From Tychonema sp. LEGE 06208 (GTDB taxonomy: Bacteria > Cyanobacteriota > Cyanobacteriia > Cyanobacteriales > Microcoleaceae): a DNA stretch of 53,995 bases. Below are positions 1 through 53,995 of the stretch, in pieces; the stretch's first letter is position 1; every line of letters starts with the position of its first letter. The DNA is taken from positions 1 through 53,995 of the forward strand of contig NZ_JADEWT010000033.1 in assembly GCF_015207505.1 (NCBI RefSeq), read 5' to 3'. A program made the position numbers and the translations under genes. The notes beneath the pieces were generated by a model that ran no database searches, was not told the origin of the DNA, and saw nothing but the letters and a program-made list of their open reading frames with translations.

Positions 1-163
1 GTCCCCATCTCCCCCATCTCCCCTCCGAGTCTGAAAGAAGCAAAAGTTAACACAAACAAAGCAAGTGCTTACGCTCGCAGAGATCCCCGCCTCTGATAAA
101 CTTGATGGCTGGGAGTGCAAAAGAGCACAAGGCACGCAGGACTCAGTTGGGAGGATATAGTTC

Positions 164-1201
164 GTGGACAATGTAATCGGTTTAGAGATTATCGAAGTAG
201 TCGAGCAGGCAGCTATCGCCTCCGCTCGCTTGATGGGCAAAGGCGAAAAAGATGAAGCCGACAGAGTGGCTGTAGAAGCCATGCGCGAGCGCATGAACAA
301 AATTCATATGCGCGGCCGCATCGTGATCGGTGAAGGGGAACGCGACGACGCACCCATGCTTTACATTGGCGAACAAGTAGGTATTTGTACTCGCGAAGAT
401 GCTAAAGATGTCTGCAACATCGATGAATTGATCGAAATTGACATCGCTGTTGACCCCTGCGAAGGTACTAACCTGGTTGCTTACGGTCAAAACGGTTCGA
501 TGGCAGTTTTGGCAATCTCTGAAAAAGGTGGTTTGTTTGCTGCACCGGATTTCTACATGAACAAATTGGCTGCTCCTGCGGCTGCTAAGAATCATGTAGA
601 TATTCGCAAAACGCCAACTGAAAACCTCAAAATTATCTCTGATTGCCTCGGCCGCAGTATTGAAGATTTGGTGGTGGTGGTGATGGATCGCCCCCGGCAC
701 AAAGATTTAATTAATGAAATTCGGCAAGCGGGTTCAAGAGTTAGACTGATCAGCGACGGCGACGTTTCGGCAGCGATTTCTTGCGCGTTTTCTGGTTCCA
801 ACATCCACGCACTGATGGGTATTGGCGCAGCACCCGAAGGTGTGATTTCTGCAGCAGCAATGCGCTGCTTGGGCGGTCACTTCCAAGGGCAGTTAATTTA
901 CGATCCGGCTGTTGTCAAAACTGGTTTGATCGGTGAAAGCAAAGAGAGCAATCTCGCCCGCCTTAAAGAAATGGGTATCACAGACCCAGATAAGATTTAC
1001 AATGCTGAAGAGTTGGCATCTGGAGAAACTGTTCTGTTTGCAGCTTGCGGAATTACTCCCGGAACGCTGATGGATGGAGTTCGCTTCTTTGGCGGCGGCG
1101 CTCGTACTGAGAGTTTGGTAATTTCTTCTCAGTCGAAAACTGCTCGGTTTGTGGATACTATCCATATGTTTGACCAGCCGAAATCTCTGCAATTGAATTA
1201 G
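164..1201 (+). CDS. glpX: Class II fructose-1,6-bisphosphatase / sedoheptulose-1,7-bisphosphatase
   Basis: The product (345 aa) dephosphorylates fructose-1,6- and, in cyanobacteria, sedoheptulose-1,7-bisphosphate in the cytosolic Calvin cycle and gluconeogenesis. The GlpX signature is visible: [10 protein letters not shown] at residues 56-65 and DPCEGTNL at 97-104, which carry the acidic metal ligands; length is normal for the family. The start is GTG at 164, preceded by a good Shine-Dalgarno (gggagg, 149-154); no better ATG lies upstream. The gene stands alone, with a heptamer-repeat gap before hemA, so co-transcription is uncertain. It ends in TAG, which shows that amber is a normal stop codon in this genome. 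Family assignment is firm; dual substrate use is inferred from cyanobacterial relatives. Confidence 0.96.
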
Positions 1202-1212
1202 TCATTAGTTAG

Positions 1213-1291
1213 CGGTTAACTGTTGGCTGTTGACTGTTGACTGTTGACTGTTGACTGTTAGCTGTTGACTGTTGACTGTTAGCTGTTAACA
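1213..1291. repeat. Heptamer tandem repeat (tgttgac/tgttagc)
   Basis: About ten units of a degenerate 7-bp motif (consensus ctgttga, variants ctgttag) fill the gap between glpX and hemA. This is a cyanobacterial short tandemly repeated repetitive (STRR) sequence; related arrays with other heptamers recur through the window. Confidence 0.85.
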
Positions 1292-1381
1292 GTCACCCGT
1301 GATTGGTAATTAGCGATAAACTAAGAACTAATAACAGGTGACTGTTAACAAGTAAGAAATAAATAGTGACAAATCACAGAT

Positions 1382-2674
1382 ATGAATATTGCAGTCGTAG
1401 GTCTCAGCCACAAAACAGCCCCGGTTGAAGTTCGTGAAAAACTGAGCATTCCAGAACAGAAGATTGAAGCGGCGATCGCCCAATTGCGCGGCTACCCCCA
1501 CATTCAAGAAGTTGCCATCCTCAGCACTTGCAACCGCTTAGAAATTTATATTGTTACCAGCGAGTCGGAGCCTGGAGTGCGAGAGGTGATTCAGTTTCTT
1601 TCTGAATGCAGCAAAGTTCCCTTGCTGTCTTTGCGCCCTCACCTGTTTATTTTGCTGCACGAAGATGCGGTGATGCACTTGATGCGAGTTGCTTCTGGCC
1701 TCGATAGTTTGGTGCTGGGAGAAGGACAAATTTTGGCTCAGGTGAAACAAACTCACAAACTCGCCCAGCAGTACAAAGGTGTGGGCAGAATTTTAGAGCG
1801 TTTGTTCAAGCAAGCTCTCACAGCAGGGAAGCGAGTTCGCACCGAAACTAGCATCGGTACGGGTGCGGTGTCGATCAGTTCGGCGGCGGCAGAATTGGCT
1901 CAATTGAAAGGTCAGCATTTAGCTAGCAGCCGCATTGCGATTATCGGTGCTGGTAAAATGTCGCGGCTTTTGGTGCAGCATTTGCTCTCGAAAGGAGCGA
2001 GCCATATTGCGATCGTCAATCGATCCGTGCGGGGCGGCCAGGAGTTAGCCAATCACTTTAAAGATGCCCAATTGCACTTGTATCTGCTGTCGGAAATGAT
2101 GCAGGTAATTGCAGATTCTGACTTGGTTTTTACCTGTACGGCTGCTACAGATCCGCTGTTAAATAAAGCTAAATTAGAAGCTGTTTTAATCGTGAACCGC
2201 CCTTTGATGTTGGTGGACATTTCAGTGCCGCGCAACGTTGATTCGGACGCGAAGGAAATCGCTCATGTCAAGTCGTTTAATGTGGACGATTTGAAAGCAG
2301 TGGTAGCTCAAAATCACGAAAGCCGCCGCAAAATGGCAATGGAAGCTCAGGGCTTGCTGGAACAGGAAGTAGAGGCTTTTGATGTCTGGTGGCGCAGTCT
2401 GGAAACTGTTCCTACTATTAGCTGTTTGCGGGATAAGATAGAATTGATTCGGGAACAAGAGTTAGAAAAAGCTTTGTCGCGTCTGGGCTCTGAATTTTCG
2501 GAGAAACATCAAGATGTGATTGAATCTTTAACAAGGGGGATTGTAAATAAAATTTTGCACGATCCGATGGTACAGTTGCGCGCTCAGCAGGATATTGAGG
2601 CACGCAGACAAGCGATGCAGACTTTGCAAACGCTGTTTAATTTGGATGTGGATGTCAATCAGCAGTACAGCTAG
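1382..2674 (+). CDS. hemA: Glutamyl-tRNA reductase
   Basis: HemA (430 aa) reduces glutamyl-tRNA(Glu) with NADPH to glutamate-1-semialdehyde, the first committed step of tetrapyrrole (haem, chlorophyll, bilin) synthesis by the C5 route. Residues 48-52 are STCNR, with the catalytic nucleophile Cys50; [14 protein letters not shown] is at 107-120 and the NADPH-binding IIGAGKMS at 187-194. The C-terminal third is the helical dimerisation domain. Length is typical. The start is ATG at 1382; the leader contains repeat-derived sequence and only a weak ribosome-binding site. The last enzyme of the haem branch, hemH, is at 49.4 kb, so the pathway is not clustered. Confidence 0.97.
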
Positions 2675-2676
2675 CT

Positions 2677-2917
2677 GGTCATTAGTCCTTAGTCATTGGT
2701 CATTAGTCATTAGTGCTGTCTCCACTCGCGAACGTTATTAGTCATTGGTCGCTTGTTATTGTTGAAAATTATCAATTATTCTCAACTAATGACTATTCCC
2801 AACTAATGACTAGCCTGCGACTTCGCTCTTCGGCTAAAATGACTAATGACTAATGACTAAGGACTAAGGACTAATGACTAATGACTAATGACTAATGACT
2901 ACTGACTAATGACTATT
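2677..2917. repeat. Oppositely oriented heptamer arrays (tagtcat / atgacta)
   Basis: The hemA-UPF0182 gap holds about five units of tcattag (2677-2717) and, after a spacer, some fifteen units of taatgac (2783-2917) in opposite orientation, so transcripts could fold into a long imperfect hairpin. The ATG of the next gene lies in a further unit-like sequence (taatgact) at 2931-2938. Confidence 0.85.
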
Positions 2918-2932
2918 TTCAAATAATTATTA

Positions 2933-5900
2933 ATGACTATTAAGCGAATTTATCAATTAATTTTATTGCTTGTAGGGCTGTGGTTAATTTTTGAATTTTC
3001 CTCTCGTATTGCGGCAGAAATTTTCTGGTTTCAGGAAGTGGGATATCTTCAGGTTTTGCTGTTGAAGCTGACAACTCAAGGGTTGCTGGGGACGATCGCA
3101 ATTACGGTTTCTTCTGCCTTTTTGCTGGGAAATTTGGCTTTGGCGCGCCGCCTGCAACATCCGGCTGAGGAAATCAAATCGCCGGGGGCGGCGGGGCTAT
3201 TCACTTCGCCCTGGGCGAACAAAACGGGGAAGAATTACGACGAATTACCTGTTGCTAAATCTCAAATTACTTTTTATTGGCTGCTGTTGGCGGTATTCGG
3301 ATTGAGTTCGATCGCCACTTTGACAGTAATTCACTGCGGGCTGTTAGCTGCCAACAGCCTCACCTATCTGGGTATAGGGGGCAATGTGCCTCCACTGCCC
3401 ATAAAGTTAGGAATTGAGTCAATTCAGCCAGGGCTGGTACAGCTATTTTCTGGGCGGTGGCAGTTGGGCTTGCTGGTGGGGACAATGTTAGCTGTGGCAA
3501 TTAAGCCGGATTTTTGGCTGCGGGCGATCGCTCTTTTTCTTAGTGTGGCGATCGGGATTGTTGCCGTCAGTCGCTGGACAAATGTTTTGCAATATTTCCA
3601 CCCTACTAATTTTAATACAACCGACCCTATTTTTAACCAAAATATTAGCTTTTATGTATTTATTTTTCCAATTTTAGAGTTGCTAAGCTTAGGGCTGACA
3701 GTTGTATTTTTGTACGGTTTAGTCTCTGGTGCTTTAACATATTTGCTGTCGGGAGATAGCCTGAGTAAAGGTAGATTTTTGGGGTTTTCGCGATCGCAGC
3801 AGCGCCATTTGTACGGCTTAGGTGCAGCTTTCATGTTAGCCACCGCACTCCGGTACTGCCTGGGGCGGTACGCATTGATGTACTCGCGCGGAGACGTTAC
3901 CTACGGAGCGAATTACGCTGATGTGACGGTGCGGCTGCCCGTCTACGGATTGTTGAGCGTGTTGGCTGGGGCGATCGCACTTTTGATGCTGTACCAGGTT
4001 TGGCAATTCAAAACTCCCAATAAACTGATTAAAAAGATTATTTTAGTGTGGATAATTTTGAGTGTTTTGGGAGGTTGGCTGCTGCCAAAAATTGTGCAGC
4101 AACTGCTAGTCAAGCCCAACGAAATAGTGCGAGAACAGCCGTACATCAAGCGCAGCATTGCCTTTACTCAAGAAGCTTTCGGTCTCAAGCAAATCGAAAT
4201 AAAAACTTTCGATCCGGCCGGGAAACTTACATACGAAGACTTAGAAAGAAATCAACTAACTGTTAGCAACATCCGGCTGTGGGACAAGCGGCCGCTGCTG
4301 GAAACCAACCGACAGTTACAGCAAATCAGACCGTATTATACATTTCCTGATGCGGATATCGATCGCTACACGATCAAAAAGAAAACCGCAAAAAAGGGAG
4401 ATACTGAAAGCCAACAAGTAATTCTGGCGGCGCGGGAACTAGATTATGCAGCAGTTGCGCCGGAAGCTCAAACTTGGGTGAACGAACATCTGGTGTACAC
4501 GCACGGTTACGGCTTTACTCTTTCTCCCGTAAACACAGTCGGTGTCGGCGGTTTACCCGATTATTTTGTTAAAGATATTGGAGTTCCAGCCGAGAAAGGA
4601 GAGACTGCTTTAGATATAACTAGCGATCGAATTAGGGTGAGTCTCCCGATCGGCTATCCGCGCATTTACTACGGTGCCCTCACAGATACAAACGTGATGA
4701 CACCGACACAAGTCAAGGAATTCGACTATCCCAGCGGCGAAGAAAATGTTTACAACAATTACAACGGCAGAGGCGGAATTGCGATCGGTTCTCTGTGGCG
4801 GCGCTGGCTGTTTGCTAATTATCTCAAAAATTGGCAAATGGCGCTGACTCGCAATTTTACGCCCGAAACTAAATTATTGTACCGCCGAAACATTAACCAA
4901 AGAGTTCAGGCGATCGCTCCTTTTTTGCGCTACGATTCCGACCCCTATTTGGTAGTAGCAAACGCCAATCTGAGTAAAGATGATATAGAAAAAAATAACA
5001 ATAAAAATGGTAATAAAAATCAGCCATCTTCCTCAAATACTAATAGTGACGATCCTCCTAACTATCTTTACTGGATTATCGATGCCTATACAGCGAGCGA
5101 TCGCTACCCGTATTCAGATCCGGGTCAAAATGAATTTAACTACATCCGCAACTCAGTAAAAGTAGTCATTGACGCTTACCACGGCTCGGTTGACTTCTAT
5201 GTTGCCAATCCCTCAGACCCGATTATCAACAGTTGGGCTCAGATATTTCCCGGACTATTCAAACCCCTTGACCAAATGCCTCTGGCTATCCGCAAACATA
5301 TTAGGTATCCCGTAGATTTGTTAAACGTTCAATCAGAACGCTTGCTAACTTATCACATGGAAGACCCGCAGGTATTTTACAATCGGGAGGATTTGTGGCG
5401 AGTTCCTATGGAAATTTACGGCAGCGAACAGCAGCCGGTAGCACCGTACTATTTGATTACGAAACTGCCGACGGAAACTTCCGAAGAGTTTATTTTGCTG
5501 CTGCCATTTACACCAGTAGGGCGCAACAATTTAATTGCTTGGATTGCAGGGCGATCGGACGACAAAAACTACGGAAAATTGCTGTTATACCAGTTTCCCA
5601 AACAGCGATTAGTTTACGGGCCGGAACAAATAGAAGCATTAATCAATCAAGATCCGGTTATTTCCGAACAAATATCTCTCTGGAATCGCCAGGGTTCAAA
5701 AGCAATTCAAGGAAATTTATTAGTCATTCCAATAGAACAATCTTTGCTGTACGTTGAACCTCTTTATTTAGAAGCTGAGCGCAATAGTTTGCCAACTTTA
5801 GTCAGAGTTATTGTTGCCTACGAAAACCGCATCGTCATGGCCGAAAATCTAGACTTAGCACTCAAGGCAGTTTTTCAAGAAAAATCTACGAATAAACCGC

Positions 5901-5944
5901 CAATTATTCGACCTGTAGAATCACCAGTTCCGGCGGTGAATTGA
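2933..5944 (+). CDS. UPF0182 family integral membrane protein
   Basis: This 1003-aa protein belongs to the UPF0182/COG1615 family, widespread in cyanobacteria and actinobacteria and without an established function. The N-terminal third (about residues 1-390) contains six to seven hydrophobic segments; the rest is a large hydrophilic domain presumably on one face of the membrane. A low-complexity Asn/Lys/Ser stretch near residues 683-702 looks like a flexible insert. Length matches the family. The ATG at 2933 sits in a heptamer-repeat-like sequence and has no clear Shine-Dalgarno, so the exact start is uncertain. No functional partner is adjacent. Confidence 0.9.
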   Translation: MTIKRIYQLILLLVGLWLIFEFSSRIAAEIFWFQEVGYLQVLLLKLTTQGLLGTIAITVSSAFLLGNLALARRLQHPAEEIKSPGAAGLFTSPWANKTGKNYDELPVAKSQITFYWLLLAVFGLSSIATLTVIHCGLLAANSLTYLGIGGNVPPLPIKLGIESIQPGLVQLFSGRWQLGLLVGTMLAVAIKPDFWLRAIALFLSVAIGIVAVSRWTNVLQYFHPTNFNTTDPIFNQNISFYVFIFPILELLSLGLTVVFLYGLVSGALTYLLSGDSLSKGRFLGFSRSQQRHLYGLGAAFMLATALRYCLGRYALMYSRGDVTYGANYADVTVRLPVYGLLSVLAGAIALLMLYQVWQFKTPNKLIKKIILVWIILSVLGGWLLPKIVQQLLVKPNEIVREQPYIKRSIAFTQEAFGLKQIEIKTFDPAGKLTYEDLERNQLTVSNIRLWDKRPLLETNRQLQQIRPYYTFPDADIDRYTIKKKTAKKGDTESQQVILAARELDYAAVAPEAQTWVNEHLVYTHGYGFTLSPVNTVGVGGLPDYFVKDIGVPAEKGETALDITSDRIRVSLPIGYPRIYYGALTDTNVMTPTQVKEFDYPSGEENVYNNYNGRGGIAIGSLWRRWLFANYLKNWQMALTRNFTPETKLLYRRNINQRVQAIAPFLRYDSDPYLVVANANLSKDDIEKNNNKNGNKNQPSSSNTNSDDPPNYLYWIIDAYTASDRYPYSDPGQNEFNYIRNSVKVVIDAYHGSVDFYVANPSDPIINSWAQIFPGLFKPLDQMPLAIRKHIRYPVDLLNVQSERLLTYHMEDPQVFYNREDLWRVPMEIYGSEQQPVAPYYLITKLPTETSEEFILLLPFTPVGRNNLIAWIAGRSDDKNYGKLLLYQFPKQRLVYGPEQIEALINQDPVISEQISLWNRQGSKAIQGNLLVIPIEQSLLYVEPLYLEAERNSLPTLVRVIVAYENRIVMAENLDLALKAVFQEKSTNKPPIIRPVESPVPAVN

Positions 5945-6127
5945 GCGGCGATACCGGGAGGGAAACGGTCTTAAATCCTGTCCGGTCTAAAATTGATTGG
6001 TTCGCAGTGCGGACGACCGTCCGCTTTTTTACAATACTGTTCACTTAGGATCGACAATGAGATCAAAAGAAACAGCATTTTTAGGGCCTGGTTCAAAGCC
6101 CGCCGCACAAGATATATCGATCGCGAA

Positions 6128-8815
6128 TCAGTGGCAAACAGGCGCTCTCCCAGGGCTGTAAGGAACCACAGCAGCCGAATTTGCCACCAATTCAATCTCC
6201 CCCTTAGCATTAATTATCCAGCCTTGAGCCTCCACAATCGGCTCCTTCACGGCCTCAAAATTATGCTCGCTGCTGACTCGTTCCCTGGGACTAGGGGGCA
6301 AACCGCCGCGCCCGGTGATGACAAACCGACTTGTCCTTTGGCCTCTAGTTTGACAAGTTTGTGCAGGTGCCGGGGGAACTCCGAGGATTTCTGGTTGATT
6401 TAATCCTTTTACGGGGTCAGTATCGGGTGTTCTGAGTTCGACATTGCCGTCAATTCCTAATTCTGAACTGGCGTCGATGTCGCTGTCTAAAGATTGAAAA
6501 ATGCCTTCTGCAGTAATGATAATATTTCCGCCTCGGCCTCGGACTGCGTTAGCGCGGATGTCGCTATTTTCTAAAGCAGCTACAGCCCCAGCTTCGATAT
6601 TAATATTGCCGCCAGTCGCAGTTCCAGACGCATTAGTAGTAATTTGACTGTTACGACGCATTTGCAAATTTCCAGTTTGCAAGGTGATGTTGCCAAAGTT
6701 TCCGGCTTGAGTTGTGGCTGATATCGTGCCATTATTTAAACGAATTGAGTCTGCCGCAACTCTCAAATTTCCGGCCGCTCCTTTGCCGTCCGCACTGACA
6801 GTAACTTTAGCTCCATCTCTAACTATTAACTGGCCGGTTATAATATTTAAATTGCCGCCTGCACCTGCGGAATCTTTCCCCGTACTAGCAAATAGTCCGC
6901 TAGCGGCACCTTCATTGTTACCGACGATGTTTGTATTGAATAGCGAGGCTCGATCGGGGAAGTTGTGATCGCTCCCAGAGAGAACAATTTTATCAGCAGC
7001 ATTCACTGTCAAATTACCAGCTTGACCGCTGCTGCGAGTTGTGGCGATCGCCTGTCCGCCACCACGAGCTTCAAAGATATTGGAGTTAATGGTGATATTT
7101 CCCCCAAGATATTCGTTCTGGGTTTGAGAGTTAACAACCGCTCCATCTGAAACTCGAAAAATATTAGTATTAATTGTAATGTCTCCACCTCTGCCACCAG
7201 CCCCTGGTTCTGTTGGAGCTAGCAAAGCACTAGATGAGTTATCTGAACCTACCCCATCAACAGTAACGAAATCAGCAGCATTCACTGTAATATTTCCAGC
7301 TCGCCCCTGCCCTTCTGTTCTGGTAACAATAACACCACCATTTGCGATCGACAGAGAGCCAGTGGTGACGCGAATATTTCCACCTTCACCGACTCCTGTT
7401 CTTTTGACACTGCTGAACAAACCGCTGGATTGTTGGAATTGAAGCACTTCGCCAGATGCGTAAATAATTTCCTGTAACGGCCCCAATCCATCCAAAACAG
7501 TATCGTTGCGGACGTAAATCTCGACATTTCCTGCATTGCCGCGTCCTTGAGTGCTAGCTGTAATCACAGCACCGTTTGTGACGAAAAGGGAACCAGTCGA
7601 GATGTTAATATTTCCTCCATTACCCACTGCTTCGTTAGCTTCCGCTCTGCTGTAAACGCCGCTGAGGTTGCCGTTAGTATCCGCACCCTCAAAGGAGCTG
7701 ACATTGCGAATACGAATGTTAACATTGCCGGCATTTCCCTCTCCTAATGTGCTGGCTTTTACTTGAGCTCCATTAGTTAAAGAAAGTGTTTCGGCTGTGA
7801 TATTAATATCACCCCCTTCACCAACAGCTTCGACTGTCACCAGATTGTACGCACCGCTGGGTACATCGCTGTTACCGACTCCATCAAAAGTGATAGCCCC
7901 CGTCGCATTAACATTAATGTCTCCCGCCAAGGCATCAGGCGCACCCAATATTTCCGCTATCCCCGCCTGCAGTTTACTTCCTTCTGAAAAATTCAAGTTA
8001 TGAGTGTTGACAACTATATCCCCGCCACCTCCAGCGCGTACATTCACGTCAGCGCCGTTTGTGAGAGATATATTGGCTCTGGCTATCTGCGCCGGAAAAT
8101 TTAAACTCACATTGTTACCGAAGGCATTCAGCCCGACAGTTTCCCCTGCTGAAACGGCCGCGAGTTCGACTCGGCCGCCCGGTGCCAAGATTTTTCCGCC
8201 GTCGAATCTCACATCGCCGCCGGCAAGTATCAGACTGTTGCCCGATCGCACTTGCAATCCGTCGGTCGATCGATTTACTATACTTCCAGAAGACTGTCCG
8301 TATTGCAGGCCCAGAGGCACGCTAACGATTAACAAAGGCGTATTTTGTCGAGCAAAAGTGGCCGAGAAATTCGCCCCACCGCCAAAATCTACAGCATTCG
8401 CCGTAGTCGCCAAAAACGAACCGCCAATATCTAACGAAGCATTCGGGCCAAAAATAATCCCGTTAGGATTGAGCAAAAATAGATTTGCAGCCCCGTTAGC
8501 CTTCAACTCGCCGTCAATATTAGAAATCGAGCCGCCGGTAACGCGGGTAAAAATATTTTGGATGTCTGCGGAATTGTTGAAAACAGCCGTGTTTCCCGTC
8601 AAAACCGAAAATTCTCGAAAACTGTGAAATAGGTTGCTTCCGGCTGTCGTACCGCCCTCTATCGAGCTGTTTTTGCCGCTGACTGTCACAGTAGAATTGA
8701 CTGGCAGCGTGGCATCGGGGACGATTTGGGCTATGCTGGGGGTGATGCTGGGGGCGATCGGGTTAAAGCTACAAAATATTATACTGAACCATAATTTGCG
8801 AGTTCTCAGTTTCAT
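6128..8815 (-). CDS. Filamentous-haemagglutinin-type two-partner-secretion exoprotein
   Basis: This 895-aa protein has a signal peptide (about residues 1-30, ending near SIAQ) followed by the TPS/haemagglutination-activity domain (about 31-270), including NPNGI at 116-120 and the IIFGPNASLDIGG segment that marks the N-terminal beta-helix cap. The remainder is a glycine/asparagine-rich series of short beta-helix repeats (recurring G-G-N-I/L-x-I/V patterns). The C-terminal segment, with TGRGGLPPSPRE and GWIINAKGEIEL, matches the tail common in cyanobacterial members. Such TpsA proteins are exported across the outer membrane by a cognate TpsB (FhaC/ShlB) porin; none is encoded here, so the partner must lie elsewhere. 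The role is probably adhesion or sheath interaction, by inference. The ATG at 8815 is followed by basic signal-peptide residues. Confidence 0.9.
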   Translation of the reverse strand: MKLRTRKLWFSIIFCSFNPIAPSITPSIAQIVPDATLPVNSTVTVSGKNSSIEGGTTAGSNLFHSFREFSVLTGNTAVFNNSADIQNIFTRVTGGSISNIDGELKANGAANLFLLNPNGIIFGPNASLDIGGSFLATTANAVDFGGGANFSATFARQNTPLLIVSVPLGLQYGQSSGSIVNRSTDGLQVRSGNSLILAGGDVRFDGGKILAPGGRVELAAVSAGETVGLNAFGNNVSLNFPAQIARANISLTNGADVNVRAGGGGDIVVNTHNLNFSEGSKLQAGIAEILGAPDALAGDINVNATGAITFDGVGNSDVPSGAYNLVTVEAVGEGGDINITAETLSLTNGAQVKASTLGEGNAGNVNIRIRNVSSFEGADTNGNLSGVYSRAEANEAVGNGGNINISTGSLFVTNGAVITASTQGRGNAGNVEIYVRNDTVLDGLGPLQEIIYASGEVLQFQQSSGLFSSVKRTGVGEGGNIRVTTGSLSIANGGVIVTRTEGQGRAGNITVNAADFVTVDGVGSDNSSSALLAPTEPGAGGRGGDITINTNIFRVSDGAVVNSQTQNEYLGGNITINSNIFEARGGGQAIATTRSSGQAGNLTVNAADKIVLSGSDHNFPDRASLFNTNIVGNNEGAASGLFASTGKDSAGAGGNLNIITGQLIVRDGAKVTVSADGKGAAGNLRVAADSIRLNNGTISATTQAGNFGNITLQTGNLQMRRNSQITTNASGTATGGNINIEAGAVAALENSDIRANAVRGRGGNIIITAEGIFQSLDSDIDASSELGIDGNVELRTPDTDPVKGLNQPEILGVPPAPAQTCQTRGQRTSRFVITGRGGLPPSPRERVSSEHNFEAVKEPIVEAQGWIINAKGEIELVANSAAVVPYSPGRAPVCH

Positions 8816-8906
8816 TAATTAACTATTTTTAAATTAACCTCAAATTGTACTGTTTGGTGTGTTAATTGTATATAGAAATTTTGGCGGGACTTTGATTTTT
8901 TTTATA

Positions 8907-9093
8907 AACCGCGAAGACGCAAAGGACGCGAAGGAAGAAAAGAGAAAAAGCGTTAGATTTTTTTAGCAATATGAAAGGCGGAAAGATAGGAAGCTTTGAT
9001 GCTGTGGCCGCAGTTTTTTTCTAGCGCTTCTCCCAAATTTGCTAACAAAGAATTTCTATTCTCTTCTTTCGCGTCCTTTGCGTCTTCGCGGTT
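8907..9093. mobile_element. MITE-like element with 26-bp perfect terminal inverted repeats
   Basis: The 26 bases at 8907-8932 are the exact reverse complement of 9068-9093. They enclose about 135 bp with no coding potential; the whole unit is about 187 bp. The arms carry a gacgcaaaggacgcg core. The architecture resembles a non-autonomous miniature element or a dispersed palindromic repeat. No target-site duplication is obvious and no transposase is present in the window. Confidence 0.55.
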
Positions 9094-9123
9094 CGTTCAA
9101 ATTACTTATATTAAAATGCGAAA

Positions 9124-9261
9124 TTATGCTTGAGTTTCTGCTTCAGTAAAAATAGGCGGCCACAGTTGACAAATTGGCAATTCCCAACCGGGAAAAAGTT
9201 CGGCTACTGTCAAAACATCTTCGTTTCCCAATACAATAGTTTCGCATTCCTGACGGTACTT
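9124..9261 (-). pseudogene. C-terminal gene fragment, possibly Uma2-type nuclease family
   Basis: On the minus strand an open frame of about 45 codons ends with TAA at 9124. Its sequence (VLTVAELFPGWELPICQLW, then a short tail) looks like the C-terminal end of cyanobacterial Uma2-family (PD-(D/E)XK-like) proteins. No start codon or upstream domain is present: the frame is closed by a stop just upstream, and the MITE-like element lies just downstream. I read it as a 3' remnant. The Uma2 assignment is from memory of family C-termini and is tentative. Confidence 0.4.
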
Positions 9262-9421
9262 TTGTGAGAACCGCTATATTGGAGCGATATTTTACTCTGA
9301 AAACCGCAGATTTTCAGCAGATGTAACGCGGATAAACGGAGATGATTTTAAGAAAATTTGGTTGCGAATGCCGTGGGTTTCTTGGAGATTGAAGAATTGT
9401 CTGCGACTGACTGCTGTTTGA

Positions 9422-9751
9422 TTATTCTTTTGCAGAAAAGGAGTTGCCGCAGCTACAGCTTTGGGCTGCATTGGGATTGTGGAACCGGAAACCTCCGCCC
9501 ATCAAGTCTTCTGAATAATCTAAGGTTAGTTGATTGAGATATTTTAAGTGCTGGGGGTCGATCGCTACTTGAATTCCCTCGGACTCGTATACAGTGTCTT
9601 CTGGGCTGGCGGCATCGTCAAATGCCATTGTATAGGATAAACCGGAGCAGCCGCTCGATTCTACGCCCAGACGAAATAAAGCATTGCGGTTTGAATGTTT
9701 TGACTTGAGGCGCTTTACTTCTGTGGCTGCTGTTGGGCTCAGATTAATCAT
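9422..9751 (-). CDS. HesB/IscA/SufA-type iron-sulfur cluster assembly protein
   Basis: This 109-aa A-type carrier binds iron or Fe-S clusters and passes them to apoproteins in the cytosol. The three conserved cysteines are present: Cys35 in SSGCSG and the C-terminal pair Cys99 and Cys101 in SCSCGN. The length is exactly that of the family. The start is ATG at 9751, and its leader runs directly into a 16-unit heptamer array, so any transcript from the upstream cupin gene would carry the repeats. No suf or nif genes are near. Confidence 0.93.
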   Translation of the reverse strand: MINLSPTAATEVKRLKSKHSNRNALFRLGVESSGCSGLSYTMAFDDAASPEDTVYESEGIQVAIDPQHLKYLNQLTLDYSEDLMGGGFRFHNPNAAQSCSCGNSFSAKE

Positions 9752-9755
9752 GATT

Positions 9756-9867
9756 GGTTATTAGTTATTGGTTACTGGTTACTGGTTATTGGTTACTGGT
9801 TACTGGTTACTGGTTACTGGTTACTGGTTATTAGTTACTGGTTATTGGTTACTGATTATTGGTTACT
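9756..9867. repeat. Heptamer array, 16 units of ggttact/ggttatt
   Basis: Sixteen consecutive 7-bp units (ggttact, ggttatt, agttatt, gattatt) lie immediately upstream of the IscA-type gene start. Confidence 0.9.
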
Positions 9868-9877
9868 GATTTGTGCG

Positions 9878-9961
9878 AATAACAAATAACAAACAACAAA
9901 TAACAAATAACAAACAACAAATAACAAATAACAAACAACAAATAACAAATAACAAATAACC
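9878..9961. repeat. Heptamer array, 12 units with 21-bp higher-order period
   Basis: Twelve 7-bp units alternate aataaca, aataaca, aacaaca, giving a 21-bp super-repeat. The array ends ten bases before the stop of the cupin gene. Confidence 0.9.
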
Positions 9962-9971
9962 AGTTAATCAG

Positions 9972-10391
9972 TTACTTGGCTTTTTCGGTGCGGGCGTAAT
10001 CGTCTTGAAAGCGGATAATATCATCTTCTCCGAGATATTCGCCGTTTTGTACTTCAATTAAAATCAGGGGAATAACTCCGGGGTTTTCCAAGCGGTGAGA
10101 AATGCACTGAGGAACGTAGGTAGATTGATTTGTAAACAAAACTTGTTCTGTTTCGCCGCAGGTAACTTTTGCGGTACCGCAAACTACGATCCAGTGTTCG
10201 CTGCGGTGGTGGTGCATTTGCAGGCTGAGGCGGTGTCCGGGTTTAACTTCGATTCGCTTAATTTTATATCCAGGGCCTTCTTCTAGGGTGGTAAACGAGC
10301 CCCAAGGGCGCAATTCTGTAGCGGCTATTCCGTTGGATGCTGCTGATGCCAGCAGAGTAGATATTTGAGAAATTTCTTGAGTTTGAACCAT
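9972..10391 (-). CDS. Mannose-6-phosphate isomerase-type cupin
   Basis: This 139-aa single cupin domain is like the type II mannose-6-phosphate isomerase region of ManC/AlgA proteins. RPWGSF at residues 28-33 and the HHHRSEHW motif at 60-67 (metal-binding histidines and the following Glu) are visible. I chose ATG at 10391 over a longer frame opening at 10484 because it is preceded by a strong aaggag ribosome-binding site about eight bases upstream and matches the family's N-terminus. Stand-alone cupins of this type in cyanobacteria are annotated as mannose-6-phosphate isomerases; the activity (fructose-6-P to mannose-6-P for GDP-sugar supply) is inferred. Confidence 0.85.
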   Translation of the reverse strand: MVQTQEISQISTLLASAASNGIAATELRPWGSFTTLEEGPGYKIKRIEVKPGHRLSLQMHHHRSEHWIVVCGTAKVTCGETEQVLFTNQSTYVPQCISHRLENPGVIPLILIEVQNGEYLGEDDIIRFQDDYARTEKAK

Positions 10392-10753
10392 GATTTTGAC
10401 TCCTTGAGGATTGCTTTCTGAATCCTTTGGTAAACGACGTTGGGTTTTGAGGGCAGCTAATTTGTTGTTAAAATCGCAGCCCACCCGCGCGGACGAGTTA
10501 GCGAACTGTACAGTTTTACCGAGAAATCTTATCAGCCCGATCGACCTGCCTTAACAACCATAGCAAAATTACCCTAGCTACTGTCACCCGGTATGCGATC
10601 GAATTTACCAATCTACATCAACTCTTCACAGAACTTACGCATTTCAACATAATTGTGATTCTATACGCAGTCAAGGCTACGTACATAATCTCACAATTGC
10701 TGTGGATTTAACAAGGGCGATCGCGCCCAGGCCCCGCAAGCTACTGCTTTTTT
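10392..10753. other. Intergenic region with no recognised feature
   Basis: About 360 bp between the cupin start and the end of the DUF5615 gene. I see no coding remnant, repeat array or clear hairpin; the cupin promoter presumably lies here. Confidence 0.5.
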
Positions 10754-11095
10754 TCACATCAAAGGACGGTTAACTCGAATCAATTTACCACTCAAAGTAT
10801 TCAGGGTAGAAATAGCATCATTAATTCGCGTTGCCAGCCTTTCAAAATTCGGGTCTTCCGTGCAAACAACAATACCACTATGGTCAGAGTTTTGAAGGTG
10901 TAATCGCATGAAATGACGGCGATTTCGCGTTAAAACTGTTCGGTAATTGCTTGCAGCAAAAGCTAACACATCTTCGTCAGGAATTTGAAGATTTGCATTC
11001 CCTGCTTCCCTCGCTGTTAATACATCGTGACCCAAAGCCCGTAATAATTCTACGACTGCTAGCGGGAAGTTTTCATCTGTGTAAAAACGTGCCAA
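10754..11095 (-). CDS. DUF5615 PIN-like toxin
   Basis: This 113-aa protein starts ARFYTDENFPLAVVELLRAL and has FAASNYRTVLTRNRRHF at mid-length, with the early Asp/Glu and later Thr/Asn-Arg residues of the DUF5615 (Mut7-C/PIN-like nuclease) family. Members are usually encoded just after a DUF433 protein and are treated as putative ribonuclease toxins. The start is TTG at 11095, three bases after the stop of the DUF433 gene, with a gagg Shine-Dalgarno inside that gene, so translation is coupled. Frame is intact. Toxic activity is inferred from family and operon structure. Confidence 0.85.
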   Translation of the reverse strand: MARFYTDENFPLAVVELLRALGHDVLTAREAGNANLQIPDEDVLAFAASNYRTVLTRNRRHFMRLHLQNSDHSGIVVCTEDPNFERLATRINDAISTLNTLSGKLIRVNRPLM

Positions 11096-11098
11096 CTT

Positions 11099-11446
11099 TT
11101 AATAAACCTCGCTTTCTTCCATAACTTCATCATTTTCTTTAATTGCCTGTTCAATTTCCTCTGGATAAGCATCAGCATAAGCCCAAGCATTTACCAAGTC
11201 AGCGGCGGTTAGATCGGGAAATGATTCTAGGATGATACCATCGGAAGCACCTAAACGTCGATCGCACACCAGTGACCAAACTGGTATGCGAGTATTGCCA
11301 ACACAGGCATCGCCGCCACACACGCCGGGAGTCTTTTTAATGCCTAGAGAACCGTTGGTTAAAGTTTGAAGTAAAATTTCTATAGCGGCTGCTTTGTCGG
11401 CTGAATTTAAGGAGGCTAGATCGATTTTTAATTGGGTGAGTGTCAT
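11099..11446 (-). CDS. DUF433 antitoxin-like protein
   Basis: This 115-aa protein has a short helical N-terminal extension (about residues 1-35) and then the DUF433 winged-helix domain (about 38-100), recognisable by GVCGGDACVGNTRIPVW and the FPDLTAADLVNAWAYA helix. It lies three bases upstream of the DUF5615 gene in the same transcription unit. DUF433 proteins bind DNA and are the presumed antitoxin and autoregulator of the pair. The start is ATG at 11446. Confidence 0.85.
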   Translation of the reverse strand: MTLTQLKIDLASLNSADKAAAIEILLQTLTNGSLGIKKTPGVCGGDACVGNTRIPVWSLVCDRRLGASDGIILESFPDLTAADLVNAWAYADAYPEEIEQAIKENDEVMEESEVY

Positions 11447-11500
11447 TATTTACTATCCCGTTTTTACAGATAGAATATTCTAGCTAAATTATAACGTAAT

Positions 11501-11605
11501 AGGACTTACGCATAGCCCCAGAAACCGGGTTTTTTACAAAAAAACTTCGTTACTGTACACAGATTCGGTAAAAACCCGGTTTCTTTGTCGGAGTCAGTAA
11601 GTCCT
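11501..11605. repeat. Nested palindromic element (9-bp TIR plus inner 16-bp stem)
   Basis: Outer arms aggacttac (11501-11509) and gtaagtcct (11597-11605) enclose a second inverted repeat built on agaaaccgggtttttt (11520-11537) and gtaaaaacccggtttct (11568-11584). The agaaaccgggtttct core recurs near 36.8, 41.85 and 48.2-48.4 kb, so this is one copy of a dispersed palindromic family, possibly MITE-like. It also lies where a terminator of the minus-strand genes upstream would be expected. Confidence 0.7.
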
Positions 11606-11610
11606 GAACT

Positions 11611-11973
11611 TTACTCTATCGGAAAACCAGGAATCAGTCGCTCTATTTCTACCATCAGTTCCATAGTTTCTTTGAGCGCCACCACCACCTTTTGATAGTG
11701 CAGCACATCATCAAAGGACAAAGTGCGTTTGGCTTTTTTGCGGTCTTTCAGCCATTTTTCCAACACCTGATAACCGCCAATTTGAAACTCCCAAACTTCG
11801 GATGCGATGCCTTCAAGATAGTGGGTTTTGTTAATGTAAACTCGTTGTCCTGCAGGTTTATAGGTAACTTCGGTAACGGCATTGTCACCATCGCCATTCA
11901 TTTTAATAATCAGCTTGTTCAGCGGTTGGGAAAAATTGCAGACAATGTATTGCTTAAAGCTATGCACTGACAA
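11611..11973 (-). pseudogene. Orphan C-terminal domain of a type ISP restriction-modification enzyme
   Basis: The 120-aa frame contains the segment common at the C-terminus of type ISP (LlaBIII/LlaGI-like) single-chain restriction-modification proteins: VYINKTHYLEGI, WEFQIGGYQVLEKWLKDR and TLSFDDVLHYQKVVVALKET. In complete proteins of well over 1000 residues this region follows the helicase, methyltransferase and target-recognition parts. Nothing upstream encodes them; a different gene precedes it. It opens at TTG 11973 and overlaps the upstream degraded frame by 14 bases. I interpret it as a truncation remnant; it could still be expressed as a small protein. Confidence 0.65.
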
Positions 11974-12268
11974 TCATAACTTGTTCTCTGGTTGCCATTG
12001 CTAAAATGGCTAAAACTTTGGGAGCTAAAGGCTTCCAATCTGCCAAGCGATTGGATGGTGCTTGCATAACAATGACCGAAATATCGAACTGTGGGAATTT
12101 TTGTGCATAGCGATCGCCCTTAACTACAATCTACGAAATATTCTCATAATAGCGTTGAATATTATCTGCAAAAACCGGAACTTCTTCCCTCAACCTGACA
12201 AGTAATTCATCAACAGTCAGGGGTGGATTTTTCAAATCCTCAACTTGTTTGCTGACTACATTAGCCAT
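11960..12268 (-). pseudogene. Unknown gene with a single in-frame amber codon, third gene of PIN operon
   Basis: An ATG at 12268, immediately after the stop codon of the PIN-domain gene, opens a 102-codon frame that is continuous to TAG at 11960-11962 except for one TAG at 12131-12133 (codon 46). The first part reads MANVVSKQVEDLKNPP and the second includes FDISVIVMQAPSNRLADW, which looks like real protein rather than chance reading. I do not recognise the family. It is either inactivated by one nonsense mutation or makes a 45-residue product. Its position directly after a toxin gene suggests it belongs to that module. Confidence 0.55.
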
Positions 12269-12721
12269 CTAATCCGGTGCAACCTCATAAAGACGATTCA
12301 GAAAAACATCGGGGTGCATAGCTGTAATTCCCCAAGTATTTAAAGACTCTCGTGGAAAATCTCTCAGGTTGGATGTAACAATAACTTGAGCTTTAGCAAC
12401 TACCGCAGCCGCAGAGACATGGCGATCCCCTGGATCGTTAGTCATCTGTTGAATCAAATTCTCTGGAACTTCAACCATTGCATTAGAAAAAGCTGCCTTA
12501 AGTGCAGCCTCAAAACGCGCCGCCCTCTCACTTTTCATCCTTCCAGTATTAACAAGATTGCGAGTTGCACCGTCTAAAATTTCTTGCGACCAATATAAAT
12601 CATACAACCCAATCTCCGCAGCACGAAATAGCGTATCGCGCAAGTGCATAGGAAATATCACGCAGGAATCCAAAACAACAGGATAAGGAATCAACCTGCT
12701 AGCTGTATACTCTGGTCTCAT
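12269..12721 (-). CDS. PIN-domain protein, VapC-like toxin
   Basis: This 150-aa PIN-domain protein carries the expected acidic residues: Asp18 in VVLDSC, Asp96/Asp99 in NDPGDRH, and the TSNLRDF motif ending in Asp121. PIN toxins are metal-dependent RNases. The frame overlaps the upstream antitoxin gene by 23 bases, typical of coupled toxin-antitoxin genes. An alternative start a few codons downstream cannot be excluded. Toxin function is inferred from the operon; the PIN fold assignment is fairly secure. Confidence 0.82.
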   Translation of the reverse strand: MRPEYTASRLIPYPVVLDSCVIFPMHLRDTLFRAAEIGLYDLYWSQEILDGATRNLVNTGRMKSERAARFEAALKAAFSNAMVEVPENLIQQMTNDPGDRHVSAAAVVAKAQVIVTSNLRDFPRESLNTWGITAMHPDVFLNRLYEVAPD

Positions 12722-13178
12722 GCAATTCCTCTTCTTGGCTAAACTCAGCTAATTCCTTGAGAATTTCACGGCGCTTAACACTGCGCTGCTGTTTGTACGC
12801 GATCGCACTTGCCAAACTAATCCGTCGCTGATTTCCTACTTTTCCATAGGCAATTTCCCCGTCATCGAGCAATTTGACCACAAATTCTGGTGACACATTC
12901 AGCAAACTAGCAGTTTCTTCAACAGTCATATCTTGCTCAATTGGCACTAAAGATACTGCTTTACCAGCCGCCATCAAATGTGTGGCTTGACACAACAATT
13001 GATAGAGAGATTCAGGAACTGCGATTTCTTCCCCGCCCACTTCCACAAGTTTTACTTTTAATGTCTCAGAATCACCCTTTTCTGTCTTGAGAGATAGCAT
13101 TTTATCCAACAACTTGATAGCTATTGTTTCTGCTTCTGTCGGCAAAACCGGATCTAGGAGTATTTTTTGCCCGTTCAT
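12699..13178 (-). CDS. Excisionase-family helix-turn-helix antitoxin
   Basis: This 159-aa protein has an N-terminal region with an IAVPESLYQLLCQA segment and a C-terminal MerR/excisionase-type DNA-binding domain (about residues 86-130: MTVEETASLLNVSPEFVVKL, then DGEIAYGKVGNQRRI). Proteins of this architecture are paired with PIN toxins in many bacteria, and the 23-bp overlap with the PIN gene supports this. The start is ATG at 13178 and the leader faces gltB divergently. Confidence 0.82.
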   Translation of the reverse strand: MNGQKILLDPVLPTEAETIAIKLLDKMLSLKTEKGDSETLKVKLVEVGGEEIAVPESLYQLLCQATHLMAAGKAVSLVPIEQDMTVEETASLLNVSPEFVVKLLDDGEIAYGKVGNQRRISLASAIAYKQQRSVKRREILKELAEFSQEEELHETRVYS

Positions 13179-13543
13179 GAAAATGTTTCCTGAATAAGTT
13201 TAATGGTATTATAATAATGATGCAAGATGTCAGTTGACATCCTAATTATTTCTCTCCCTTCTCTGACTCTGCGTTCTCTGCGTTCTCTGCGGTAAAAAAA
13301 TCATTCCAATCTAGACGCGCTAATAATTAGATATTTTTTCAGCATAAATATTTAGCCCGGAGTTCCTAACACTTAACTCATCGGTTATAAATATTTTTGC
13401 ACGATCGATCGCACCAGCAATAATTTTTTCCTGCATCTACCCAATGCAGTAAATCTATATATAATACATCATACTAGATCGATCGCCATCCCACGCTCTG
13501 CTCTAGATCGCAATTTTTTGATCACTTTGAGAGACTTATCCAA
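13179..13543. promoter_or_regulatory. Divergent intergenic region before gltB
   Basis: About 365 bp separate the minus-strand PIN operon from gltB. It contains a short ctctgcgtt repeat tract (13262-13294) and an AT-rich stretch (13320-13480) suitable for promoters. I looked for an NtcA site (GTA-N8-TAC) and did not find a convincing one. No open frame of interest. Confidence 0.4.
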
Positions 13544-16500
13544 ATGAATAGCAACGGACTGCCAGCAAAACAAGGCCTTTACGATCCGCAGTTCGAGCAC
13601 GACGCTTGCGGAGTCGGGTTCATCGTACACATGAAAGGAAACAAATCCCACGAAATCGTCGAACAGGGACTAACAATCCTGCTGAACCTCGACCACCGGG
13701 GGGCCTGCGGCTGCGAACCCAACACCGGAGACGGAGCGGGAATTTTGATGCAAGTGCCGCACAAATTCATGAAAAAAGTAACGGCGGCCCTCAACATCCA
13801 ACTTCCAGAAGCCGGCGAGTACGGAGTTGGCGCGATTTACTCATCGCCAAATCAGACGGAACGGGAAAACGGCCAGCGCATATTTGAGGAAATCGCGGCA
13901 GAAGAAGGCCAGGAAGTGCTCGGCTGGCGCGAAGTTCCCACAGACAACTCATCCCTGGGCGACACCGCCAAATCTAGCGAACCCTTCATGCAGCAAGTGT
14001 TCCTCCGGCGCGCCGCAGGTATCGACGAGGCTGCCTTCGAGCGGAAACTGTACGTCATCCGCAAACGCGCTCACAACGCCATCCGCAGGACGGAAGTAGA
14101 CCCCTATTGGTATAATTCCACACTCTCCTGCCGGACGATCGTCTATAAAGGTATGTTAATGCCCGTGCAAGTGGGAGATTACTATCCCGAACTGCACGAC
14201 CCCGACATGGAAAGCGCTCTAGCCCTAGTTCACTCGCGCTTCAGCACCAATACTTTTCCGAGCTGGGAACGATCGCACCCTTACCGGTACATCGCCCACA
14301 ACGGCGAAATCAACACCATGCGCGGCAACATCAACTGGATGCACGCGCGGCAATCCTTGTTCGAGTCGGAGTTGTTCGGAGACGATTTAAAGAAAATCCC
14401 GAATTTAATCAACATCGAAGGTAGCGACTCGACAATCTTTGACAACGCTTTGGAATTGCTATATTTGGCCGGGCGTTCTTTACCCCACGCCGTAATGATG
14501 ATGATTCCCGAACCTTGGACGGCCCACGAGTCCATGAGTGACGAGAAAAAAGCTTTCTACGAATACCATTCCTGCTTGATGGAACCTTGGGACGGCCCGG
14601 CTTCCATAGCATTTACCGATGGTACATCGATCGGCGCAGTGCTCGATCGCAACGGTTTGCGCCCTTCCCGCTACTGCGTCACCAAAGACGACTTAGTAAT
14701 TATGGCATCCGAAGCCGGAGTTTTGCCGATCGCCCCAGAAAGAATCCTATCAAAAGGCCGCCTGCAACCGGGGCGGTTGTTCCTAGTAAATACTGAGGAA
14801 GGCCGCATCGTTTCTGACGAAGAAATTAAGACCAAAATCGCCACAGAACACCCGTACCGCCAGTGGATTGACCAGCACATGGTCGAGATTGCCAAACTCC
14901 CAGATGCGCCAGCAGTCGCAGAATCCGACCCCGAAACATTGATCCAGCGCCAAATGGCCTTTGGCTACACCTTTGAAGAACTGCGGTTGCTGTTAGCGCC
15001 GATGGCAACAAACGGCGTGGAAGCTGTCGGGGCGATGGGCGCGGATACGCCGCTAGCCGTGCTTTCCAACAGACCAAAGCTGCTTTACGAATACTTCCAG
15101 CAACTGTTTGCTCAAGTTACCAATCCGCCGATCGATTCGATCCGCGAAGAAATTGTCACTTCTGCCGAAACGACGATCGGCGCTGAAGGCAATTTGCTCA
15201 AACCGCAACCGGAAAACTGTCATTTAATCGAACTGAAAACACCAATTCTCAGCAATGAAGAATTGGCCAAACTCAAACAGGTAAATACAGGTAATTTCCG
15301 CTCTACTACACTGCCAATTTTGTTCGACCCAAAAACCGGAGTAAAAGGTCTAGAACAGGCATTAGAAGATGTATTTGCAGCCGCAGATAGCGCGATAGCC
15401 TCTGGGGTGAATATCATCATTTTGAGCGATCGGGGTATCAGTCCAGACAAAGCCCCAATTCCGGCGCTGCTGGCAGTTGCGGGCCTGCACCACCACTTGA
15501 TCCGTCAAGGTACGCGCACGCGGGCGGGACTCGTTCTCGAATCCGGCGAACCGCGAGAAGTGCACCATTTTGCAACTTTAATCGGCTATGGTTGCGGTGC
15601 AATTAATCCCTATTTGGCCTTCGAGACGATCGCCGATTCGATCAAACAAGGTTTGCTGCTAAATGTCGATTACAAAACAGCTTGCAAAAACTACATCAAA
15701 GCCGCCACCAAAGGCGTGACCAAAGTTGCCTCAAAAATCGGGATTTCCACAATTCAAAGTTATCGCGGCGCGCAGATTTTTGAAGCAATTGGCTTGAACA
15801 AATCCGTAGTCGATAAATACTTTGCTTGGACAGCTTCCCGGATTGAAGGTGTAGACTTGGAAGTCATCGCCCGAGAAGCAATTTTGCGCCACACCCACGC
15901 CTTCCCCGAACGCCCCAGCAGCGGACATACTCTCGATGTCGGCGGCGAATATCAGTGGCGAAAAGAAGGCGAGGCGCATTTGTTTAGCCCGCAGACAATT
16001 CACGCGCTACAACAAGCAGTTCGCGAAGGAAGTTACCCGCTTTTCCAAAAGTATTCCGCCCTGGTAAACGAACAAAACCAGCAGCATTTTACCTTGCGCG
16101 GTTTGTTGCAATTCAAGCAGCGGGAATCAATCCCGATTGAGGAAGTCGAACCCGTAGAATCTATTCTCAAACGCTTCAAAACTGGGGCGATGAGTTACGG
16201 TTCAATTTCCCAAGAAGCCCACGAATCTTTGGCTGTAGCGATGAACCGGATTGGTGGTAAATCGAACACTGGTGAAGGCGGCGAAGATCCGGAAAGATAT
16301 ACTTGGACAAACGATCGCGGCGACTCGAAAAACAGCGCGATCAAACAAGTTGCTTCCGGGCGTTTCGGCGTTACCAGCTTGTATCTTTCCCAAGCCAAGG
16401 AACTGCAAATCAAGATGGCGCAGGGGGCAAAACCCGGAGAAGGCGGACAGTTACCGGGTAAAAAAGTATACCCGTGGATTGCGAAAGTACGGAACTCGAC

Positions 16501-18130
16501 TCCTGGTGTGGGTTTGATTTCGCCTCCTCCTCACCACGACATTTATTCGATCGAGGATTTGGCCGAATTGATTCACGACTTGAAAAATTCCAACCGGGAA
16601 GCGCGGATTAGCGTCAAATTGGTGTCGGAAGTGGGAGTCGGGACGATCGCCGCTGGGGTTGCGAAGGCCCACGCCGATGTCGTGTTGATTTCCGGCTACG
16701 ACGGCGGTACCGGCGCATCGCCGCAGACTTCGATCAAACACGCCGGATTACCTTGGGAGTTGGGATTGGCCGAAACTCATCAAACTTTGGTACTCAATAA
16801 TCTCCGCAGCCGGATTGTTGTCGAAACCGACGGACAAATGAAAACAGGCCGCGATGTAGCAATTGCTGCCTTGCTTGGTGCGGAGGAATTCGGATTTGCT
16901 ACCGCGCCGCTGGTGACATTGGGCTGCATCATGATGCGCGTATGTCACCTGAACACTTGCCCGGTGGGTGTTGCAACCCAAGATCCGCTGCTGCGGAAAA
17001 ACTTTACCGGCGATCCGGATCACACGGTAAACTTTATGACCTTCGTCGCCCAGGAAGTCCGGGAAATTATGGCGCAGTTGGGTTTCCGCACGCTGAATGA
17101 AATGGTGGGGCGGACTGATGTTTTGGAACCTCAGCAAGCTGTGGCGCATTGGAAGGCCAAGGGTTTGGATTTCTCGAAAATCCTTTACCAGCCGGATGTT
17201 GGGGCGGATGTCGGGCGCTACTGTCAGATGGCGCAGGATCACGGGTTGTCCAAGTCGATGGATATCAGTGTACTGCTGGATTTGTGCAAAGGTGCGATCG
17301 AAAACGGCGAAAAAGTGCACGCCAAACTGCCGATTACCAACATCAACCGCGTTGTCGGCACAATTCTCGGCAACGAAATCACCAAACGCCACTGGGAAGG
17401 TTTACCCGATGACACGGTACACCTGCACTTCCAAGGTAGCGCGGGACAAAGCTTTGGCGCATTCGTACCCAAGGGAGTCACCCTGGAGCTCGAAGGCGAA
17501 GCCAACGACTATTTGGGCAAGGGCCTCAGCGGCGGCAAAATCATCCTGTATCCGTCGCCGGCTTCTACCTTTGTCGCAGAAGAAAATGTGATTGTCGGCA
17601 ACGTGGTGCTTTACGGAGCCACCGCTGGCGAGGTTTTCATCCGGGGGATGGCGGGCGAACGTTTCGCTGTCCGCAACTCCGGCGTTAACGCAGTAGTTGA
17701 AGGTGTGGGCGATCACGGTTGCGAGTACATGACTGGCGGCAAAGTTGTAGTTTTGGGTGAAACCGGGCGCAATTTTGCAGCGGGTATGAGTGGCGGTGTT
17801 GCTTACATTTTGGATGAAGCGGGGGATTTTGCAACTCGCTGCAATATGTCGATGGTGGATTTGGAAAAACTGGAGGATGTTGAGGAGATTGCTGATTTGC
17901 GGCTGATGCTTCAAACTCATGTTGATTTGACTGGAAGTGCGAAAGCATCGAAGGTTCTGGCTGCGTGGGATGAGATGGTGCCGGTGTTTGTGAAGGTGAT
18001 GCCGCGCGATTACAAGCGGGTGTTGCAGGCCATTGAAAGGGCGATCGCATCGGGTTTAAGCGGTGATGATGCGCTGACGGCTGCGTTTGAAGAAAATGCT
18101 CGCGATGTCGCCCGAATTGGCGGCAGCTAG
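13544..18130 (+). CDS. gltB: Glutamate synthase large subunit (GOGAT)
   Basis: The 1528-aa enzyme converts glutamine plus 2-oxoglutarate into two glutamates. After a short propeptide, Cys22 in HDACGVGF is the N-terminal nucleophile of the class II amidotransferase domain (about residues 22-430). The central and FMN-binding synthase domains follow (about 440-1230), with 3Fe-4S cysteines Cys1128, Cys1134 and Cys1139. The glycine-rich GXGXG beta-helix fills the C-terminus. The [20 protein letters not shown] segment resembles the NAD(P)H-type large subunit more than plant Fd-GOGAT, but no gltD is adjacent, so the electron donor is unresolved. The start ATG has only a weak upstream gagag. Confidence 0.95.
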
Positions 18131-18225
18131 GGTTTAAAATGAGGAATGGGTAATGAGTGTTACTAACAACCCATTACCTATTCCTCACTAGCGATCGATT
18201 ACTAATTATTAATTACAAACTACCA

Positions 18226-18750
18226 ATGTTACAAAATATCAGTAATACCGAGGATGCGATCATTGAAGAAATTCTTAAACGTTGGCAACCGCGATCGAGT
18301 CGATGTGGTCGCCTAGTGCAACGGTTCGATAGCGTTTTGCATTGGCATTACAGCGTTACTCTATCGGATGTGTTTGCGATCGGTTGGGGGCCGGAGCGAT
18401 CGGGCAGTCCATCAGATAGAGGACGCTTGGCTATCGAAAAGCTAGGGGATAATTTTCATGATGCCCTGAAAGTTCCCTATCTCGATAGATCAGCAATTCT
18501 GACCAATTTAATTGCTTCTGTCCCGGCGTTTCACGAGCAATGGAACTATGGTGTTCAAGGCTGGAATTGCGAGCATTGGGCGCGTTTAGTAACGACCGGG
18601 CAACCGATTTCGTATCAAATCAAACATCAAGGTTTTGGACTTTTCGACCTATTTGGTACGTTGTACAATCGCGGGGAGGCGATCGCCCACCTCAATGGTC
18701 ACAGAGACTATGCGACTCAACGAATCCGCGCGATCGCTGACAATGGTTAA
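18226..18750 (+). CDS. LRAT/NlpC-P60-like domain protein
   Basis: This is a 174-aa protein if started at ATG 18226; the frame also opens at 18157, but that part lies in repeat-like intergenic sequence. It has VLHWHYSV near residues 37-44 and NCEHWARL at 114-121. A His-containing strand followed by an NCEHF/W motif is the hallmark of LRAT-type permuted papain-fold enzymes, where the Cys is the nucleophile (here Cys115). Such bacterial proteins are thought to act as acyltransferases or amidases, but the substrate is unknown. It is a lone gene between gltB and the accessory island. Confidence 0.6.
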   Translation: MLQNISNTEDAIIEEILKRWQPRSSRCGRLVQRFDSVLHWHYSVTLSDVFAIGWGPERSGSPSDRGRLAIEKLGDNFHDALKVPYLDRSAILTNLIASVPAFHEQWNYGVQGWNCEHWARLVTTGQPISYQIKHQGFGLFDLFGTLYNRGEAIAHLNGHRDYATQRIRAIADNG

Positions 18751-18873
18751 AGCCTATGTAGGGTCCGTCAGACATCAAGATTTTCGGGCGTATTTTCTCT
18801 CGTTTCCAGGATCTGCCTCCATTTCCCTCATTTTTTTCTTGAGATATCTAGAAAACCTCAGAATGATAGCTAA

Positions 18874-18951
18874 ATGCACGTTATCAGTCGGAAACAATTA
18901 AGAGAATACAGTCGTCACACAGATTTCTATTATGCTTTGTCAAAGCACTAA
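18874..18951 (+). pseudogene. Possible 5' remnant of a HigB-type toxin gene
   Basis: A 25-codon frame begins MHVISRKQLREY, resembling the N-terminus of HigB mRNA interferases (M-x-VIS-x-x-x-L-x-E/F pattern), and stops at TAA 18949. No continuation is found in the other frames. The match is short and may be chance. Confidence 0.25.
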
Positions 18952-18993
18952 TGACTGACAAATCATTATGGTTTACAATGAAGTTGTACTACT

Positions 18994-19659
18994 GTGAAGC
19001 ACTCTTCCAAAATGCTTATGCCCATCCAATTTCGGTTTCATCCAGAGAAAGCTATTGAAGCAGCAGCAGTGCTTTTAAAGCTGCACGGTAAGCCTATGAA
19101 ATATTTAGGCTTACTGAAGATGCTTTATATAGCTGACCGTATTTCATTCAAACGCATAGAGCAACCGATTACTGGCGATCGTTATGTATCGATGGATTAT
19201 GGTCCTGTCCTCAGTGGTGTTTACGACCTGATTAAGGGGAAGCCCATTGATAATGCCCTACCTCTCTGGTCTAAGTTCATTGCCACGAAAAATGAAGATA
19301 ATGAACATCTTGTTTACCTGTTGAACGATCCGGGGAATGCAGATATTTGTGAAGAGGAGGAGGAAATTATTCAACAGGTTTATCAAGCTTTTGGACATCT
19401 CGATCCTTTTCTGGTTGCTGAATGGACTCATGACCTTCCAGAATGGCAAGATCCTCACGGTTCAGCCATTCCGATTGCTGTAGAGGATATTCTAAAAAAT
19501 GTGGGTAAAAGTGACGAAGAAATAGGTGAAATTCAGCAGTCAGCCATCCGAGAGGCATATCTAGATAGAGTTTTGATGGCTAAGAGTGATGAGGAAATAG
19601 GTGAAATTCAGCAGTCAGCTATCCGGGAGGCATATCTAGATGAGGTTTTGAATGGCTAG
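18994..19659 (+). CDS. Panacea-domain (DUF4065) antitoxin
   Basis: The 221-aa protein contains the Panacea/SocA-like domain (about residues 15-165): AAAVLLKLHG, MKYLGLLKMLYIADR, YVSMDYGPVLSGVYDLI. Panacea proteins act as antitoxins that neutralise many unrelated toxins encoded next to them. The C-terminus carries a perfect-length tandem duplication of 25 codons (19507-19581 and 19582-19656; KSDEEIGEIQQSAIREAYLD repeated), an unusual extension. The frame opens at GTG 18994; ATG codons at 19012 and 19018 are equally possible starts and none has a strong ribosome-binding site. It overlaps the next gene by 8 bases. Confidence 0.85.
   Translation: MKHSSKMLMPIQFRFHPEKAIEAAAVLLKLHGKPMKYLGLLKMLYIADRISFKRIEQPITGDRYVSMDYGPVLSGVYDLIKGKPIDNALPLWSKFIATKNEDNEHLVYLLNDPGNADICEEEEEIIQQVYQAFGHLDPFLVAEWTHDLPEWQDPHGSAIPIAVEDILKNVGKSDEEIGEIQQSAIREAYLDRVLMAKSDEEIGEIQQSAIREAYLDEVLNG
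19507..19656 (+). repeat. 75-bp in-frame tandem duplication in the Panacea gene
   Basis: Two adjacent 75-bp units encode 25 near-identical residues. They differ at several third-codon positions and at the end of each unit (DRVLMA versus DEVLNG), so the duplication is not brand-new. Confidence 0.9.
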
Positions 19660-20044
19660 CATCATCATTAATTTGGGAGATGCTTTTTTGCTGGATACAC
19701 CTCCTAACAGCGAACATCTATATATTGCCATTGCACAAACTTCTGAAAGCAGCTATCTCTTCGTTAATATCACTAGCCGCAGACCTAATTCTGAAGATGC
19801 CTGTGTTCTCCTACCAGGTTCGGGTGTACCAAGCTTTATAGTCCGTGAGTCTGTAGTAGCTTACCAATTTGCCCGTGAGATAAATGCTACTGAACTAGCT
19901 GGATTAATTACGGCTGGTAGTCCTATTCCAAAAGGCTTTTGTTCAGAGGCTGTTCTGGCACAGATCCAGCAGGGTGGTTTGATTTCCAAACGGTTGAAGA
20001 ACAGGTATAAAGTCGCCCTCAAAAGTTTCTTGGGAATATCGTGA
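19652..20044 (+). CDS. Putative toxin partner of Panacea antitoxin
   Basis: This 130-aa protein has an N-terminal strand-rich segment (GDAFLLDTPPNSEHLYIAIA, then YLFVNITSR) and PGSGVPSFIVRESVVAYQFA, a pattern reminiscent of PemK/MazF-like beta-barrel toxins. The resemblance is weak and I cannot name a family with confidence. The start (ATG 19652) overlaps the Panacea gene by 8 bases, so the two are translationally coupled. Known Panacea systems put a toxin of variable fold in exactly this position. The frame is intact. Confidence 0.6.
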   Translation: MASIIINLGDAFLLDTPPNSEHLYIAIAQTSESSYLFVNITSRRPNSEDACVLLPGSGVPSFIVRESVVAYQFAREINATELAGLITAGSPIPKGFCSEAVLAQIQQGGLISKRLKNRYKVALKSFLGIS

Positions 20045-20189
20045 GATTTTGTTGAGCGTTTAATTATGAAATTTGAAATCTTACACTCCGATCGCGAATT
20101 TATAAGCTGTGAAGCAGAGGAGGGCTAATGTTAGATATTGCATTTTATTCGCACAATTTCCTAGAATCCTAAAACAGCAATAGTTGACT

Positions 20190-20510
20190 ATGAATCAAGA
20201 ATTTTGGAACTCGATCGAGTCCAAGTATCCACTTGGAAAACTAATATACGGCAAAGTTGAATTTCATGCACCTTTTGGAGTGTTTGTCAATCTTGGTGAT
20301 GCAGAAGTAAAAGGACTTATTCAAATTTCCGACTTTCTCGATACCGGATCGATGACAGCAGAAATGTATCCCGATATTGATTCGCCTGTTGGTGCTGTTG
20401 TCATTGGCTACACTAAAGACGATCGCAAACAAGTTTGGTTGAGCGTGAAACCCAGTGTTCTACAAAAATCCCTTGTCAAGTTAAAAATTCCTGTGGCAAG
20501 TCAGCTATAA
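20190..20510 (+). CDS. S1 RNA-binding domain protein
   Basis: This 106-aa protein consists mainly of one S1 (OB-fold) domain: GKLIYGKVEFHAPFGVFVNL, then VKGLIQISDF and a final strand with DRKQVWLSVKP. S1 domains bind RNA. I took ATG at 20190; a TTG at 20184 is in frame. Single-domain S1 proteins of this size are common in cyanobacteria near small accessory genes; the role is unknown. Confidence 0.75.
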   Translation: MNQEFWNSIESKYPLGKLIYGKVEFHAPFGVFVNLGDAEVKGLIQISDFLDTGSMTAEMYPDIDSPVGAVVIGYTKDDRKQVWLSVKPSVLQKSLVKLKIPVASQL

Positions 20511-20540
20511 TACTCATTTATTTTAGTCTATAATAAGCCT

Positions 20541-20957
20541 ATGCCCAAGCTAGACATCATCCACTACGCTGTCAAAAACGCACTGATCAAAGACGGCTGG
20601 ACGATTACTGACGATCCCTATGTAATTCAGTATCGCAGAACAACGCTGTACGCCGATCTCGGTGCGGAACAACCCATTGCTGCTGAACGGCCGGGACAGA
20701 AACTTGTAGTTGAAGTGAAAAGCTTTATCGGTGCGTCAAAAATACAAGATTTAAAAGAAGCTCTCGGTCAATAGGACATCTATCTTTACTTGTTAGAGGA
20801 AACTGCACCCGATCGCAAACTTTACGTCGCAGTTAGTGCGATCGCATATAAAAGTTTCTTCACTCAAGATGTAATTCAATTAATTGTAAACAGACATCAA
20901 CTTCCGCTAATTATCGTAAATACAGAAGTAGAGGAAATTGTGCAATGGATAAACTAA
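20541..20957 (+). pseudogene. xisH: xisH-type fdxN element excision controlling factor, amber-interrupted
   Basis: The 138-codon frame matches XisH along its whole length: VKNALIKDGWTITDDPY, YADLGAEQPIAAER, VVEVKSFIGASKIQDLKEAL, then, after a TAG at 20772-20774, DIYLYLLEETAPDRKLYVAV to VEEIVQW. XisH has a Tyr/Asn-type residue after ALGQ, so a one-base change (for example TAT to TAG) explains the stop. The frame is otherwise unbroken up to TAA at 20955-20957, which overlaps the start of xisI. XisH/XisI were described as factors controlling excision of the Anabaena fdxN element but are widespread without that element. XisH has a restriction-endonuclease-like core. Confidence 0.88.
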
Positions 20958-21286
20958 TCGAGTATCCCCAATTAATCAAACGTATTTTGACCGAGTATAT
21001 AGAATTGTGCCGCCCTTCTCAACAAGACATCGAGACATTCTTGATTACCGACGAAGAAAACGGTCATTATATGTGGATGAATCTGGGCTGGCAAAAGGGA
21101 GAACGTATTACCGGGATGACTGTTTACGTTCGGATTCGCGATGGTAAATTCTGGATCGAAGAAGACTGGACAGAAGATGGGATTGCAACGGATTTGGTGC
21201 GTGCAGGGGTTCCCAAGGAAGATATTGTGTTGGCATTTCACGAGCCTGGAATGCGGCAGTACACAGATTTTGCAGTAGTTTCCTAG
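20945..21286 (+). CDS. xisI: XisI, fdxN element excision controlling factor
   Basis: This intact 113-aa XisI family protein has MDKLIEYPQLIKRILTEYIE at the N-terminus and IRDGKFWIEEDWTEDGIA, LVRAGVPKEDIVLAFHEP in the second half, all typical. Length is normal. The start overlaps the 3' end of xisH by 13 bases, the usual arrangement. With xisH interrupted, the pair is probably non-functional unless XisI acts alone or read-through occurs. Confidence 0.92.
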   Translation: MDKLIEYPQLIKRILTEYIELCRPSQQDIETFLITDEENGHYMWMNLGWQKGERITGMTVYVRIRDGKFWIEEDWTEDGIATDLVRAGVPKEDIVLAFHEPGMRQYTDFAVVS

Positions 21287-21379
21287 TAATTTATCAAACT
21301 GTGAATTGCTGTTGACCCACCCCTTTGATATAATGTTGTTACTAGATTGTAGAATAGCAATCAAAAAAAAGAGATCATT

Positions 21380-21664
21380 ATGACCGTCGAACAAGCCATT
21401 TTGGAAAATGTGAAGGTCTTATCGCCAGACCAACAACAAGAAGTCTTAGCTTTCATCAAATTCTTGCAGTCCGATAAATGGGAAGATATCTATAAAGGAC
21501 GCTTCAAAGAACTGCAACAAAAAATTCGTCAAAACACTGATATCGATCCCGATGATGACCCCACTGAAACTGTCATCGAAGGGATTCAGCAAGGCTTCCA
21601 TGAGGCAATTACCGGACAAACTCTCCCCTTGTCTCAACTGTGGGATGGCATCGATGACAATTGA
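21380..21664 (+). CDS. Antitoxin of a RelE/ParE-type module
   Basis: The 94-aa protein joins a DUF2281-like N-terminal helix pair (AILENVKVLSPDQQQEVLAF) to a C-terminal toxin-binding tail (DDPTETVIEGIQQGFHEAIT, LPLSQLWDGID) like those of StbD/RelB-type antitoxins in cyanobacteria. It precedes and overlaps a relE-type gene by 11 bases. The frame is intact although the toxin is broken. Confidence 0.8.
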   Translation: MTVEQAILENVKVLSPDQQQEVLAFIKFLQSDKWEDIYKGRFKELQQKIRQNTDIDPDDDPTETVIEGIQQGFHEAITGQTLPLSQLWDGIDDN

Positions 21665-22021
21665 GCGACAACCGATCCAAATTGAACTCACCCCCCGATT
21701 TCAACGAGACTTGCGAACTTTAGGCAAACGCTATCGCAACATTCGCAACGACATTCAGCCTGTAATCGAACAACTTCAAGCGGGGAACTTCCGGGCGATC
21801 GCATTCCGGGAATGGAGTACGAAATTTTCAAAGTCCGAATTAAAAACAGCGACATTCAAAAAGGCAAAAGTGCTGGCTACCGTGCTATTTATTACCTCAA
21901 AACTAGCGATTCGATCGTTTTGGTGACTATCTATTCTAAATCAGACCTATCAGACATCGCCGCCGAAACAGTTCGAGAAATTTTAGCCCAATACGAGCAA
22001 AAATTTCCTGAATCAGAATAA
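21654..22021 (+). pseudogene. RelE/ParE-type toxin gene with a one-base frameshift
   Basis: The gene starts at ATG 21654 inside the antitoxin gene and encodes ERQPIQIELTPRFQRDLRTL and IRNDIQPVIEQLQAGN, then leaves frame near 21789. The RelE C-terminal half continues in another frame: LPGDRIPGMEYEIFKVRIKN, GYRAIYYLKTSDSIVLVTIY, ending EQKFPESE at 22021. One missing base (probably a T near 21789) restores a normal RelE-length protein of about 121 residues. As sequenced, the toxin is inactivated after its first third. Confidence 0.85.
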
Positions 22022-22023
22022 TT

Positions 22024-22272
22024 ATGAACTATCGACTTTATTCGGATGTCATCTTGCTGTGCAACCTTCCAGAAGAAGGACTTGATACCGGCGATATCGG
22101 TACAGTTGTGGAACAGCATCACGTTGAAGAACTAGAAACAGGTTATAGCGTTGAATTTTTCGATCTGTTTGGAAATACTGTAGCAGTTGCGACACTACCT
22201 GGAAGTTATTTGCGATCGCCCACAAGTGCAGACCGACCTACAGTTAGACTGGTTAATAGTTTGGCTGCGTAA
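22024..22272 (+). CDS. DUF4926 protein
   Basis: This 82-aa protein has the DUF4926 pattern: YSDVILLCNLPEEGLDTGDI, GTVVEQHH, YSVEFFDLFGNTVAVATLPG. Function is unknown. The family is frequently found next to toxin or other small stress genes in cyanobacteria. It starts two bases after the broken relE-type gene, so they probably share a transcript. The short C-terminal tail is not part of the core domain. Confidence 0.8.
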   Translation: MNYRLYSDVILLCNLPEEGLDTGDIGTVVEQHHVEELETGYSVEFFDLFGNTVAVATLPGSYLRSPTSADRPTVRLVNSLAA

Positions 22273-22325
22273 GTAGAGGCAATTGTGGAATGGATAAATT
22301 AACAAATTAAAGCCACTTGAATAAA

Positions 22326-22736
22326 ATGACAAAAAAAGGTGCAATAAGTGGCAGACCCTTCAATCCATCAAAAGCGGGCGGAAAAATTCTCAACTTATCT
22401 TATCAAAATGTTAAAATTACTGATAAAGGCGTTTCCTTAGTTGAAGCTCATGTTCGCAGATTTAATCCAGTTGGTGAAGCTGAGCTAAAAATGGTAGAAA
22501 GGTTAAGAAGTATCGCTACTCAAGCCCTTGTTGCTGAGCCTGTTGATTTACGCTTCTATACTCACGAGTTGCGCGAGTATCTGAGGTATAAAAAACTAGG
22601 CTATCCAACGGGACAGCCAACAAACCCCGACGATGCTTATGAACTTTGGAACAATGCTCATACAGCTACTCTTGAAGATTATAAATTAAAAGAAGGATTC
22701 GGTATTTTATTTCATCCAAGCGTAGAGGACTTTTAA
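22326..22736 (+). CDS. Stand-alone protein resembling a polymorphic-toxin C-terminal domain
   Basis: The 136-aa protein (ATG 22326; an in-frame TTG lies at 22317) is not assigned to a named family. It starts with FNPSKAGGKILNLSYQNVKI, continues with VRRFNPVGEAELKMVERL and ends with conserved-looking blocks FYTHELREYLRYKKLGYPTG and LWNNAHTATLEDYKLKEGFG. From memory, these blocks resemble the extreme C-termini of RHS/CdiA-type polymorphic toxins, where the His residues could be catalytic; this is inference. It is followed with a 1-bp overlap (TAATG) by a winged-helix/HicB fusion, which suggests a toxin with antitoxin or immunity. No delivery domain is present. Confidence 0.55.
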   Translation: MTKKGAISGRPFNPSKAGGKILNLSYQNVKITDKGVSLVEAHVRRFNPVGEAELKMVERLRSIATQALVAEPVDLRFYTHELREYLRYKKLGYPTGQPTNPDDAYELWNNAHTATLEDYKLKEGFGILFHPSVEDF

Positions 22737-23218
22737 TGAAAAACCTAACTCAATTAACCCAGCTAGAATTAGTGCTGCTGGAATTAGTAGCTAAAGGTCA
22801 AGGAAAGTGGAGTTGGTACGAACTCGCGAATGCACTTTCTCGTCGAGATGTACCGCGAGAACCTGACATGATGGTGGTCTTAAAAAAACTGGCTGCTGAT
22901 GGCTTTGTTAAACGATATATCGAAACAGGTTCGCCGCGCGACAGATGGGAATTGACAGCGGAAGGGTCAATTTTGCTGACAGACGCAGCCGCAAATCGGC
23001 AGCGCGAAAGTATGCGTTATGCAATTGCGATTAAAAAAGCCAACAGCAATTATTCTGCTTACGTTCTAGATTTACCGGGATGTGCGGCAACAGGTACAAC
23101 TCTCGAAGAGGTAGAACAGCAAATTAAAGAAGCAATAGTCTTGCACTTGGAAGAGTTGCGACAAGCAGGTTCGTTTATTCCTGAACCGAGGACTTTGTGC
23201 AAATATGTTGAAGTTTAA
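22736..23218 (+). CDS. Winged-helix domain fused to HicB-like antitoxin domain
   Basis: The 160-aa protein has two parts. Residues 1-85 look like a winged helix (LTQLELVLLELVAKGQGKWS, MMVVLKKLAADGFVKRYIE, DRWELTAEGSILL). Residues 93-155 are a HicB-type partial RNase-H fold (YAIAIKKANSNYSAYVLDLP, GCAATGTTLEEVEQQIKEAI, SFIPEP). HicB normally neutralises HicA and carries its DNA-binding domain at the C-terminus; here it would be N-terminal, and no hicA is adjacent. Start and stop overlap with both neighbours (1 bp upstream, 14 bp downstream) indicate a coupled three-gene unit. Confidence 0.75.
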   Translation: MKNLTQLTQLELVLLELVAKGQGKWSWYELANALSRRDVPREPDMMVVLKKLAADGFVKRYIETGSPRDRWELTAEGSILLTDAAANRQRESMRYAIAIKKANSNYSAYVLDLPGCAATGTTLEEVEQQIKEAIVLHLEELRQAGSFIPEPRTLCKYVEV

Positions 23219-23408
23219 CTTAGAAACTAATTTTGTAGTTTGCATTAACAATCAAGATTATCCAGTATCCTTGGAATTGCGAAAAATCTATCAGGTGATA
23301 CCGGATATTCGCGCTGCGAAACATCAATATATCCGAGTTATTGATGAATCAGGCGAAGATTATTTGTATCCAGTTGCATATTTTGTGCCGCATTGCCGAA
23401 AGCCGTAG
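23205..23408 (+). CDS. Conserved small cyanobacterial protein
   Basis: A 67-aa protein with LETNFVVCINNQDYPVSLEL, KIYQVIPD and IRVIDESGEDYLYPVAYFVP. I recognise this as a common cyanobacterial type often found as the last gene of toxin-antitoxin-like units, but know no name or function. It overlaps the winged-helix/HicB gene by 14 bases. Confidence 0.75.
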   Translation: MLKFNLETNFVVCINNQDYPVSLELRKIYQVIPDIRAAKHQYIRVIDESGEDYLYPVAYFVPHCRKP

Positions 23409-23590
23409 CAGCCGTATTTGCATAGCCCACCCGGCGGTTGAAACCAATTTTTTGACTTTTTAGACACTACCTGCAGTCATGATATTGCCCGAAGGCGATC
23501 GCCCTCAAAATATTTACAACACTAAATCTGGTAGGCGATTTATATCTAGCTGTTATAATAGATAAACCTGAGCATTAAAATCGCAAATGT

Positions 23591-23839
23591 ATGACAGCAA
23601 AAATACACCTCAGCAACTTGGATAATTCCTTAGCTTTGCCAATACCAGACTATATTGTAAAATTGTTCAACCTGAAAGCAGATGATTCAGTAATTTGCAG
23701 TATAGAAAATGGAAAAATGGTCATAGAGCCTATAAATCATAAAATTTCAAAATACACCTTAGATGAACTATTAGCAGGCGAAATAGAACCCAGCGAAGAA
23801 ATCTCTTGGGGAAAACCAGAAGGAGAAGAAGTTTGGTAA
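23591..23839 (+). CDS. mazE: MazE-like (AbrB/SpoVT fold) antitoxin
   Basis: This 82-aa protein has the swapped-hairpin DNA-binding N-terminus of MazE (NLDNSLALPIPDYIVKLFNL, DDSVICSIENGKMVIEP) and an acidic C-terminal tail (YTLDELLAGEIEPSEEISWG) that would occupy the toxin's RNA-binding groove. It overlaps the mazF start by 7 bases. The frame is intact. Confidence 0.88.
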   Translation: MTAKIHLSNLDNSLALPIPDYIVKLFNLKADDSVICSIENGKMVIEPINHKISKYTLDELLAGEIEPSEEISWGKPEGEEVW

Positions 23840-24190
23840 ACTACATCCCCGAACGAGGTCATTTCATTCGCCTCAATTTCGATCCTCAAGCAGGACACGA
23901 ACAAATGGGTACTCGACCTGCACTGGTTGTGAGTCAAACTAAATTTAACCGAAAAATGGGGTTTGTGTTTGTCTGTCCCATTAGCACCACACAACGCAAA
24001 AATCCGTTTTATATTCCCATTCCAGAAGGTGAAACGGTGACAGGTGTAATTATGACTGCTCAACTCCGTTATGCAAGATTATCGCGCAAGGCAAGCAAGT
24101 TTGATTGGTGAATGTCCAGAAGATTTAGTTAAGGAAGTATTGAAGCGAATTGAACCTATTTTGTTTGAAAATATGATTCTTGATGAGTAG
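23833..24190 (+). pseudogene. mazF: mazF toxin gene with a one-base frameshift
   Basis: MazF/PemK endoribonuclease gene. The start is TTG at 23833, with aaggag about ten bases upstream inside mazE. The N-terminal 79 codons (YIPERGHFIRLNFDPQAGHE, GTRPALVVSQTKFNRKMGFV, VCPISTT, GVIMTAQLR) are typical. After the doubled T at 24069-24070 the frame changes, and the expected C-terminus (DYRARQASLIGECPEDLVKE, ending NMILDE at TAG 24190) is read in another frame. Removing one T gives a full-length MazF of about 118 residues. As sequenced, a truncated product with a foreign tail is made. Confidence 0.88.
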
Positions 24191-24228
24191 TTAATCATCA
24201 ATAACCAGAAGCGATTTAAATCGCCAAG

Positions 24229-25005
24229 TTATCTCTCAAAATTAATAGGAAAACCATCCTGAAATACCAGCAATTCTCCCGGCTGAATCTGCGTCCAAAC
24301 TTCATCATCCGTAAGCGGCAAAGTGGCAATTACAGCCACGCGATCGCCTTCCTGTGTCAATTCCCGGAAATCGACAGTTACATCTTCATCGATCGAGTGC
24401 GCCCTAGCAAAAGGTGCTTGTCGCACAATATAATGCAGATTAGTAGAACAGTGTGTAAATAAATGTTCTCCATCAGAAAGTAAATAATTAAAAATTCCGT
24501 GCGCTGCCAAAGTTTTAGTAATTTCGTTCAGAACATCGTAAATTTCCGTCAAAGCAGGCTTGTTTTGAGGGAAACTTTCTCGCAACTTTTCTAATATCAA
24601 ACAAAATGCTTTTTCGCTGTCAGTTTTGCCTACAGCTTGATAAAATCCCGCACTTTCAGGATGAAAATTTTCCAGATTACCGTTGTGAGCAAACACCCAA
24701 TAGCGTCCCCAAAGTTCCCGACTAAAAGGATGGCAATTTTCCAGAGAAATTTCGCCTTGAGTAGCTTTGCGAATATGAGCAATCACGTTAGTTGAATGAA
24801 TGGGATAGCGGCGCACTAATTCAGCAACCGGAGAATCAATAGCAGGTTTAGAGTCTATAAAAAGGCGACACCCCAAACCTTCAAAAAAAGCAATTCCCCA
24901 ACCGTCTTGATGAACGTCAGTTCTGCCACCTCTTGCAGAAAAACCCTCAAAAGAGAAGCAAATATCGGTTGGAACATTGCAGTTCATTCCCAGTAATTGA
25001 CACAT
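24229..25005 (-). CDS. Class II glutamine amidotransferase (YafJ-like)
   Basis: The 258-aa protein begins MCQLLGMNCN: Cys2 becomes the N-terminal nucleophile after Met removal. Other amidotransferase features are HQDGWGIAFFEG (about residues 32-43), VIAHIRKAT, NCHPFSRELWGRYWVFAHNG and the KTDSEKAF segment. It consists of the glutaminase domain alone, as in YafJ/Gn-AT_II proteins; the acceptor reaction is unknown. The start ATG at 25005 is fixed by the catalytic Cys. It is a single gene at the edge of the accessory island. Confidence 0.92.
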   Translation of the reverse strand: MCQLLGMNCNVPTDICFSFEGFSARGGRTDVHQDGWGIAFFEGLGCRLFIDSKPAIDSPVAELVRRYPIHSTNVIAHIRKATQGEISLENCHPFSRELWGRYWVFAHNGNLENFHPESAGFYQAVGKTDSEKAFCLILEKLRESFPQNKPALTEIYDVLNEITKTLAAHGIFNYLLSDGEHLFTHCSTNLHYIVRQAPFARAHSIDEDVTVDFRELTQEGDRVAVIATLPLTDDEVWTQIQPGELLVFQDGFPINFER

Positions 25006-25355
25006 GGCTTTGACCTCTCTGGAGTTGGGATTGATGGCGCAGCTCTTGGCAGCTACAGATTGGTAATGATAGTATTATAGTATAAATTGATTTAGTTTCA
25101 TAAAATAAACAGAATAATTTGGATTGTTTAACCGTAATGCTACTGAAATCAAAACAATGGGTGAATCGAAGCTATCTGGTTCGCTTGGAAGCATCTCCGG
25201 CTTGGCAAAAAGCATTTTTTTACGACTTGCGAAAGGAACCGCTGGCGGGCATTGTATAGCAAGCAACCGGGGAACCTCGCACTACAAATTCTTTCGGATA
25301 GATGCAGCCCTGCTATTTGTCCGTTTTTTTTATTCAATTCATGTAAAAGTAAATT
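25006..25355. other. Intergenic region with a possible short coding remnant
   Basis: Most of this 350-bp gap is non-coding. On the plus strand about 25158-25257 reads, without a good start, as VNRSYLVRLEASPAWQKAFF then YDLRKEPLAGIV before a stop. It looks protein-like but I cannot assign it, and it may be chance. Confidence 0.25.
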
Positions 25356-26246
25356 TTAGGGAGGGAAATCAGAAAATTGTTTGAGATTGTTTAAAACTAT
25401 TTGAGGCTTACCTTTGTATTGTTCTATCTTACCGCTGATATACACATATCCCCGTCCCATACCCGCATAACGCTTCTCGATTAGCCGCTTCAAGGGAGCC
25501 TTTTCATCAGTTTTAGCATCAGGTATCCACAAATCTAATCTATGATACGAGGAACCCGCATAAATTCTAGCATGACCGCCGATCCATTGATTAATTCCAG
25601 ACAGTAAATCGCAGAAAATAGTAATAGGTTTAGCTGTCTCAGAAGCTGCTAAAATTTTCTGGTAGTGCAACCTCACAGAAAGCGCTTCTGTAGTTGCTTC
25701 ACACAAGCGGAAATCTTCAACAATCGAGCCGCGCATCGACCACCAAGGCAGTAAAATAGTATAGTTGCGACAGGGAATTTTGGCATTGGTAATCGGATTC
25801 CAAATCATCAAATTGTAAGCTTTTGCAGCCGATTCTGCTTCAGTCATTGGTCGGTGATACAATCGGGAGCGCCCGTATTTGACAAAGTAGGGACTCCAGC
25901 CTTGTTGAATCAGTTTGAGGTTGTAATTTTCTCCATCTTTATGTACGTAACAGAGGAGACGGCCGTAGTTGTCGCGATGTTTTTCTAGAGCAAGTTTAAC
26001 CGGATCGTCTGTATCAAATTCTATGTCAATTTGAGCAAATTTACCATCTGCTGTAGTGAAGTATTTTTTAGCCATTTCCGAAGCTGCTTTGCCGGCTGCT
26101 GTAACAGGTTTTGAACTGTTGGAGTAACTTTCTTCTGTATCGACGCAAATTAGCCGCAGAGACTCGGTTTTGCCGTCGAGAGAAATTTTGATGCTGTCGC
26201 CATCAACTACTTGAGTTACTTGCAGGTTCTGAATTCTGGTTGCCAT
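25356..26246 (-). CDS. Thermonuclease-family (SNase-like) protein
   Basis: This 296-aa protein has an N-terminal staphylococcal-nuclease OB-fold domain (about residues 5-155): VTQVVDGDSIKISLDG with the metal-binding Asp, LRLICVDTEES with the catalytic Arg and Asp, ALEKHRDNYGRLLCYV with the Glu and second Arg, then LKLIQQGWSPYFVKYGRS. The C-terminal 140 residues (including GKIEQYKGKPQIVLNNLKQF, OB/nucleic-acid-binding-like) form a second domain found in some bacterial nucleases. No signal peptide is visible, so it may act in the cytosol. It is a single gene with start ATG at 26246. Confidence 0.85.
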   Translation of the reverse strand: MATRIQNLQVTQVVDGDSIKISLDGKTESLRLICVDTEESYSNSSKPVTAAGKAASEMAKKYFTTADGKFAQIDIEFDTDDPVKLALEKHRDNYGRLLCYVHKDGENYNLKLIQQGWSPYFVKYGRSRLYHRPMTEAESAAKAYNLMIWNPITNAKIPCRNYTILLPWWSMRGSIVEDFRLCEATTEALSVRLHYQKILAASETAKPITIFCDLLSGINQWIGGHARIYAGSSYHRLDLWIPDAKTDEKAPLKRLIEKRYAGMGRGYVYISGKIEQYKGKPQIVLNNLKQFSDFPP

Positions 26247-26371
26247 ATTTTGAACCTTGTTGGACTTGAGATTAGATTCGCATATTTAGGCTAAATTGTA
26301 CATGAGTTTGCTGCCCAAAGCAATTAGTGAGAACAGATCGCAGTCAAGTGCACCCAAAAACACCCTACTGA

Positions 26372-26971
26372 TTAGTGTTGGTATTTTTGATATTGATTTT
26401 TGCAAGTTGCTGCGTAACTTATTAAGTCTGGGAAAAAAGCCGTAAAATCTGATTCAAGCTGCTGATAATTAACTGTCAAATCTTCCACTCCACCTGCTAA
26501 GTTATTTGTCCGCTTGATTCTTGCCGACATTCGATGGAGAGCAATATCTATTCCGCTAATTTCCTGATAAGAACCGAGCAAGTCGCGGGCGATTATTTGC
26601 GGCATAATCCGCTGAAGTGATTCGGGCAATATATCGCGGTTGTCTTGCAGGACTTTGTAGGCTAGGCGGGCAAAATCGCAGAGTGGAACTTCTGAATATT
26701 CCAGCCAATTTTTAGCTAAAAAGTGGTCGTAAAATACGTCTATCAAAACTCCAGCAAACCTGCGTCTCTGGGCGCAAACCAGGCTTGTACTCGATCGCAC
26801 TACTGCATGAGAGTCCGTGTAGCGATCGACTTTCCGGTGCAAATCGATGCCGTTTCTAATTTCCTCGGAATAAAGATTGACTGCCGAACCCTTGACAAAA
26901 TCGCCTAAGAGGTTGCCAATCAGCGATGCTGGCGTACCGTCTGATAAGAATAGATGAGCCAAATAATTCAT
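26372..26971 (-). CDS. Acyl carrier protein phosphodiesterase family (AcpH)
   Basis: The 199-aa protein matches AcpH (DUF479), an HD-like hydrolase that removes the 4'-phosphopantetheine arm from acyl carrier protein: MNYLAHLFLS at the start, GNLLGDFVKG at 19-28, GIDLHRKVDRYTDSH at 41-55, FAGVLIDVFYDHFLAKNW at 72-89. The family length is about 195. Cytosolic. It diverges from a small plus-strand gene 43 bases away. Confidence 0.9.
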   Translation of the reverse strand: MNYLAHLFLSDGTPASLIGNLLGDFVKGSAVNLYSEEIRNGIDLHRKVDRYTDSHAVVRSSTSLVCAQRRRFAGVLIDVFYDHFLAKNWLEYSEVPLCDFARLAYKVLQDNRDILPESLQRIMPQIIARDLLGSYQEISGIDIALHRMSARIKRTNNLAGGVEDLTVNYQQLESDFTAFFPDLISYAATCKNQYQKYQH

Positions 26972-27014
26972 TGCTACAGTAAAAAAATCTAAGATAGCAT
27001 AGGGAGAAAGAGTA

Positions 27015-27302
27015 ATGGTTATTCTCGAATGTGTAAAACCGGGTGCTAAACTCGGTCAAATTATTCTGGCCGTCGATCTGACTGTTGCCGGTTCAGTCGA
27101 TCGCGTTTTAGCAAAAATTCAACACTTAGGATATGACCCAGAAATCCGTCATGTCAACTATCCGTCTGGAGTTCACGTCTTAGCAATTCTCAAAGACGAA
27201 CAGCATTCAGAAGCAGTCGATGATGACTACTTGCTAGAAGATTGGCTGCAAGTAAGGTCGGAAATTAACAGCGATGCCGTTCATTTGTGGCGAGGTAAAT
27301 AA
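27015..27302 (+). CDS. Hypothetical protein
   Basis: A 95-aa protein (PGAKLGQIILAVDLTVAGSV, VLAKIQHLGYDPEIRHVNYP, SGVHVLAILKD, acidic C-terminus). I do not recognise it. The alternating hydrophobic pattern suggests a small alpha/beta fold. The start ATG 27015 has agggag about ten bases upstream, a good ribosome-binding site. It lies in a 43-bp divergent arrangement with the acpH-type gene. Confidence 0.65.
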   Translation: MVILECVKPGAKLGQIILAVDLTVAGSVDRVLAKIQHLGYDPEIRHVNYPSGVHVLAILKDEQHSEAVDDDYLLEDWLQVRSEINSDAVHLWRGK

Positions 27303-27317
27303 GCGAATTAACAATTA

Positions 27318-27376
27318 AACCGCAGATGAACACAGATGTAAATCTTATCTGCGTTCATCCGCGTTTATCTGCGGTT
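27318..27376. terminator. Hairpin repeat between convergent genes
   Basis: aaccgcagatgaa and ttcatccgcg...tctgcggtt form an imperfect inverted repeat between the convergent 27.0-kb gene and acs. It belongs to a degenerate family built on accgcagat that also appears near 9.3, 30.83, 41.95 and 46.5 kb. A bidirectional terminator role is inferred from position. Confidence 0.5.
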
Positions 27377-27384
27377 ACACAGCC

Positions 27385-29355
27385 CTAAGAACCGCCGCGC
27401 AACTTATCCAAAACAGTCCGATCTTCCAAAGTCGAAGTATCCCCAGAAACCTCTTCTCCGGCGGCTAAAGAACGCAGCAAGCGGCGCATAATTTTACCGC
27501 TGCGCGTTTTCGGCAAAGCATCGGTAAATCGAATTTCGCCGGGACGGGCGATCGCCCCAATCTCCTTAACAACGTGCTGCTTCAATTCCTTCTCCAATTC
27601 TGGACTCGGTTGCTGCGAGTCATCCAGCGTCACAAAAGCGACAATTTCCTCACCTTTAATCTCATCCGGTTTGCCAACAACCGCAGCTTCCGCCACCGCT
27701 GGATGCGACACCAAAGCCGATTCAACTTCCATCGTACCGAGTCGGTGTCCGGCGACATTAATTACATCGTCAACGCGGCCCATTACCCAGAAATAACCGT
27801 CTTTATCCTTGTGGGCACCGTCTCCAGCAAAGTAGACAAATTCGCCATTTTTGGGGTGCAAATATTCCCAATAAGTGCGGCGGAAACGATCGGCATCGTT
27901 GTAAAGTGTACGCATCATTCCCGGCCAAGGATGTTTGACAACTAAATAACCGCCGCTTTGATTAGTTACTGATTCGCCATCTCGATCGACGACATCGGCA
28001 ACAATTCCGGGAAAAGGAAGGGTGGCAGAACCGGGTTTTGTAGGAATTGCACCGGGCAAAGCGGCAATCATAATTCCGCCTGTTTCTGTTTGCCACCAAG
28101 TATCGACGATTGGACAATTTGAGTTGCCAATTACGCGCTGATACCACATCCAAGCTTCTGGATTGATCGGTTCGCCGACTGTTCCTAACAATCGTAAAGA
28201 TGACAAATCGCGCGCCTTGGGCAAGTCTTCACCCATTTTCATAAAGGTGCGAATTGCTGTTGGTGCGGTGTAGAAAACAGTGACGCCGTATTTTTCAATT
28301 ACGTCCCAAAAACAGCCGGGATTCGACGCGCGGGGCGCACCTTCATACATTAAAGTTGTTGCACCGTTGGAAAGCGGCCCGTAGAGGATGTAACTGTGGC
28401 CTGTAATCCATCCGACATCGGCAGTACACCAATAAACATCGGTATCTTGCAAGTCGAAGATCCACTTGGTTGTCATGTGGGTATAAAGGTTGTAGCCACC
28501 GATTGTGTGGACGACTCCTTTCGGTTTGCCTGTGCTGCCGCTGGTGTAGAGTACGAATAGCATATCTTCGCTATCCATTGGTTCGGCGGGACAATTTGCT
28601 GAGGCGTTTTTTTGCAGTTCGTGCCACCAAATATCGCGCCCCGGTTCCATCTCAATTTGTTGTTTGGTACGCTGAACTACGAGAACGTTGGTAACGCTTG
28701 GTACGGCGTTATTTGCTAATGCTTTATCGACTTGTGCTTTGAGGCCGACGGCGGTATCTTTGCGGAAGCCGCCGTCGGCGGTGATGACGAGTTTTGCTTC
28801 GCCGTCCTTGAGGCGATCGCGCAATGCTTCAGCGCTAAATCCGCCGAATACTACGCTGTGTACTGCACCGATTCTGGCACAGGCTAGCATGGCGATCGCA
28901 GCTTCGGGAATCATGGGCATATAAATGCCGACGCGATCGCCCTTTTGCACTCCCAATTCTTTGATGACATTCGCCATTTGGCAGACTTCGCGGTGGAGTT
29001 GCGCGTAAGTCAGCGTGCGGGAGTCACCGGGTTCGCCTTCCCAGATGAGGGCGGCTTTGTTTTTGCGCCAAGTGGTTAAATGGCGATCGAGACAATTGTA
29101 AGAAATGTTAATTTTGCCATTGACAAACCATTTAGCAACAGGTGGCTGCCAGTCGAGTACGGTATCCCACTTTTGGAACCAGTCTAATTCTTGGGTAGCG
29201 AGTTCGGCCCAAAATGCTTGGGGGTCAGCAGCGGCTTTGTCGTAGACGGCGCGGTACTCTTCTAAGCTTTTGACGTGAGCTTTTTGGGAGAATTCAGCCG
29301 TGGGCGGGAATAGGCGTTTTTCATGCAGAATTGATTCGATCGTATCTTGTGACAT
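27385..29355 (-). CDS. acs: Acetyl-CoA synthetase
   Basis: The 656-aa AMP-forming ligase converts acetate, ATP and CoA to acetyl-CoA. The ANL-superfamily motifs are clear: [15 protein letters not shown] (A3), [10 protein letters not shown] (A5), and the C-terminal A10 region [11 protein letters not shown], whose Lys is the adenylation and acetylation-control residue. Its length equals bacterial Acs. The start ATG at 29355 gives [18 protein letters not shown]. It is a stand-alone gene in the cytosol, likely for acetate salvage. Confidence 0.97.
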
Positions 29356-29474
29356 CGCTGTTAGTTTTTTCTTGAGTTACTCTTTGTAACTATTGTTTGC
29401 ATAAGTTGGGGCCAAAGTATGTTTATTTTCCTTAAGACAGGGGCAATTTTGTCAATGTTGGGGATGTGTGAGAA

Positions 29475-29837
29475 TTATGGTAGCGGTAAATGCTCAATTT
29501 TATCTTGGTACTCATCATCAAACGATCCTTGATAAATCAAAATCAGTTCCTCAATATTTTGACCGATACTCAGCTTGGAATTCAGGATAAATATTCCTGG
29601 GATATGGCGATTTTGCTCTAGATGATCTGTTAAATGAACGGGCATAGAGCGGCGATTGTTGGTAACGAGAATGAAATTGTGGATTTCGCACCAAATGAGA
29701 ATTTCTGGGTCGAGAGTCCCTTTGGAAGGTGCTGTTAGTTCTGCCACTGCGAGAACAACCAGATCGGGATTGCGCCTGCGAATTTGGTTAACATATGCAG
29801 GATCGACATTTTCATCAAACAGATACTGGATTGCCAT
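29475..29837 (-). CDS. DUF5615 PIN-like toxin, second copy
   Basis: The 120-aa protein begins IQYLFDENVDPAYVNQIRRR and contains ILIWCEIHNFILVTNNRRSM, the DUF5615 pattern of an early Asp-Glu-Asn and a later T-N-(N/D)-R. It overlaps the DUF433 gene by 23 bases. It is divergent from the 10.75-kb copy in sequence and length, so the two pairs are separate acquisitions rather than a recent duplication. The toxin role is inferred. Confidence 0.83.
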   Translation of the reverse strand: MAIQYLFDENVDPAYVNQIRRRNPDLVVLAVAELTAPSKGTLDPEILIWCEIHNFILVTNNRRSMPVHLTDHLEQNRHIPGIFILNSKLSIGQNIEELILIYQGSFDDEYQDKIEHLPLP

Positions 29838-30165
29838 CAGCTTTTCTCATTGCATCTCTTGCTGCTCTCAGTTTGCGGATTTTTTCATACACTGGACGAG
29901 GATTGCGGCGCTGTTCTTCTCGCATTTTTTCGCCCCATTCCAGCCATTCGGTTATGTACTTACCGACTGCTTCTTTGTTGTGCAGGTAGTACAAAATTGT
30001 TGCATAAACTTGTTCGAGGGTGAGGGATGTATAAATGTTAGCTATTTCTTCGGGAGTTCGGGCGCGAAACAGGTATTCGTAAAGAATGGTTTCGATGCCG
30101 ATTCGGGAACCTTTGATCCGAATGTCGTCAGGTCTTAGGAAGTTAAAATATTCTTCTAGCTGCAT
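29815..30165 (-). CDS. DUF433 antitoxin-like protein, second copy
   Basis: This 116-aa protein has a DUF433-type winged helix (about residues 8-75): FLRPDDIRIKGSRIGIETIL, ARTPEEIANIYTSLTLEQVY, ATILYYLHN. A basic helical C-terminal extension (RRNPRPVYEKIRKLRAARDA) follows. It is the first gene of the pair, with start ATG 30165; a separate promoter in the 250-bp upstream gap is likely. Confidence 0.8.
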   Translation of the reverse strand: MQLEEYFNFLRPDDIRIKGSRIGIETILYEYLFRARTPEEIANIYTSLTLEQVYATILYYLHNKEAVGKYITEWLEWGEKMREEQRRNPRPVYEKIRKLRAARDAMRKADGNPVSV

Positions 30166-30420
30166 GGCTGGTTCTGGGTGATATCTGGTATGATTGTATC
30201 ACAAGTAATTGTCTGTTTGGGGATTGATATTGTTTACGGTTTTTTCGGAATGATTTAACCGCAGAGAGCGCAGAGAGCGCAGAGGAAGAGAGAGATGAAT
30301 GATTCTGATACCAATGGGTTTTAATGGTTGCTCACACATCATCGATTTATCCCAATTTTAAGATGAGATTATACCAAGTTTGCAATATACTTGACATGAA
30401 CAGCCGATCGCACTAAAGCT

Positions 30421-30798
30421 ATGACTCAAAATTTAGAAGCCAGCCAACTTTCGTTAAATGACGTTTGCCGCCTTCTCAAACTGGAAGAACGAGAAGCAGA
30501 TGCCTGGAACGATTTTTTCTATCGGGAACCGCTGAGTGAATTTGAACAGCAGCAACTCTTGCAAATCAGCAATGACTTTTGGGGATACCTAGAAGTGGGG
30601 AAGGTTTAGGAATAATTGGTTAAGTTTTTATCACTTTCACCGTTGATGAGATTAACGGAATTTTTTAAAGTTCCTGTTGTGCTGACAATGGAAGATAGGA
30701 TTCCGATCTAAGTTTAAGATGGAGATACTTTGATTAAAGGGCGGTTGGATATTTTCACTGTGAATTGGCCGGAGGCGGAGATTGGGACGGCAAAGTAG
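30421..30798 (+). pseudogene. Decayed cyanobacterial restriction-endonuclease-like gene
   Basis: The first 62 codons (QLSLNDVCRLLKLEEREADA, EFEQQQLLQISNDFWGYLEV) match the N-terminus of a common cyanobacterial endonuclease-like protein. After TAG at 30607 the same frame continues with recognisable family sequence: LSPLMRLTEFFKVPVVLTME and LIKGRLDIFTVNWPEAEIG, interrupted by further stops (TAA after GAA at 30613, then TAA at 30712 and 30718), ending at TAG 30796. The nuclease core and C-terminus are missing. Inactivation by several nonsense changes plus 3' deletion is clear. Confidence 0.7.
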
Positions 30799-31062
30799 AC
30801 TTGAGTTGCAGAAGTCACGGGATTGATACATAAACCGCAGATTTCTGGTAGATCAATACTGATTTAGGCAGATAATTTTAGGGTATTTTCCGATTTTTTA
30901 AATTAAATGCTACTGATGTCTGCAGTCAAAATCGAAACTTTCAAAAGCCCGATCGCCCGCAACCCCTTGTCAACTCCTCGAATCCGCGTCGCAACATTGA
31001 AATAAGATTAACAAAAGTTCGATCGCGCGCAAGTACCAAAAAATCGGCAAGGAGTCGCACCA

Positions 31063-32268
31063 GTGGCAGAGGGAGAAGGCACACCAACACCAACACAGAC
31101 AGACAATCGGGACTATTCCTGGCCATTTTGGCCGATCGTCCCCATATATCCCTACGGCAAGCGGCGCACCATCCGCAAAGAAATAGTCAAAGACAAAATC
31201 TGGACTTTTGACCAACTGCAAGGCATTTTCTACGTGATTGTGCCGGTGCGGATGACGGTTATTAAACTAGAATCCCAAGGCCTTCTAGTCTACGCCCCCG
31301 TCGCACCGACTCGCGAGTGCATCCGCTTGCTAAACGAGTTAGTAGCAGAGCACGGCGAAGTTAAGTATATTTTGCTGACAACCGGTTCCGGCATCGAGCA
31401 CAAAGTGTTTGTCGGCCCGTTTGCGAGGTTTTTTCCCGCAGCGCAGGTGTTTGTCGCCCCGCAGCAGTGGAGTTTCCCCATAAATTTGCCCCTGAGTTGG
31501 CTGGGTTTGCCGGCAAAACGCACCTCTGTACTGCCCCGTGACAGCAGCAACACCCCCCTAGCAGGTGAATTTGACTGGGCAATCCTAGGCCCGATCGACC
31601 TCGGTTTGGGCCGCTTCGCTGAAGTTGCCTTATTTCACAGGCAGTCGCGCACGCTGATGGTAACAGATTCCGTCGTTTCCATTCCCGAAAACCCGCCCGC
31701 GATTCTCCAACTCGACTCCTACCCGCTGCTGTTTCACGCCAAAGACACCGCATCGGATGTGGTGGCAGACACCGAGGAAAATCGGCGTAAAGGATGGCAG
31801 AGAATCGCCTTATTTGCCATGTATTTTCGCCCCAGCGTGCTGGAAGTGCCGCCCTGGTCGGGGGTGTTTGACAGAGCTATCAAAGCGCCAGAACGCTCTA
31901 GAAAAGCTTATTTTGGGTTGTATCCGTTCCAGTGGAAACCTGGTTGGGCGCGATCGTTCGAGGCTTTGCGGGGTGGAGGGCGGTTGTTGGTTGCGCCGGT
32001 TTTGCAGGCTTTGATTCTCAACCGCGCGCCGAGGGAAACTCTCGATTGGGCGGATCGAGTCGCGAGTTGGGATTTTGAGAGGATTGTACCTTGTCACTTC
32101 GATCGCGCGATCGACTCCCGCCCCCGCGAATTTCGGCAAGCATTCTCGTTTCTAGAAAAATACTCGCCTGTTAATTCTTTACCCGAAGATGATTTAAAAT
32201 TGCTCAGGGATATTGATGCCGGTTTGAATAAAACGGGTTTAGTTCCGCCTGCAAAAGACAAGGTTTAA
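31063..32268 (+). CDS. DUF4336 protein (metallo-beta-lactamase-fold-like)
   Basis: The 401-aa protein belongs to DUF4336, conserved in cyanobacteria and plants, with a degenerate metallo-beta-lactamase-like fold: LLVYAPVAPTRECIRLLNEL, GEVKYILLTTGSGIEHKVFV, FFPAAQVFVAPQQWSFPINL and, near the C-terminus, FERIVPCHFDRAID. The function is not established. The start is GTG at 31063, with aaggag about eight bases upstream. It is a single gene, convergent with the metallophosphoesterase. Confidence 0.9.
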   Translation: MAEGEGTPTPTQTDNRDYSWPFWPIVPIYPYGKRRTIRKEIVKDKIWTFDQLQGIFYVIVPVRMTVIKLESQGLLVYAPVAPTRECIRLLNELVAEHGEVKYILLTTGSGIEHKVFVGPFARFFPAAQVFVAPQQWSFPINLPLSWLGLPAKRTSVLPRDSSNTPLAGEFDWAILGPIDLGLGRFAEVALFHRQSRTLMVTDSVVSIPENPPAILQLDSYPLLFHAKDTASDVVADTEENRRKGWQRIALFAMYFRPSVLEVPPWSGVFDRAIKAPERSRKAYFGLYPFQWKPGWARSFEALRGGGRLLVAPVLQALILNRAPRETLDWADRVASWDFERIVPCHFDRAIDSRPREFRQAFSFLEKYSPVNSLPEDDLKLLRDIDAGLNKTGLVPPAKDKV

Positions 32269-32341
32269 TGGGATAGTTACGGACGCATTTTGACCCAAAA
32301 AACCGGTTTTTTTAGGCAGCATCTGAGTTTTGCATTTAATG

Positions 32342-32369
32342 ATAGTGCGATCGTCCCCGCTCGCACTAT
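32342..32369. terminator. Stem-loop between convergent genes
   Basis: atagtgcga (32342-32350) pairs with tcgcactat (32361-32369) around a short C-rich loop. It lies about 75 bp after the DUF4336 gene and before the end of the convergent metallophosphoesterase gene. Terminator function is inferred. Confidence 0.45.
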
Positions 32370-32516
32370 AATAAATACAAAAAATGTTTTTACCATGTAG
32401 CAAATGCTCCTGTTTATTATTTAATTTGGGGCGATTGCGAAGGATTTGTGTAAAAAATCAGGTTTATGAATGCAGGTTTCCGAGCTAAATTTGTCCCAAG
32501 TTGCAACCACACAAAC

Positions 32517-34301
32517 TCACGATTTTTTCAACTTAAATTCATCAAATTTTACAACATTTGACTTGGGTTTCCGCGTATCAAAATAATAGCTGCTAACCGT
32601 ACCGTTCCCAGTTTCAAAAATACTGAAAGCCGTAAGATCGTTGCTCTCAATATACGGCAGCGGCAGCCCGGTTTTCCCCAACAAAGGCGCTACAGTCGGC
32701 ACCACAGGTTCCAATCCGTTCGGGTCTCCAATAGCGCTGTAATCCTCCCGATATGCCGGCGGCACAAATCGGCGCTTTTCCCCTACAAACGCACCGTAAC
32801 TGTTGCCTACATTAGAAGTCTCTAAAAAGTGCATTCCAGTCGAACTCACAAACCGATTCCACAAATGCGAGTGTCCGTACAATACCAACTGCACGCCCGC
32901 TGTTTCTAGCAGCGGCACCACATCCCGAATAAGATAATCTTGCTGTTTCGGATATTCGTAACGCACCATCTTAATCTCGCCATCCTCAGTGCGATCGACT
33001 ATTTGTACCGGGTCAGTATAAGCAGGTACAATATTGTCGCCGAGAGAATGCGGCGGGTAGTGAAACATCACAATTTTATATTTTGCCTGCTGAAATTGGA
33101 CACTGTTTAATTCTTTTTCCAGCCAAGTATATTGATCGCTGCCCTTGACAATTGGCTCGAAAATATGCTGTCCGTATCCCCATTTTTCGGGACGGTCAAA
33201 ATCTTCGTCCCGTTCCCGATACCTGCCTCTGGCCTCCGGGTCTAAATTCGGAGTCCGCCAGATATTTGTAACATACAAAGTCACTAACCGCACGTCTCCA
33301 AAAGTCACGGCATAATAATTTTGGTCGCTTGGTAAGCTAAAAATTTCGTTGTAGGTATCGCTGTTAAAACTATTATTTTTTAACAAAATATCTTTATTTT
33401 TTACCCCATATTTTTGAGTGAGGTATGGATATATTTTCTGGACTGCAGCGCGGGGGAAAGAGTCGTTAAACTGGTCGTTCAGGGTGCTGGTAGTTGAAAA
33501 CCTCCCCATGATTTCATGGTTCCCAATTGCCGGAAATAAGGGCGCGTGCTGGATCAGTTCGCCGCCGCCGTACACTGTTTTGATGCCGTTTTTGTCGAGT
33601 TCCGAGAAGGCGCGGCCTTGCAAAGCGGGGAAAAAGGCGCGCCCTCGGTAGTCGTCGAACCATTCGGAAGCGCGATCGGCTATATTAATTAAATCCCCAG
33701 CCATGAAAACCGCGTCAACTTTATCAATTGTTTCTGTTACTTTCTGGAGATTGGCTGCTGTCATCGGCATCAATTGATGGTCGGAAGTGAGAAGAATTTT
33801 GAGGGGTATTCCTGCTGCTGGTGTCGGAGAAAGTGTAAAAACTTTGCTGCTGACAGATGTGCCGTCTTTTTTGTAGCTGGTTACTAGATAAGGAATCCGC
33901 ACATCGGGCGTTAAATTGCGGACTTCTGCTTCGTGCCGCCAGATGTCGCGCACAATGGGATTGTTGTTAGTTATTCCCTGTTTCATTTCATCGGGAATTT
34001 GCGAGTCTTTGTCTTCTCTGGTGCGGCTTAGCTTGGTAGTATTTGCTGCGGCAGTTTTATTTAAGTTTTTTCCGTAAGTAACAGTGTTTCTAGTACCTAG
34101 AAACTCGGTAAACCAAACAACTCGCACCGAGTTGGCTGTGGGAAATTGCAGAAACGGGTCGGTTAAAAGTTGGGGTTTGTTGAAGAATGATTGTACAATC
34201 AAACTTAGTAAGAGGACAATTAAAATCAAAACAGCAAAAAACCACAGGTTGCGAGAAGAACCTTGGGAAATTTCTGATTTATCGGGTAAGGGTGTTAACA
34301 T
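32517..34301 (-). CDS. Membrane-anchored calcineurin-like metallophosphoesterase
   Basis: The 594-aa protein has one N-terminal transmembrane segment (about residues 20-42, LWFFAVLILIVLLLSLIVQS) and then a purple-acid-phosphatase-like arrangement: a fibronectin-type N-domain (about 50-165), then a metallophosphatase core with ILLTSDHQLM (170-179), VDAVFMAGDLINIADR, PAIGNHEIMG, IVMFHYPPHS and LVLYGHSHLWNR. The first motif has Asp-His in place of the usual Asp-x-His (DHQ), worth noting. The catalytic domain is presumably periplasmic. The substrate is unknown. Start ATG 34301. Confidence 0.85.
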   Translation of the reverse strand: MLTPLPDKSEISQGSSRNLWFFAVLILIVLLLSLIVQSFFNKPQLLTDPFLQFPTANSVRVVWFTEFLGTRNTVTYGKNLNKTAAANTTKLSRTREDKDSQIPDEMKQGITNNNPIVRDIWRHEAEVRNLTPDVRIPYLVTSYKKDGTSVSSKVFTLSPTPAAGIPLKILLTSDHQLMPMTAANLQKVTETIDKVDAVFMAGDLINIADRASEWFDDYRGRAFFPALQGRAFSELDKNGIKTVYGGGELIQHAPLFPAIGNHEIMGRFSTTSTLNDQFNDSFPRAAVQKIYPYLTQKYGVKNKDILLKNNSFNSDTYNEIFSLPSDQNYYAVTFGDVRLVTLYVTNIWRTPNLDPEARGRYRERDEDFDRPEKWGYGQHIFEPIVKGSDQYTWLEKELNSVQFQQAKYKIVMFHYPPHSLGDNIVPAYTDPVQIVDRTEDGEIKMVRYEYPKQQDYLIRDVVPLLETAGVQLVLYGHSHLWNRFVSSTGMHFLETSNVGNSYGAFVGEKRRFVPPAYREDYSAIGDPNGLEPVVPTVAPLLGKTGLPLPYIESNDLTAFSIFETGNGTVSSYYFDTRKPKSNVVKFDEFKLKKS

Positions 34302-34957
34302 AAGTTATTAGTTATTAGCTTGTAGGAAAGAGTTTCACCGGATAAATAGAAATCCCAACCCAAATACATCTAAACCTGCCTTGAAAAAAATAAACTGCCA
34401 ACGCTATCAAAAAGTTGAAAAATCAGTAAAATATCTCACATATAACAAACCTCAACCATCTTTTCACATCTTCTCATCTCTGCATTCCCTTTCTCTGCAT
34501 TCTCTTTCTCTGCGCCCTCTGCGTTCTCTGCGGTTCATAAAAAAAATACTTTGCACAAATTATTTAGACTTGCTACACACAAATCTTACCACCATCTGAC
34601 ACCTAAAATATCAAATAGAACAGACGGTTTATGGGTTGTAAAAGTTGGCAGGTTTCAAAGAGGAAGATGCTGAGGTTTTGTGTTCTATCGCGGTAATTTT
34701 TCGGATGGCGCAGGCTGTCAACAATCCCCAAAAAAAGTTCGCGGAATGGTGCCCAAGTCTATTTTGCCGGAGGTAAAAATTTGTGAGCGCCAACTCTGAG
34801 GTAGTATGATAGCACGCGACTGACTAAACAAGCTCGATCGCGATCGCACGAATTACACAAATTTATCACTGCGGTGGGTCGATCGCGATCGCACAAGCGT
34901 TAAAAATTCAGCTTAAGATTGGGATAAGCTGCAAATTTTATCTCAATCGAACTCAGC
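34302..34957. other. Gene-free region with ctctgcgtt-type repeats
   Basis: About 650 bp. Positions 34478-34535 hold a tctctgcattctcttt/ctctgcgtt tandem tract like those at 13.27 and 30.26 kb. Positions 34833-34890 contain two copies of cgatcgcgatcgcac, overlapping HIP1 sites. Around 34735-34793 a short open stretch reads KVRGMVPKSILPEVKICERQ, possibly a gene remnant, but I cannot place it. Confidence 0.5.
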
Positions 34958-35242
34958 ATGAAAAACCACACTGACGATTTTGCCAAACAGGATTTAGTCG
35001 ATCGGGCTTTTGGAAGTCCAAACATCCCCGATCCCACAGCGTGGGTAGACGAACATTATTTTCTAGCTAATTTCGCCAATACTCTGGCCCACCTTCAAGA
35101 ACATTTATCAGATGACAGTCGAGAAATCGGCGAGAGTGGCGACTCTGGCGAAGCGAGATTGTCGATCGACGGTAAAATTAGAGATATGTTGAAAGCTACT
35201 TTTAGCGATGACTGCTGGCAGTATGTCGAAGGTTTATTGTGA
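34958..35242 (+). CDS. Hypothetical protein
   Basis: A 94-aa, acidic, probably helical protein (DDFAKQDLVDRAFGSPNIPD, YFLANFANTLAHLQEHLSDD). I do not recognise a family. The start ATG 34958 has no strong ribosome-binding site. It is isolated between the metallophosphoesterase and galT, both on the other strand. Confidence 0.55.
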   Translation: MKNHTDDFAKQDLVDRAFGSPNIPDPTAWVDEHYFLANFANTLAHLQEHLSDDSREIGESGDSGEARLSIDGKIRDMLKATFSDDCWQYVEGLL

Positions 35243-35481
35243 GTTGGGTCAACTTGTACCTCGATCGCTTTAGATCGCAAACTAAGCTGTACTGCATTTC
35301 AATTGTACATTAGACCAGATTGCAAAAATCCTCAACTCTTCAGGAAATTATTTGCGTCGATCTCGGTTGATTTGCTTGAAATGTGCGATCCTGTGACTTA
35401 TGCCAGAGATGATTAAAACTCATCAAATCATCTGCTGTCTTGACCTCGGACATTTTTAAAATCCTTGTGATTTATTATACT

Positions 35482-36507
35482 TTAGGTTTCTCGTAAATTA
35501 AGGTCGTCAGGAATTTTAATCGATCGCAAAAACTCGGCACTTTCCTCCGGCAAAGCACTATTGATAAACATCCCGCTACCCAACTCAAACCCAGCCTGCT
35601 TCGTGACTCTGGGAATAATTGCGATATACCAATGAAAGTATTTGGTTCCTTGTTCGGCAGTGGGAACCGAGCGAATACTATAATTATAATCTGGATCGTT
35701 CAATCCGTAATAAAGCTGAGCGAGTACAGTTTTCAAAGTATCAGCAAGACCAATAATTTCCTCATCAGTAATATCATCAAACGAAGACGAATGCCGACGC
35801 GGAAAAATCCAAATATGAAAGGGCGAAAGTGCAGCAAAAGGGATACAAGCGACAAAATCTTTGCTTTCAAAAATTACTCTTTCACGCGCCGCCAACTCAT
35901 CTTCCAAAGTCCGGCAAAACAAACATTCTCCAGTGTCGTCAAAATATCTAATAGCTTCGTCTATCCGCCTGCGAAATTGGTTAGGCACAACGGGCGTAGC
36001 TGCTATTTGCGAGTGAGGATGTTCGATAGAAGTTCCGGCAGTTGGGCCGTGATTTTTAAAGATCACAATTGTTTCAATATAAGGATATTTTCTAATTTCT
36101 AAATAGCGCTGGCGGTATACTAAAAGTATGCTGGCAACTTCTTCAACGGTCAACAAAGCAGTAGTCAAATCATGTCGCGGGTGTTCGACAATTACTTCGT
36201 GAATGCCGATTCCCGACATCGTGCGGTAAATTCCTGATGATATCCTGAGCCGTTCTGCTGTCGGGGAGAGGGCGGGATATTTGTTAGCCATCGATCTGAC
36301 TTTCCAGCCAGCGTTCTCATCCCTCAAACGGCAAGTTTCTAAGGTTCCGTCTTCTTCGTTTCCCACGCAAAACGGGCAATCGGTACGGTATGGCGGCAGT
36401 GCTACAATGGATTTTTTTGTGTTAGCAAATTCGTCCGGTCTTTTTGCCCGTTCGGTGGCGATGATTACCCAATCTCTGGTAATTAGATTTTGTCTAAGTT
36501 CAGACAT
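35482..36507 (-). CDS. galT: Galactose-1-phosphate uridylyltransferase
   Basis: The 341-aa HIT-superfamily nucleotidyltransferase exchanges UMP between UDP-glucose and galactose-1-phosphate. The active-site motif is EHPHSQIAATPVV (the first His of HPH is the likely nucleophile); paired Cys motifs CPFCVGNE (residues 46-53) and CLFC likely bind zinc, and FHIWIFPRRHSSSF plus HWYIAIIPR complete the family pattern. Related enzymes act as ADP-glucose phosphorylases, so the substrate is not certain. No galK or galE is adjacent. Start ATG 36507. Confidence 0.88.
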   Translation of the reverse strand: MSELRQNLITRDWVIIATERAKRPDEFANTKKSIVALPPYRTDCPFCVGNEEDGTLETCRLRDENAGWKVRSMANKYPALSPTAERLRISSGIYRTMSGIGIHEVIVEHPRHDLTTALLTVEEVASILLVYRQRYLEIRKYPYIETIVIFKNHGPTAGTSIEHPHSQIAATPVVPNQFRRRIDEAIRYFDDTGECLFCRTLEDELAARERVIFESKDFVACIPFAALSPFHIWIFPRRHSSSFDDITDEEIIGLADTLKTVLAQLYYGLNDPDYNYSIRSVPTAEQGTKYFHWYIAIIPRVTKQAGFELGSGMFINSALPEESAEFLRSIKIPDDLNLRET

Positions 36508-36757
36508 TTTATTACTTTAATTTAGAAGGTTTAATCGTTTTCAAGTATAAATAAAAACTTGCCTTATGTCAGTACCTACTTGCGGATATTTAATAAATCT
36601 TGATATTGAGGTGGGAAGGTATTAAAGAGATGGTGATGAATAAAGTTAACTAGAGCAATAGTGAATTGCCAACAATTATGATAAAATAGATTCATCGCCA
36701 CAGCTAGGAACTAATCTATGGTTCTCCAAATTAATCCCGCGAAACAAGAACCGGGGG

Positions 36758-36825
36758 CAGAGAAACCGGGTTTTTCACCTAATTAGTCGGCCCAAACCAA
36801 ATATGTTCCCAAACAACCCGGTTTC
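36758..36825. repeat. Palindromic agaaaccgggttt element
   Basis: agaaaccgggttttt and aacccggtttct face each other about 40 bp apart, another copy of the dispersed family seen at 11.5 and 48.2-48.4 kb. It lies just downstream of the cas2 remnant. Confidence 0.6.
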
Positions 36826-36850
36826 TCAACCTCCGAGTGCATAATTTTAT

Positions 36851-37077
36851 CTAAAAAATTATTGCCCATTCCTCCCAATGTTTCTCAGAACTGTAAGTAA
36901 TAGTCCGCCTCACCGAACCCGCATCCAAAACATAAATACACACCGAATCCTCCACCTGCTTAATCAACATTTAAATCTTCTGCTGAAGCTTCACAAAGTC
37001 AAAAAATACTCAAAAACACTGTACTGCGTCCACCTTCGGTATCCACACAGCAACTTGTGCAGCCTAGTCCGCCGCTT
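36851..37077 (-). pseudogene. cas2: cas2 remnant, frameshifted
   Basis: Reading the minus strand from 37077 gives KRRTRLHKLLCGY and WTQYSVFEYFLT, the central region of Cas2, in one frame until a stop near 36991. The Cas2 continuation FVKLQQKI, then (after TAA at 36971-36973) MLIKQVEDSVCIYVLDAGSV and RRTITYSSEKHWEE, ends at TAG 36851 in another frame. Cas2 is the non-catalytic Cas1 partner in spacer acquisition. About the first 15-20 residues are missing, there is one frameshift near 36995 and one internal stop. It is fused directly to the cas3 remnant. Confidence 0.85.
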
Positions 37078-37409
37078 GGGGAGCACCAGCGGAGACTGTT
37101 AGCGAGGGTTCTGAGGGACACAACATAGATGAGTTTTTCGGGAGAATCGAGGTTGAGAGATTGGCTGAAGAGAAAAAGGGCGATCGCACTTTCAGTTTTT
37201 CCCGAACCCGTCGCCGCCCTCAGCAGCACATTTTCGCGGTTGAGGATTTGGCGGATTGTTTCTATTGGGAATTGTCGGGGTTGAAATCCAGTCAGGGCGC
37301 GAAAGTATTCGTTGATGTCAGTATCTGTATAGAATGTCTTCAGGGGCAAAAATCCCGTTTGTGCGATCGCGCACAGAAGCTGATATAATCCTAAGTTTCT
37401 GTACGCCAT
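37078..37409 (-). pseudogene. cas3: cas3 helicase remnant, N-terminal part only
   Basis: From ATG 37409 the frame encodes about 107 residues of a CRISPR-associated helicase N-terminus: DINEYFRALTGFQPRQFPIE (Q-motif-like), LLRAATGSGKTESAI (Walker A) and IYVVSLRTLANSLR (motif Ia). Just after NSLR the sequence changes to cas2 in a different frame; the open frame itself runs on to 36999. Full Cas3 helicases exceed 700 residues. The abrupt join of a 5' cas3 piece to a 3' cas2 piece on the same strand is what an internal deletion of a type I cas operon would leave. The subtype cannot be determined. Confidence 0.82.
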
Positions 37410-37440
37410 ATTATATCCGCTCAACTACCATAATAAAAAC

Positions 37441-37499
37441 GGTTTGTAGTCAGGACTTTAGTCCGCATCAATGCGAGCACTTTAGTCCTCATTACAAAC
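37441..37499. repeat. Inverted repeat, gtagtcaggactttagtcc family
   Basis: ggtttgtagtcaggacttta and its near-complement (actttagtcctcattacaaa) form a hairpin upstream of leuB. The same family recurs at 42.74-42.81 and 44.86-45.02 kb. Confidence 0.7.
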
Positions 37500-37573
37500 T
37501 AATTTTATGACGATCGTGCGAGCAGATATAATATAATTCCTCAAGAATCTACAATCAAAACCCCAAAATTGAT

Positions 37574-38659
37574 ATGACTCAAAACTACCGCATCACTCTT
37601 TTGCCGGGAGACGGCATCGGCCCGGAAATTATCGCTGTAGCGGTAGATGTCCTGAAACTTGTCGGCAAACAATTGGACATCGGCTTTGAATTTCAAACAG
37701 CATTAATAGGCGGCGCTGCTATTGACGCAACAGGCAATCCGCTGCCCGAAGAAACTATGGAAAAATGCCGCAACAGCGATGCAGTATTACTAGCAGCCAT
37801 CGGCGGTTACAAGTGGGATAATTTGCCGCGCGAACAGCGCCCGGAAACAGGATTATTAGGAATGCGCGCCGGATTGGGATTGTTTGCAAATTTGCGTCCT
37901 GCAACTATTTTACCGCAATTAGTCGATGCTTCTTCCTTAAAAAAAGAAGTTGTCGAAGGCGTTGATATTATGGTAGTCCGCGAACTTACAGGCGGCATTT
38001 ATTTCGGCAAACCCAAAGGCATTTTTGAGACAGAAACCGGGGAAAAACGCGGTGTAAATACAATGGCTTACACCGACTCGGAAATTGACAGAATCGGGCG
38101 AGTCGCTTTTGAGACTGCCAGGAAGCGCGGAAAAAGGCTATGTTCCGTTGATAAAGCGAATGTTTTGGATGTTTCGCAACTGTGGCGCGATCGCATCATT
38201 TCCCTTTCCCAAGAATACCCTGATGTCGAACTTTCTCACCTCTACGTTGACAACGCAGCAATGCAGTTAATTCGCTGGCCAAAACAGTTCGATACCATAG
38301 TCACCGGCAACTTATTCGGCGACATCCTTTCCGACGCGGCAGCGATGTTAACTGGTAGTATTGGAATGCTACCTTCTGCTAGTTTAGGAGCAAGCGGGCC
38401 TGGAGTTTTTGAACCAGTGCACGGTTCCGCGCCGGACATCGCCGGACAAGATAAAGCAAACCCCATCGCTCAAGTTTTAAGCGCGGCAATGATGTTGCGC
38501 TATGGGTTAAATCAGCCAGAAGCTGCTAATAAAATCGAGCAAGCAGTTATCAAAGTTTTGGATAAAAATTACCGCACGGGCGATATCATGTCAGAAGGCA
38601 TGAAACAGGTCGGTTGTCGGGCGATGGGCGATGCTTTAATTGAAGTTTTGCAAGGTTAA
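37574..38659 (+). CDS. leuB: 3-isopropylmalate dehydrogenase
   Basis: The 361-aa enzyme catalyses the NAD-dependent oxidative decarboxylation of 3-isopropylmalate in leucine synthesis. Typical features: [11 protein letters not shown] at residues 9-19, the substrate-binding arginines in LRPATIL and the [12 protein letters not shown] segment, the [14 protein letters not shown] metal-binding stretch with its aspartates, and the NAD-binding [14 protein letters not shown]. The length is standard. The start ATG 37574 has no strong Shine-Dalgarno. It is convergent with the pyrF-pyrE gene. Confidence 0.97.
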
Positions 38660-38672
38660 TCTAATTGGCTCG

Positions 38673-38731
38673 TAGGGGCGGGTTTATGAGATTATTTGTG
38701 GGTTTCATAGATATCGGTGAACCCGCCCCTA
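38673..38731. terminator. Hairpin between convergent leuB and pyrF-pyrE
   Basis: taggggcgggttt (38673-38685) pairs with gaacccgccccta (38719-38731) around a 33-bp loop. The position between convergent genes suggests a bidirectional terminator; the taggggcggg motif is also a common dispersed cyanobacterial palindrome. Confidence 0.6.
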
Positions 38732-38745
38732 TAGGAAGTGCGGGT

Positions 38746-40224
38746 TTAACCTTCCGCAGTCAACATATTAAATTGCTCCGTATTAATGCGATTTGCTTGA
38801 TACAATATTTGAGCAATTTCTGAAAGCGCTAGCACAGAATGTGCGCGATAACCGTTGACCTGCAATTTATCTTTTACACCCTGTTCGTGGTCGATCAAAA
38901 CCACAATATCTTCTACATTTAACCCCGCAGATTTTAACTTGCCCGCACCTTCCATCACGCTTTTCCCACTAATCAAAATATCATCGACTACGACAATCGT
39001 TTCTCCCGCTTGAAAATGCCCTTCAATTAACTTACCCGCACCGTAAGTTTTCACTTCTTTGCGCGGAAAAATCATCGGACGTTCCATCCGCAATGCTAAA
39101 CCAGTTGCTGTGGGTAAAGAACCGTAGGGAATTCCGGCAATGCGATCGAATTTTAAATCCTTGAGAATGTCTGCATAGGCGCTGACAATTTGATGAAAGA
39201 TTTGCGGAATTGAGATGATTTTTCGCAAGTCGATGTAATAGGGAAATACTGCGCCCGATGCTTGTACGTGGTCGCCAAAAACTAGGCAGCCGATGTCATA
39301 AAGTTGCAAGATTAAATCGCGGTTGGGTTCTGGTTGCAAAAAACACACGTCGGGCAGCCACAATTCGCAAGTTGGACTGCCTGCGATCGCCCTCCGCCTC
39401 TGTTCGTTAATTCTATCCCGCAATTTTTCAATTTCTCGGCGCGGCTCTTGTTTCGCGAACAAACTCGGAGGAATTGGCAGCAATAAATCCTCACCATTCT
39501 TGCTTAAACCGGCCGCCAGCAGTTGTACGAGGTCGTTCTCTTCTGCGATGTCATTTTCTTCGGCGATGTCTCCTTCAACTAAAATCAGCCGTTCTGGAGC
39601 CGCTTGGCGGATGCGCGCCAACAAATCGGGCATTACTCCTACTTCCAAACCGAGTTTTTCGGGAGTTCCCCAAGTCTGAGAAAGTCGGACTAATTGCAAG
39701 TACAAAGGGTTTTCTGCAGTGGGGTATTCTTGCAAGGCGGCGGCTGACGGGTTGGCAGTGGCACAGAGGACAAAAACAGTTTTTCCGGCATATAGTAAAA
39801 ATGGTGCTACTTCGTCGAATCCGGCATAGGGACTTAGGGTAATAGCGTCAAATTGCCAGTCTTCAAATACGGTTTTGGCAAACACTCCGCTGGTGTTTAA
39901 ATCGCTGTGTTTGGCATCTAAAATTACGGGAATATGACGGGGAATTATTGTTAAAATTTGTTGCAGCAGTTCCCAGCCGGGGATGCCGAGACATTGATAA
40001 AAACCGAGGGTGAGTTTGCAGGCACAAATTAAATCGGCTGTTTGGTCGATCGCACTTTTGAACCTTCCCAACAAATCAGTCACAAAACTTTGAGTTTCTT
40101 CTCCAGTCATCGAAACCAGCGCCGGCAAGGTTTCCGGGTCTGGATCTAGGGCTAAATACAGCAAACTTTGATTGCTTTCAACAGCCGCTAACAGTTTATC
40201 GAAAAAGTGGCTTTTATTGGTCAT
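38746..40224 (-). CDS. pyrF-pyrE: Bifunctional orotidine-5'-phosphate decarboxylase / orotate phosphoribosyltransferase
   Basis: The 492-aa fusion (ATG 40224; an in-frame TTG at 40254 is less likely) performs the last two steps of UMP synthesis. The decarboxylase half (about residues 1-270) has LALDPDPETLPALV and the catalytic VILDAKHSD motif. The phosphoribosyltransferase half (about 300-492) has GIPYGSLPTATGLALRM and the PRPP-binding VVVDDILISGKSVMEG. The order PyrF-PyrE is the reverse of animal UMP synthase and is known from cyanobacteria. A small in-frame duplication, DIAEENDIAEEND, lies in the linker region of the first domain. Cytosolic. Confidence 0.92.
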   Translation of the reverse strand: MTNKSHFFDKLLAAVESNQSLLYLALDPDPETLPALVSMTGEETQSFVTDLLGRFKSAIDQTADLICACKLTLGFYQCLGIPGWELLQQILTIIPRHIPVILDAKHSDLNTSGVFAKTVFEDWQFDAITLSPYAGFDEVAPFLLYAGKTVFVLCATANPSAAALQEYPTAENPLYLQLVRLSQTWGTPEKLGLEVGVMPDLLARIRQAAPERLILVEGDIAEENDIAEENDLVQLLAAGLSKNGEDLLLPIPPSLFAKQEPRREIEKLRDRINEQRRRAIAGSPTCELWLPDVCFLQPEPNRDLILQLYDIGCLVFGDHVQASGAVFPYYIDLRKIISIPQIFHQIVSAYADILKDLKFDRIAGIPYGSLPTATGLALRMERPMIFPRKEVKTYGAGKLIEGHFQAGETIVVVDDILISGKSVMEGAGKLKSAGLNVEDIVVLIDHEQGVKDKLQVNGYRAHSVLALSEIAQILYQANRINTEQFNMLTAEG

Positions 40225-40352
40225 ATTTGGTAGGAGAGGTAAGGGGAAATACAAATTTGACTCAAAAACTGGGATTGGTGTTGTGCCGCAATCAACCGAG
40301 TTCCGTTGAAGTTTAAATTAAGAATCTTTTATCATTGTAGAAGGTAAAGACC

Positions 40353-40798
40353 ATGAAATCTGTAACTTTTGGAGCAGTTTCATTGGGACTGATTTTCGGG
40401 TTGGCTGCAGGGGCGATTGCAGGTAATCTTCAGCAAGTAAATTAGTTGCTGTCAACTAACCAGTGTCGCGGCTGCGATTTGAGAAGCATTCCCCAGCCGC
40501 AAGCTAGTTTAGTAAATGCCGATTTGCAAGGGGCGGATTTGATATCGTTTCCGGTTGCATCGGAATGATGTTAACTGTTGACTGTTAACTCTTGACTGTT
40601 AACTGTTAATTTACTATTCCGATGAAGCGAGGATTTGATATGAGAGGTGCAAATCTCAGAGAAGCTAATTTATCCTGGGCAAATTTCAGCGGGGCTTTTT
40701 TGCGACAAGCTAATTTAATTGGGGCCGATGTTACCGGGGCAAATTTGGACAATGCTAAGCTAAAAGGGGCGACTTGGGTTGACGGTAGTATCAAATAA
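40353..40798 (+). pseudogene. Pentapeptide-repeat protein gene broken by amber codon and repeat insertion
   Basis: ATG 40353 opens a signal-peptide-like sequence (KSVTFGAVSLGLIFGLAAGA) that stops at TAG 40443 after NLQQVN. The same frame continues LLSTNQCRGCDLR and NADLQGADL, expected of exported cyanobacterial pentapeptide proteins, so the TAG probably replaced a Gln codon (CAG). The frame ends at TGA 40566, inside a hairpin insertion. After it, from ATG 40622, pentapeptide units resume in a different frame (RGANLREANLSWANFSGAFL to LKGATWVDGSIK, stop 40796-40798). The pieces are clearly one ancestral gene; a 58-residue C-terminal product could still be made. Confidence 0.75.
40558..40624. 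mobile_element. Heptamer-repeat insertion bounded by 9-bp perfect inverted repeats
   Basis: catcggaat (40558-40566) and attccgatg (40616-40624) are exact inverted copies flanking about 49 bp made mostly of ttaactgttgactg heptamer units. The segment lies between two pentapeptide-encoding parts and shifts the frame, so it looks inserted. Whether it moved as a unit is inference. Confidence 0.6.
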
Positions 40799-40930
40799 GC
40801 TGTACTGTATTTAAATTTAACTTTTGGCCTGCGTCGGAATACCTAGTCCACTCATTGTTAAAAAAAAATAAGCGTACAAATAGAACTAGAACCTAAAGCA
40901 ATATCCGCCTTAGAATGTGGATGGTAATGA

Positions 40931-41641
40931 ATGATAAATTCGATCGACTTTTCGACTTGGGACGACTTGCTGCAACGCTACGTTGATGCTGGGGGCCGCG
41001 TTAATTATCGGCGCTGGAAAGCTGAGGGGGCAGATGTTTTGAGCGCTTGGCTGGCAACTTTGGCAGATGTAGATTTAGCTGCTGTTACGGATGCGGATGC
41101 GCGGCTGGCGTTGTGGCTGAATGCGTACAATGCGATCGCAATTTCTCAAGTTCTCGAAGTATACCCGATCGCGTCCATCCGTCCCAAAATTTTAGGAATT
41201 CCGAATTGGCTAGCTTTTTTGGATTTCTTCACCCGTTCAAACTCGATTATTGGCGGCAAAAAGTACAGTCTCAATCAAATCGAACACGCAATTTTGCGGC
41301 CCTCCTTTGCGGAAGCGCGCATTCATTTTGCCTTAGTTTGCGCTGCACTCGGATGTCCGCTGTTGCGTCGCGGCGCTTATTTTCCCGAGTCGGTGCGGGC
41401 GCAACTAGAGGCTGATACCAGCAGTTTTATTCGCAATCCCGATAAGGTGCGGTACGATGCTGCGAAAAAGACGCTTTATTTGAGCAAAATTTTTGAGTGG
41501 TACGGGGAGGATTTTGTGCAGGCGGCGGGTTCGGTGGCTGAGTATGTGGGCGGTTATTTGAGGCCGGAGGTGGCTGTGGATGATGAATGGGCGATCGTTT
41601 TTTTGCCTTACGATTGGAGTTTAAATCAAGTTGAGATTTGA
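40931..41641 (+). CDS. DUF547 protein
   Basis: The 236-aa protein matches DUF547, a papain-fold-like family of unknown activity: FSTWDDLLQRYVDAGGRVNY, LALWLNAYNAIAISQVLEVY, YSLNQIEHAIL, IHFALVCAALGCPLLRRGAY and LSKIFEWYGEDF. The conserved Cys in AALGCPLL and nearby His residues could form a catalytic set. No signal peptide is seen. The start ATG 40931 is preceded by ggatggtaatga, a weak ribosome-binding site. Single gene. Confidence 0.9.
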   Translation: MINSIDFSTWDDLLQRYVDAGGRVNYRRWKAEGADVLSAWLATLADVDLAAVTDADARLALWLNAYNAIAISQVLEVYPIASIRPKILGIPNWLAFLDFFTRSNSIIGGKKYSLNQIEHAILRPSFAEARIHFALVCAALGCPLLRRGAYFPESVRAQLEADTSSFIRNPDKVRYDAAKKTLYLSKIFEWYGEDFVQAAGSVAEYVGGYLRPEVAVDDEWAIVFLPYDWSLNQVEI

Positions 41642-42183
41642 GATTTTCCCAAAGCAGCAGTTATTTTTTGATGGTTGATATATAGCCTTTCTCAGAAAGA
41701 TGAGGTACTATCCGGGATTGGGCATTGGCCAAACAGGGCATTGGCCCGCGCAGGGCATTGGGCATTGGCCAAACAAGGCATACCTCACTTTTTTGAGAAC
41801 CGCTATAGAACCCATTTGAGTATCTATTCTGCGTAAATCTCAGAAACCAGTTTCTCTCTATATTTCTCGTCACCCAACCCAAAAACTCAAAGATATCAAA
41901 TGGGTTCTATAGACAAAGCTGCATAAATATTTGATTGATGAGTTAACCCCAGATTTCAAGCGGATAAACACTGATGGACGCAGATAATTTAATATAGTCG
42001 GCCAATGAGTTTCAACAGTTGACAGCTTGCTTGTTGACAGTTACCTCTTCCTTCCGCGAAGAGGTTTGCGGGTGAGGGAAATTAATTTTTCCGTTCTTCC
42101 GACAAAGGGGAAGCTTTAAACCCATTTTTTCTGGTAAAAAGCAGGATTTCAACCTGCGCTACAAGAGTTATTGGAGATGTCTA
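41642..42183. other. Gene-free region with palindromic repeats
   Basis: About 540 bp. It holds a gggcattggcc/gggcattggccaaac repeat cluster (41720-41780), the 108-bp inverted-repeat element described separately, an accgcagat-family fragment (41950-41985) and a short gttgacag repeat (42015-42045). No open frame is credible. Confidence 0.6.
41804..41911. mobile_element. 108-bp inverted-repeat element, MITE-like
   Basis: tatagaacccatttgagtat at the left and gatatcaaatgggttctata at the right are inverted copies with one mismatch or gap. The interior contains an agaaaccagtttct-type palindrome and tatttctcgtcacccaaccc, which also occurs near 48.24 kb. No coding capacity. Confidence 0.55.
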
Positions 42184-42612
42184 ATGAACAAATCTACTCT
42201 CGCTCGATCGCTCTTTTTCCTAGCTGTGTTCGCCTGCATCCAAATTCCCGCCGCAGCATTTTCGCAACCTGCAACTCGCTCTGGCTACGAAACAATTAAT
42301 CCTAAACAGTTCATAACCGATCGCAAAATTACGGTTTCCAACCCCAAAGATATCGCAGCCAAACTCTTTATTCTCGATCGAGAATCTGAAGGCAGAAAAA
42401 GCGATGGCATTTTGGTTGAATATCCCACGCGAGAAACCGCCGTAATTGTTCATACAGTCGTCGGCTTGGCTGACGATTCTGTTGCGGGAATGCGCCACCG
42501 CATCGAACTCAGGCTCAGGCAAAATAAGTGGGAAATTGTCTGGATTGGCCGACAATCGAAGTGTCAGCCAAATCGCGGACACCAAAATTGGGCAAGCGGC
42601 CGCTGTAAGTAG
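42184..42612 (+). CDS. Exported hypothetical protein
   Basis: The 142-aa protein has a clear Sec signal peptide (residues 1-26, LARSLFFLAVFACIQIPAAA, cleavage likely after AFS) and a compact mature domain of about 115 residues (NPKDIAAKLFILDRESEGRK, HTVVGLADDSVAGMRHRIEL, WEIVWIGRQSKCQPNRGHQN). I do not recognise the family; the two C-terminal cysteines might form a disulphide in the periplasm. Start ATG 42184, preceded by ggagatgtcta (Shine-Dalgarno ggag). Confidence 0.75.
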   Translation: MNKSTLARSLFFLAVFACIQIPAAAFSQPATRSGYETINPKQFITDRKITVSNPKDIAAKLFILDRESEGRKSDGILVEYPTRETAVIVHTVVGLADDSVAGMRHRIELRLRQNKWEIVWIGRQSKCQPNRGHQNWASGRCK

Positions 42613-42738
42613 AAAGATCGATCGGCTTTTTGCTGATTATCCCTGCTACCGAAAACTGCACCCCAAAAGTTTGAGGGTTTCTCAAAAAGTACGATCGCCC
42701 TTCAACATCGCATCGAATGAATTGCCCACAATTAAATT

Positions 42739-42811
42739 GGTTTGCAGTCAGGACAAAGAATGCTTACCGACTCAAAGGCGGTTGAGAAGACTCAAATCCT
42801 CACTACAAACC
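42739..42811. repeat. Inverted repeat, ggtttgcagtcaggac family
   Basis: ggtttgcagtcaggac (42739-42754) and atcctcactacaaacc (42796-42811) face each other between two convergent genes; a dispersed palindrome and possible terminator. Confidence 0.55.
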
Positions 42812-42827
42812 GATCGAACTTCTCAGT

Positions 42828-43742
42828 TTACTTGCACATGATCAAATTTCCAGCCGAGATAAATCCCGGAACAGGCCCTGAAATCTCAACCCAGTTGCGG
42901 TTTTCTCCATTCTTGTCTTTCACTAACTGGAAATTCGGCACAAGCGTTACTTGACCGTTAGCTGCTACGCCACCTTTAATCGCAGAAGTCTTTGAAGGCT
43001 CGGTGCGAATAGCCAGACCCTTGGGCGCTACCCGAGGTTCTACCTGGCGGCACAGACTGACGGGGCCTGTCGCTGCGGGCGCTGGTGTCGCTGCGGGCGC
43101 TGGTGTCGCTGCGGGCGCTGGTGTCGCTGCGGGCGCTGGTGTCGCTGCGGGCGCTGGTGTTGGTGCGGGCGCTGGTGCGGGTGCTGGTGAGGGCGCTGGT
43201 GCGGGCGCTGGTGAGGGCGCTGGTGCGGGCGTTGGTGCGGGCGTTGGTGCGGGCGCTGGCGTTGGTGCTGGCGCTGGCGCTGGTGCCGGTGCTGGTGCGG
43301 GCGCTGGACTTGGGGAAGGATTTTGACTAATTGTGCAGGAAGCTATATTAGCCTCGTTGTTGGGGTATCCGGTAGCAATGTATCCTTTTACCGGAGAGGT
43401 AATTTGAATCCAGAGGCGACCGTCGGAGGCTTTAACAGAAGTGGCACCTTGGAACAGTGTTATCTGAGTATTCATTGCTACACCGCCAACTCTTGGGGAT
43501 TTGGGGTCTGGGTTCTGACGAACGGTCAAACCTTCTTTGGGAGTGACTTTGCGGCAAAGGGGGCCAGTTTGGGCTATTTCAAAGGTGGCGCTGTTTTCAA
43601 AGGAAATATTTTCAGCATCCTGACTGGTGGTGGATATTGGTGGGGCAGCATGACCGATCGCCTGAGCCTGCAAACTTCCGGCTACAAGTGCGATCGCGCC
43701 CAGCAATACAGCGGGCTTGTTCCAGCAATTCAAGTTTTTCAT
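42828..43742 (-). CDS. Exported protein with two SH3b-like domains and a Pro-Ala linker
   Basis: The 304-aa protein has a signal peptide (residues 1-28, AVLLGAIALVAGSLQAQAIG), a bacterial SH3-like domain (about 60-137: CRKVTPKEGLTVRQNPDPKS, WIQITSPVKGYIATGYP), a linker of about 85 residues composed almost wholly of Pro-Ala with Ser/Thr (141-226), and a second SH3-like domain (229-304: CRQVEPRVAPKGLAIRTEPS, WVEISGPVPGFISAGNLIMC). SH3b domains bind peptidoglycan or proteins in the periplasm. The linker is coded by near-perfect tandem DNA repeats, so its length is probably variable between strains. Start ATG 43742. Confidence 0.85.
   Translation of the reverse strand: MKNLNCWNKPAVLLGAIALVAGSLQAQAIGHAAPPISTTSQDAENISFENSATFEIAQTGPLCRKVTPKEGLTVRQNPDPKSPRVGGVAMNTQITLFQGATSVKASDGRLWIQITSPVKGYIATGYPNNEANIASCTISQNPSPSPAPAPAPAPAPAPAPTPAPAPTPAPTPAPAPSPAPAPAPSPAPAPAPAPTPAPAATPAPAATPAPAATPAPAATPAPAATGPVSLCRQVEPRVAPKGLAIRTEPSKTSAIKGGVAANGQVTLVPNFQLVKDKNGENRNWVEISGPVPGFISAGNLIMCK
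43075..43313. repeat. Tandem repeats (18-bp and 6/12-bp) coding the Pro-Ala linker
   Basis: On the plus strand gcgggcgctggtgtcgct is repeated about four times exactly, followed by irregular gcgggcgctggt/gttggt units. Long open frames seen on the opposite strand here are composition artefacts. Confidence 0.9.
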
Positions 43743-44367
43743 CCGTTCAACTCCTCATCTCATCAAAACCATTATCTTTATTGGAGGTCAATATAGCAAA
43801 AAAATCGATTTGTATTCCATAAAAATGTTTTACATAACATTGTTTATCCTTTTTACTAAAATTTTATTCAAAAAAATTAATCTTTGCTGAATTAAGCCAA
43901 GACAAATTAAGGTGCTGCACCTGTCAATTGCTGGCTATCTTAGAACCGGAGAGGGAAAAGGGAAAAGGGGGAGGCTCAACAGTCAACAGTTAACAGTAGC
44001 TTAAATGCGTGAGTGTCGATCGCACCTCAGTCGATCTAGCCACCAAAAGTCCCAATCGCTAGCATTCCTGAAAATTCCCTAATCTGCAGATATAAAGTCA
44101 ACTGTTTAATCGCCCATCACAAATCACAAATCTAAAATAGACTGTTGAAACCCGCCAAATCTGGTATTTGGAGTCTATTCTAATAATTTCCAATCTAAAA
44201 TCTAAAATCTAAAATCTAAAATAGATAGACTGATGTTTTTTGTTTCAATCTATCAAAAGACTGATCTTTTTAAATAGAGCGTCGTTGCATAAGCTCTATC
44301 TAGAGAATGGTTCAGTCGATCGCTGCGATAGGGTAGAAATAGAATGTCAAACTTCAATTTTTAATCT
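43743..44367. other. Gene-free region
   Basis: About 620 bp, AT-rich. It contains short heptamer traces (aacagtcaacagttaac, 43979-43994) and an aatctaaaatctaaaat octamer tract (44190-44223). The 90 bp before 44368 presumably contain that gene's promoter. I see no coding remnant. Confidence 0.5.
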
Positions 44368-44811
44368 ATGAAACTGAATTATTTTACCAAAGGGCTTTCG
44401 ACTGTCGGGCGCTATCTAGCTGCAACCGTGCTTTGCGTATCAGCAATGGCATTTGTTTGGCAGGGTGCGTATTTCTCGAACACCGCAGCCCTAGCCTCTC
44501 CTGCTATAAACTCCATCGCAGCAGCAGATATTGGCGATAACGTGCAAGACAAAGCCAGCAAAGATGCTGGACGCACCAAGAATTTCATCAAAGATACAGA
44601 AGAAAAAGTTAAGGACGCCGCCAAGACAAATGCCGCCAAAGTCGATCGAGCATCGGATAATGGTAGTTTCGTAGAGCGCAAAGCGAAGGAAGATGCAGCT
44701 ACGATTGAGAAAAGAGCCGAAGAAGATTCTGCTCGCACTCAAGAAGCAGTAGATAACACCAAGAACGCTGTCGAGCGCGTTGTTGACAGCATCAAGGATG
44801 CTTTTAACTAG
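44368..44811 (+). CDS. Exported, highly charged helical protein (LEA/apolipoprotein-like)
   Basis: The 147-aa protein has a signal peptide or membrane anchor (about residues 13-45, VGRYLAATVLCVSAMAFVWQ, ending near ALAS). The mature part is a single amphipathic alanine/lysine/aspartate/glutamate-rich helix (VQDKASKDAGRTKNFIKDTE, KAKEDAATIEKRAEEDSART, ERVVDSIKDAF) with roughly 11-residue periodicity, as in late-embryogenesis-abundant or apolipoprotein-like proteins. Similar small exported proteins occur in cyanobacteria; a role in envelope or desiccation stress is speculative. Start ATG 44368. Confidence 0.7.
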   Translation: MKLNYFTKGLSTVGRYLAATVLCVSAMAFVWQGAYFSNTAALASPAINSIAAADIGDNVQDKASKDAGRTKNFIKDTEEKVKDAAKTNAAKVDRASDNGSFVERKAKEDAATIEKRAEEDSARTQEAVDNTKNAVERVVDSIKDAFN

Positions 44812-44860
44812 ACAATCAATAATATAGTGTTGGCTCGCTCCACCACGGTCAAACTGGTTC

Positions 44861-45022
44861 GTAGTCAGGACTTTAGTCCTTTTTGCCCCAAATACTAAAG
44901 TCCTCACTAAAAACCAAAAGTATTAAAGGTTCGTAGTGAGGACTTTAGTCATTCTTTTTAAGGTTCGTAGTCAGGACTTTAGTCCTTCTTTTCCCAAATA
45001 CTAAAGTCCTAACTAAAAACCA
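44861..45022. repeat. Cluster of three direct and two inverted gtagtcaggactttagtcc repeats
   Basis: ggttcgtagtcaggacttta occurs near 44867, 44930 and 44963 (middle copy gtagtgagg). Each of two copies is followed by the complementary actaaagtcctcactaaaaacc/actaaagtcctaactaaaaacc, forming hairpins. The cluster fills the gap after the exported helical protein gene, opposite the 3' end of pheS. Confidence 0.8.
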
Positions 45023-45156
45023 ATCCAATTCGGGTGAAACTCTTCAGACATCAGAGCGTGTTTTTTCGCCCTTTTCTCATACCTGGAAACCAACAGCATC
45101 ACTCTGCATTTAGCCAAACCTCCAAACAGAGCCTCAAACCGATCGCAATTCATCAT

Positions 45157-46161
45157 TTAAAATTGCCGCAAAAAGCGCAAATCGCTAGAATAAACCCGGC
45201 GAATATCGTCAATTTCATAAAGTACCATTGCGAACCGCTCCACACCAAAACCCGCCGCAAATCCAGTATATTTTTCTGGATCTAAACCGACTCCTTTAAG
45301 AACATTCGGATCGACCGCGCCGCAGCCCAAAACTTCCAGCCATTTGCCGTTCCACTGCAAATCAACTTCAGCAGAAGGTTCTGTAAATGGAAAGTAACTC
45401 GTGCGGAAACGAATCGGCAAATCTTGCCCGAACATTTGCCGCAAAAACTCTTTAATTGTGCCTTTTAAGTCAGTAAATGTCAGGCCTTCACCGATCGCTA
45501 AAAGTTCGATTTGGTGAAAAACTGCTGCGTGAGTAGCATCCACAGTATCGCGGCGGTAAACGCGGCCGGGAGAAACAATCCGAATCGGCGGTTTGTGCTG
45601 TTCCATGTAGCGAATTTGCACCGATGATGTCTGAGTCCGCAGCAAGTCGCCTCCCGGCAGATAAAATGTATCTTGCATATCCCGCGCCGGGTGGTCGGGC
45701 GGGGTGTTCAGCGCCTCAAAGTTGTAATAATCTGTTTCCATTTCCGGGCCGTTGGCGACGGTGTAGCCGAGACCGACAAAAATATCGAGAGCGCGGTCTA
45801 TGACGGCGTTTAAGGGGTGAACGCGGCCTTGGGGGCGAAAAATCCCCGGCATGGTGACATCGAGGGTTTCTGAGGCTAATTTGGCTTGGATTTGGGCAGT
45901 TTGGAGGCCGGCGCGTTTGTCTTCTAAGTCGGCTTGCAGGGCTTCTTTTACCGTATTGGCGATCGCGCCTACTTTGGGCCGCTGATCTGGCGACAGTTTG
46001 CCCATCATGCCTAAAATCTGAGATAGTTGGCCTTTTTTGCCAAGGTAGCCGACGCGCAACTGTTCGAGTTGTTCGAGGGTATTCGCCGTGGCGATCGCAC
46101 TTTTGGACTCTTGACCGAGGGTTTCTAGTTGAGTTTCAATATCGCTTAGTTGGACAGTCAT
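45157..46161 (-). CDS. pheS: Phenylalanyl-tRNA synthetase alpha subunit
   Basis: The 334-aa subunit carries the catalytic core that charges tRNA(Phe). The N-terminal coiled-coil (about residues 1-85) binds tRNA; the class II core shows [41 protein letters not shown] (motif 2), [16 protein letters not shown] and [20 protein letters not shown] (motif 3). I chose ATG 46161 ([16 protein letters not shown]) because the extra 18 codons upstream are read from an atctaaaatct repeat. The pheT partner is not nearby, as is usual in cyanobacteria. Confidence 0.96.
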
Positions 46162-46302
46162 CTTGATTTTAGATTTTAGATCTGAGATTTTAGATTGAAG
46201 GCTGTTTTGAACCAAGCTGAGTTTACCGCAATCTTGGCACTACCGGCTTGTATATTTGAGATTTTAGAACAAACCGTGAAAAATGGGCACTGCGGGCGAT
46301 CG

Positions 46303-46461
46303 TTAGTCATTAGTCATTAGTCATTAGTCAGCAGTCATTAGTCATTAGTCATTAGTCATTAGTCATTAGTCAGCAGTCATTAGTCATTAGTCATTAGTCA
46401 TTAGTTAACAGTTAACAGTTAACAGTTAACAGTCAACAGTTAACAGTCAACAGTCAACAGT
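46303..46461. repeat. Heptamer arrays tcattag and aacagtt/aacagtc
   Basis: About fourteen tcattag units (with tcagcag variants at regular intervals) are followed by about nine aacagtt/aacagtc units. This is one of the longest STRR tracts in the window, upstream of pheS. Confidence 0.9.
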
Positions 46462-46991
46462 GCCACCGGAATTGTTGATACAATTAATCTGCGTTAATCT
46501 GTGTTTATCAGCCCTCATCTGCGGTTTAAAAAAGAGATAATTTATCACCGCAGATGACAATTGATTGACGCCGATTCACGCAGATGCAGAGAAATCATTA
46601 GTCAATTGTAAAATCCTGTCAACAGTCAACAATCACTGACGCTGCAACCAGGGTAAACGCATCTTGGTAGACAATGCTGTGCGTGTGAGTTTGTGCGCGA
46701 TCGCAATTATCGATTTTAGCCGGTTTAGCCACCCGATCGACCGGGCGACATTGTTTTGAGTATTTTTGCTTAGGCGATCGTTGATGGGGCGATCGACCTT
46801 TCGGCTCAAATCCGCTGAAATATAAGTATTGCGGGTATGCAGACAGCAGTGCGCCTTCCTGCGGATATCGGTAACAGTCGATCGAATTTGAATTCAATTG
46901 CCGACAACTCAAGAGAATCTATTAAGATATATAGACTTGCCCAAATCTTGCCAGTTCAAGATTGCAAGTTCAGACTCTACTGGAGCTTCTC
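46462..46991. other. Gene-free region
   Basis: Positions 46480-46590 carry accgcagat-family palindromes, and 46690-46890 several HIP1/cgatcg sites. A minus-strand open frame at 46619-46912 is rich in rare residues, starts without a ribosome-binding site and looks non-coding. The promoter of the following gene probably lies near 46900-46960. Confidence 0.45.
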
Positions 46992-48110
46992 ATGTTAGCC
47001 GAGCTAATCTCTTCCAGACGCATACTCAAAGCCAAACTCCTCGACTTCTTAGGACTTCCCGAAAATTGCGAAGACAAAACAGATAACATCGTCAACCGAA
47101 TTGTATCCGTACTAGAAATAAACGCAGCCGAACAACAAAGATTTTTGGAGACATTCAAAAGTGAATTAGCCGTCGCTCCGGTAGAATTAGAAGCAATGCT
47201 CAAGTGTTCGGCAGCAGAACGCCAGCAATGGATCGAACAAGGCAAACTTCCTATTTTAGAATACCGCTCTTTCCTCAAATCTGGAATTCATTTAGAATAT
47301 CCCGTTCACGACAGAAGATTCATCTTAACTCTCACGCCAGCAGATATTAACAACTGGCGCAAAGAACCCAAAGCGCCTATCAAAACTAATGACCAAACAG
47401 CGGCTGCTGTCAGTACAAAAAACCCCGAAGAAAACGAACAATCCCGAATAGCTTTTAGTTCAGCTTGGGAAAAAATAATTGCCGACTGGAAAGAACAAGG
47501 TTCGGCGGAAATTTCTGCAACCTTCCAGCTAGCTTACTGGACAGTTTGGGCATCACGGTGGGCCAAAGAAAATCAGATCAAAAGTCAAGGAAGTGAATCT
47601 AAGAAAATCTACGAAACTCACCAGCAGGAATGGTACCATCGCAAAAATCAAGCAGTTAAGTTACTGATTGAAATGCCCTACGCCATGCTTTACTTTTATC
47701 GTCCTCCCGATGGTGACAAATTATATCTGGAACTGTGCGACGACCACCAGGATATGATGAAAGATGACTACTATTGGGACAAGTGGGAGTTTTTTAATCA
47801 GAATCGCAAACTGGTAAATAGATGCCGCGAATGCGTGTACTGCGAAACCAAAGATTATTACTCGCTTTACTATCTCGAAATCAAGAGCGACAAGTTTCCC
47901 GATTTTAGTTTTTCCTACCACACGCCGTACACCATCGGCCGAAAATTTTTGCCGCATCCCGAAACGCTTCCTCCCGTTGACCACGTAGAACAAGACGGCA
48001 TTTTTCGCTTTGGCCGCCCGCTGCTACAACAAGAAAAAGTTATTCACACAGAAAAGGATGTGTTGCTCAAGTTTGAGGCGGCTTTGGCTGAGGCCAAAAA
48101 GTTTGTTTAG
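46992..48110 (+). CDS. Hypothetical protein
   Basis: A 372-aa protein that I do not recognise. The start ATG 46992 has ggag seven bases upstream (tggagcttctcatg) and is better than a TTG at 46962. The N-terminal 100 residues are helical (LGLPENCEDKTDNIVNRIVS); the central part mentions no known motif; the C-terminal half contains YAMLYFYRPPDGDKLYLELC, a paired-Cys element CRECVYCETKDYY (possible metal ligand or disulphide) and PYTIGRKFLPHPETLPPVDH. No signal peptide or membrane segment. Single gene flanked by repeat tracts. Confidence 0.7.
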   Translation: MLAELISSRRILKAKLLDFLGLPENCEDKTDNIVNRIVSVLEINAAEQQRFLETFKSELAVAPVELEAMLKCSAAERQQWIEQGKLPILEYRSFLKSGIHLEYPVHDRRFILTLTPADINNWRKEPKAPIKTNDQTAAAVSTKNPEENEQSRIAFSSAWEKIIADWKEQGSAEISATFQLAYWTVWASRWAKENQIKSQGSESKKIYETHQQEWYHRKNQAVKLLIEMPYAMLYFYRPPDGDKLYLELCDDHQDMMKDDYYWDKWEFFNQNRKLVNRCRECVYCETKDYYSLYYLEIKSDKFPDFSFSYHTPYTIGRKFLPHPETLPPVDHVEQDGIFRFGRPLLQQEKVIHTEKDVLLKFEAALAEAKKFV

Positions 48111-48111
48111 T

Positions 48112-48186
48112 CAGTAGTCAGTAGTCAGTAGTCAGTAGTCAGTAGTCAGTAGTCATTAGTCATTAGTCATTAGTCATTAGTCATTG
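48112..48186. repeat. Heptamer array cagtagt/cattagt
   Basis: Six cagtagt units run straight into five cattagt units right after the stop codon of the preceding gene. Confidence 0.9.
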
Positions 48187-48218
48187 GTTTAAAAGTAGAG
48201 TAATGTGCACGCGCGCCG

Positions 48219-48375
48219 ACTTGAGAAACCGGGTTTCTTTTAATATTTCTCGTCACTCAACCCACAACCCTTAGAAATCGGGTTTCTTAGTCACGCACTC
48301 ACGACCAGAGAAACCGGGTTTCTTTCAATATTTATCGTTGCTGTTACGAATAATCGTAGAAACCCGGTTTCTTAC
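48219..48375. repeat. Cluster of four agaaaccgggtttct palindromes
   Basis: Near-identical palindromic cores are at about 48222, 48275, 48313 and 48358, the first and third followed by tttcaatattt/ttttaatatttctcgtcactcaac. The dispersed family is also at 11.5, 36.8 and 41.85 kb. Confidence 0.8.
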
Positions 48376-48403
48376 CGTGATATGCACGTCCGTTACTGAT
48401 GAC

Positions 48404-48640
48404 TAATAACCAATAACCAATAACCAATAACCAATAACTAATAACCAATAACCAATAGCCAATAACCAATAACCAATAGCCAATAACCAATAACCAATAA
48501 CCAATAACCAATAGCCAATAACCAATAACCAATAACCAATAACCAATAACCAATAGCCAATAACCAATAGCCAATAACCAATAACCAATAACCAATAACC
48601 AATAGCCAATAACCAATAACCAATAACCAATAACCAATAA
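48404..48640. repeat. Long heptamer array, about 34 units of aataacc/aatagcc
   Basis: About 237 bp of almost perfect 7-bp units (taaccaa with interspersed tagccaa). The array directly abuts the TAG stop codon of the methyltransferase gene. Long open frames on its minus strand are artefacts of the period not being disrupted by stops. Confidence 0.95.
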
Positions 48641-49288
48641 CTATTTTTGAACTTGGATTACTTGAATACTGCCGCCCGCATAAAGTTTGGGTTGTTGAGT
48701 TGCTTGGGAATTGTTAGGTTGAAATCCAACTTCTGCTAACAAACTATTCAAGTCAGTTTCGATTAACTCCCAAGCGGTTTCAGTCTCAAACAACCACAAA
48801 AATACAGCTAACCCCGGCCAAAATACTGGATTTGTGGGTCGATGAAAATCTACCAAAGTGAATACACCCCCGGGCTTGAGTACGCGGTAAACTTCTTGAA
48901 AGATTTGCCTCAACTGTAGGGGCTGCATTTCGTGCATCGCTACGCTGCTGTGCACCAAGTCAAACTCACCGTCGCCAAATGGCATGGATTCGGCAAAAGC
49001 TTCTACATACTTGGCTGACGGTACATTTTTTCTGGCCCGTTCCAGAGATAATGGCGAAGCGTCAAGTCCTGTGACATCCTGGGAATATTGCACGAGAAAC
49101 TGCGTAGTCTGGCCGCTACCGCAACAAAGGTCTAAAATTTTAGTTTCCGCCCTAGGGGTCAAATTTTGCAGGGCTAGCTGGCGAAAACGAGCCTCGCCAC
49201 CTACGCTCAAAGAAGCCAGACGGGCGATCGCGTCGTACAGCCACTGATACCGATAACTTAAATCTCTAAAAATTGTTGCCACAGTCAA
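48641..49288 (-). CDS. Class I SAM-dependent methyltransferase
   Basis: The 215-aa protein has a Rossmann-type methyltransferase core: motif I ILDLCCGSGQT at residues 51-61, VTGLDASPLSLERAR (acidic loop), FAESMPFGDGEFDLVHSSVA and VLKPGGVFTLVDFHRP (post motif). It looks like the UbiE/Methyltransf_11 group; the substrate is not evident. The gene diverges from hemH across 94 bp, so a shared regulatory region is possible. The TAG stop lies at the edge of the heptamer array. Confidence 0.88.
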   Translation of the reverse strand: MTVATIFRDLSYRYQWLYDAIARLASLSVGGEARFRQLALQNLTPRAETKILDLCCGSGQTTQFLVQYSQDVTGLDASPLSLERARKNVPSAKYVEAFAESMPFGDGEFDLVHSSVAMHEMQPLQLRQIFQEVYRVLKPGGVFTLVDFHRPTNPVFWPGLAVFLWLFETETAWELIETDLNSLLAEVGFQPNNSQATQQPKLYAGGSIQVIQVQK

Positions 49289-49382
49289 AATTATGTATAG
49301 CTTGTTATCGACTTAAGATATCATGAGGCTATATTGTTAAAATAAGTAACAGAACTGAGACGATGGGAGAGCTGTAACTGCT

Positions 49383-50546
49383 ATGGGCCGTGTGGGAGTA
49401 TTGCTATTAAACTTGGGCGGGCCAGATCAAATCGAGGATGTCCGTCCTTTCCTGTTCAACTTGTTTGCTGACCCGGAAATCATTCGCATTCCGTTTCCGT
49501 GGATGCAGAAACCGCTCGCCTGGTTGATTTCGACCCTGCGATTTCAGAAATCCCAGGAAAACTACCGCCAAATCGGGGGCGGCTCTCCTTTGCGCCGGAT
49601 TACCGAAGAACAAGCCGCTTCGCTGCAAGAACTCTTGCAAGAAAAGGGACAAGATGCCCGAGTATACGTGGGGATGCGCTATTGGCATCCTTTTACCGAA
49701 GAGGCGATCGCCAAAATTAAGCGCGATCGCATCGAACAGTTGGCAATCTTGCCGCTATATCCTCAATTTTCCATCAGTACCAGCGGTTCTAGCTTCCGGC
49801 AGTTAGAAGAAATGTGGGGCAAAGATCCAGCCCTCAGCGAGATCGAATACACCGCTATTCCTTCTTGGTATCAACGACCTGGTTACATTCAGGCGATGTC
49901 GGAACTGATCGCCCAAGAATTAGACAACAGTCCACATCCCGATCGAGTTCACATCTTTTTCAGCGCCCACGGTGTCCCCCTCAGCTACGTAGAAGAGGCT
50001 GGAGACCCCTATCAGCGCGAGATTGAAGATTGCACTCGTCTGATTATGGAACATTTGAACCGATCGAACGAACACACCCTCGCCTATCAAAGTCGGGTTG
50101 GCCCGGTGGAATGGCTCAAGCCTTACACCGAAGACGCGATTACTGAATTGGCAGAAAGTGGAGTCGAAGATTTGTTGGTAGTTCCGATTAGTTTTGTTTC
50201 GGAACACATCGAGACTCTGCAAGAAATTGACATGGAGTATCGAGAACTAGCAGAAGAATCGGGCATTGAAAATTTCTACCGAGTGCCGGCACTGAATACT
50301 CATCCGGTGTTTATTGAGGCCTTGGCCGATTTAGTCATCGAGTCGATCGAATCTCCCAGCGTTAAATTCTCTGATGTAGTACGCCCTTCCAAGAGAGTCA
50401 AAATGTACCCTCAAGAGCAATGGGAGTGGGGTTTGACGACGGGGGCCGAAGTCTGGAACGGTCGTGTAGCAATGATTGGTTTTATAGCATTAGTGCTCGA
50501 GTTAATTACGGGTCAAGGCCCGCTACACTCGATCGGCTTGCTTTAA
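49383..50546 (+). CDS. hemH: Ferrochelatase with C-terminal CAB-like domain
   Basis: The 387-aa enzyme inserts Fe2+ into protoporphyrin IX. Core motifs: [20 protein letters not shown] at the N-terminus, [28 protein letters not shown] with the catalytic His, and [17 protein letters not shown]. The last 43 residues (345-387) form a linker and a chlorophyll-a/b-binding-like transmembrane helix ([15 protein letters not shown]), the cyanobacterial and plastid-type extension linked to pigment binding and dimerisation. Start ATG 49383 (gggccgtgtgg follows); upstream gagagctgtaact gives a weak Shine-Dalgarno. Confidence 0.97.
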
Positions 50547-50549
50547 ATA

Positions 50550-50740
50550 GGGAATTGGGAATCGGCCCGCGCAGGGAATTGGGAATTGGGAATTGGAAAT
50601 TGAGGCATTGGAAATGGGGGCATTGCTAATTGATAGCAATTAACCATAACTAATAACTCATAACTAATAACCAAGAACCAACAACTAATAACTAATACCC
50701 GATGCTCTGTTTGGCCGATGCCCGATGCCCAATAATTAAA
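50550..50740. repeat. Mixed heptamer tracts (gggaattg, actaataa, gatgccc)
   Basis: The gap between convergent hemH and the DUF4126 gene contains gggaattggg units, a gcccgcgcaggg palindrome shared with 41.75 kb, aactaata units and a cccgatgccc tract. Confidence 0.75.
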
Positions 50741-51352
50741 TTAATCAGGATCGCGCTTGCGGCGGCGGGGATTTCCCCCATCGCCCGCTCTTCCCTGAAT
50801 TCTGTACCAGCGATACCACTCTTTAGAACTGCGAATTGCCAGCCACAGCAGCAGCATAGCAACTAACGCTCCCTGTCGCGGGGCATCAAAGGCAAAGAAA
50901 ACCAAAGAAATGCACAGAACATCTTGCAAAAAAATTACCCAAATCGGCAAACCCCTCAGCCGGTAAAGCCATCCTGCTTGTACCAGTTGCAGCACTAAAG
51001 CCAACAAACCTCCGACAATACCAATAATCCACAGCATCCAAGGATGAGCAATAATTTCGTTGATCGAACTTACCTGAGCGATCGCAATTCCCATAATTGC
51101 TCCTACAATGGGACTGAAAATAATCTGCACAACTTGCAGCATCCGCTGTCCCGCAAAAGTTTTAGAAGCAAATAACTCTAACAGCGACCAACTCACCAAG
51201 ATGGTAATAGCCACTTGGGGAGGAACCCCCGATAATAGAGGTATTTCCGACCAAAGTTTATCAATCCGCAACAAACCAATTAACAGCAGGGGCAGGGCAA
51301 TTCTCATACCCCCCGCCGCCGATGCAGATAACGCGGCTAGGAGTCCAACCAT
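50741..51352 (-). CDS. DUF4126 integral membrane protein
   Basis: The 203-aa protein is of the DUF4126 family with five to six hydrophobic segments: LLAALSASAAGGMRIALPLL, PPQVAITILVSWSLLELFAS, IIFSPIVGAIMGIAIAQV, WMLWIIGIVGGLLALVLQLV and GALVAMLLLWLAI. It keeps the N-terminal Ala/Gly/Ser-rich helix and the SGVPP element typical of the family. The function is unknown. The basic C-terminus (NPRRRKRDPD) is probably cytoplasmic. Start ATG at 51352. Confidence 0.88.
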   Translation of the reverse strand: MVGLLAALSASAAGGMRIALPLLLIGLLRIDKLWSEIPLLSGVPPQVAITILVSWSLLELFASKTFAGQRMLQVVQIIFSPIVGAIMGIAIAQVSSINEIIAHPWMLWIIGIVGGLLALVLQLVQAGWLYRLRGLPIWVIFLQDVLCISLVFFAFDAPRQGALVAMLLLWLAIRSSKEWYRWYRIQGRAGDGGNPRRRKRDPD

Positions 51353-51689
51353 AATAATAATTGAGTTTAGAACATATGCTAGAGCCTCGATCTATGTCAC
51401 AATTTACTTCCCCTGGTGACTGGCTGTGATTTGAGCGATCGAACTCAAATTACCCCTTGAGCTTAAATATATCTCTCTATTTTAAGTGTATTTGCTTAAT
51501 CTCTGCTTGGGAGTGCGATATTGTCGATCGATACAAAGTAGTTGAGTGTTGTTAGTTGACTGTTGTCAGAAGAAAGGAGGCAGCATTCAACCAGGATTGT
51601 GATTAAATTAGCTTAAGCACCAGAAGCTTTCTTCTCTCTGACAACAGTCAACAGTCAACAGTCAACAGTCAACAGTCAACTAACTTCTT
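51353..51689. promoter_or_regulatory. Divergent intergenic region between DUF4126 gene and gdhA
   Basis: About 340 bp. The only structure is a run of six aacagtc heptamers (51644-51684) ending a few bases before the gdhA start, so the gdhA leader would carry the repeat. I see no clear NtcA site. Confidence 0.5.
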
Positions 51690-52976
51690 ATGTCTGACTC
51701 ATTATTTACCGATGCCAGTCGCCGATTAGAACGAGCCTTAAAATATGTATCCCTCTCCGAAGATACGATCGAACGGCTCAAATATCCCAAATCCAGCTTA
51801 ATTGTATCGATTCCCGTGCGGATGGACGACGGTTCCCTGCGAATTTTCCAAGGTTATCGGGTGCGCTACGACAACACCAGAGGCCCCTCTAAAGGAGGAG
51901 TGCGCTACCATCCAAATGTATCCCTCGATGAAGTGCAATCCTTGGCATTTTGGATGACTTTTAAATGTGCGGTTCTCAACATACCATTCGGAGGAGGCAA
52001 GGGCGGAATTACTGTCAATCCCAAAGAATTGTCCAAATTTGAATTGGAAAGGTTGAGCCGGGGTTACATCGATGCGATCGCAGATTTCATCGGCCCCGAT
52101 GTCGATATTCCCGCGCCGGATGTCTACACCAATCCCATGATTATGGGTTGGATGATGGATCAGTACAACATTATTAAGCGACAGCTTTGTCCGGGAGTAG
52201 TGACAGGTAAACCCGTAACAATGGGCGGCAGTTTGGGTCGAGATACCGCAACAGCAATGGGCGCTTTTTTTGTAATAGAAACTCTTCTACCCAAATTTGA
52301 ACTAAATCCTCAAGACACAACCGTAGCAGTGCAAGGTTTTGGTAATGCCGGTGCAGAAATAGCAGAATTGCTGTGGAACGCCGGTTACAAAGTTGTTGCA
52401 GTCAGCGATTCCCAAGGGGGAATTTATGCCAAACAAGGCCTGGACATCCCCAGTATTCGAGGGTTTAAAGACTCTAATAAAGGTATCAAAGCTATTTACT
52501 GCGAAGGTTCAGTTTGCAATATTGCCGAACACGAATTTTTAACAAATGAGCAACTTTTAGCCTTAGATGTAGACGTGCTGGTTCCAGCAGCTTTGGAGAA
52601 TCAAATAACTGAAGCCAATGTTAATGATATCAAGGCTAAGTTTATTTTTGAAGTAGCTAACGGGCCGATCGATTCGGCTGCTGATTTGATTTTAGAAGCG
52701 AGGGGAATTCAGGTAATTCCTGATATTTTAGTGAATGCTGGGGGCGTAACGGTTAGTTATTTTGAGTGGGTGCAAAATCGCAGCGGGCTTTATTGGACGC
52801 TGGAGGAAGTCAACCAGCGGTTGCAGCACAAAATGGTCGAAGAAACTCAGGCAATTTGGAAAATATCTCAAGAATTTTCAGTTTGCATGAGAACTGCGGC
52901 TTACGTGTACGGGTTAAATAGACTCGGAGAAGCTATGAATGCGAAGGGAACCCGGGATTATTATGTGAACGGTTGA
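51690..52976 (+). CDS. gdhA: Glutamate dehydrogenase (Glu/Leu/Phe/Val family)
   Basis: The 428-aa hexameric-type enzyme interconverts 2-oxoglutarate plus ammonium and glutamate with NAD(P)H. The active-site region is PFGGGKGGITVNP (residues 99-111, with the catalytic Lys104), preceded by GPSKGGVRYHP at 65-75 that binds substrate; the dinucleotide fold shows VAVQGFGNAG. The C-terminal ILVNAGGVTVSYFEW is typical. With gltB in the same window the cell has both routes to glutamate. Start ATG 51690, just after a heptamer run. Confidence 0.95.
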   Translation: MSDSLFTDASRRLERALKYVSLSEDTIERLKYPKSSLIVSIPVRMDDGSLRIFQGYRVRYDNTRGPSKGGVRYHPNVSLDEVQSLAFWMTFKCAVLNIPFGGGKGGITVNPKELSKFELERLSRGYIDAIADFIGPDVDIPAPDVYTNPMIMGWMMDQYNIIKRQLCPGVVTGKPVTMGGSLGRDTATAMGAFFVIETLLPKFELNPQDTTVAVQGFGNAGAEIAELLWNAGYKVVAVSDSQGGIYAKQGLDIPSIRGFKDSNKGIKAIYCEGSVCNIAEHEFLTNEQLLALDVDVLVPAALENQITEANVNDIKAKFIFEVANGPIDSAADLILEARGIQVIPDILVNAGGVTVSYFEWVQNRSGLYWTLEEVNQRLQHKMVEETQAIWKISQEFSVCMRTAAYVYGLNRLGEAMNAKGTRDYYVNG

Positions 52977-52982
52977 GGGAAG

Positions 52983-53018
52983 TGCGGTAAGATTGTGCTA
53001 TCGCACAATCTTACCGCA
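52983..53018 (+). terminator. Strong stem-loop after gdhA
   Basis: tgcggtaagattgtgc (52983-52998) and gcacaatcttaccgca (53003-53018) are a perfect 16-bp inverted repeat with a 4-base loop, beginning six bases after the gdhA stop codon (TGA 52974-52976). There is no T-run, so intrinsic termination is likely but not certain; mRNA 3'-end stabilisation is an alternative. Confidence 0.75.
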
Positions 53019-53037
53019 GTTATTCGAGAAAAGCGCA

Positions 53038-53154
53038 GTCTACGAACCAACATGGCAAAACTTGGCTTTGAATTGGGGAATTTTAGGCGTGCACGCAGCA
53101 GTTTATTTAACCGTAACCTTGCTGCTACAAAAGAGAAAAGATATTATTAAATAA
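53038..53154 (+). pseudogene. C-terminal remnant of an ABC-2-type transporter permease
   Basis: An open stretch of 38 codons without a plausible start reads TWQNLALNWGILGVHAAVYL, TVTLLLLQKRKDIIK and then stops at TAA 53152-53154. A final hydrophobic helix ending in a positively charged tail is typical of ABC-2 permease C-termini. The rest of the gene is absent; gdhA and its terminator hairpin lie immediately upstream. Confidence 0.5.
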
Positions 53155-53176
53155 GTAGGTCATCTAGCTACGGAGA

Positions 53177-53866
53177 TTACGCGAAAACCAGAGCCACGCG
53201 AAAACCTATGAGCTGGAAGCGATGGCCCACACAAACCCTGACACGATAGGCACTGCGGCAAGTAAGCGCAGTATCGAACCAGGAACCGCCACGCAGGACT
53301 CGAACATCCCTTCTGCCAGTTTCCCAGGAACTTCCGTCAGTTGGTGCACCGTTCCAGTCTTCGTGCCACGTATCGCTGCACCACTCCAAAACATTGCCGT
53401 GCATATCGCACAGTCCAAAAGCATTGGGGGGAAAACTCCCGACATCGGTTGTTTGTTCACGGGAAAGTCCTGTGGGGGCGTTTGCGTAGCGCCCGTATCC
53501 CTTATAGTTGACTAATTCCGGGGTAATGGTTTCCCCAAAATGAAATGGGGTTGTTGTACCCGCACGACAGGCGTATTCCCATTCTGCTTCACTCAATAGG
53601 CGATATTTTTTCCCGGTTTGTAGCGAGAGTTTGCCACAGAATTCTACGGCATCATCCCACGATACATTTTCTACAGGACGTTTTTCACCTTGGAAACGGG
53701 ATGGGTGGTTTCCCATCACTGCTTGCCACTGTGCTTGGGTGATGGGGTATTTGCCTGCATAAAAAGTGGGTACTGTGACTTGATGCTGGTGACTTTGCTG
53801 ATAATTTACTCCCTCTTCGTCGTTGGGGGAACCCATCATAAATGTGCCGCCGGAAATGTAAACCAT
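53177..53866 (-). CDS. Formylglycine-generating-enzyme family (SUMF1-like) protein
   Basis: The 229-aa domain has all landmark motifs: MVYISGGTFMMGSPNDEEG at the N-terminus, PTFYAGKYPITQAQWQAVMG, RPVENVSWDDAVEFCGKL, YRLLSEAEWEYACRAGTTTP, NAFGLCDMHGNVLEWCSDTW and VLRGGSWFDTALTCRSAYRV. Many cyanobacterial relatives are fused to kinase, caspase or other N-terminal domains; here only the FGE-sulfatase domain is present and it begins exactly at the domain edge (in-frame upstream sequence is only TDALE before a stop), so it may be a 5'-truncated gene. The start ATG 53866 has no clear ribosome-binding site. Catalysis on sulfatases is not implied. Confidence 0.8.
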   Translation of the reverse strand: MVYISGGTFMMGSPNDEEGVNYQQSHQHQVTVPTFYAGKYPITQAQWQAVMGNHPSRFQGEKRPVENVSWDDAVEFCGKLSLQTGKKYRLLSEAEWEYACRAGTTTPFHFGETITPELVNYKGYGRYANAPTGLSREQTTDVGSFPPNAFGLCDMHGNVLEWCSDTWHEDWNGAPTDGSSWETGRRDVRVLRGGSWFDTALTCRSAYRVRVCVGHRFQLIGFRVALVFA

Positions 53867-53995
53867 TTCTAGGGCGTCGGTTCAGTATTAGGAGTTGACA
53901 AAACAAACTGAAAATGATATGTGAATTGAAAAGCCTGTTAAATTCTGACAATCAGGAAGAAGGAAGAAACCTTATGCGCCCTCCCTTATGGCATC

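Follow-up and report, generated by a model that had tools for sequence, protein, structure and literature searches.

A decaying cas3–cas2 remnant of a type I CRISPR-Cas operon beside leuB in Tychonema sp. LEGE 06208, and a Cas3 helicase encoded by two genes in related loci

The remnant between galT and leuB

The window, by which we mean the whole stretch of 53,995 nucleotides analysed here, is contig C159 of the 6.55-Mb draft genome of Tychonema sp. LEGE 06208. Beside leuB it carries, on the minus strand, pieces of two CRISPR-associated genes: the 5′ end of a cas3 gene with its leader, and a remnant that spans most of a cas2 gene (Table 1). A sequence-only reading of this DNA had proposed that the start of cas3 is joined to cas2 within a few bases, and DNA comparison bears this out: homology to cas3 ends at 37089 and homology to cas2 begins at 37078, with approximately 10 bp between them. 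No microhomology was seen at the junction when the alignment was inspected by eye. Further along the window, positions 42828–43742 hold a 304-residue ORF with a long proline-alanine repeat tract.

Table 1. Features of the window, and examples of split cas3 genes at loci in other genomes. Positions in the last four rows are those of the locus named.
Feature	Position	Strand	Description	Basis
Inversion, left breakpoint	30797..30951			relatives' homology ends at 30791-30796 and restarts at 30952
Inverted block	30952..36752		DUF4336 gene, phosphoesterase-like ORF, small ORF, galT	orientation of the block against its flanks in relatives
Inversion, right breakpoint	36753..36851		dispersed repeat between cas2 remnant and galT upstream region	repeat copies; galT-side homology starting at 36752
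cas2 remnant	36852..37078	-	codons KRRTRLHKLL to stop, with both lesions	identity to G021 C96 and G042
Deletion junction	37079..37088	-	bases placed in neither gene; some may derive from cas2	alignments to both breakpoints
cas3 5′ end	37089..37395	-	leader and first 85 codons (coding part 37343-37089)	DNA identity to G021 C246; DEAD and Cas3 profile matches
Insertion, ~121 bp	37396..37516		MITE-like in appearance, with terminal inverted repeats; separates leuB from cas3	comparison with G042, G021 and G006
leuB	37574..38659	+	fixed neighbour for synteny and tree	TIGR00169 above cut-off
Split cas3, L035	1395-4074		cut between RecA1 and RecA2	
Split cas3, L078	7135-9814		cut between RecA1 and RecA2	
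Split cas3, L098	4647-7456		cut between RecA1 and RecA2	
Split cas3, L161	12980-15641		cut between RecA1 and RecA2	

In DNA searches, the cas3 piece is 88% identical over 307 bp to contig C246 of a relative, G021 (E 1e-107), and in profile searches its 85-residue translation matches Pfam DEAD (4e-8) and PADLOC Cas3a1 (1.2e-8). The cas2 remnant is 85% identical over 237 columns to contig C96 of the same relative (E 3.5e-72), and 84% identical to a second one, G042. At the protein level, a 26-residue stretch of it free of stops reaches 23.9 bits with the Pfam Cas2 model (cut-off 23.8), and a six-frame Cas2 search of the whole genome finds a match at the scar (E 5.6e-4; 22.9 bits, slightly below the cut-off). 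Taken together, the DNA and profile matches of the two pieces therefore exclude chance. The frameshift and internal stop that had been read in cas2 are both present, the former as a 10-bp deletion and the latter as an in-frame TAA.

By comparison with the relatives, the cas3 piece is most likely what is left of the first gene of a cas3 pair, the one encoding the RecA1 lobe. It had been described as intact-looking, and this is true of its reading frame: no stop interrupts the first 85 codons, which continue to the end of an ORF of 141 residues. However, the start codon, predicted to be GTG in three relatives, is CTG in the window, and one proline has been lost from each of two motifs, which we take to be Walker A and VPLR, both prolines being invariant in the same three relatives. 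Selection on the piece is also relaxed, as described below. An open frame of this kind could in principle still yield a short, RecA1-like product of use to the cell, but these changes make that highly improbable, as does the finding that 14 of the 20 window-specific codon changes in the cas3 piece alter the protein, with changes spread nearly evenly over the codon positions.

The intact operon, its probable deletion and the inversion

Relatives were sought by DNA in 39 genomes and by cas8 in 29 genomes of the same genus, the window's own genome being counted in each. The latter search found cas8 in three of the 29, namely G021, G042 and G014, which are, with the compared stretches identical, Tychonema sp. 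LEGE 07203, Microcoleus sp. LEGE 07076 and a MAG labelled Richelia sp. CSU_2_1. In G042 the full operon lies on a single contig, with cas3 first and cas2 last; the order is a pyrF-pyrE ORF, leuB, cas3 (two ORFs, from 7135), cas8, cas7, cas5, cas6, cas4, cas1, cas2 (ending near 16461), 46 repeats from 16800, and a DUF4336 gene. Here cas6, cas4 and cas1 were named by profile, and cas5 by its likeness to the G014 cas5, which matches Cas5a. In G021 the operon is spread over two contigs, one with leuB, cas3, cas8 and cas7 and the other with cas4, cas1, cas2, 121 repeats and the DUF4336 gene; cas5 and cas6 fall in the gap. An operon with its array, for which the sequence-only reading had looked to related strains, is present beside leuB in both genomes. 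The breakpoints of the window correspond to G042 positions 7389 and 16225, and the missing segment (7390–16224) measures 8,835 bp.

We put at about 94% the probability that the scar descends from an ancestral type I operon at leuB by one deletion of roughly 8.8 kb, together with a separate inversion with array loss, and is now a decaying remnant. In the ancestor of a small clade of the genus, a type I locus with I-A-like effectors, I-D-like cas6, cas4, cas1 and cas2, and an array would have occupied the space between leuB and the DUF4336 gene. In the lineage of the window, a single deletion would have brought codon 85 of cas3 up against the beginning of cas2. Loss of the leader and array would have gone along with a separate rearrangement, an inversion of 5.8 kb that ends on one side directly beyond cas2, and the remaining pieces would be dead and decaying. 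One internal deletion from cas3 to cas2 of a type I operon, followed by more decay, was also what the sequence-only reading had proposed, and the complete operon of G042 strongly supports it. We infer the order of these events, and also that the middle of the operon went in one deletion and not by piecemeal decay.

Two other origins of the junction were weighed. The pieces might be fragments that were transferred or recombined separately and came to lie side by side, rather than the two ends of one operon; dispersed repeats do flank the scar, and its neighbourhood has been rearranged. This is very improbable, because the pieces keep the operon's native strand and order at the same site beside leuB as in G021 and G042, and the leuB side is continuous into the cas3 leader. 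Slightly less probable still is an assembly artefact, in which two stretches of a draft genome of 232 contigs were wrongly joined. Against this, the cas8 search found no cas8 in this genome, no cas7 of the DevR family was found, and the only cas1 and cas4 found are those of a type I-D locus. Moreover, the cas2 piece bears lesions of its own, and both pieces are 12–16% diverged from the relatives' genes.

The flanks of the scar had been noted to be free of an array, and this was confirmed. The array repeat of the lost system is absent from the window at up to 3 mismatches and also with 24 or more of 37 bases matching, and it is absent from the genome at up to 3 mismatches. A derived inversion explains this absence. 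In G001 the gene order is left flank, galT, small ORF, phosphoesterase-like ORF, DUF4336 and leuB; the window has the left flank and leuB placed alike, with the galT–DUF4336 block reversed. In G019, G004, G008 and G021, too, parts of the block run opposite to the window when oriented by the left flank (alignments of at least 110 bp), and by parsimony over these four and G001 the orientation in the window is the derived one. The inversion covers approximately 30.95–36.75 kb (5.8 kb), with breakpoints at 30.80–30.95 kb and 36.75–36.85 kb, and a repeat at about 36753–36840 has copies in G019, G014 and G009 among the matches listed.

The right breakpoint of the inversion lies just past the cas2 stop, where the leader and array start in G021 and G042, and the left breakpoint is next to the DUF4336 side, at which the array of both genomes terminates and to which the far end of the lost array would have been carried. 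Because the derived inversion ends just past cas2, the array was lost together with the inversion or after it. In G021 and G042 the galT block does not adjoin DUF4336, and the comparison thus recovers the clade's ancestral arrangement only in part.

Decay, clade history and the remaining type I-D system

Over the cas3 and cas2 codons combined, dN/dS is 0.69 on the window branch (bootstrap 0.36–1.5) versus 0.20 for the intact pair (0.08–0.47). The order of the two values is reversed in a fraction of 0.0115 of the bootstraps for the combined codons, 0.0175 for cas3 alone and 0.17 for cas2 alone. The cas2 codons by themselves do not separate the window from the intact pair, and the signal of relaxed selection thus rests mostly on cas3. 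The remnant is evolving nearly neutrally. The proposal that the scar dates the loss survives in a crude form: if dN/dS jumped from 0.20 to 1.0 at the loss, some 60% of the branch would postdate it, a weak date with an interval reaching from 20% to all of the branch.

The genus was screened for traces of the operon with cas8 and over at most 1500 bp on the upstream side of leuB, a scope that would miss scars at other sites. Of the 29 genomes, 28 gave leuB (G017 yielded a distant paralogue only and was left out), and a midpoint-rooted tree of this single gene, with 28 rows, places the five genomes with a trace (the window, G021, G042, G006 and G014) in one clade (100/99). G006 has a different scar of the same locus upstream of leuB (L068, L038), in which the leuB–cas3 interval and about 85 bp of cas3 coding sequence are followed by one array repeat. 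G014 retains about 90 bp of the leuB–cas3 interval at leuB, and its operon is located elsewhere in the genome. Since the five form one clade, one arrival followed by repeated decay fits, and one arrival with at least two independent losses is the simplest account.

Between leuB and cas3 the window has a dispersed 121-bp insertion, which is present at the same site in G042 and absent from G021 and G006. Being common to the window and G042 and not to G021, it conflicts with the pairing of G021 with G042 in the leuB tree (83/97). As a cause of the loss it was rejected, since G042 carries it and yet has an intact operon.

Decayed CRISPR loci in general retain partial cas genes without an array. 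The scar is alike in this respect; here, the intact form at the same site in relatives gives both breakpoints. Taken alone, the scar is an ordinary loss of a CRISPR locus, if unusually well documented. Intact, deleted and differently deleted forms occur in one small clade, which lets one read the breakpoints and, in part, the sequence in which decay proceeded. No titles on this locus were found among the titles and abstract openings searched.

The sequence-only reading had also taken the scar to mark the loss of CRISPR immunity in the lineage, and this part did not stand. Contig C1 of the same genome encodes Cas2, Cas1d, Cas6, Csc1, Csc2, Cas10d, Cas3′ and Cas4, with 130 repeats. Because this complete type I-D locus remains, immunity appears not to have been lost, one of two systems being gone. 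Loss of the operon was likely tolerated through redundancy, because a complete type I-D system was kept. The loss of one system, then, need not equal the loss of immunity.

The lost system and its probable two-gene Cas3

The kind of system lost was judged from the proteins of relatives, with PADLOC models compared against those of G014, save Cas8 and Cas7, which were taken from G021. The effector proteins resemble type I-A. The best match of the G021 Cas8 is Cas8a (5.1e-32), with no Pfam match for this protein and no NCBIfam match for the G014 Cas8; the G014 Cas5 matches Cas5a only; and the G021 Cas7 matches a generic type I Cas7 best, with Cas7a also among its matches. Both halves of the relatives' cas3 find their best PDB match in the Cas3 helicase of 7tr8 and 7r2k, which we take to be type I-A structures. 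Two tested features of type I-A are missing, however. There is no separate Cas3″ HD nuclease gene, the HD domain lying instead at the C-terminus of the second cas3 gene, and the relatives' Cas7 reaches 74.4 bits with the NCBIfam Cas7/Csa2 model, below its cut-off of 212.6, passing for the wider DevR family (93.3 versus 67.3). The HD domain on the second gene is above the Pfam cut-off in L098 and below it in G021 and L096; the second gene of pANACY.01 matches NCBIfam cas3_HD at 1.2e-8, also below the cut-off.

The relatives differ from type I-A further in a helicase cut between the RecA lobes and in adaptation genes that match I-D models. Their Cas1 exceeds the Cas1d cut-off of 385 (403 in G014, 399 in G042), and I-D models are best for the G014 Cas1, Cas2, Cas4 and Cas6. 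In contrast to type I-D, no match to Cas10d, Csc1 or Csc2 was found among the scanned operon proteins; in the window's own genome these three are on the other locus. On these profile matches, the lost system would be I-A-like with an I-D-like adaptation module. A comparable set in a cyanobacterium, cas6, cas3, cas8a, cas7, cas5, cas1 and cas2, is given for subtype I-A of Microcystis in an excerpt of PMC4428289, but that excerpt lists one cas3 and no cas4. The same operon was also seen on plasmids, directly behind RAMP and Csx19 CRISPR genes, in Anabaena pANACY.01 (typed conjugative) and Planktothrix p3 (stretch read to cas6) (L161, L162).

In G021 and G042, cas3 consists of two ORFs of 214 and 692 residues. 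A survey with a profile of the first ORF (E ≤1e-40), in which seven candidates were scored per genome and counts are lower bounds, found relatives in at least 5 of 386 genomes of the phylum and at least 33 of 388 of the order, with four genomes in both. A contig scan with the 85-residue cas3 piece as query found no relative; the scan with cas8 as query gave eight loci, one of which (L094) is without a cas3 half beside cas8. The survey hits and two named loci from the cas8 scan make up 36 loci, five of which (G329, G363, G661, G558 and G667) were dropped because one half was broken, cut short or beyond the contig. Within this I-A-like family, cas3 is split at 20 of the 31 readable loci and a single ORF at 11, the latter including G564, with one ORF of 809 residues that ends early and was counted as fused.

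At the 20 split loci, counted from the start codon closest to the conserved beginning, the ORFs overlap by 14 or 20 nt in 13 cases and are apart in seven, by 2 nt to more than 300 nt. In all 20, motifs that we take to be Walker A, DELH and TAT are on the first protein, and those that we take to be QRxGRCAR and HDLGK are on the second; the second gene of Calothrix L095 is shorter at its end (638 residues) and matches in two pieces. One Cas3 profile of 358 positions covers both genes of pANACY.01 (Anabaena cylindrica PCC 7122), with positions 2–175 on the first and 204–355 on the second; in the record these are annotated as two whole genes, one as a DEAD/DEAH box helicase and the other as cas3. 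The halves from G021 cover 2–201 and 234–352 of the solved Cas3 7tr8. In six cyanobacterial plasmid records that contain the first half, its label is DEAD/DEAH box helicase five times and putative RNA helicase once. Across nine close pairs, dN/dS is 0.03–0.24 for the first half and 0.12–0.29 for the second, and both halves are under purifying selection.

Ribosomal frameshifting was rejected as a general account of the split, since the ORFs do not overlap at seven of the 20 loci. Decay common to G021 and G042 was rejected as its cause because the split recurs in other genera and purifying selection acts on both halves. On a tree of 29 rows, from which the distant fused G434 and G467 were left out, the split label requires three changes, a number as low as this being reached in 1 of 500 shuffles. 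G014, which is fused, branches as sister to G021 and G042, both of them split, and so either G014 re-fused its genes or the other two split independently as a pair.

Known Cas3 splits part the helicase from the HD nuclease (PMC10212523), and Cas3 in two subunits is described for some I-B systems in a passage that does not give the cut site (PMC5965380). No titles on a Cas3 cut between the RecA lobes were found in searches of the open-licence literature.

We lean, with some reserve, towards the view that this cyanobacterial family makes its Cas3 helicase as two proteins cut between the RecA lobes. The first would carry Walker A, DExH and motif III, and the second the RecA2 lobe and the HD nuclease; the ATPase would need their assembly, perhaps on the target-bound effector. 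If this is true, assembly from two proteins would put an additional safety lock on the destruction of DNA. The split Cas3 is more surprising than the scar and matters more: a helicase core spread over two conserved genes would change the picture of how Cas3 is activated.
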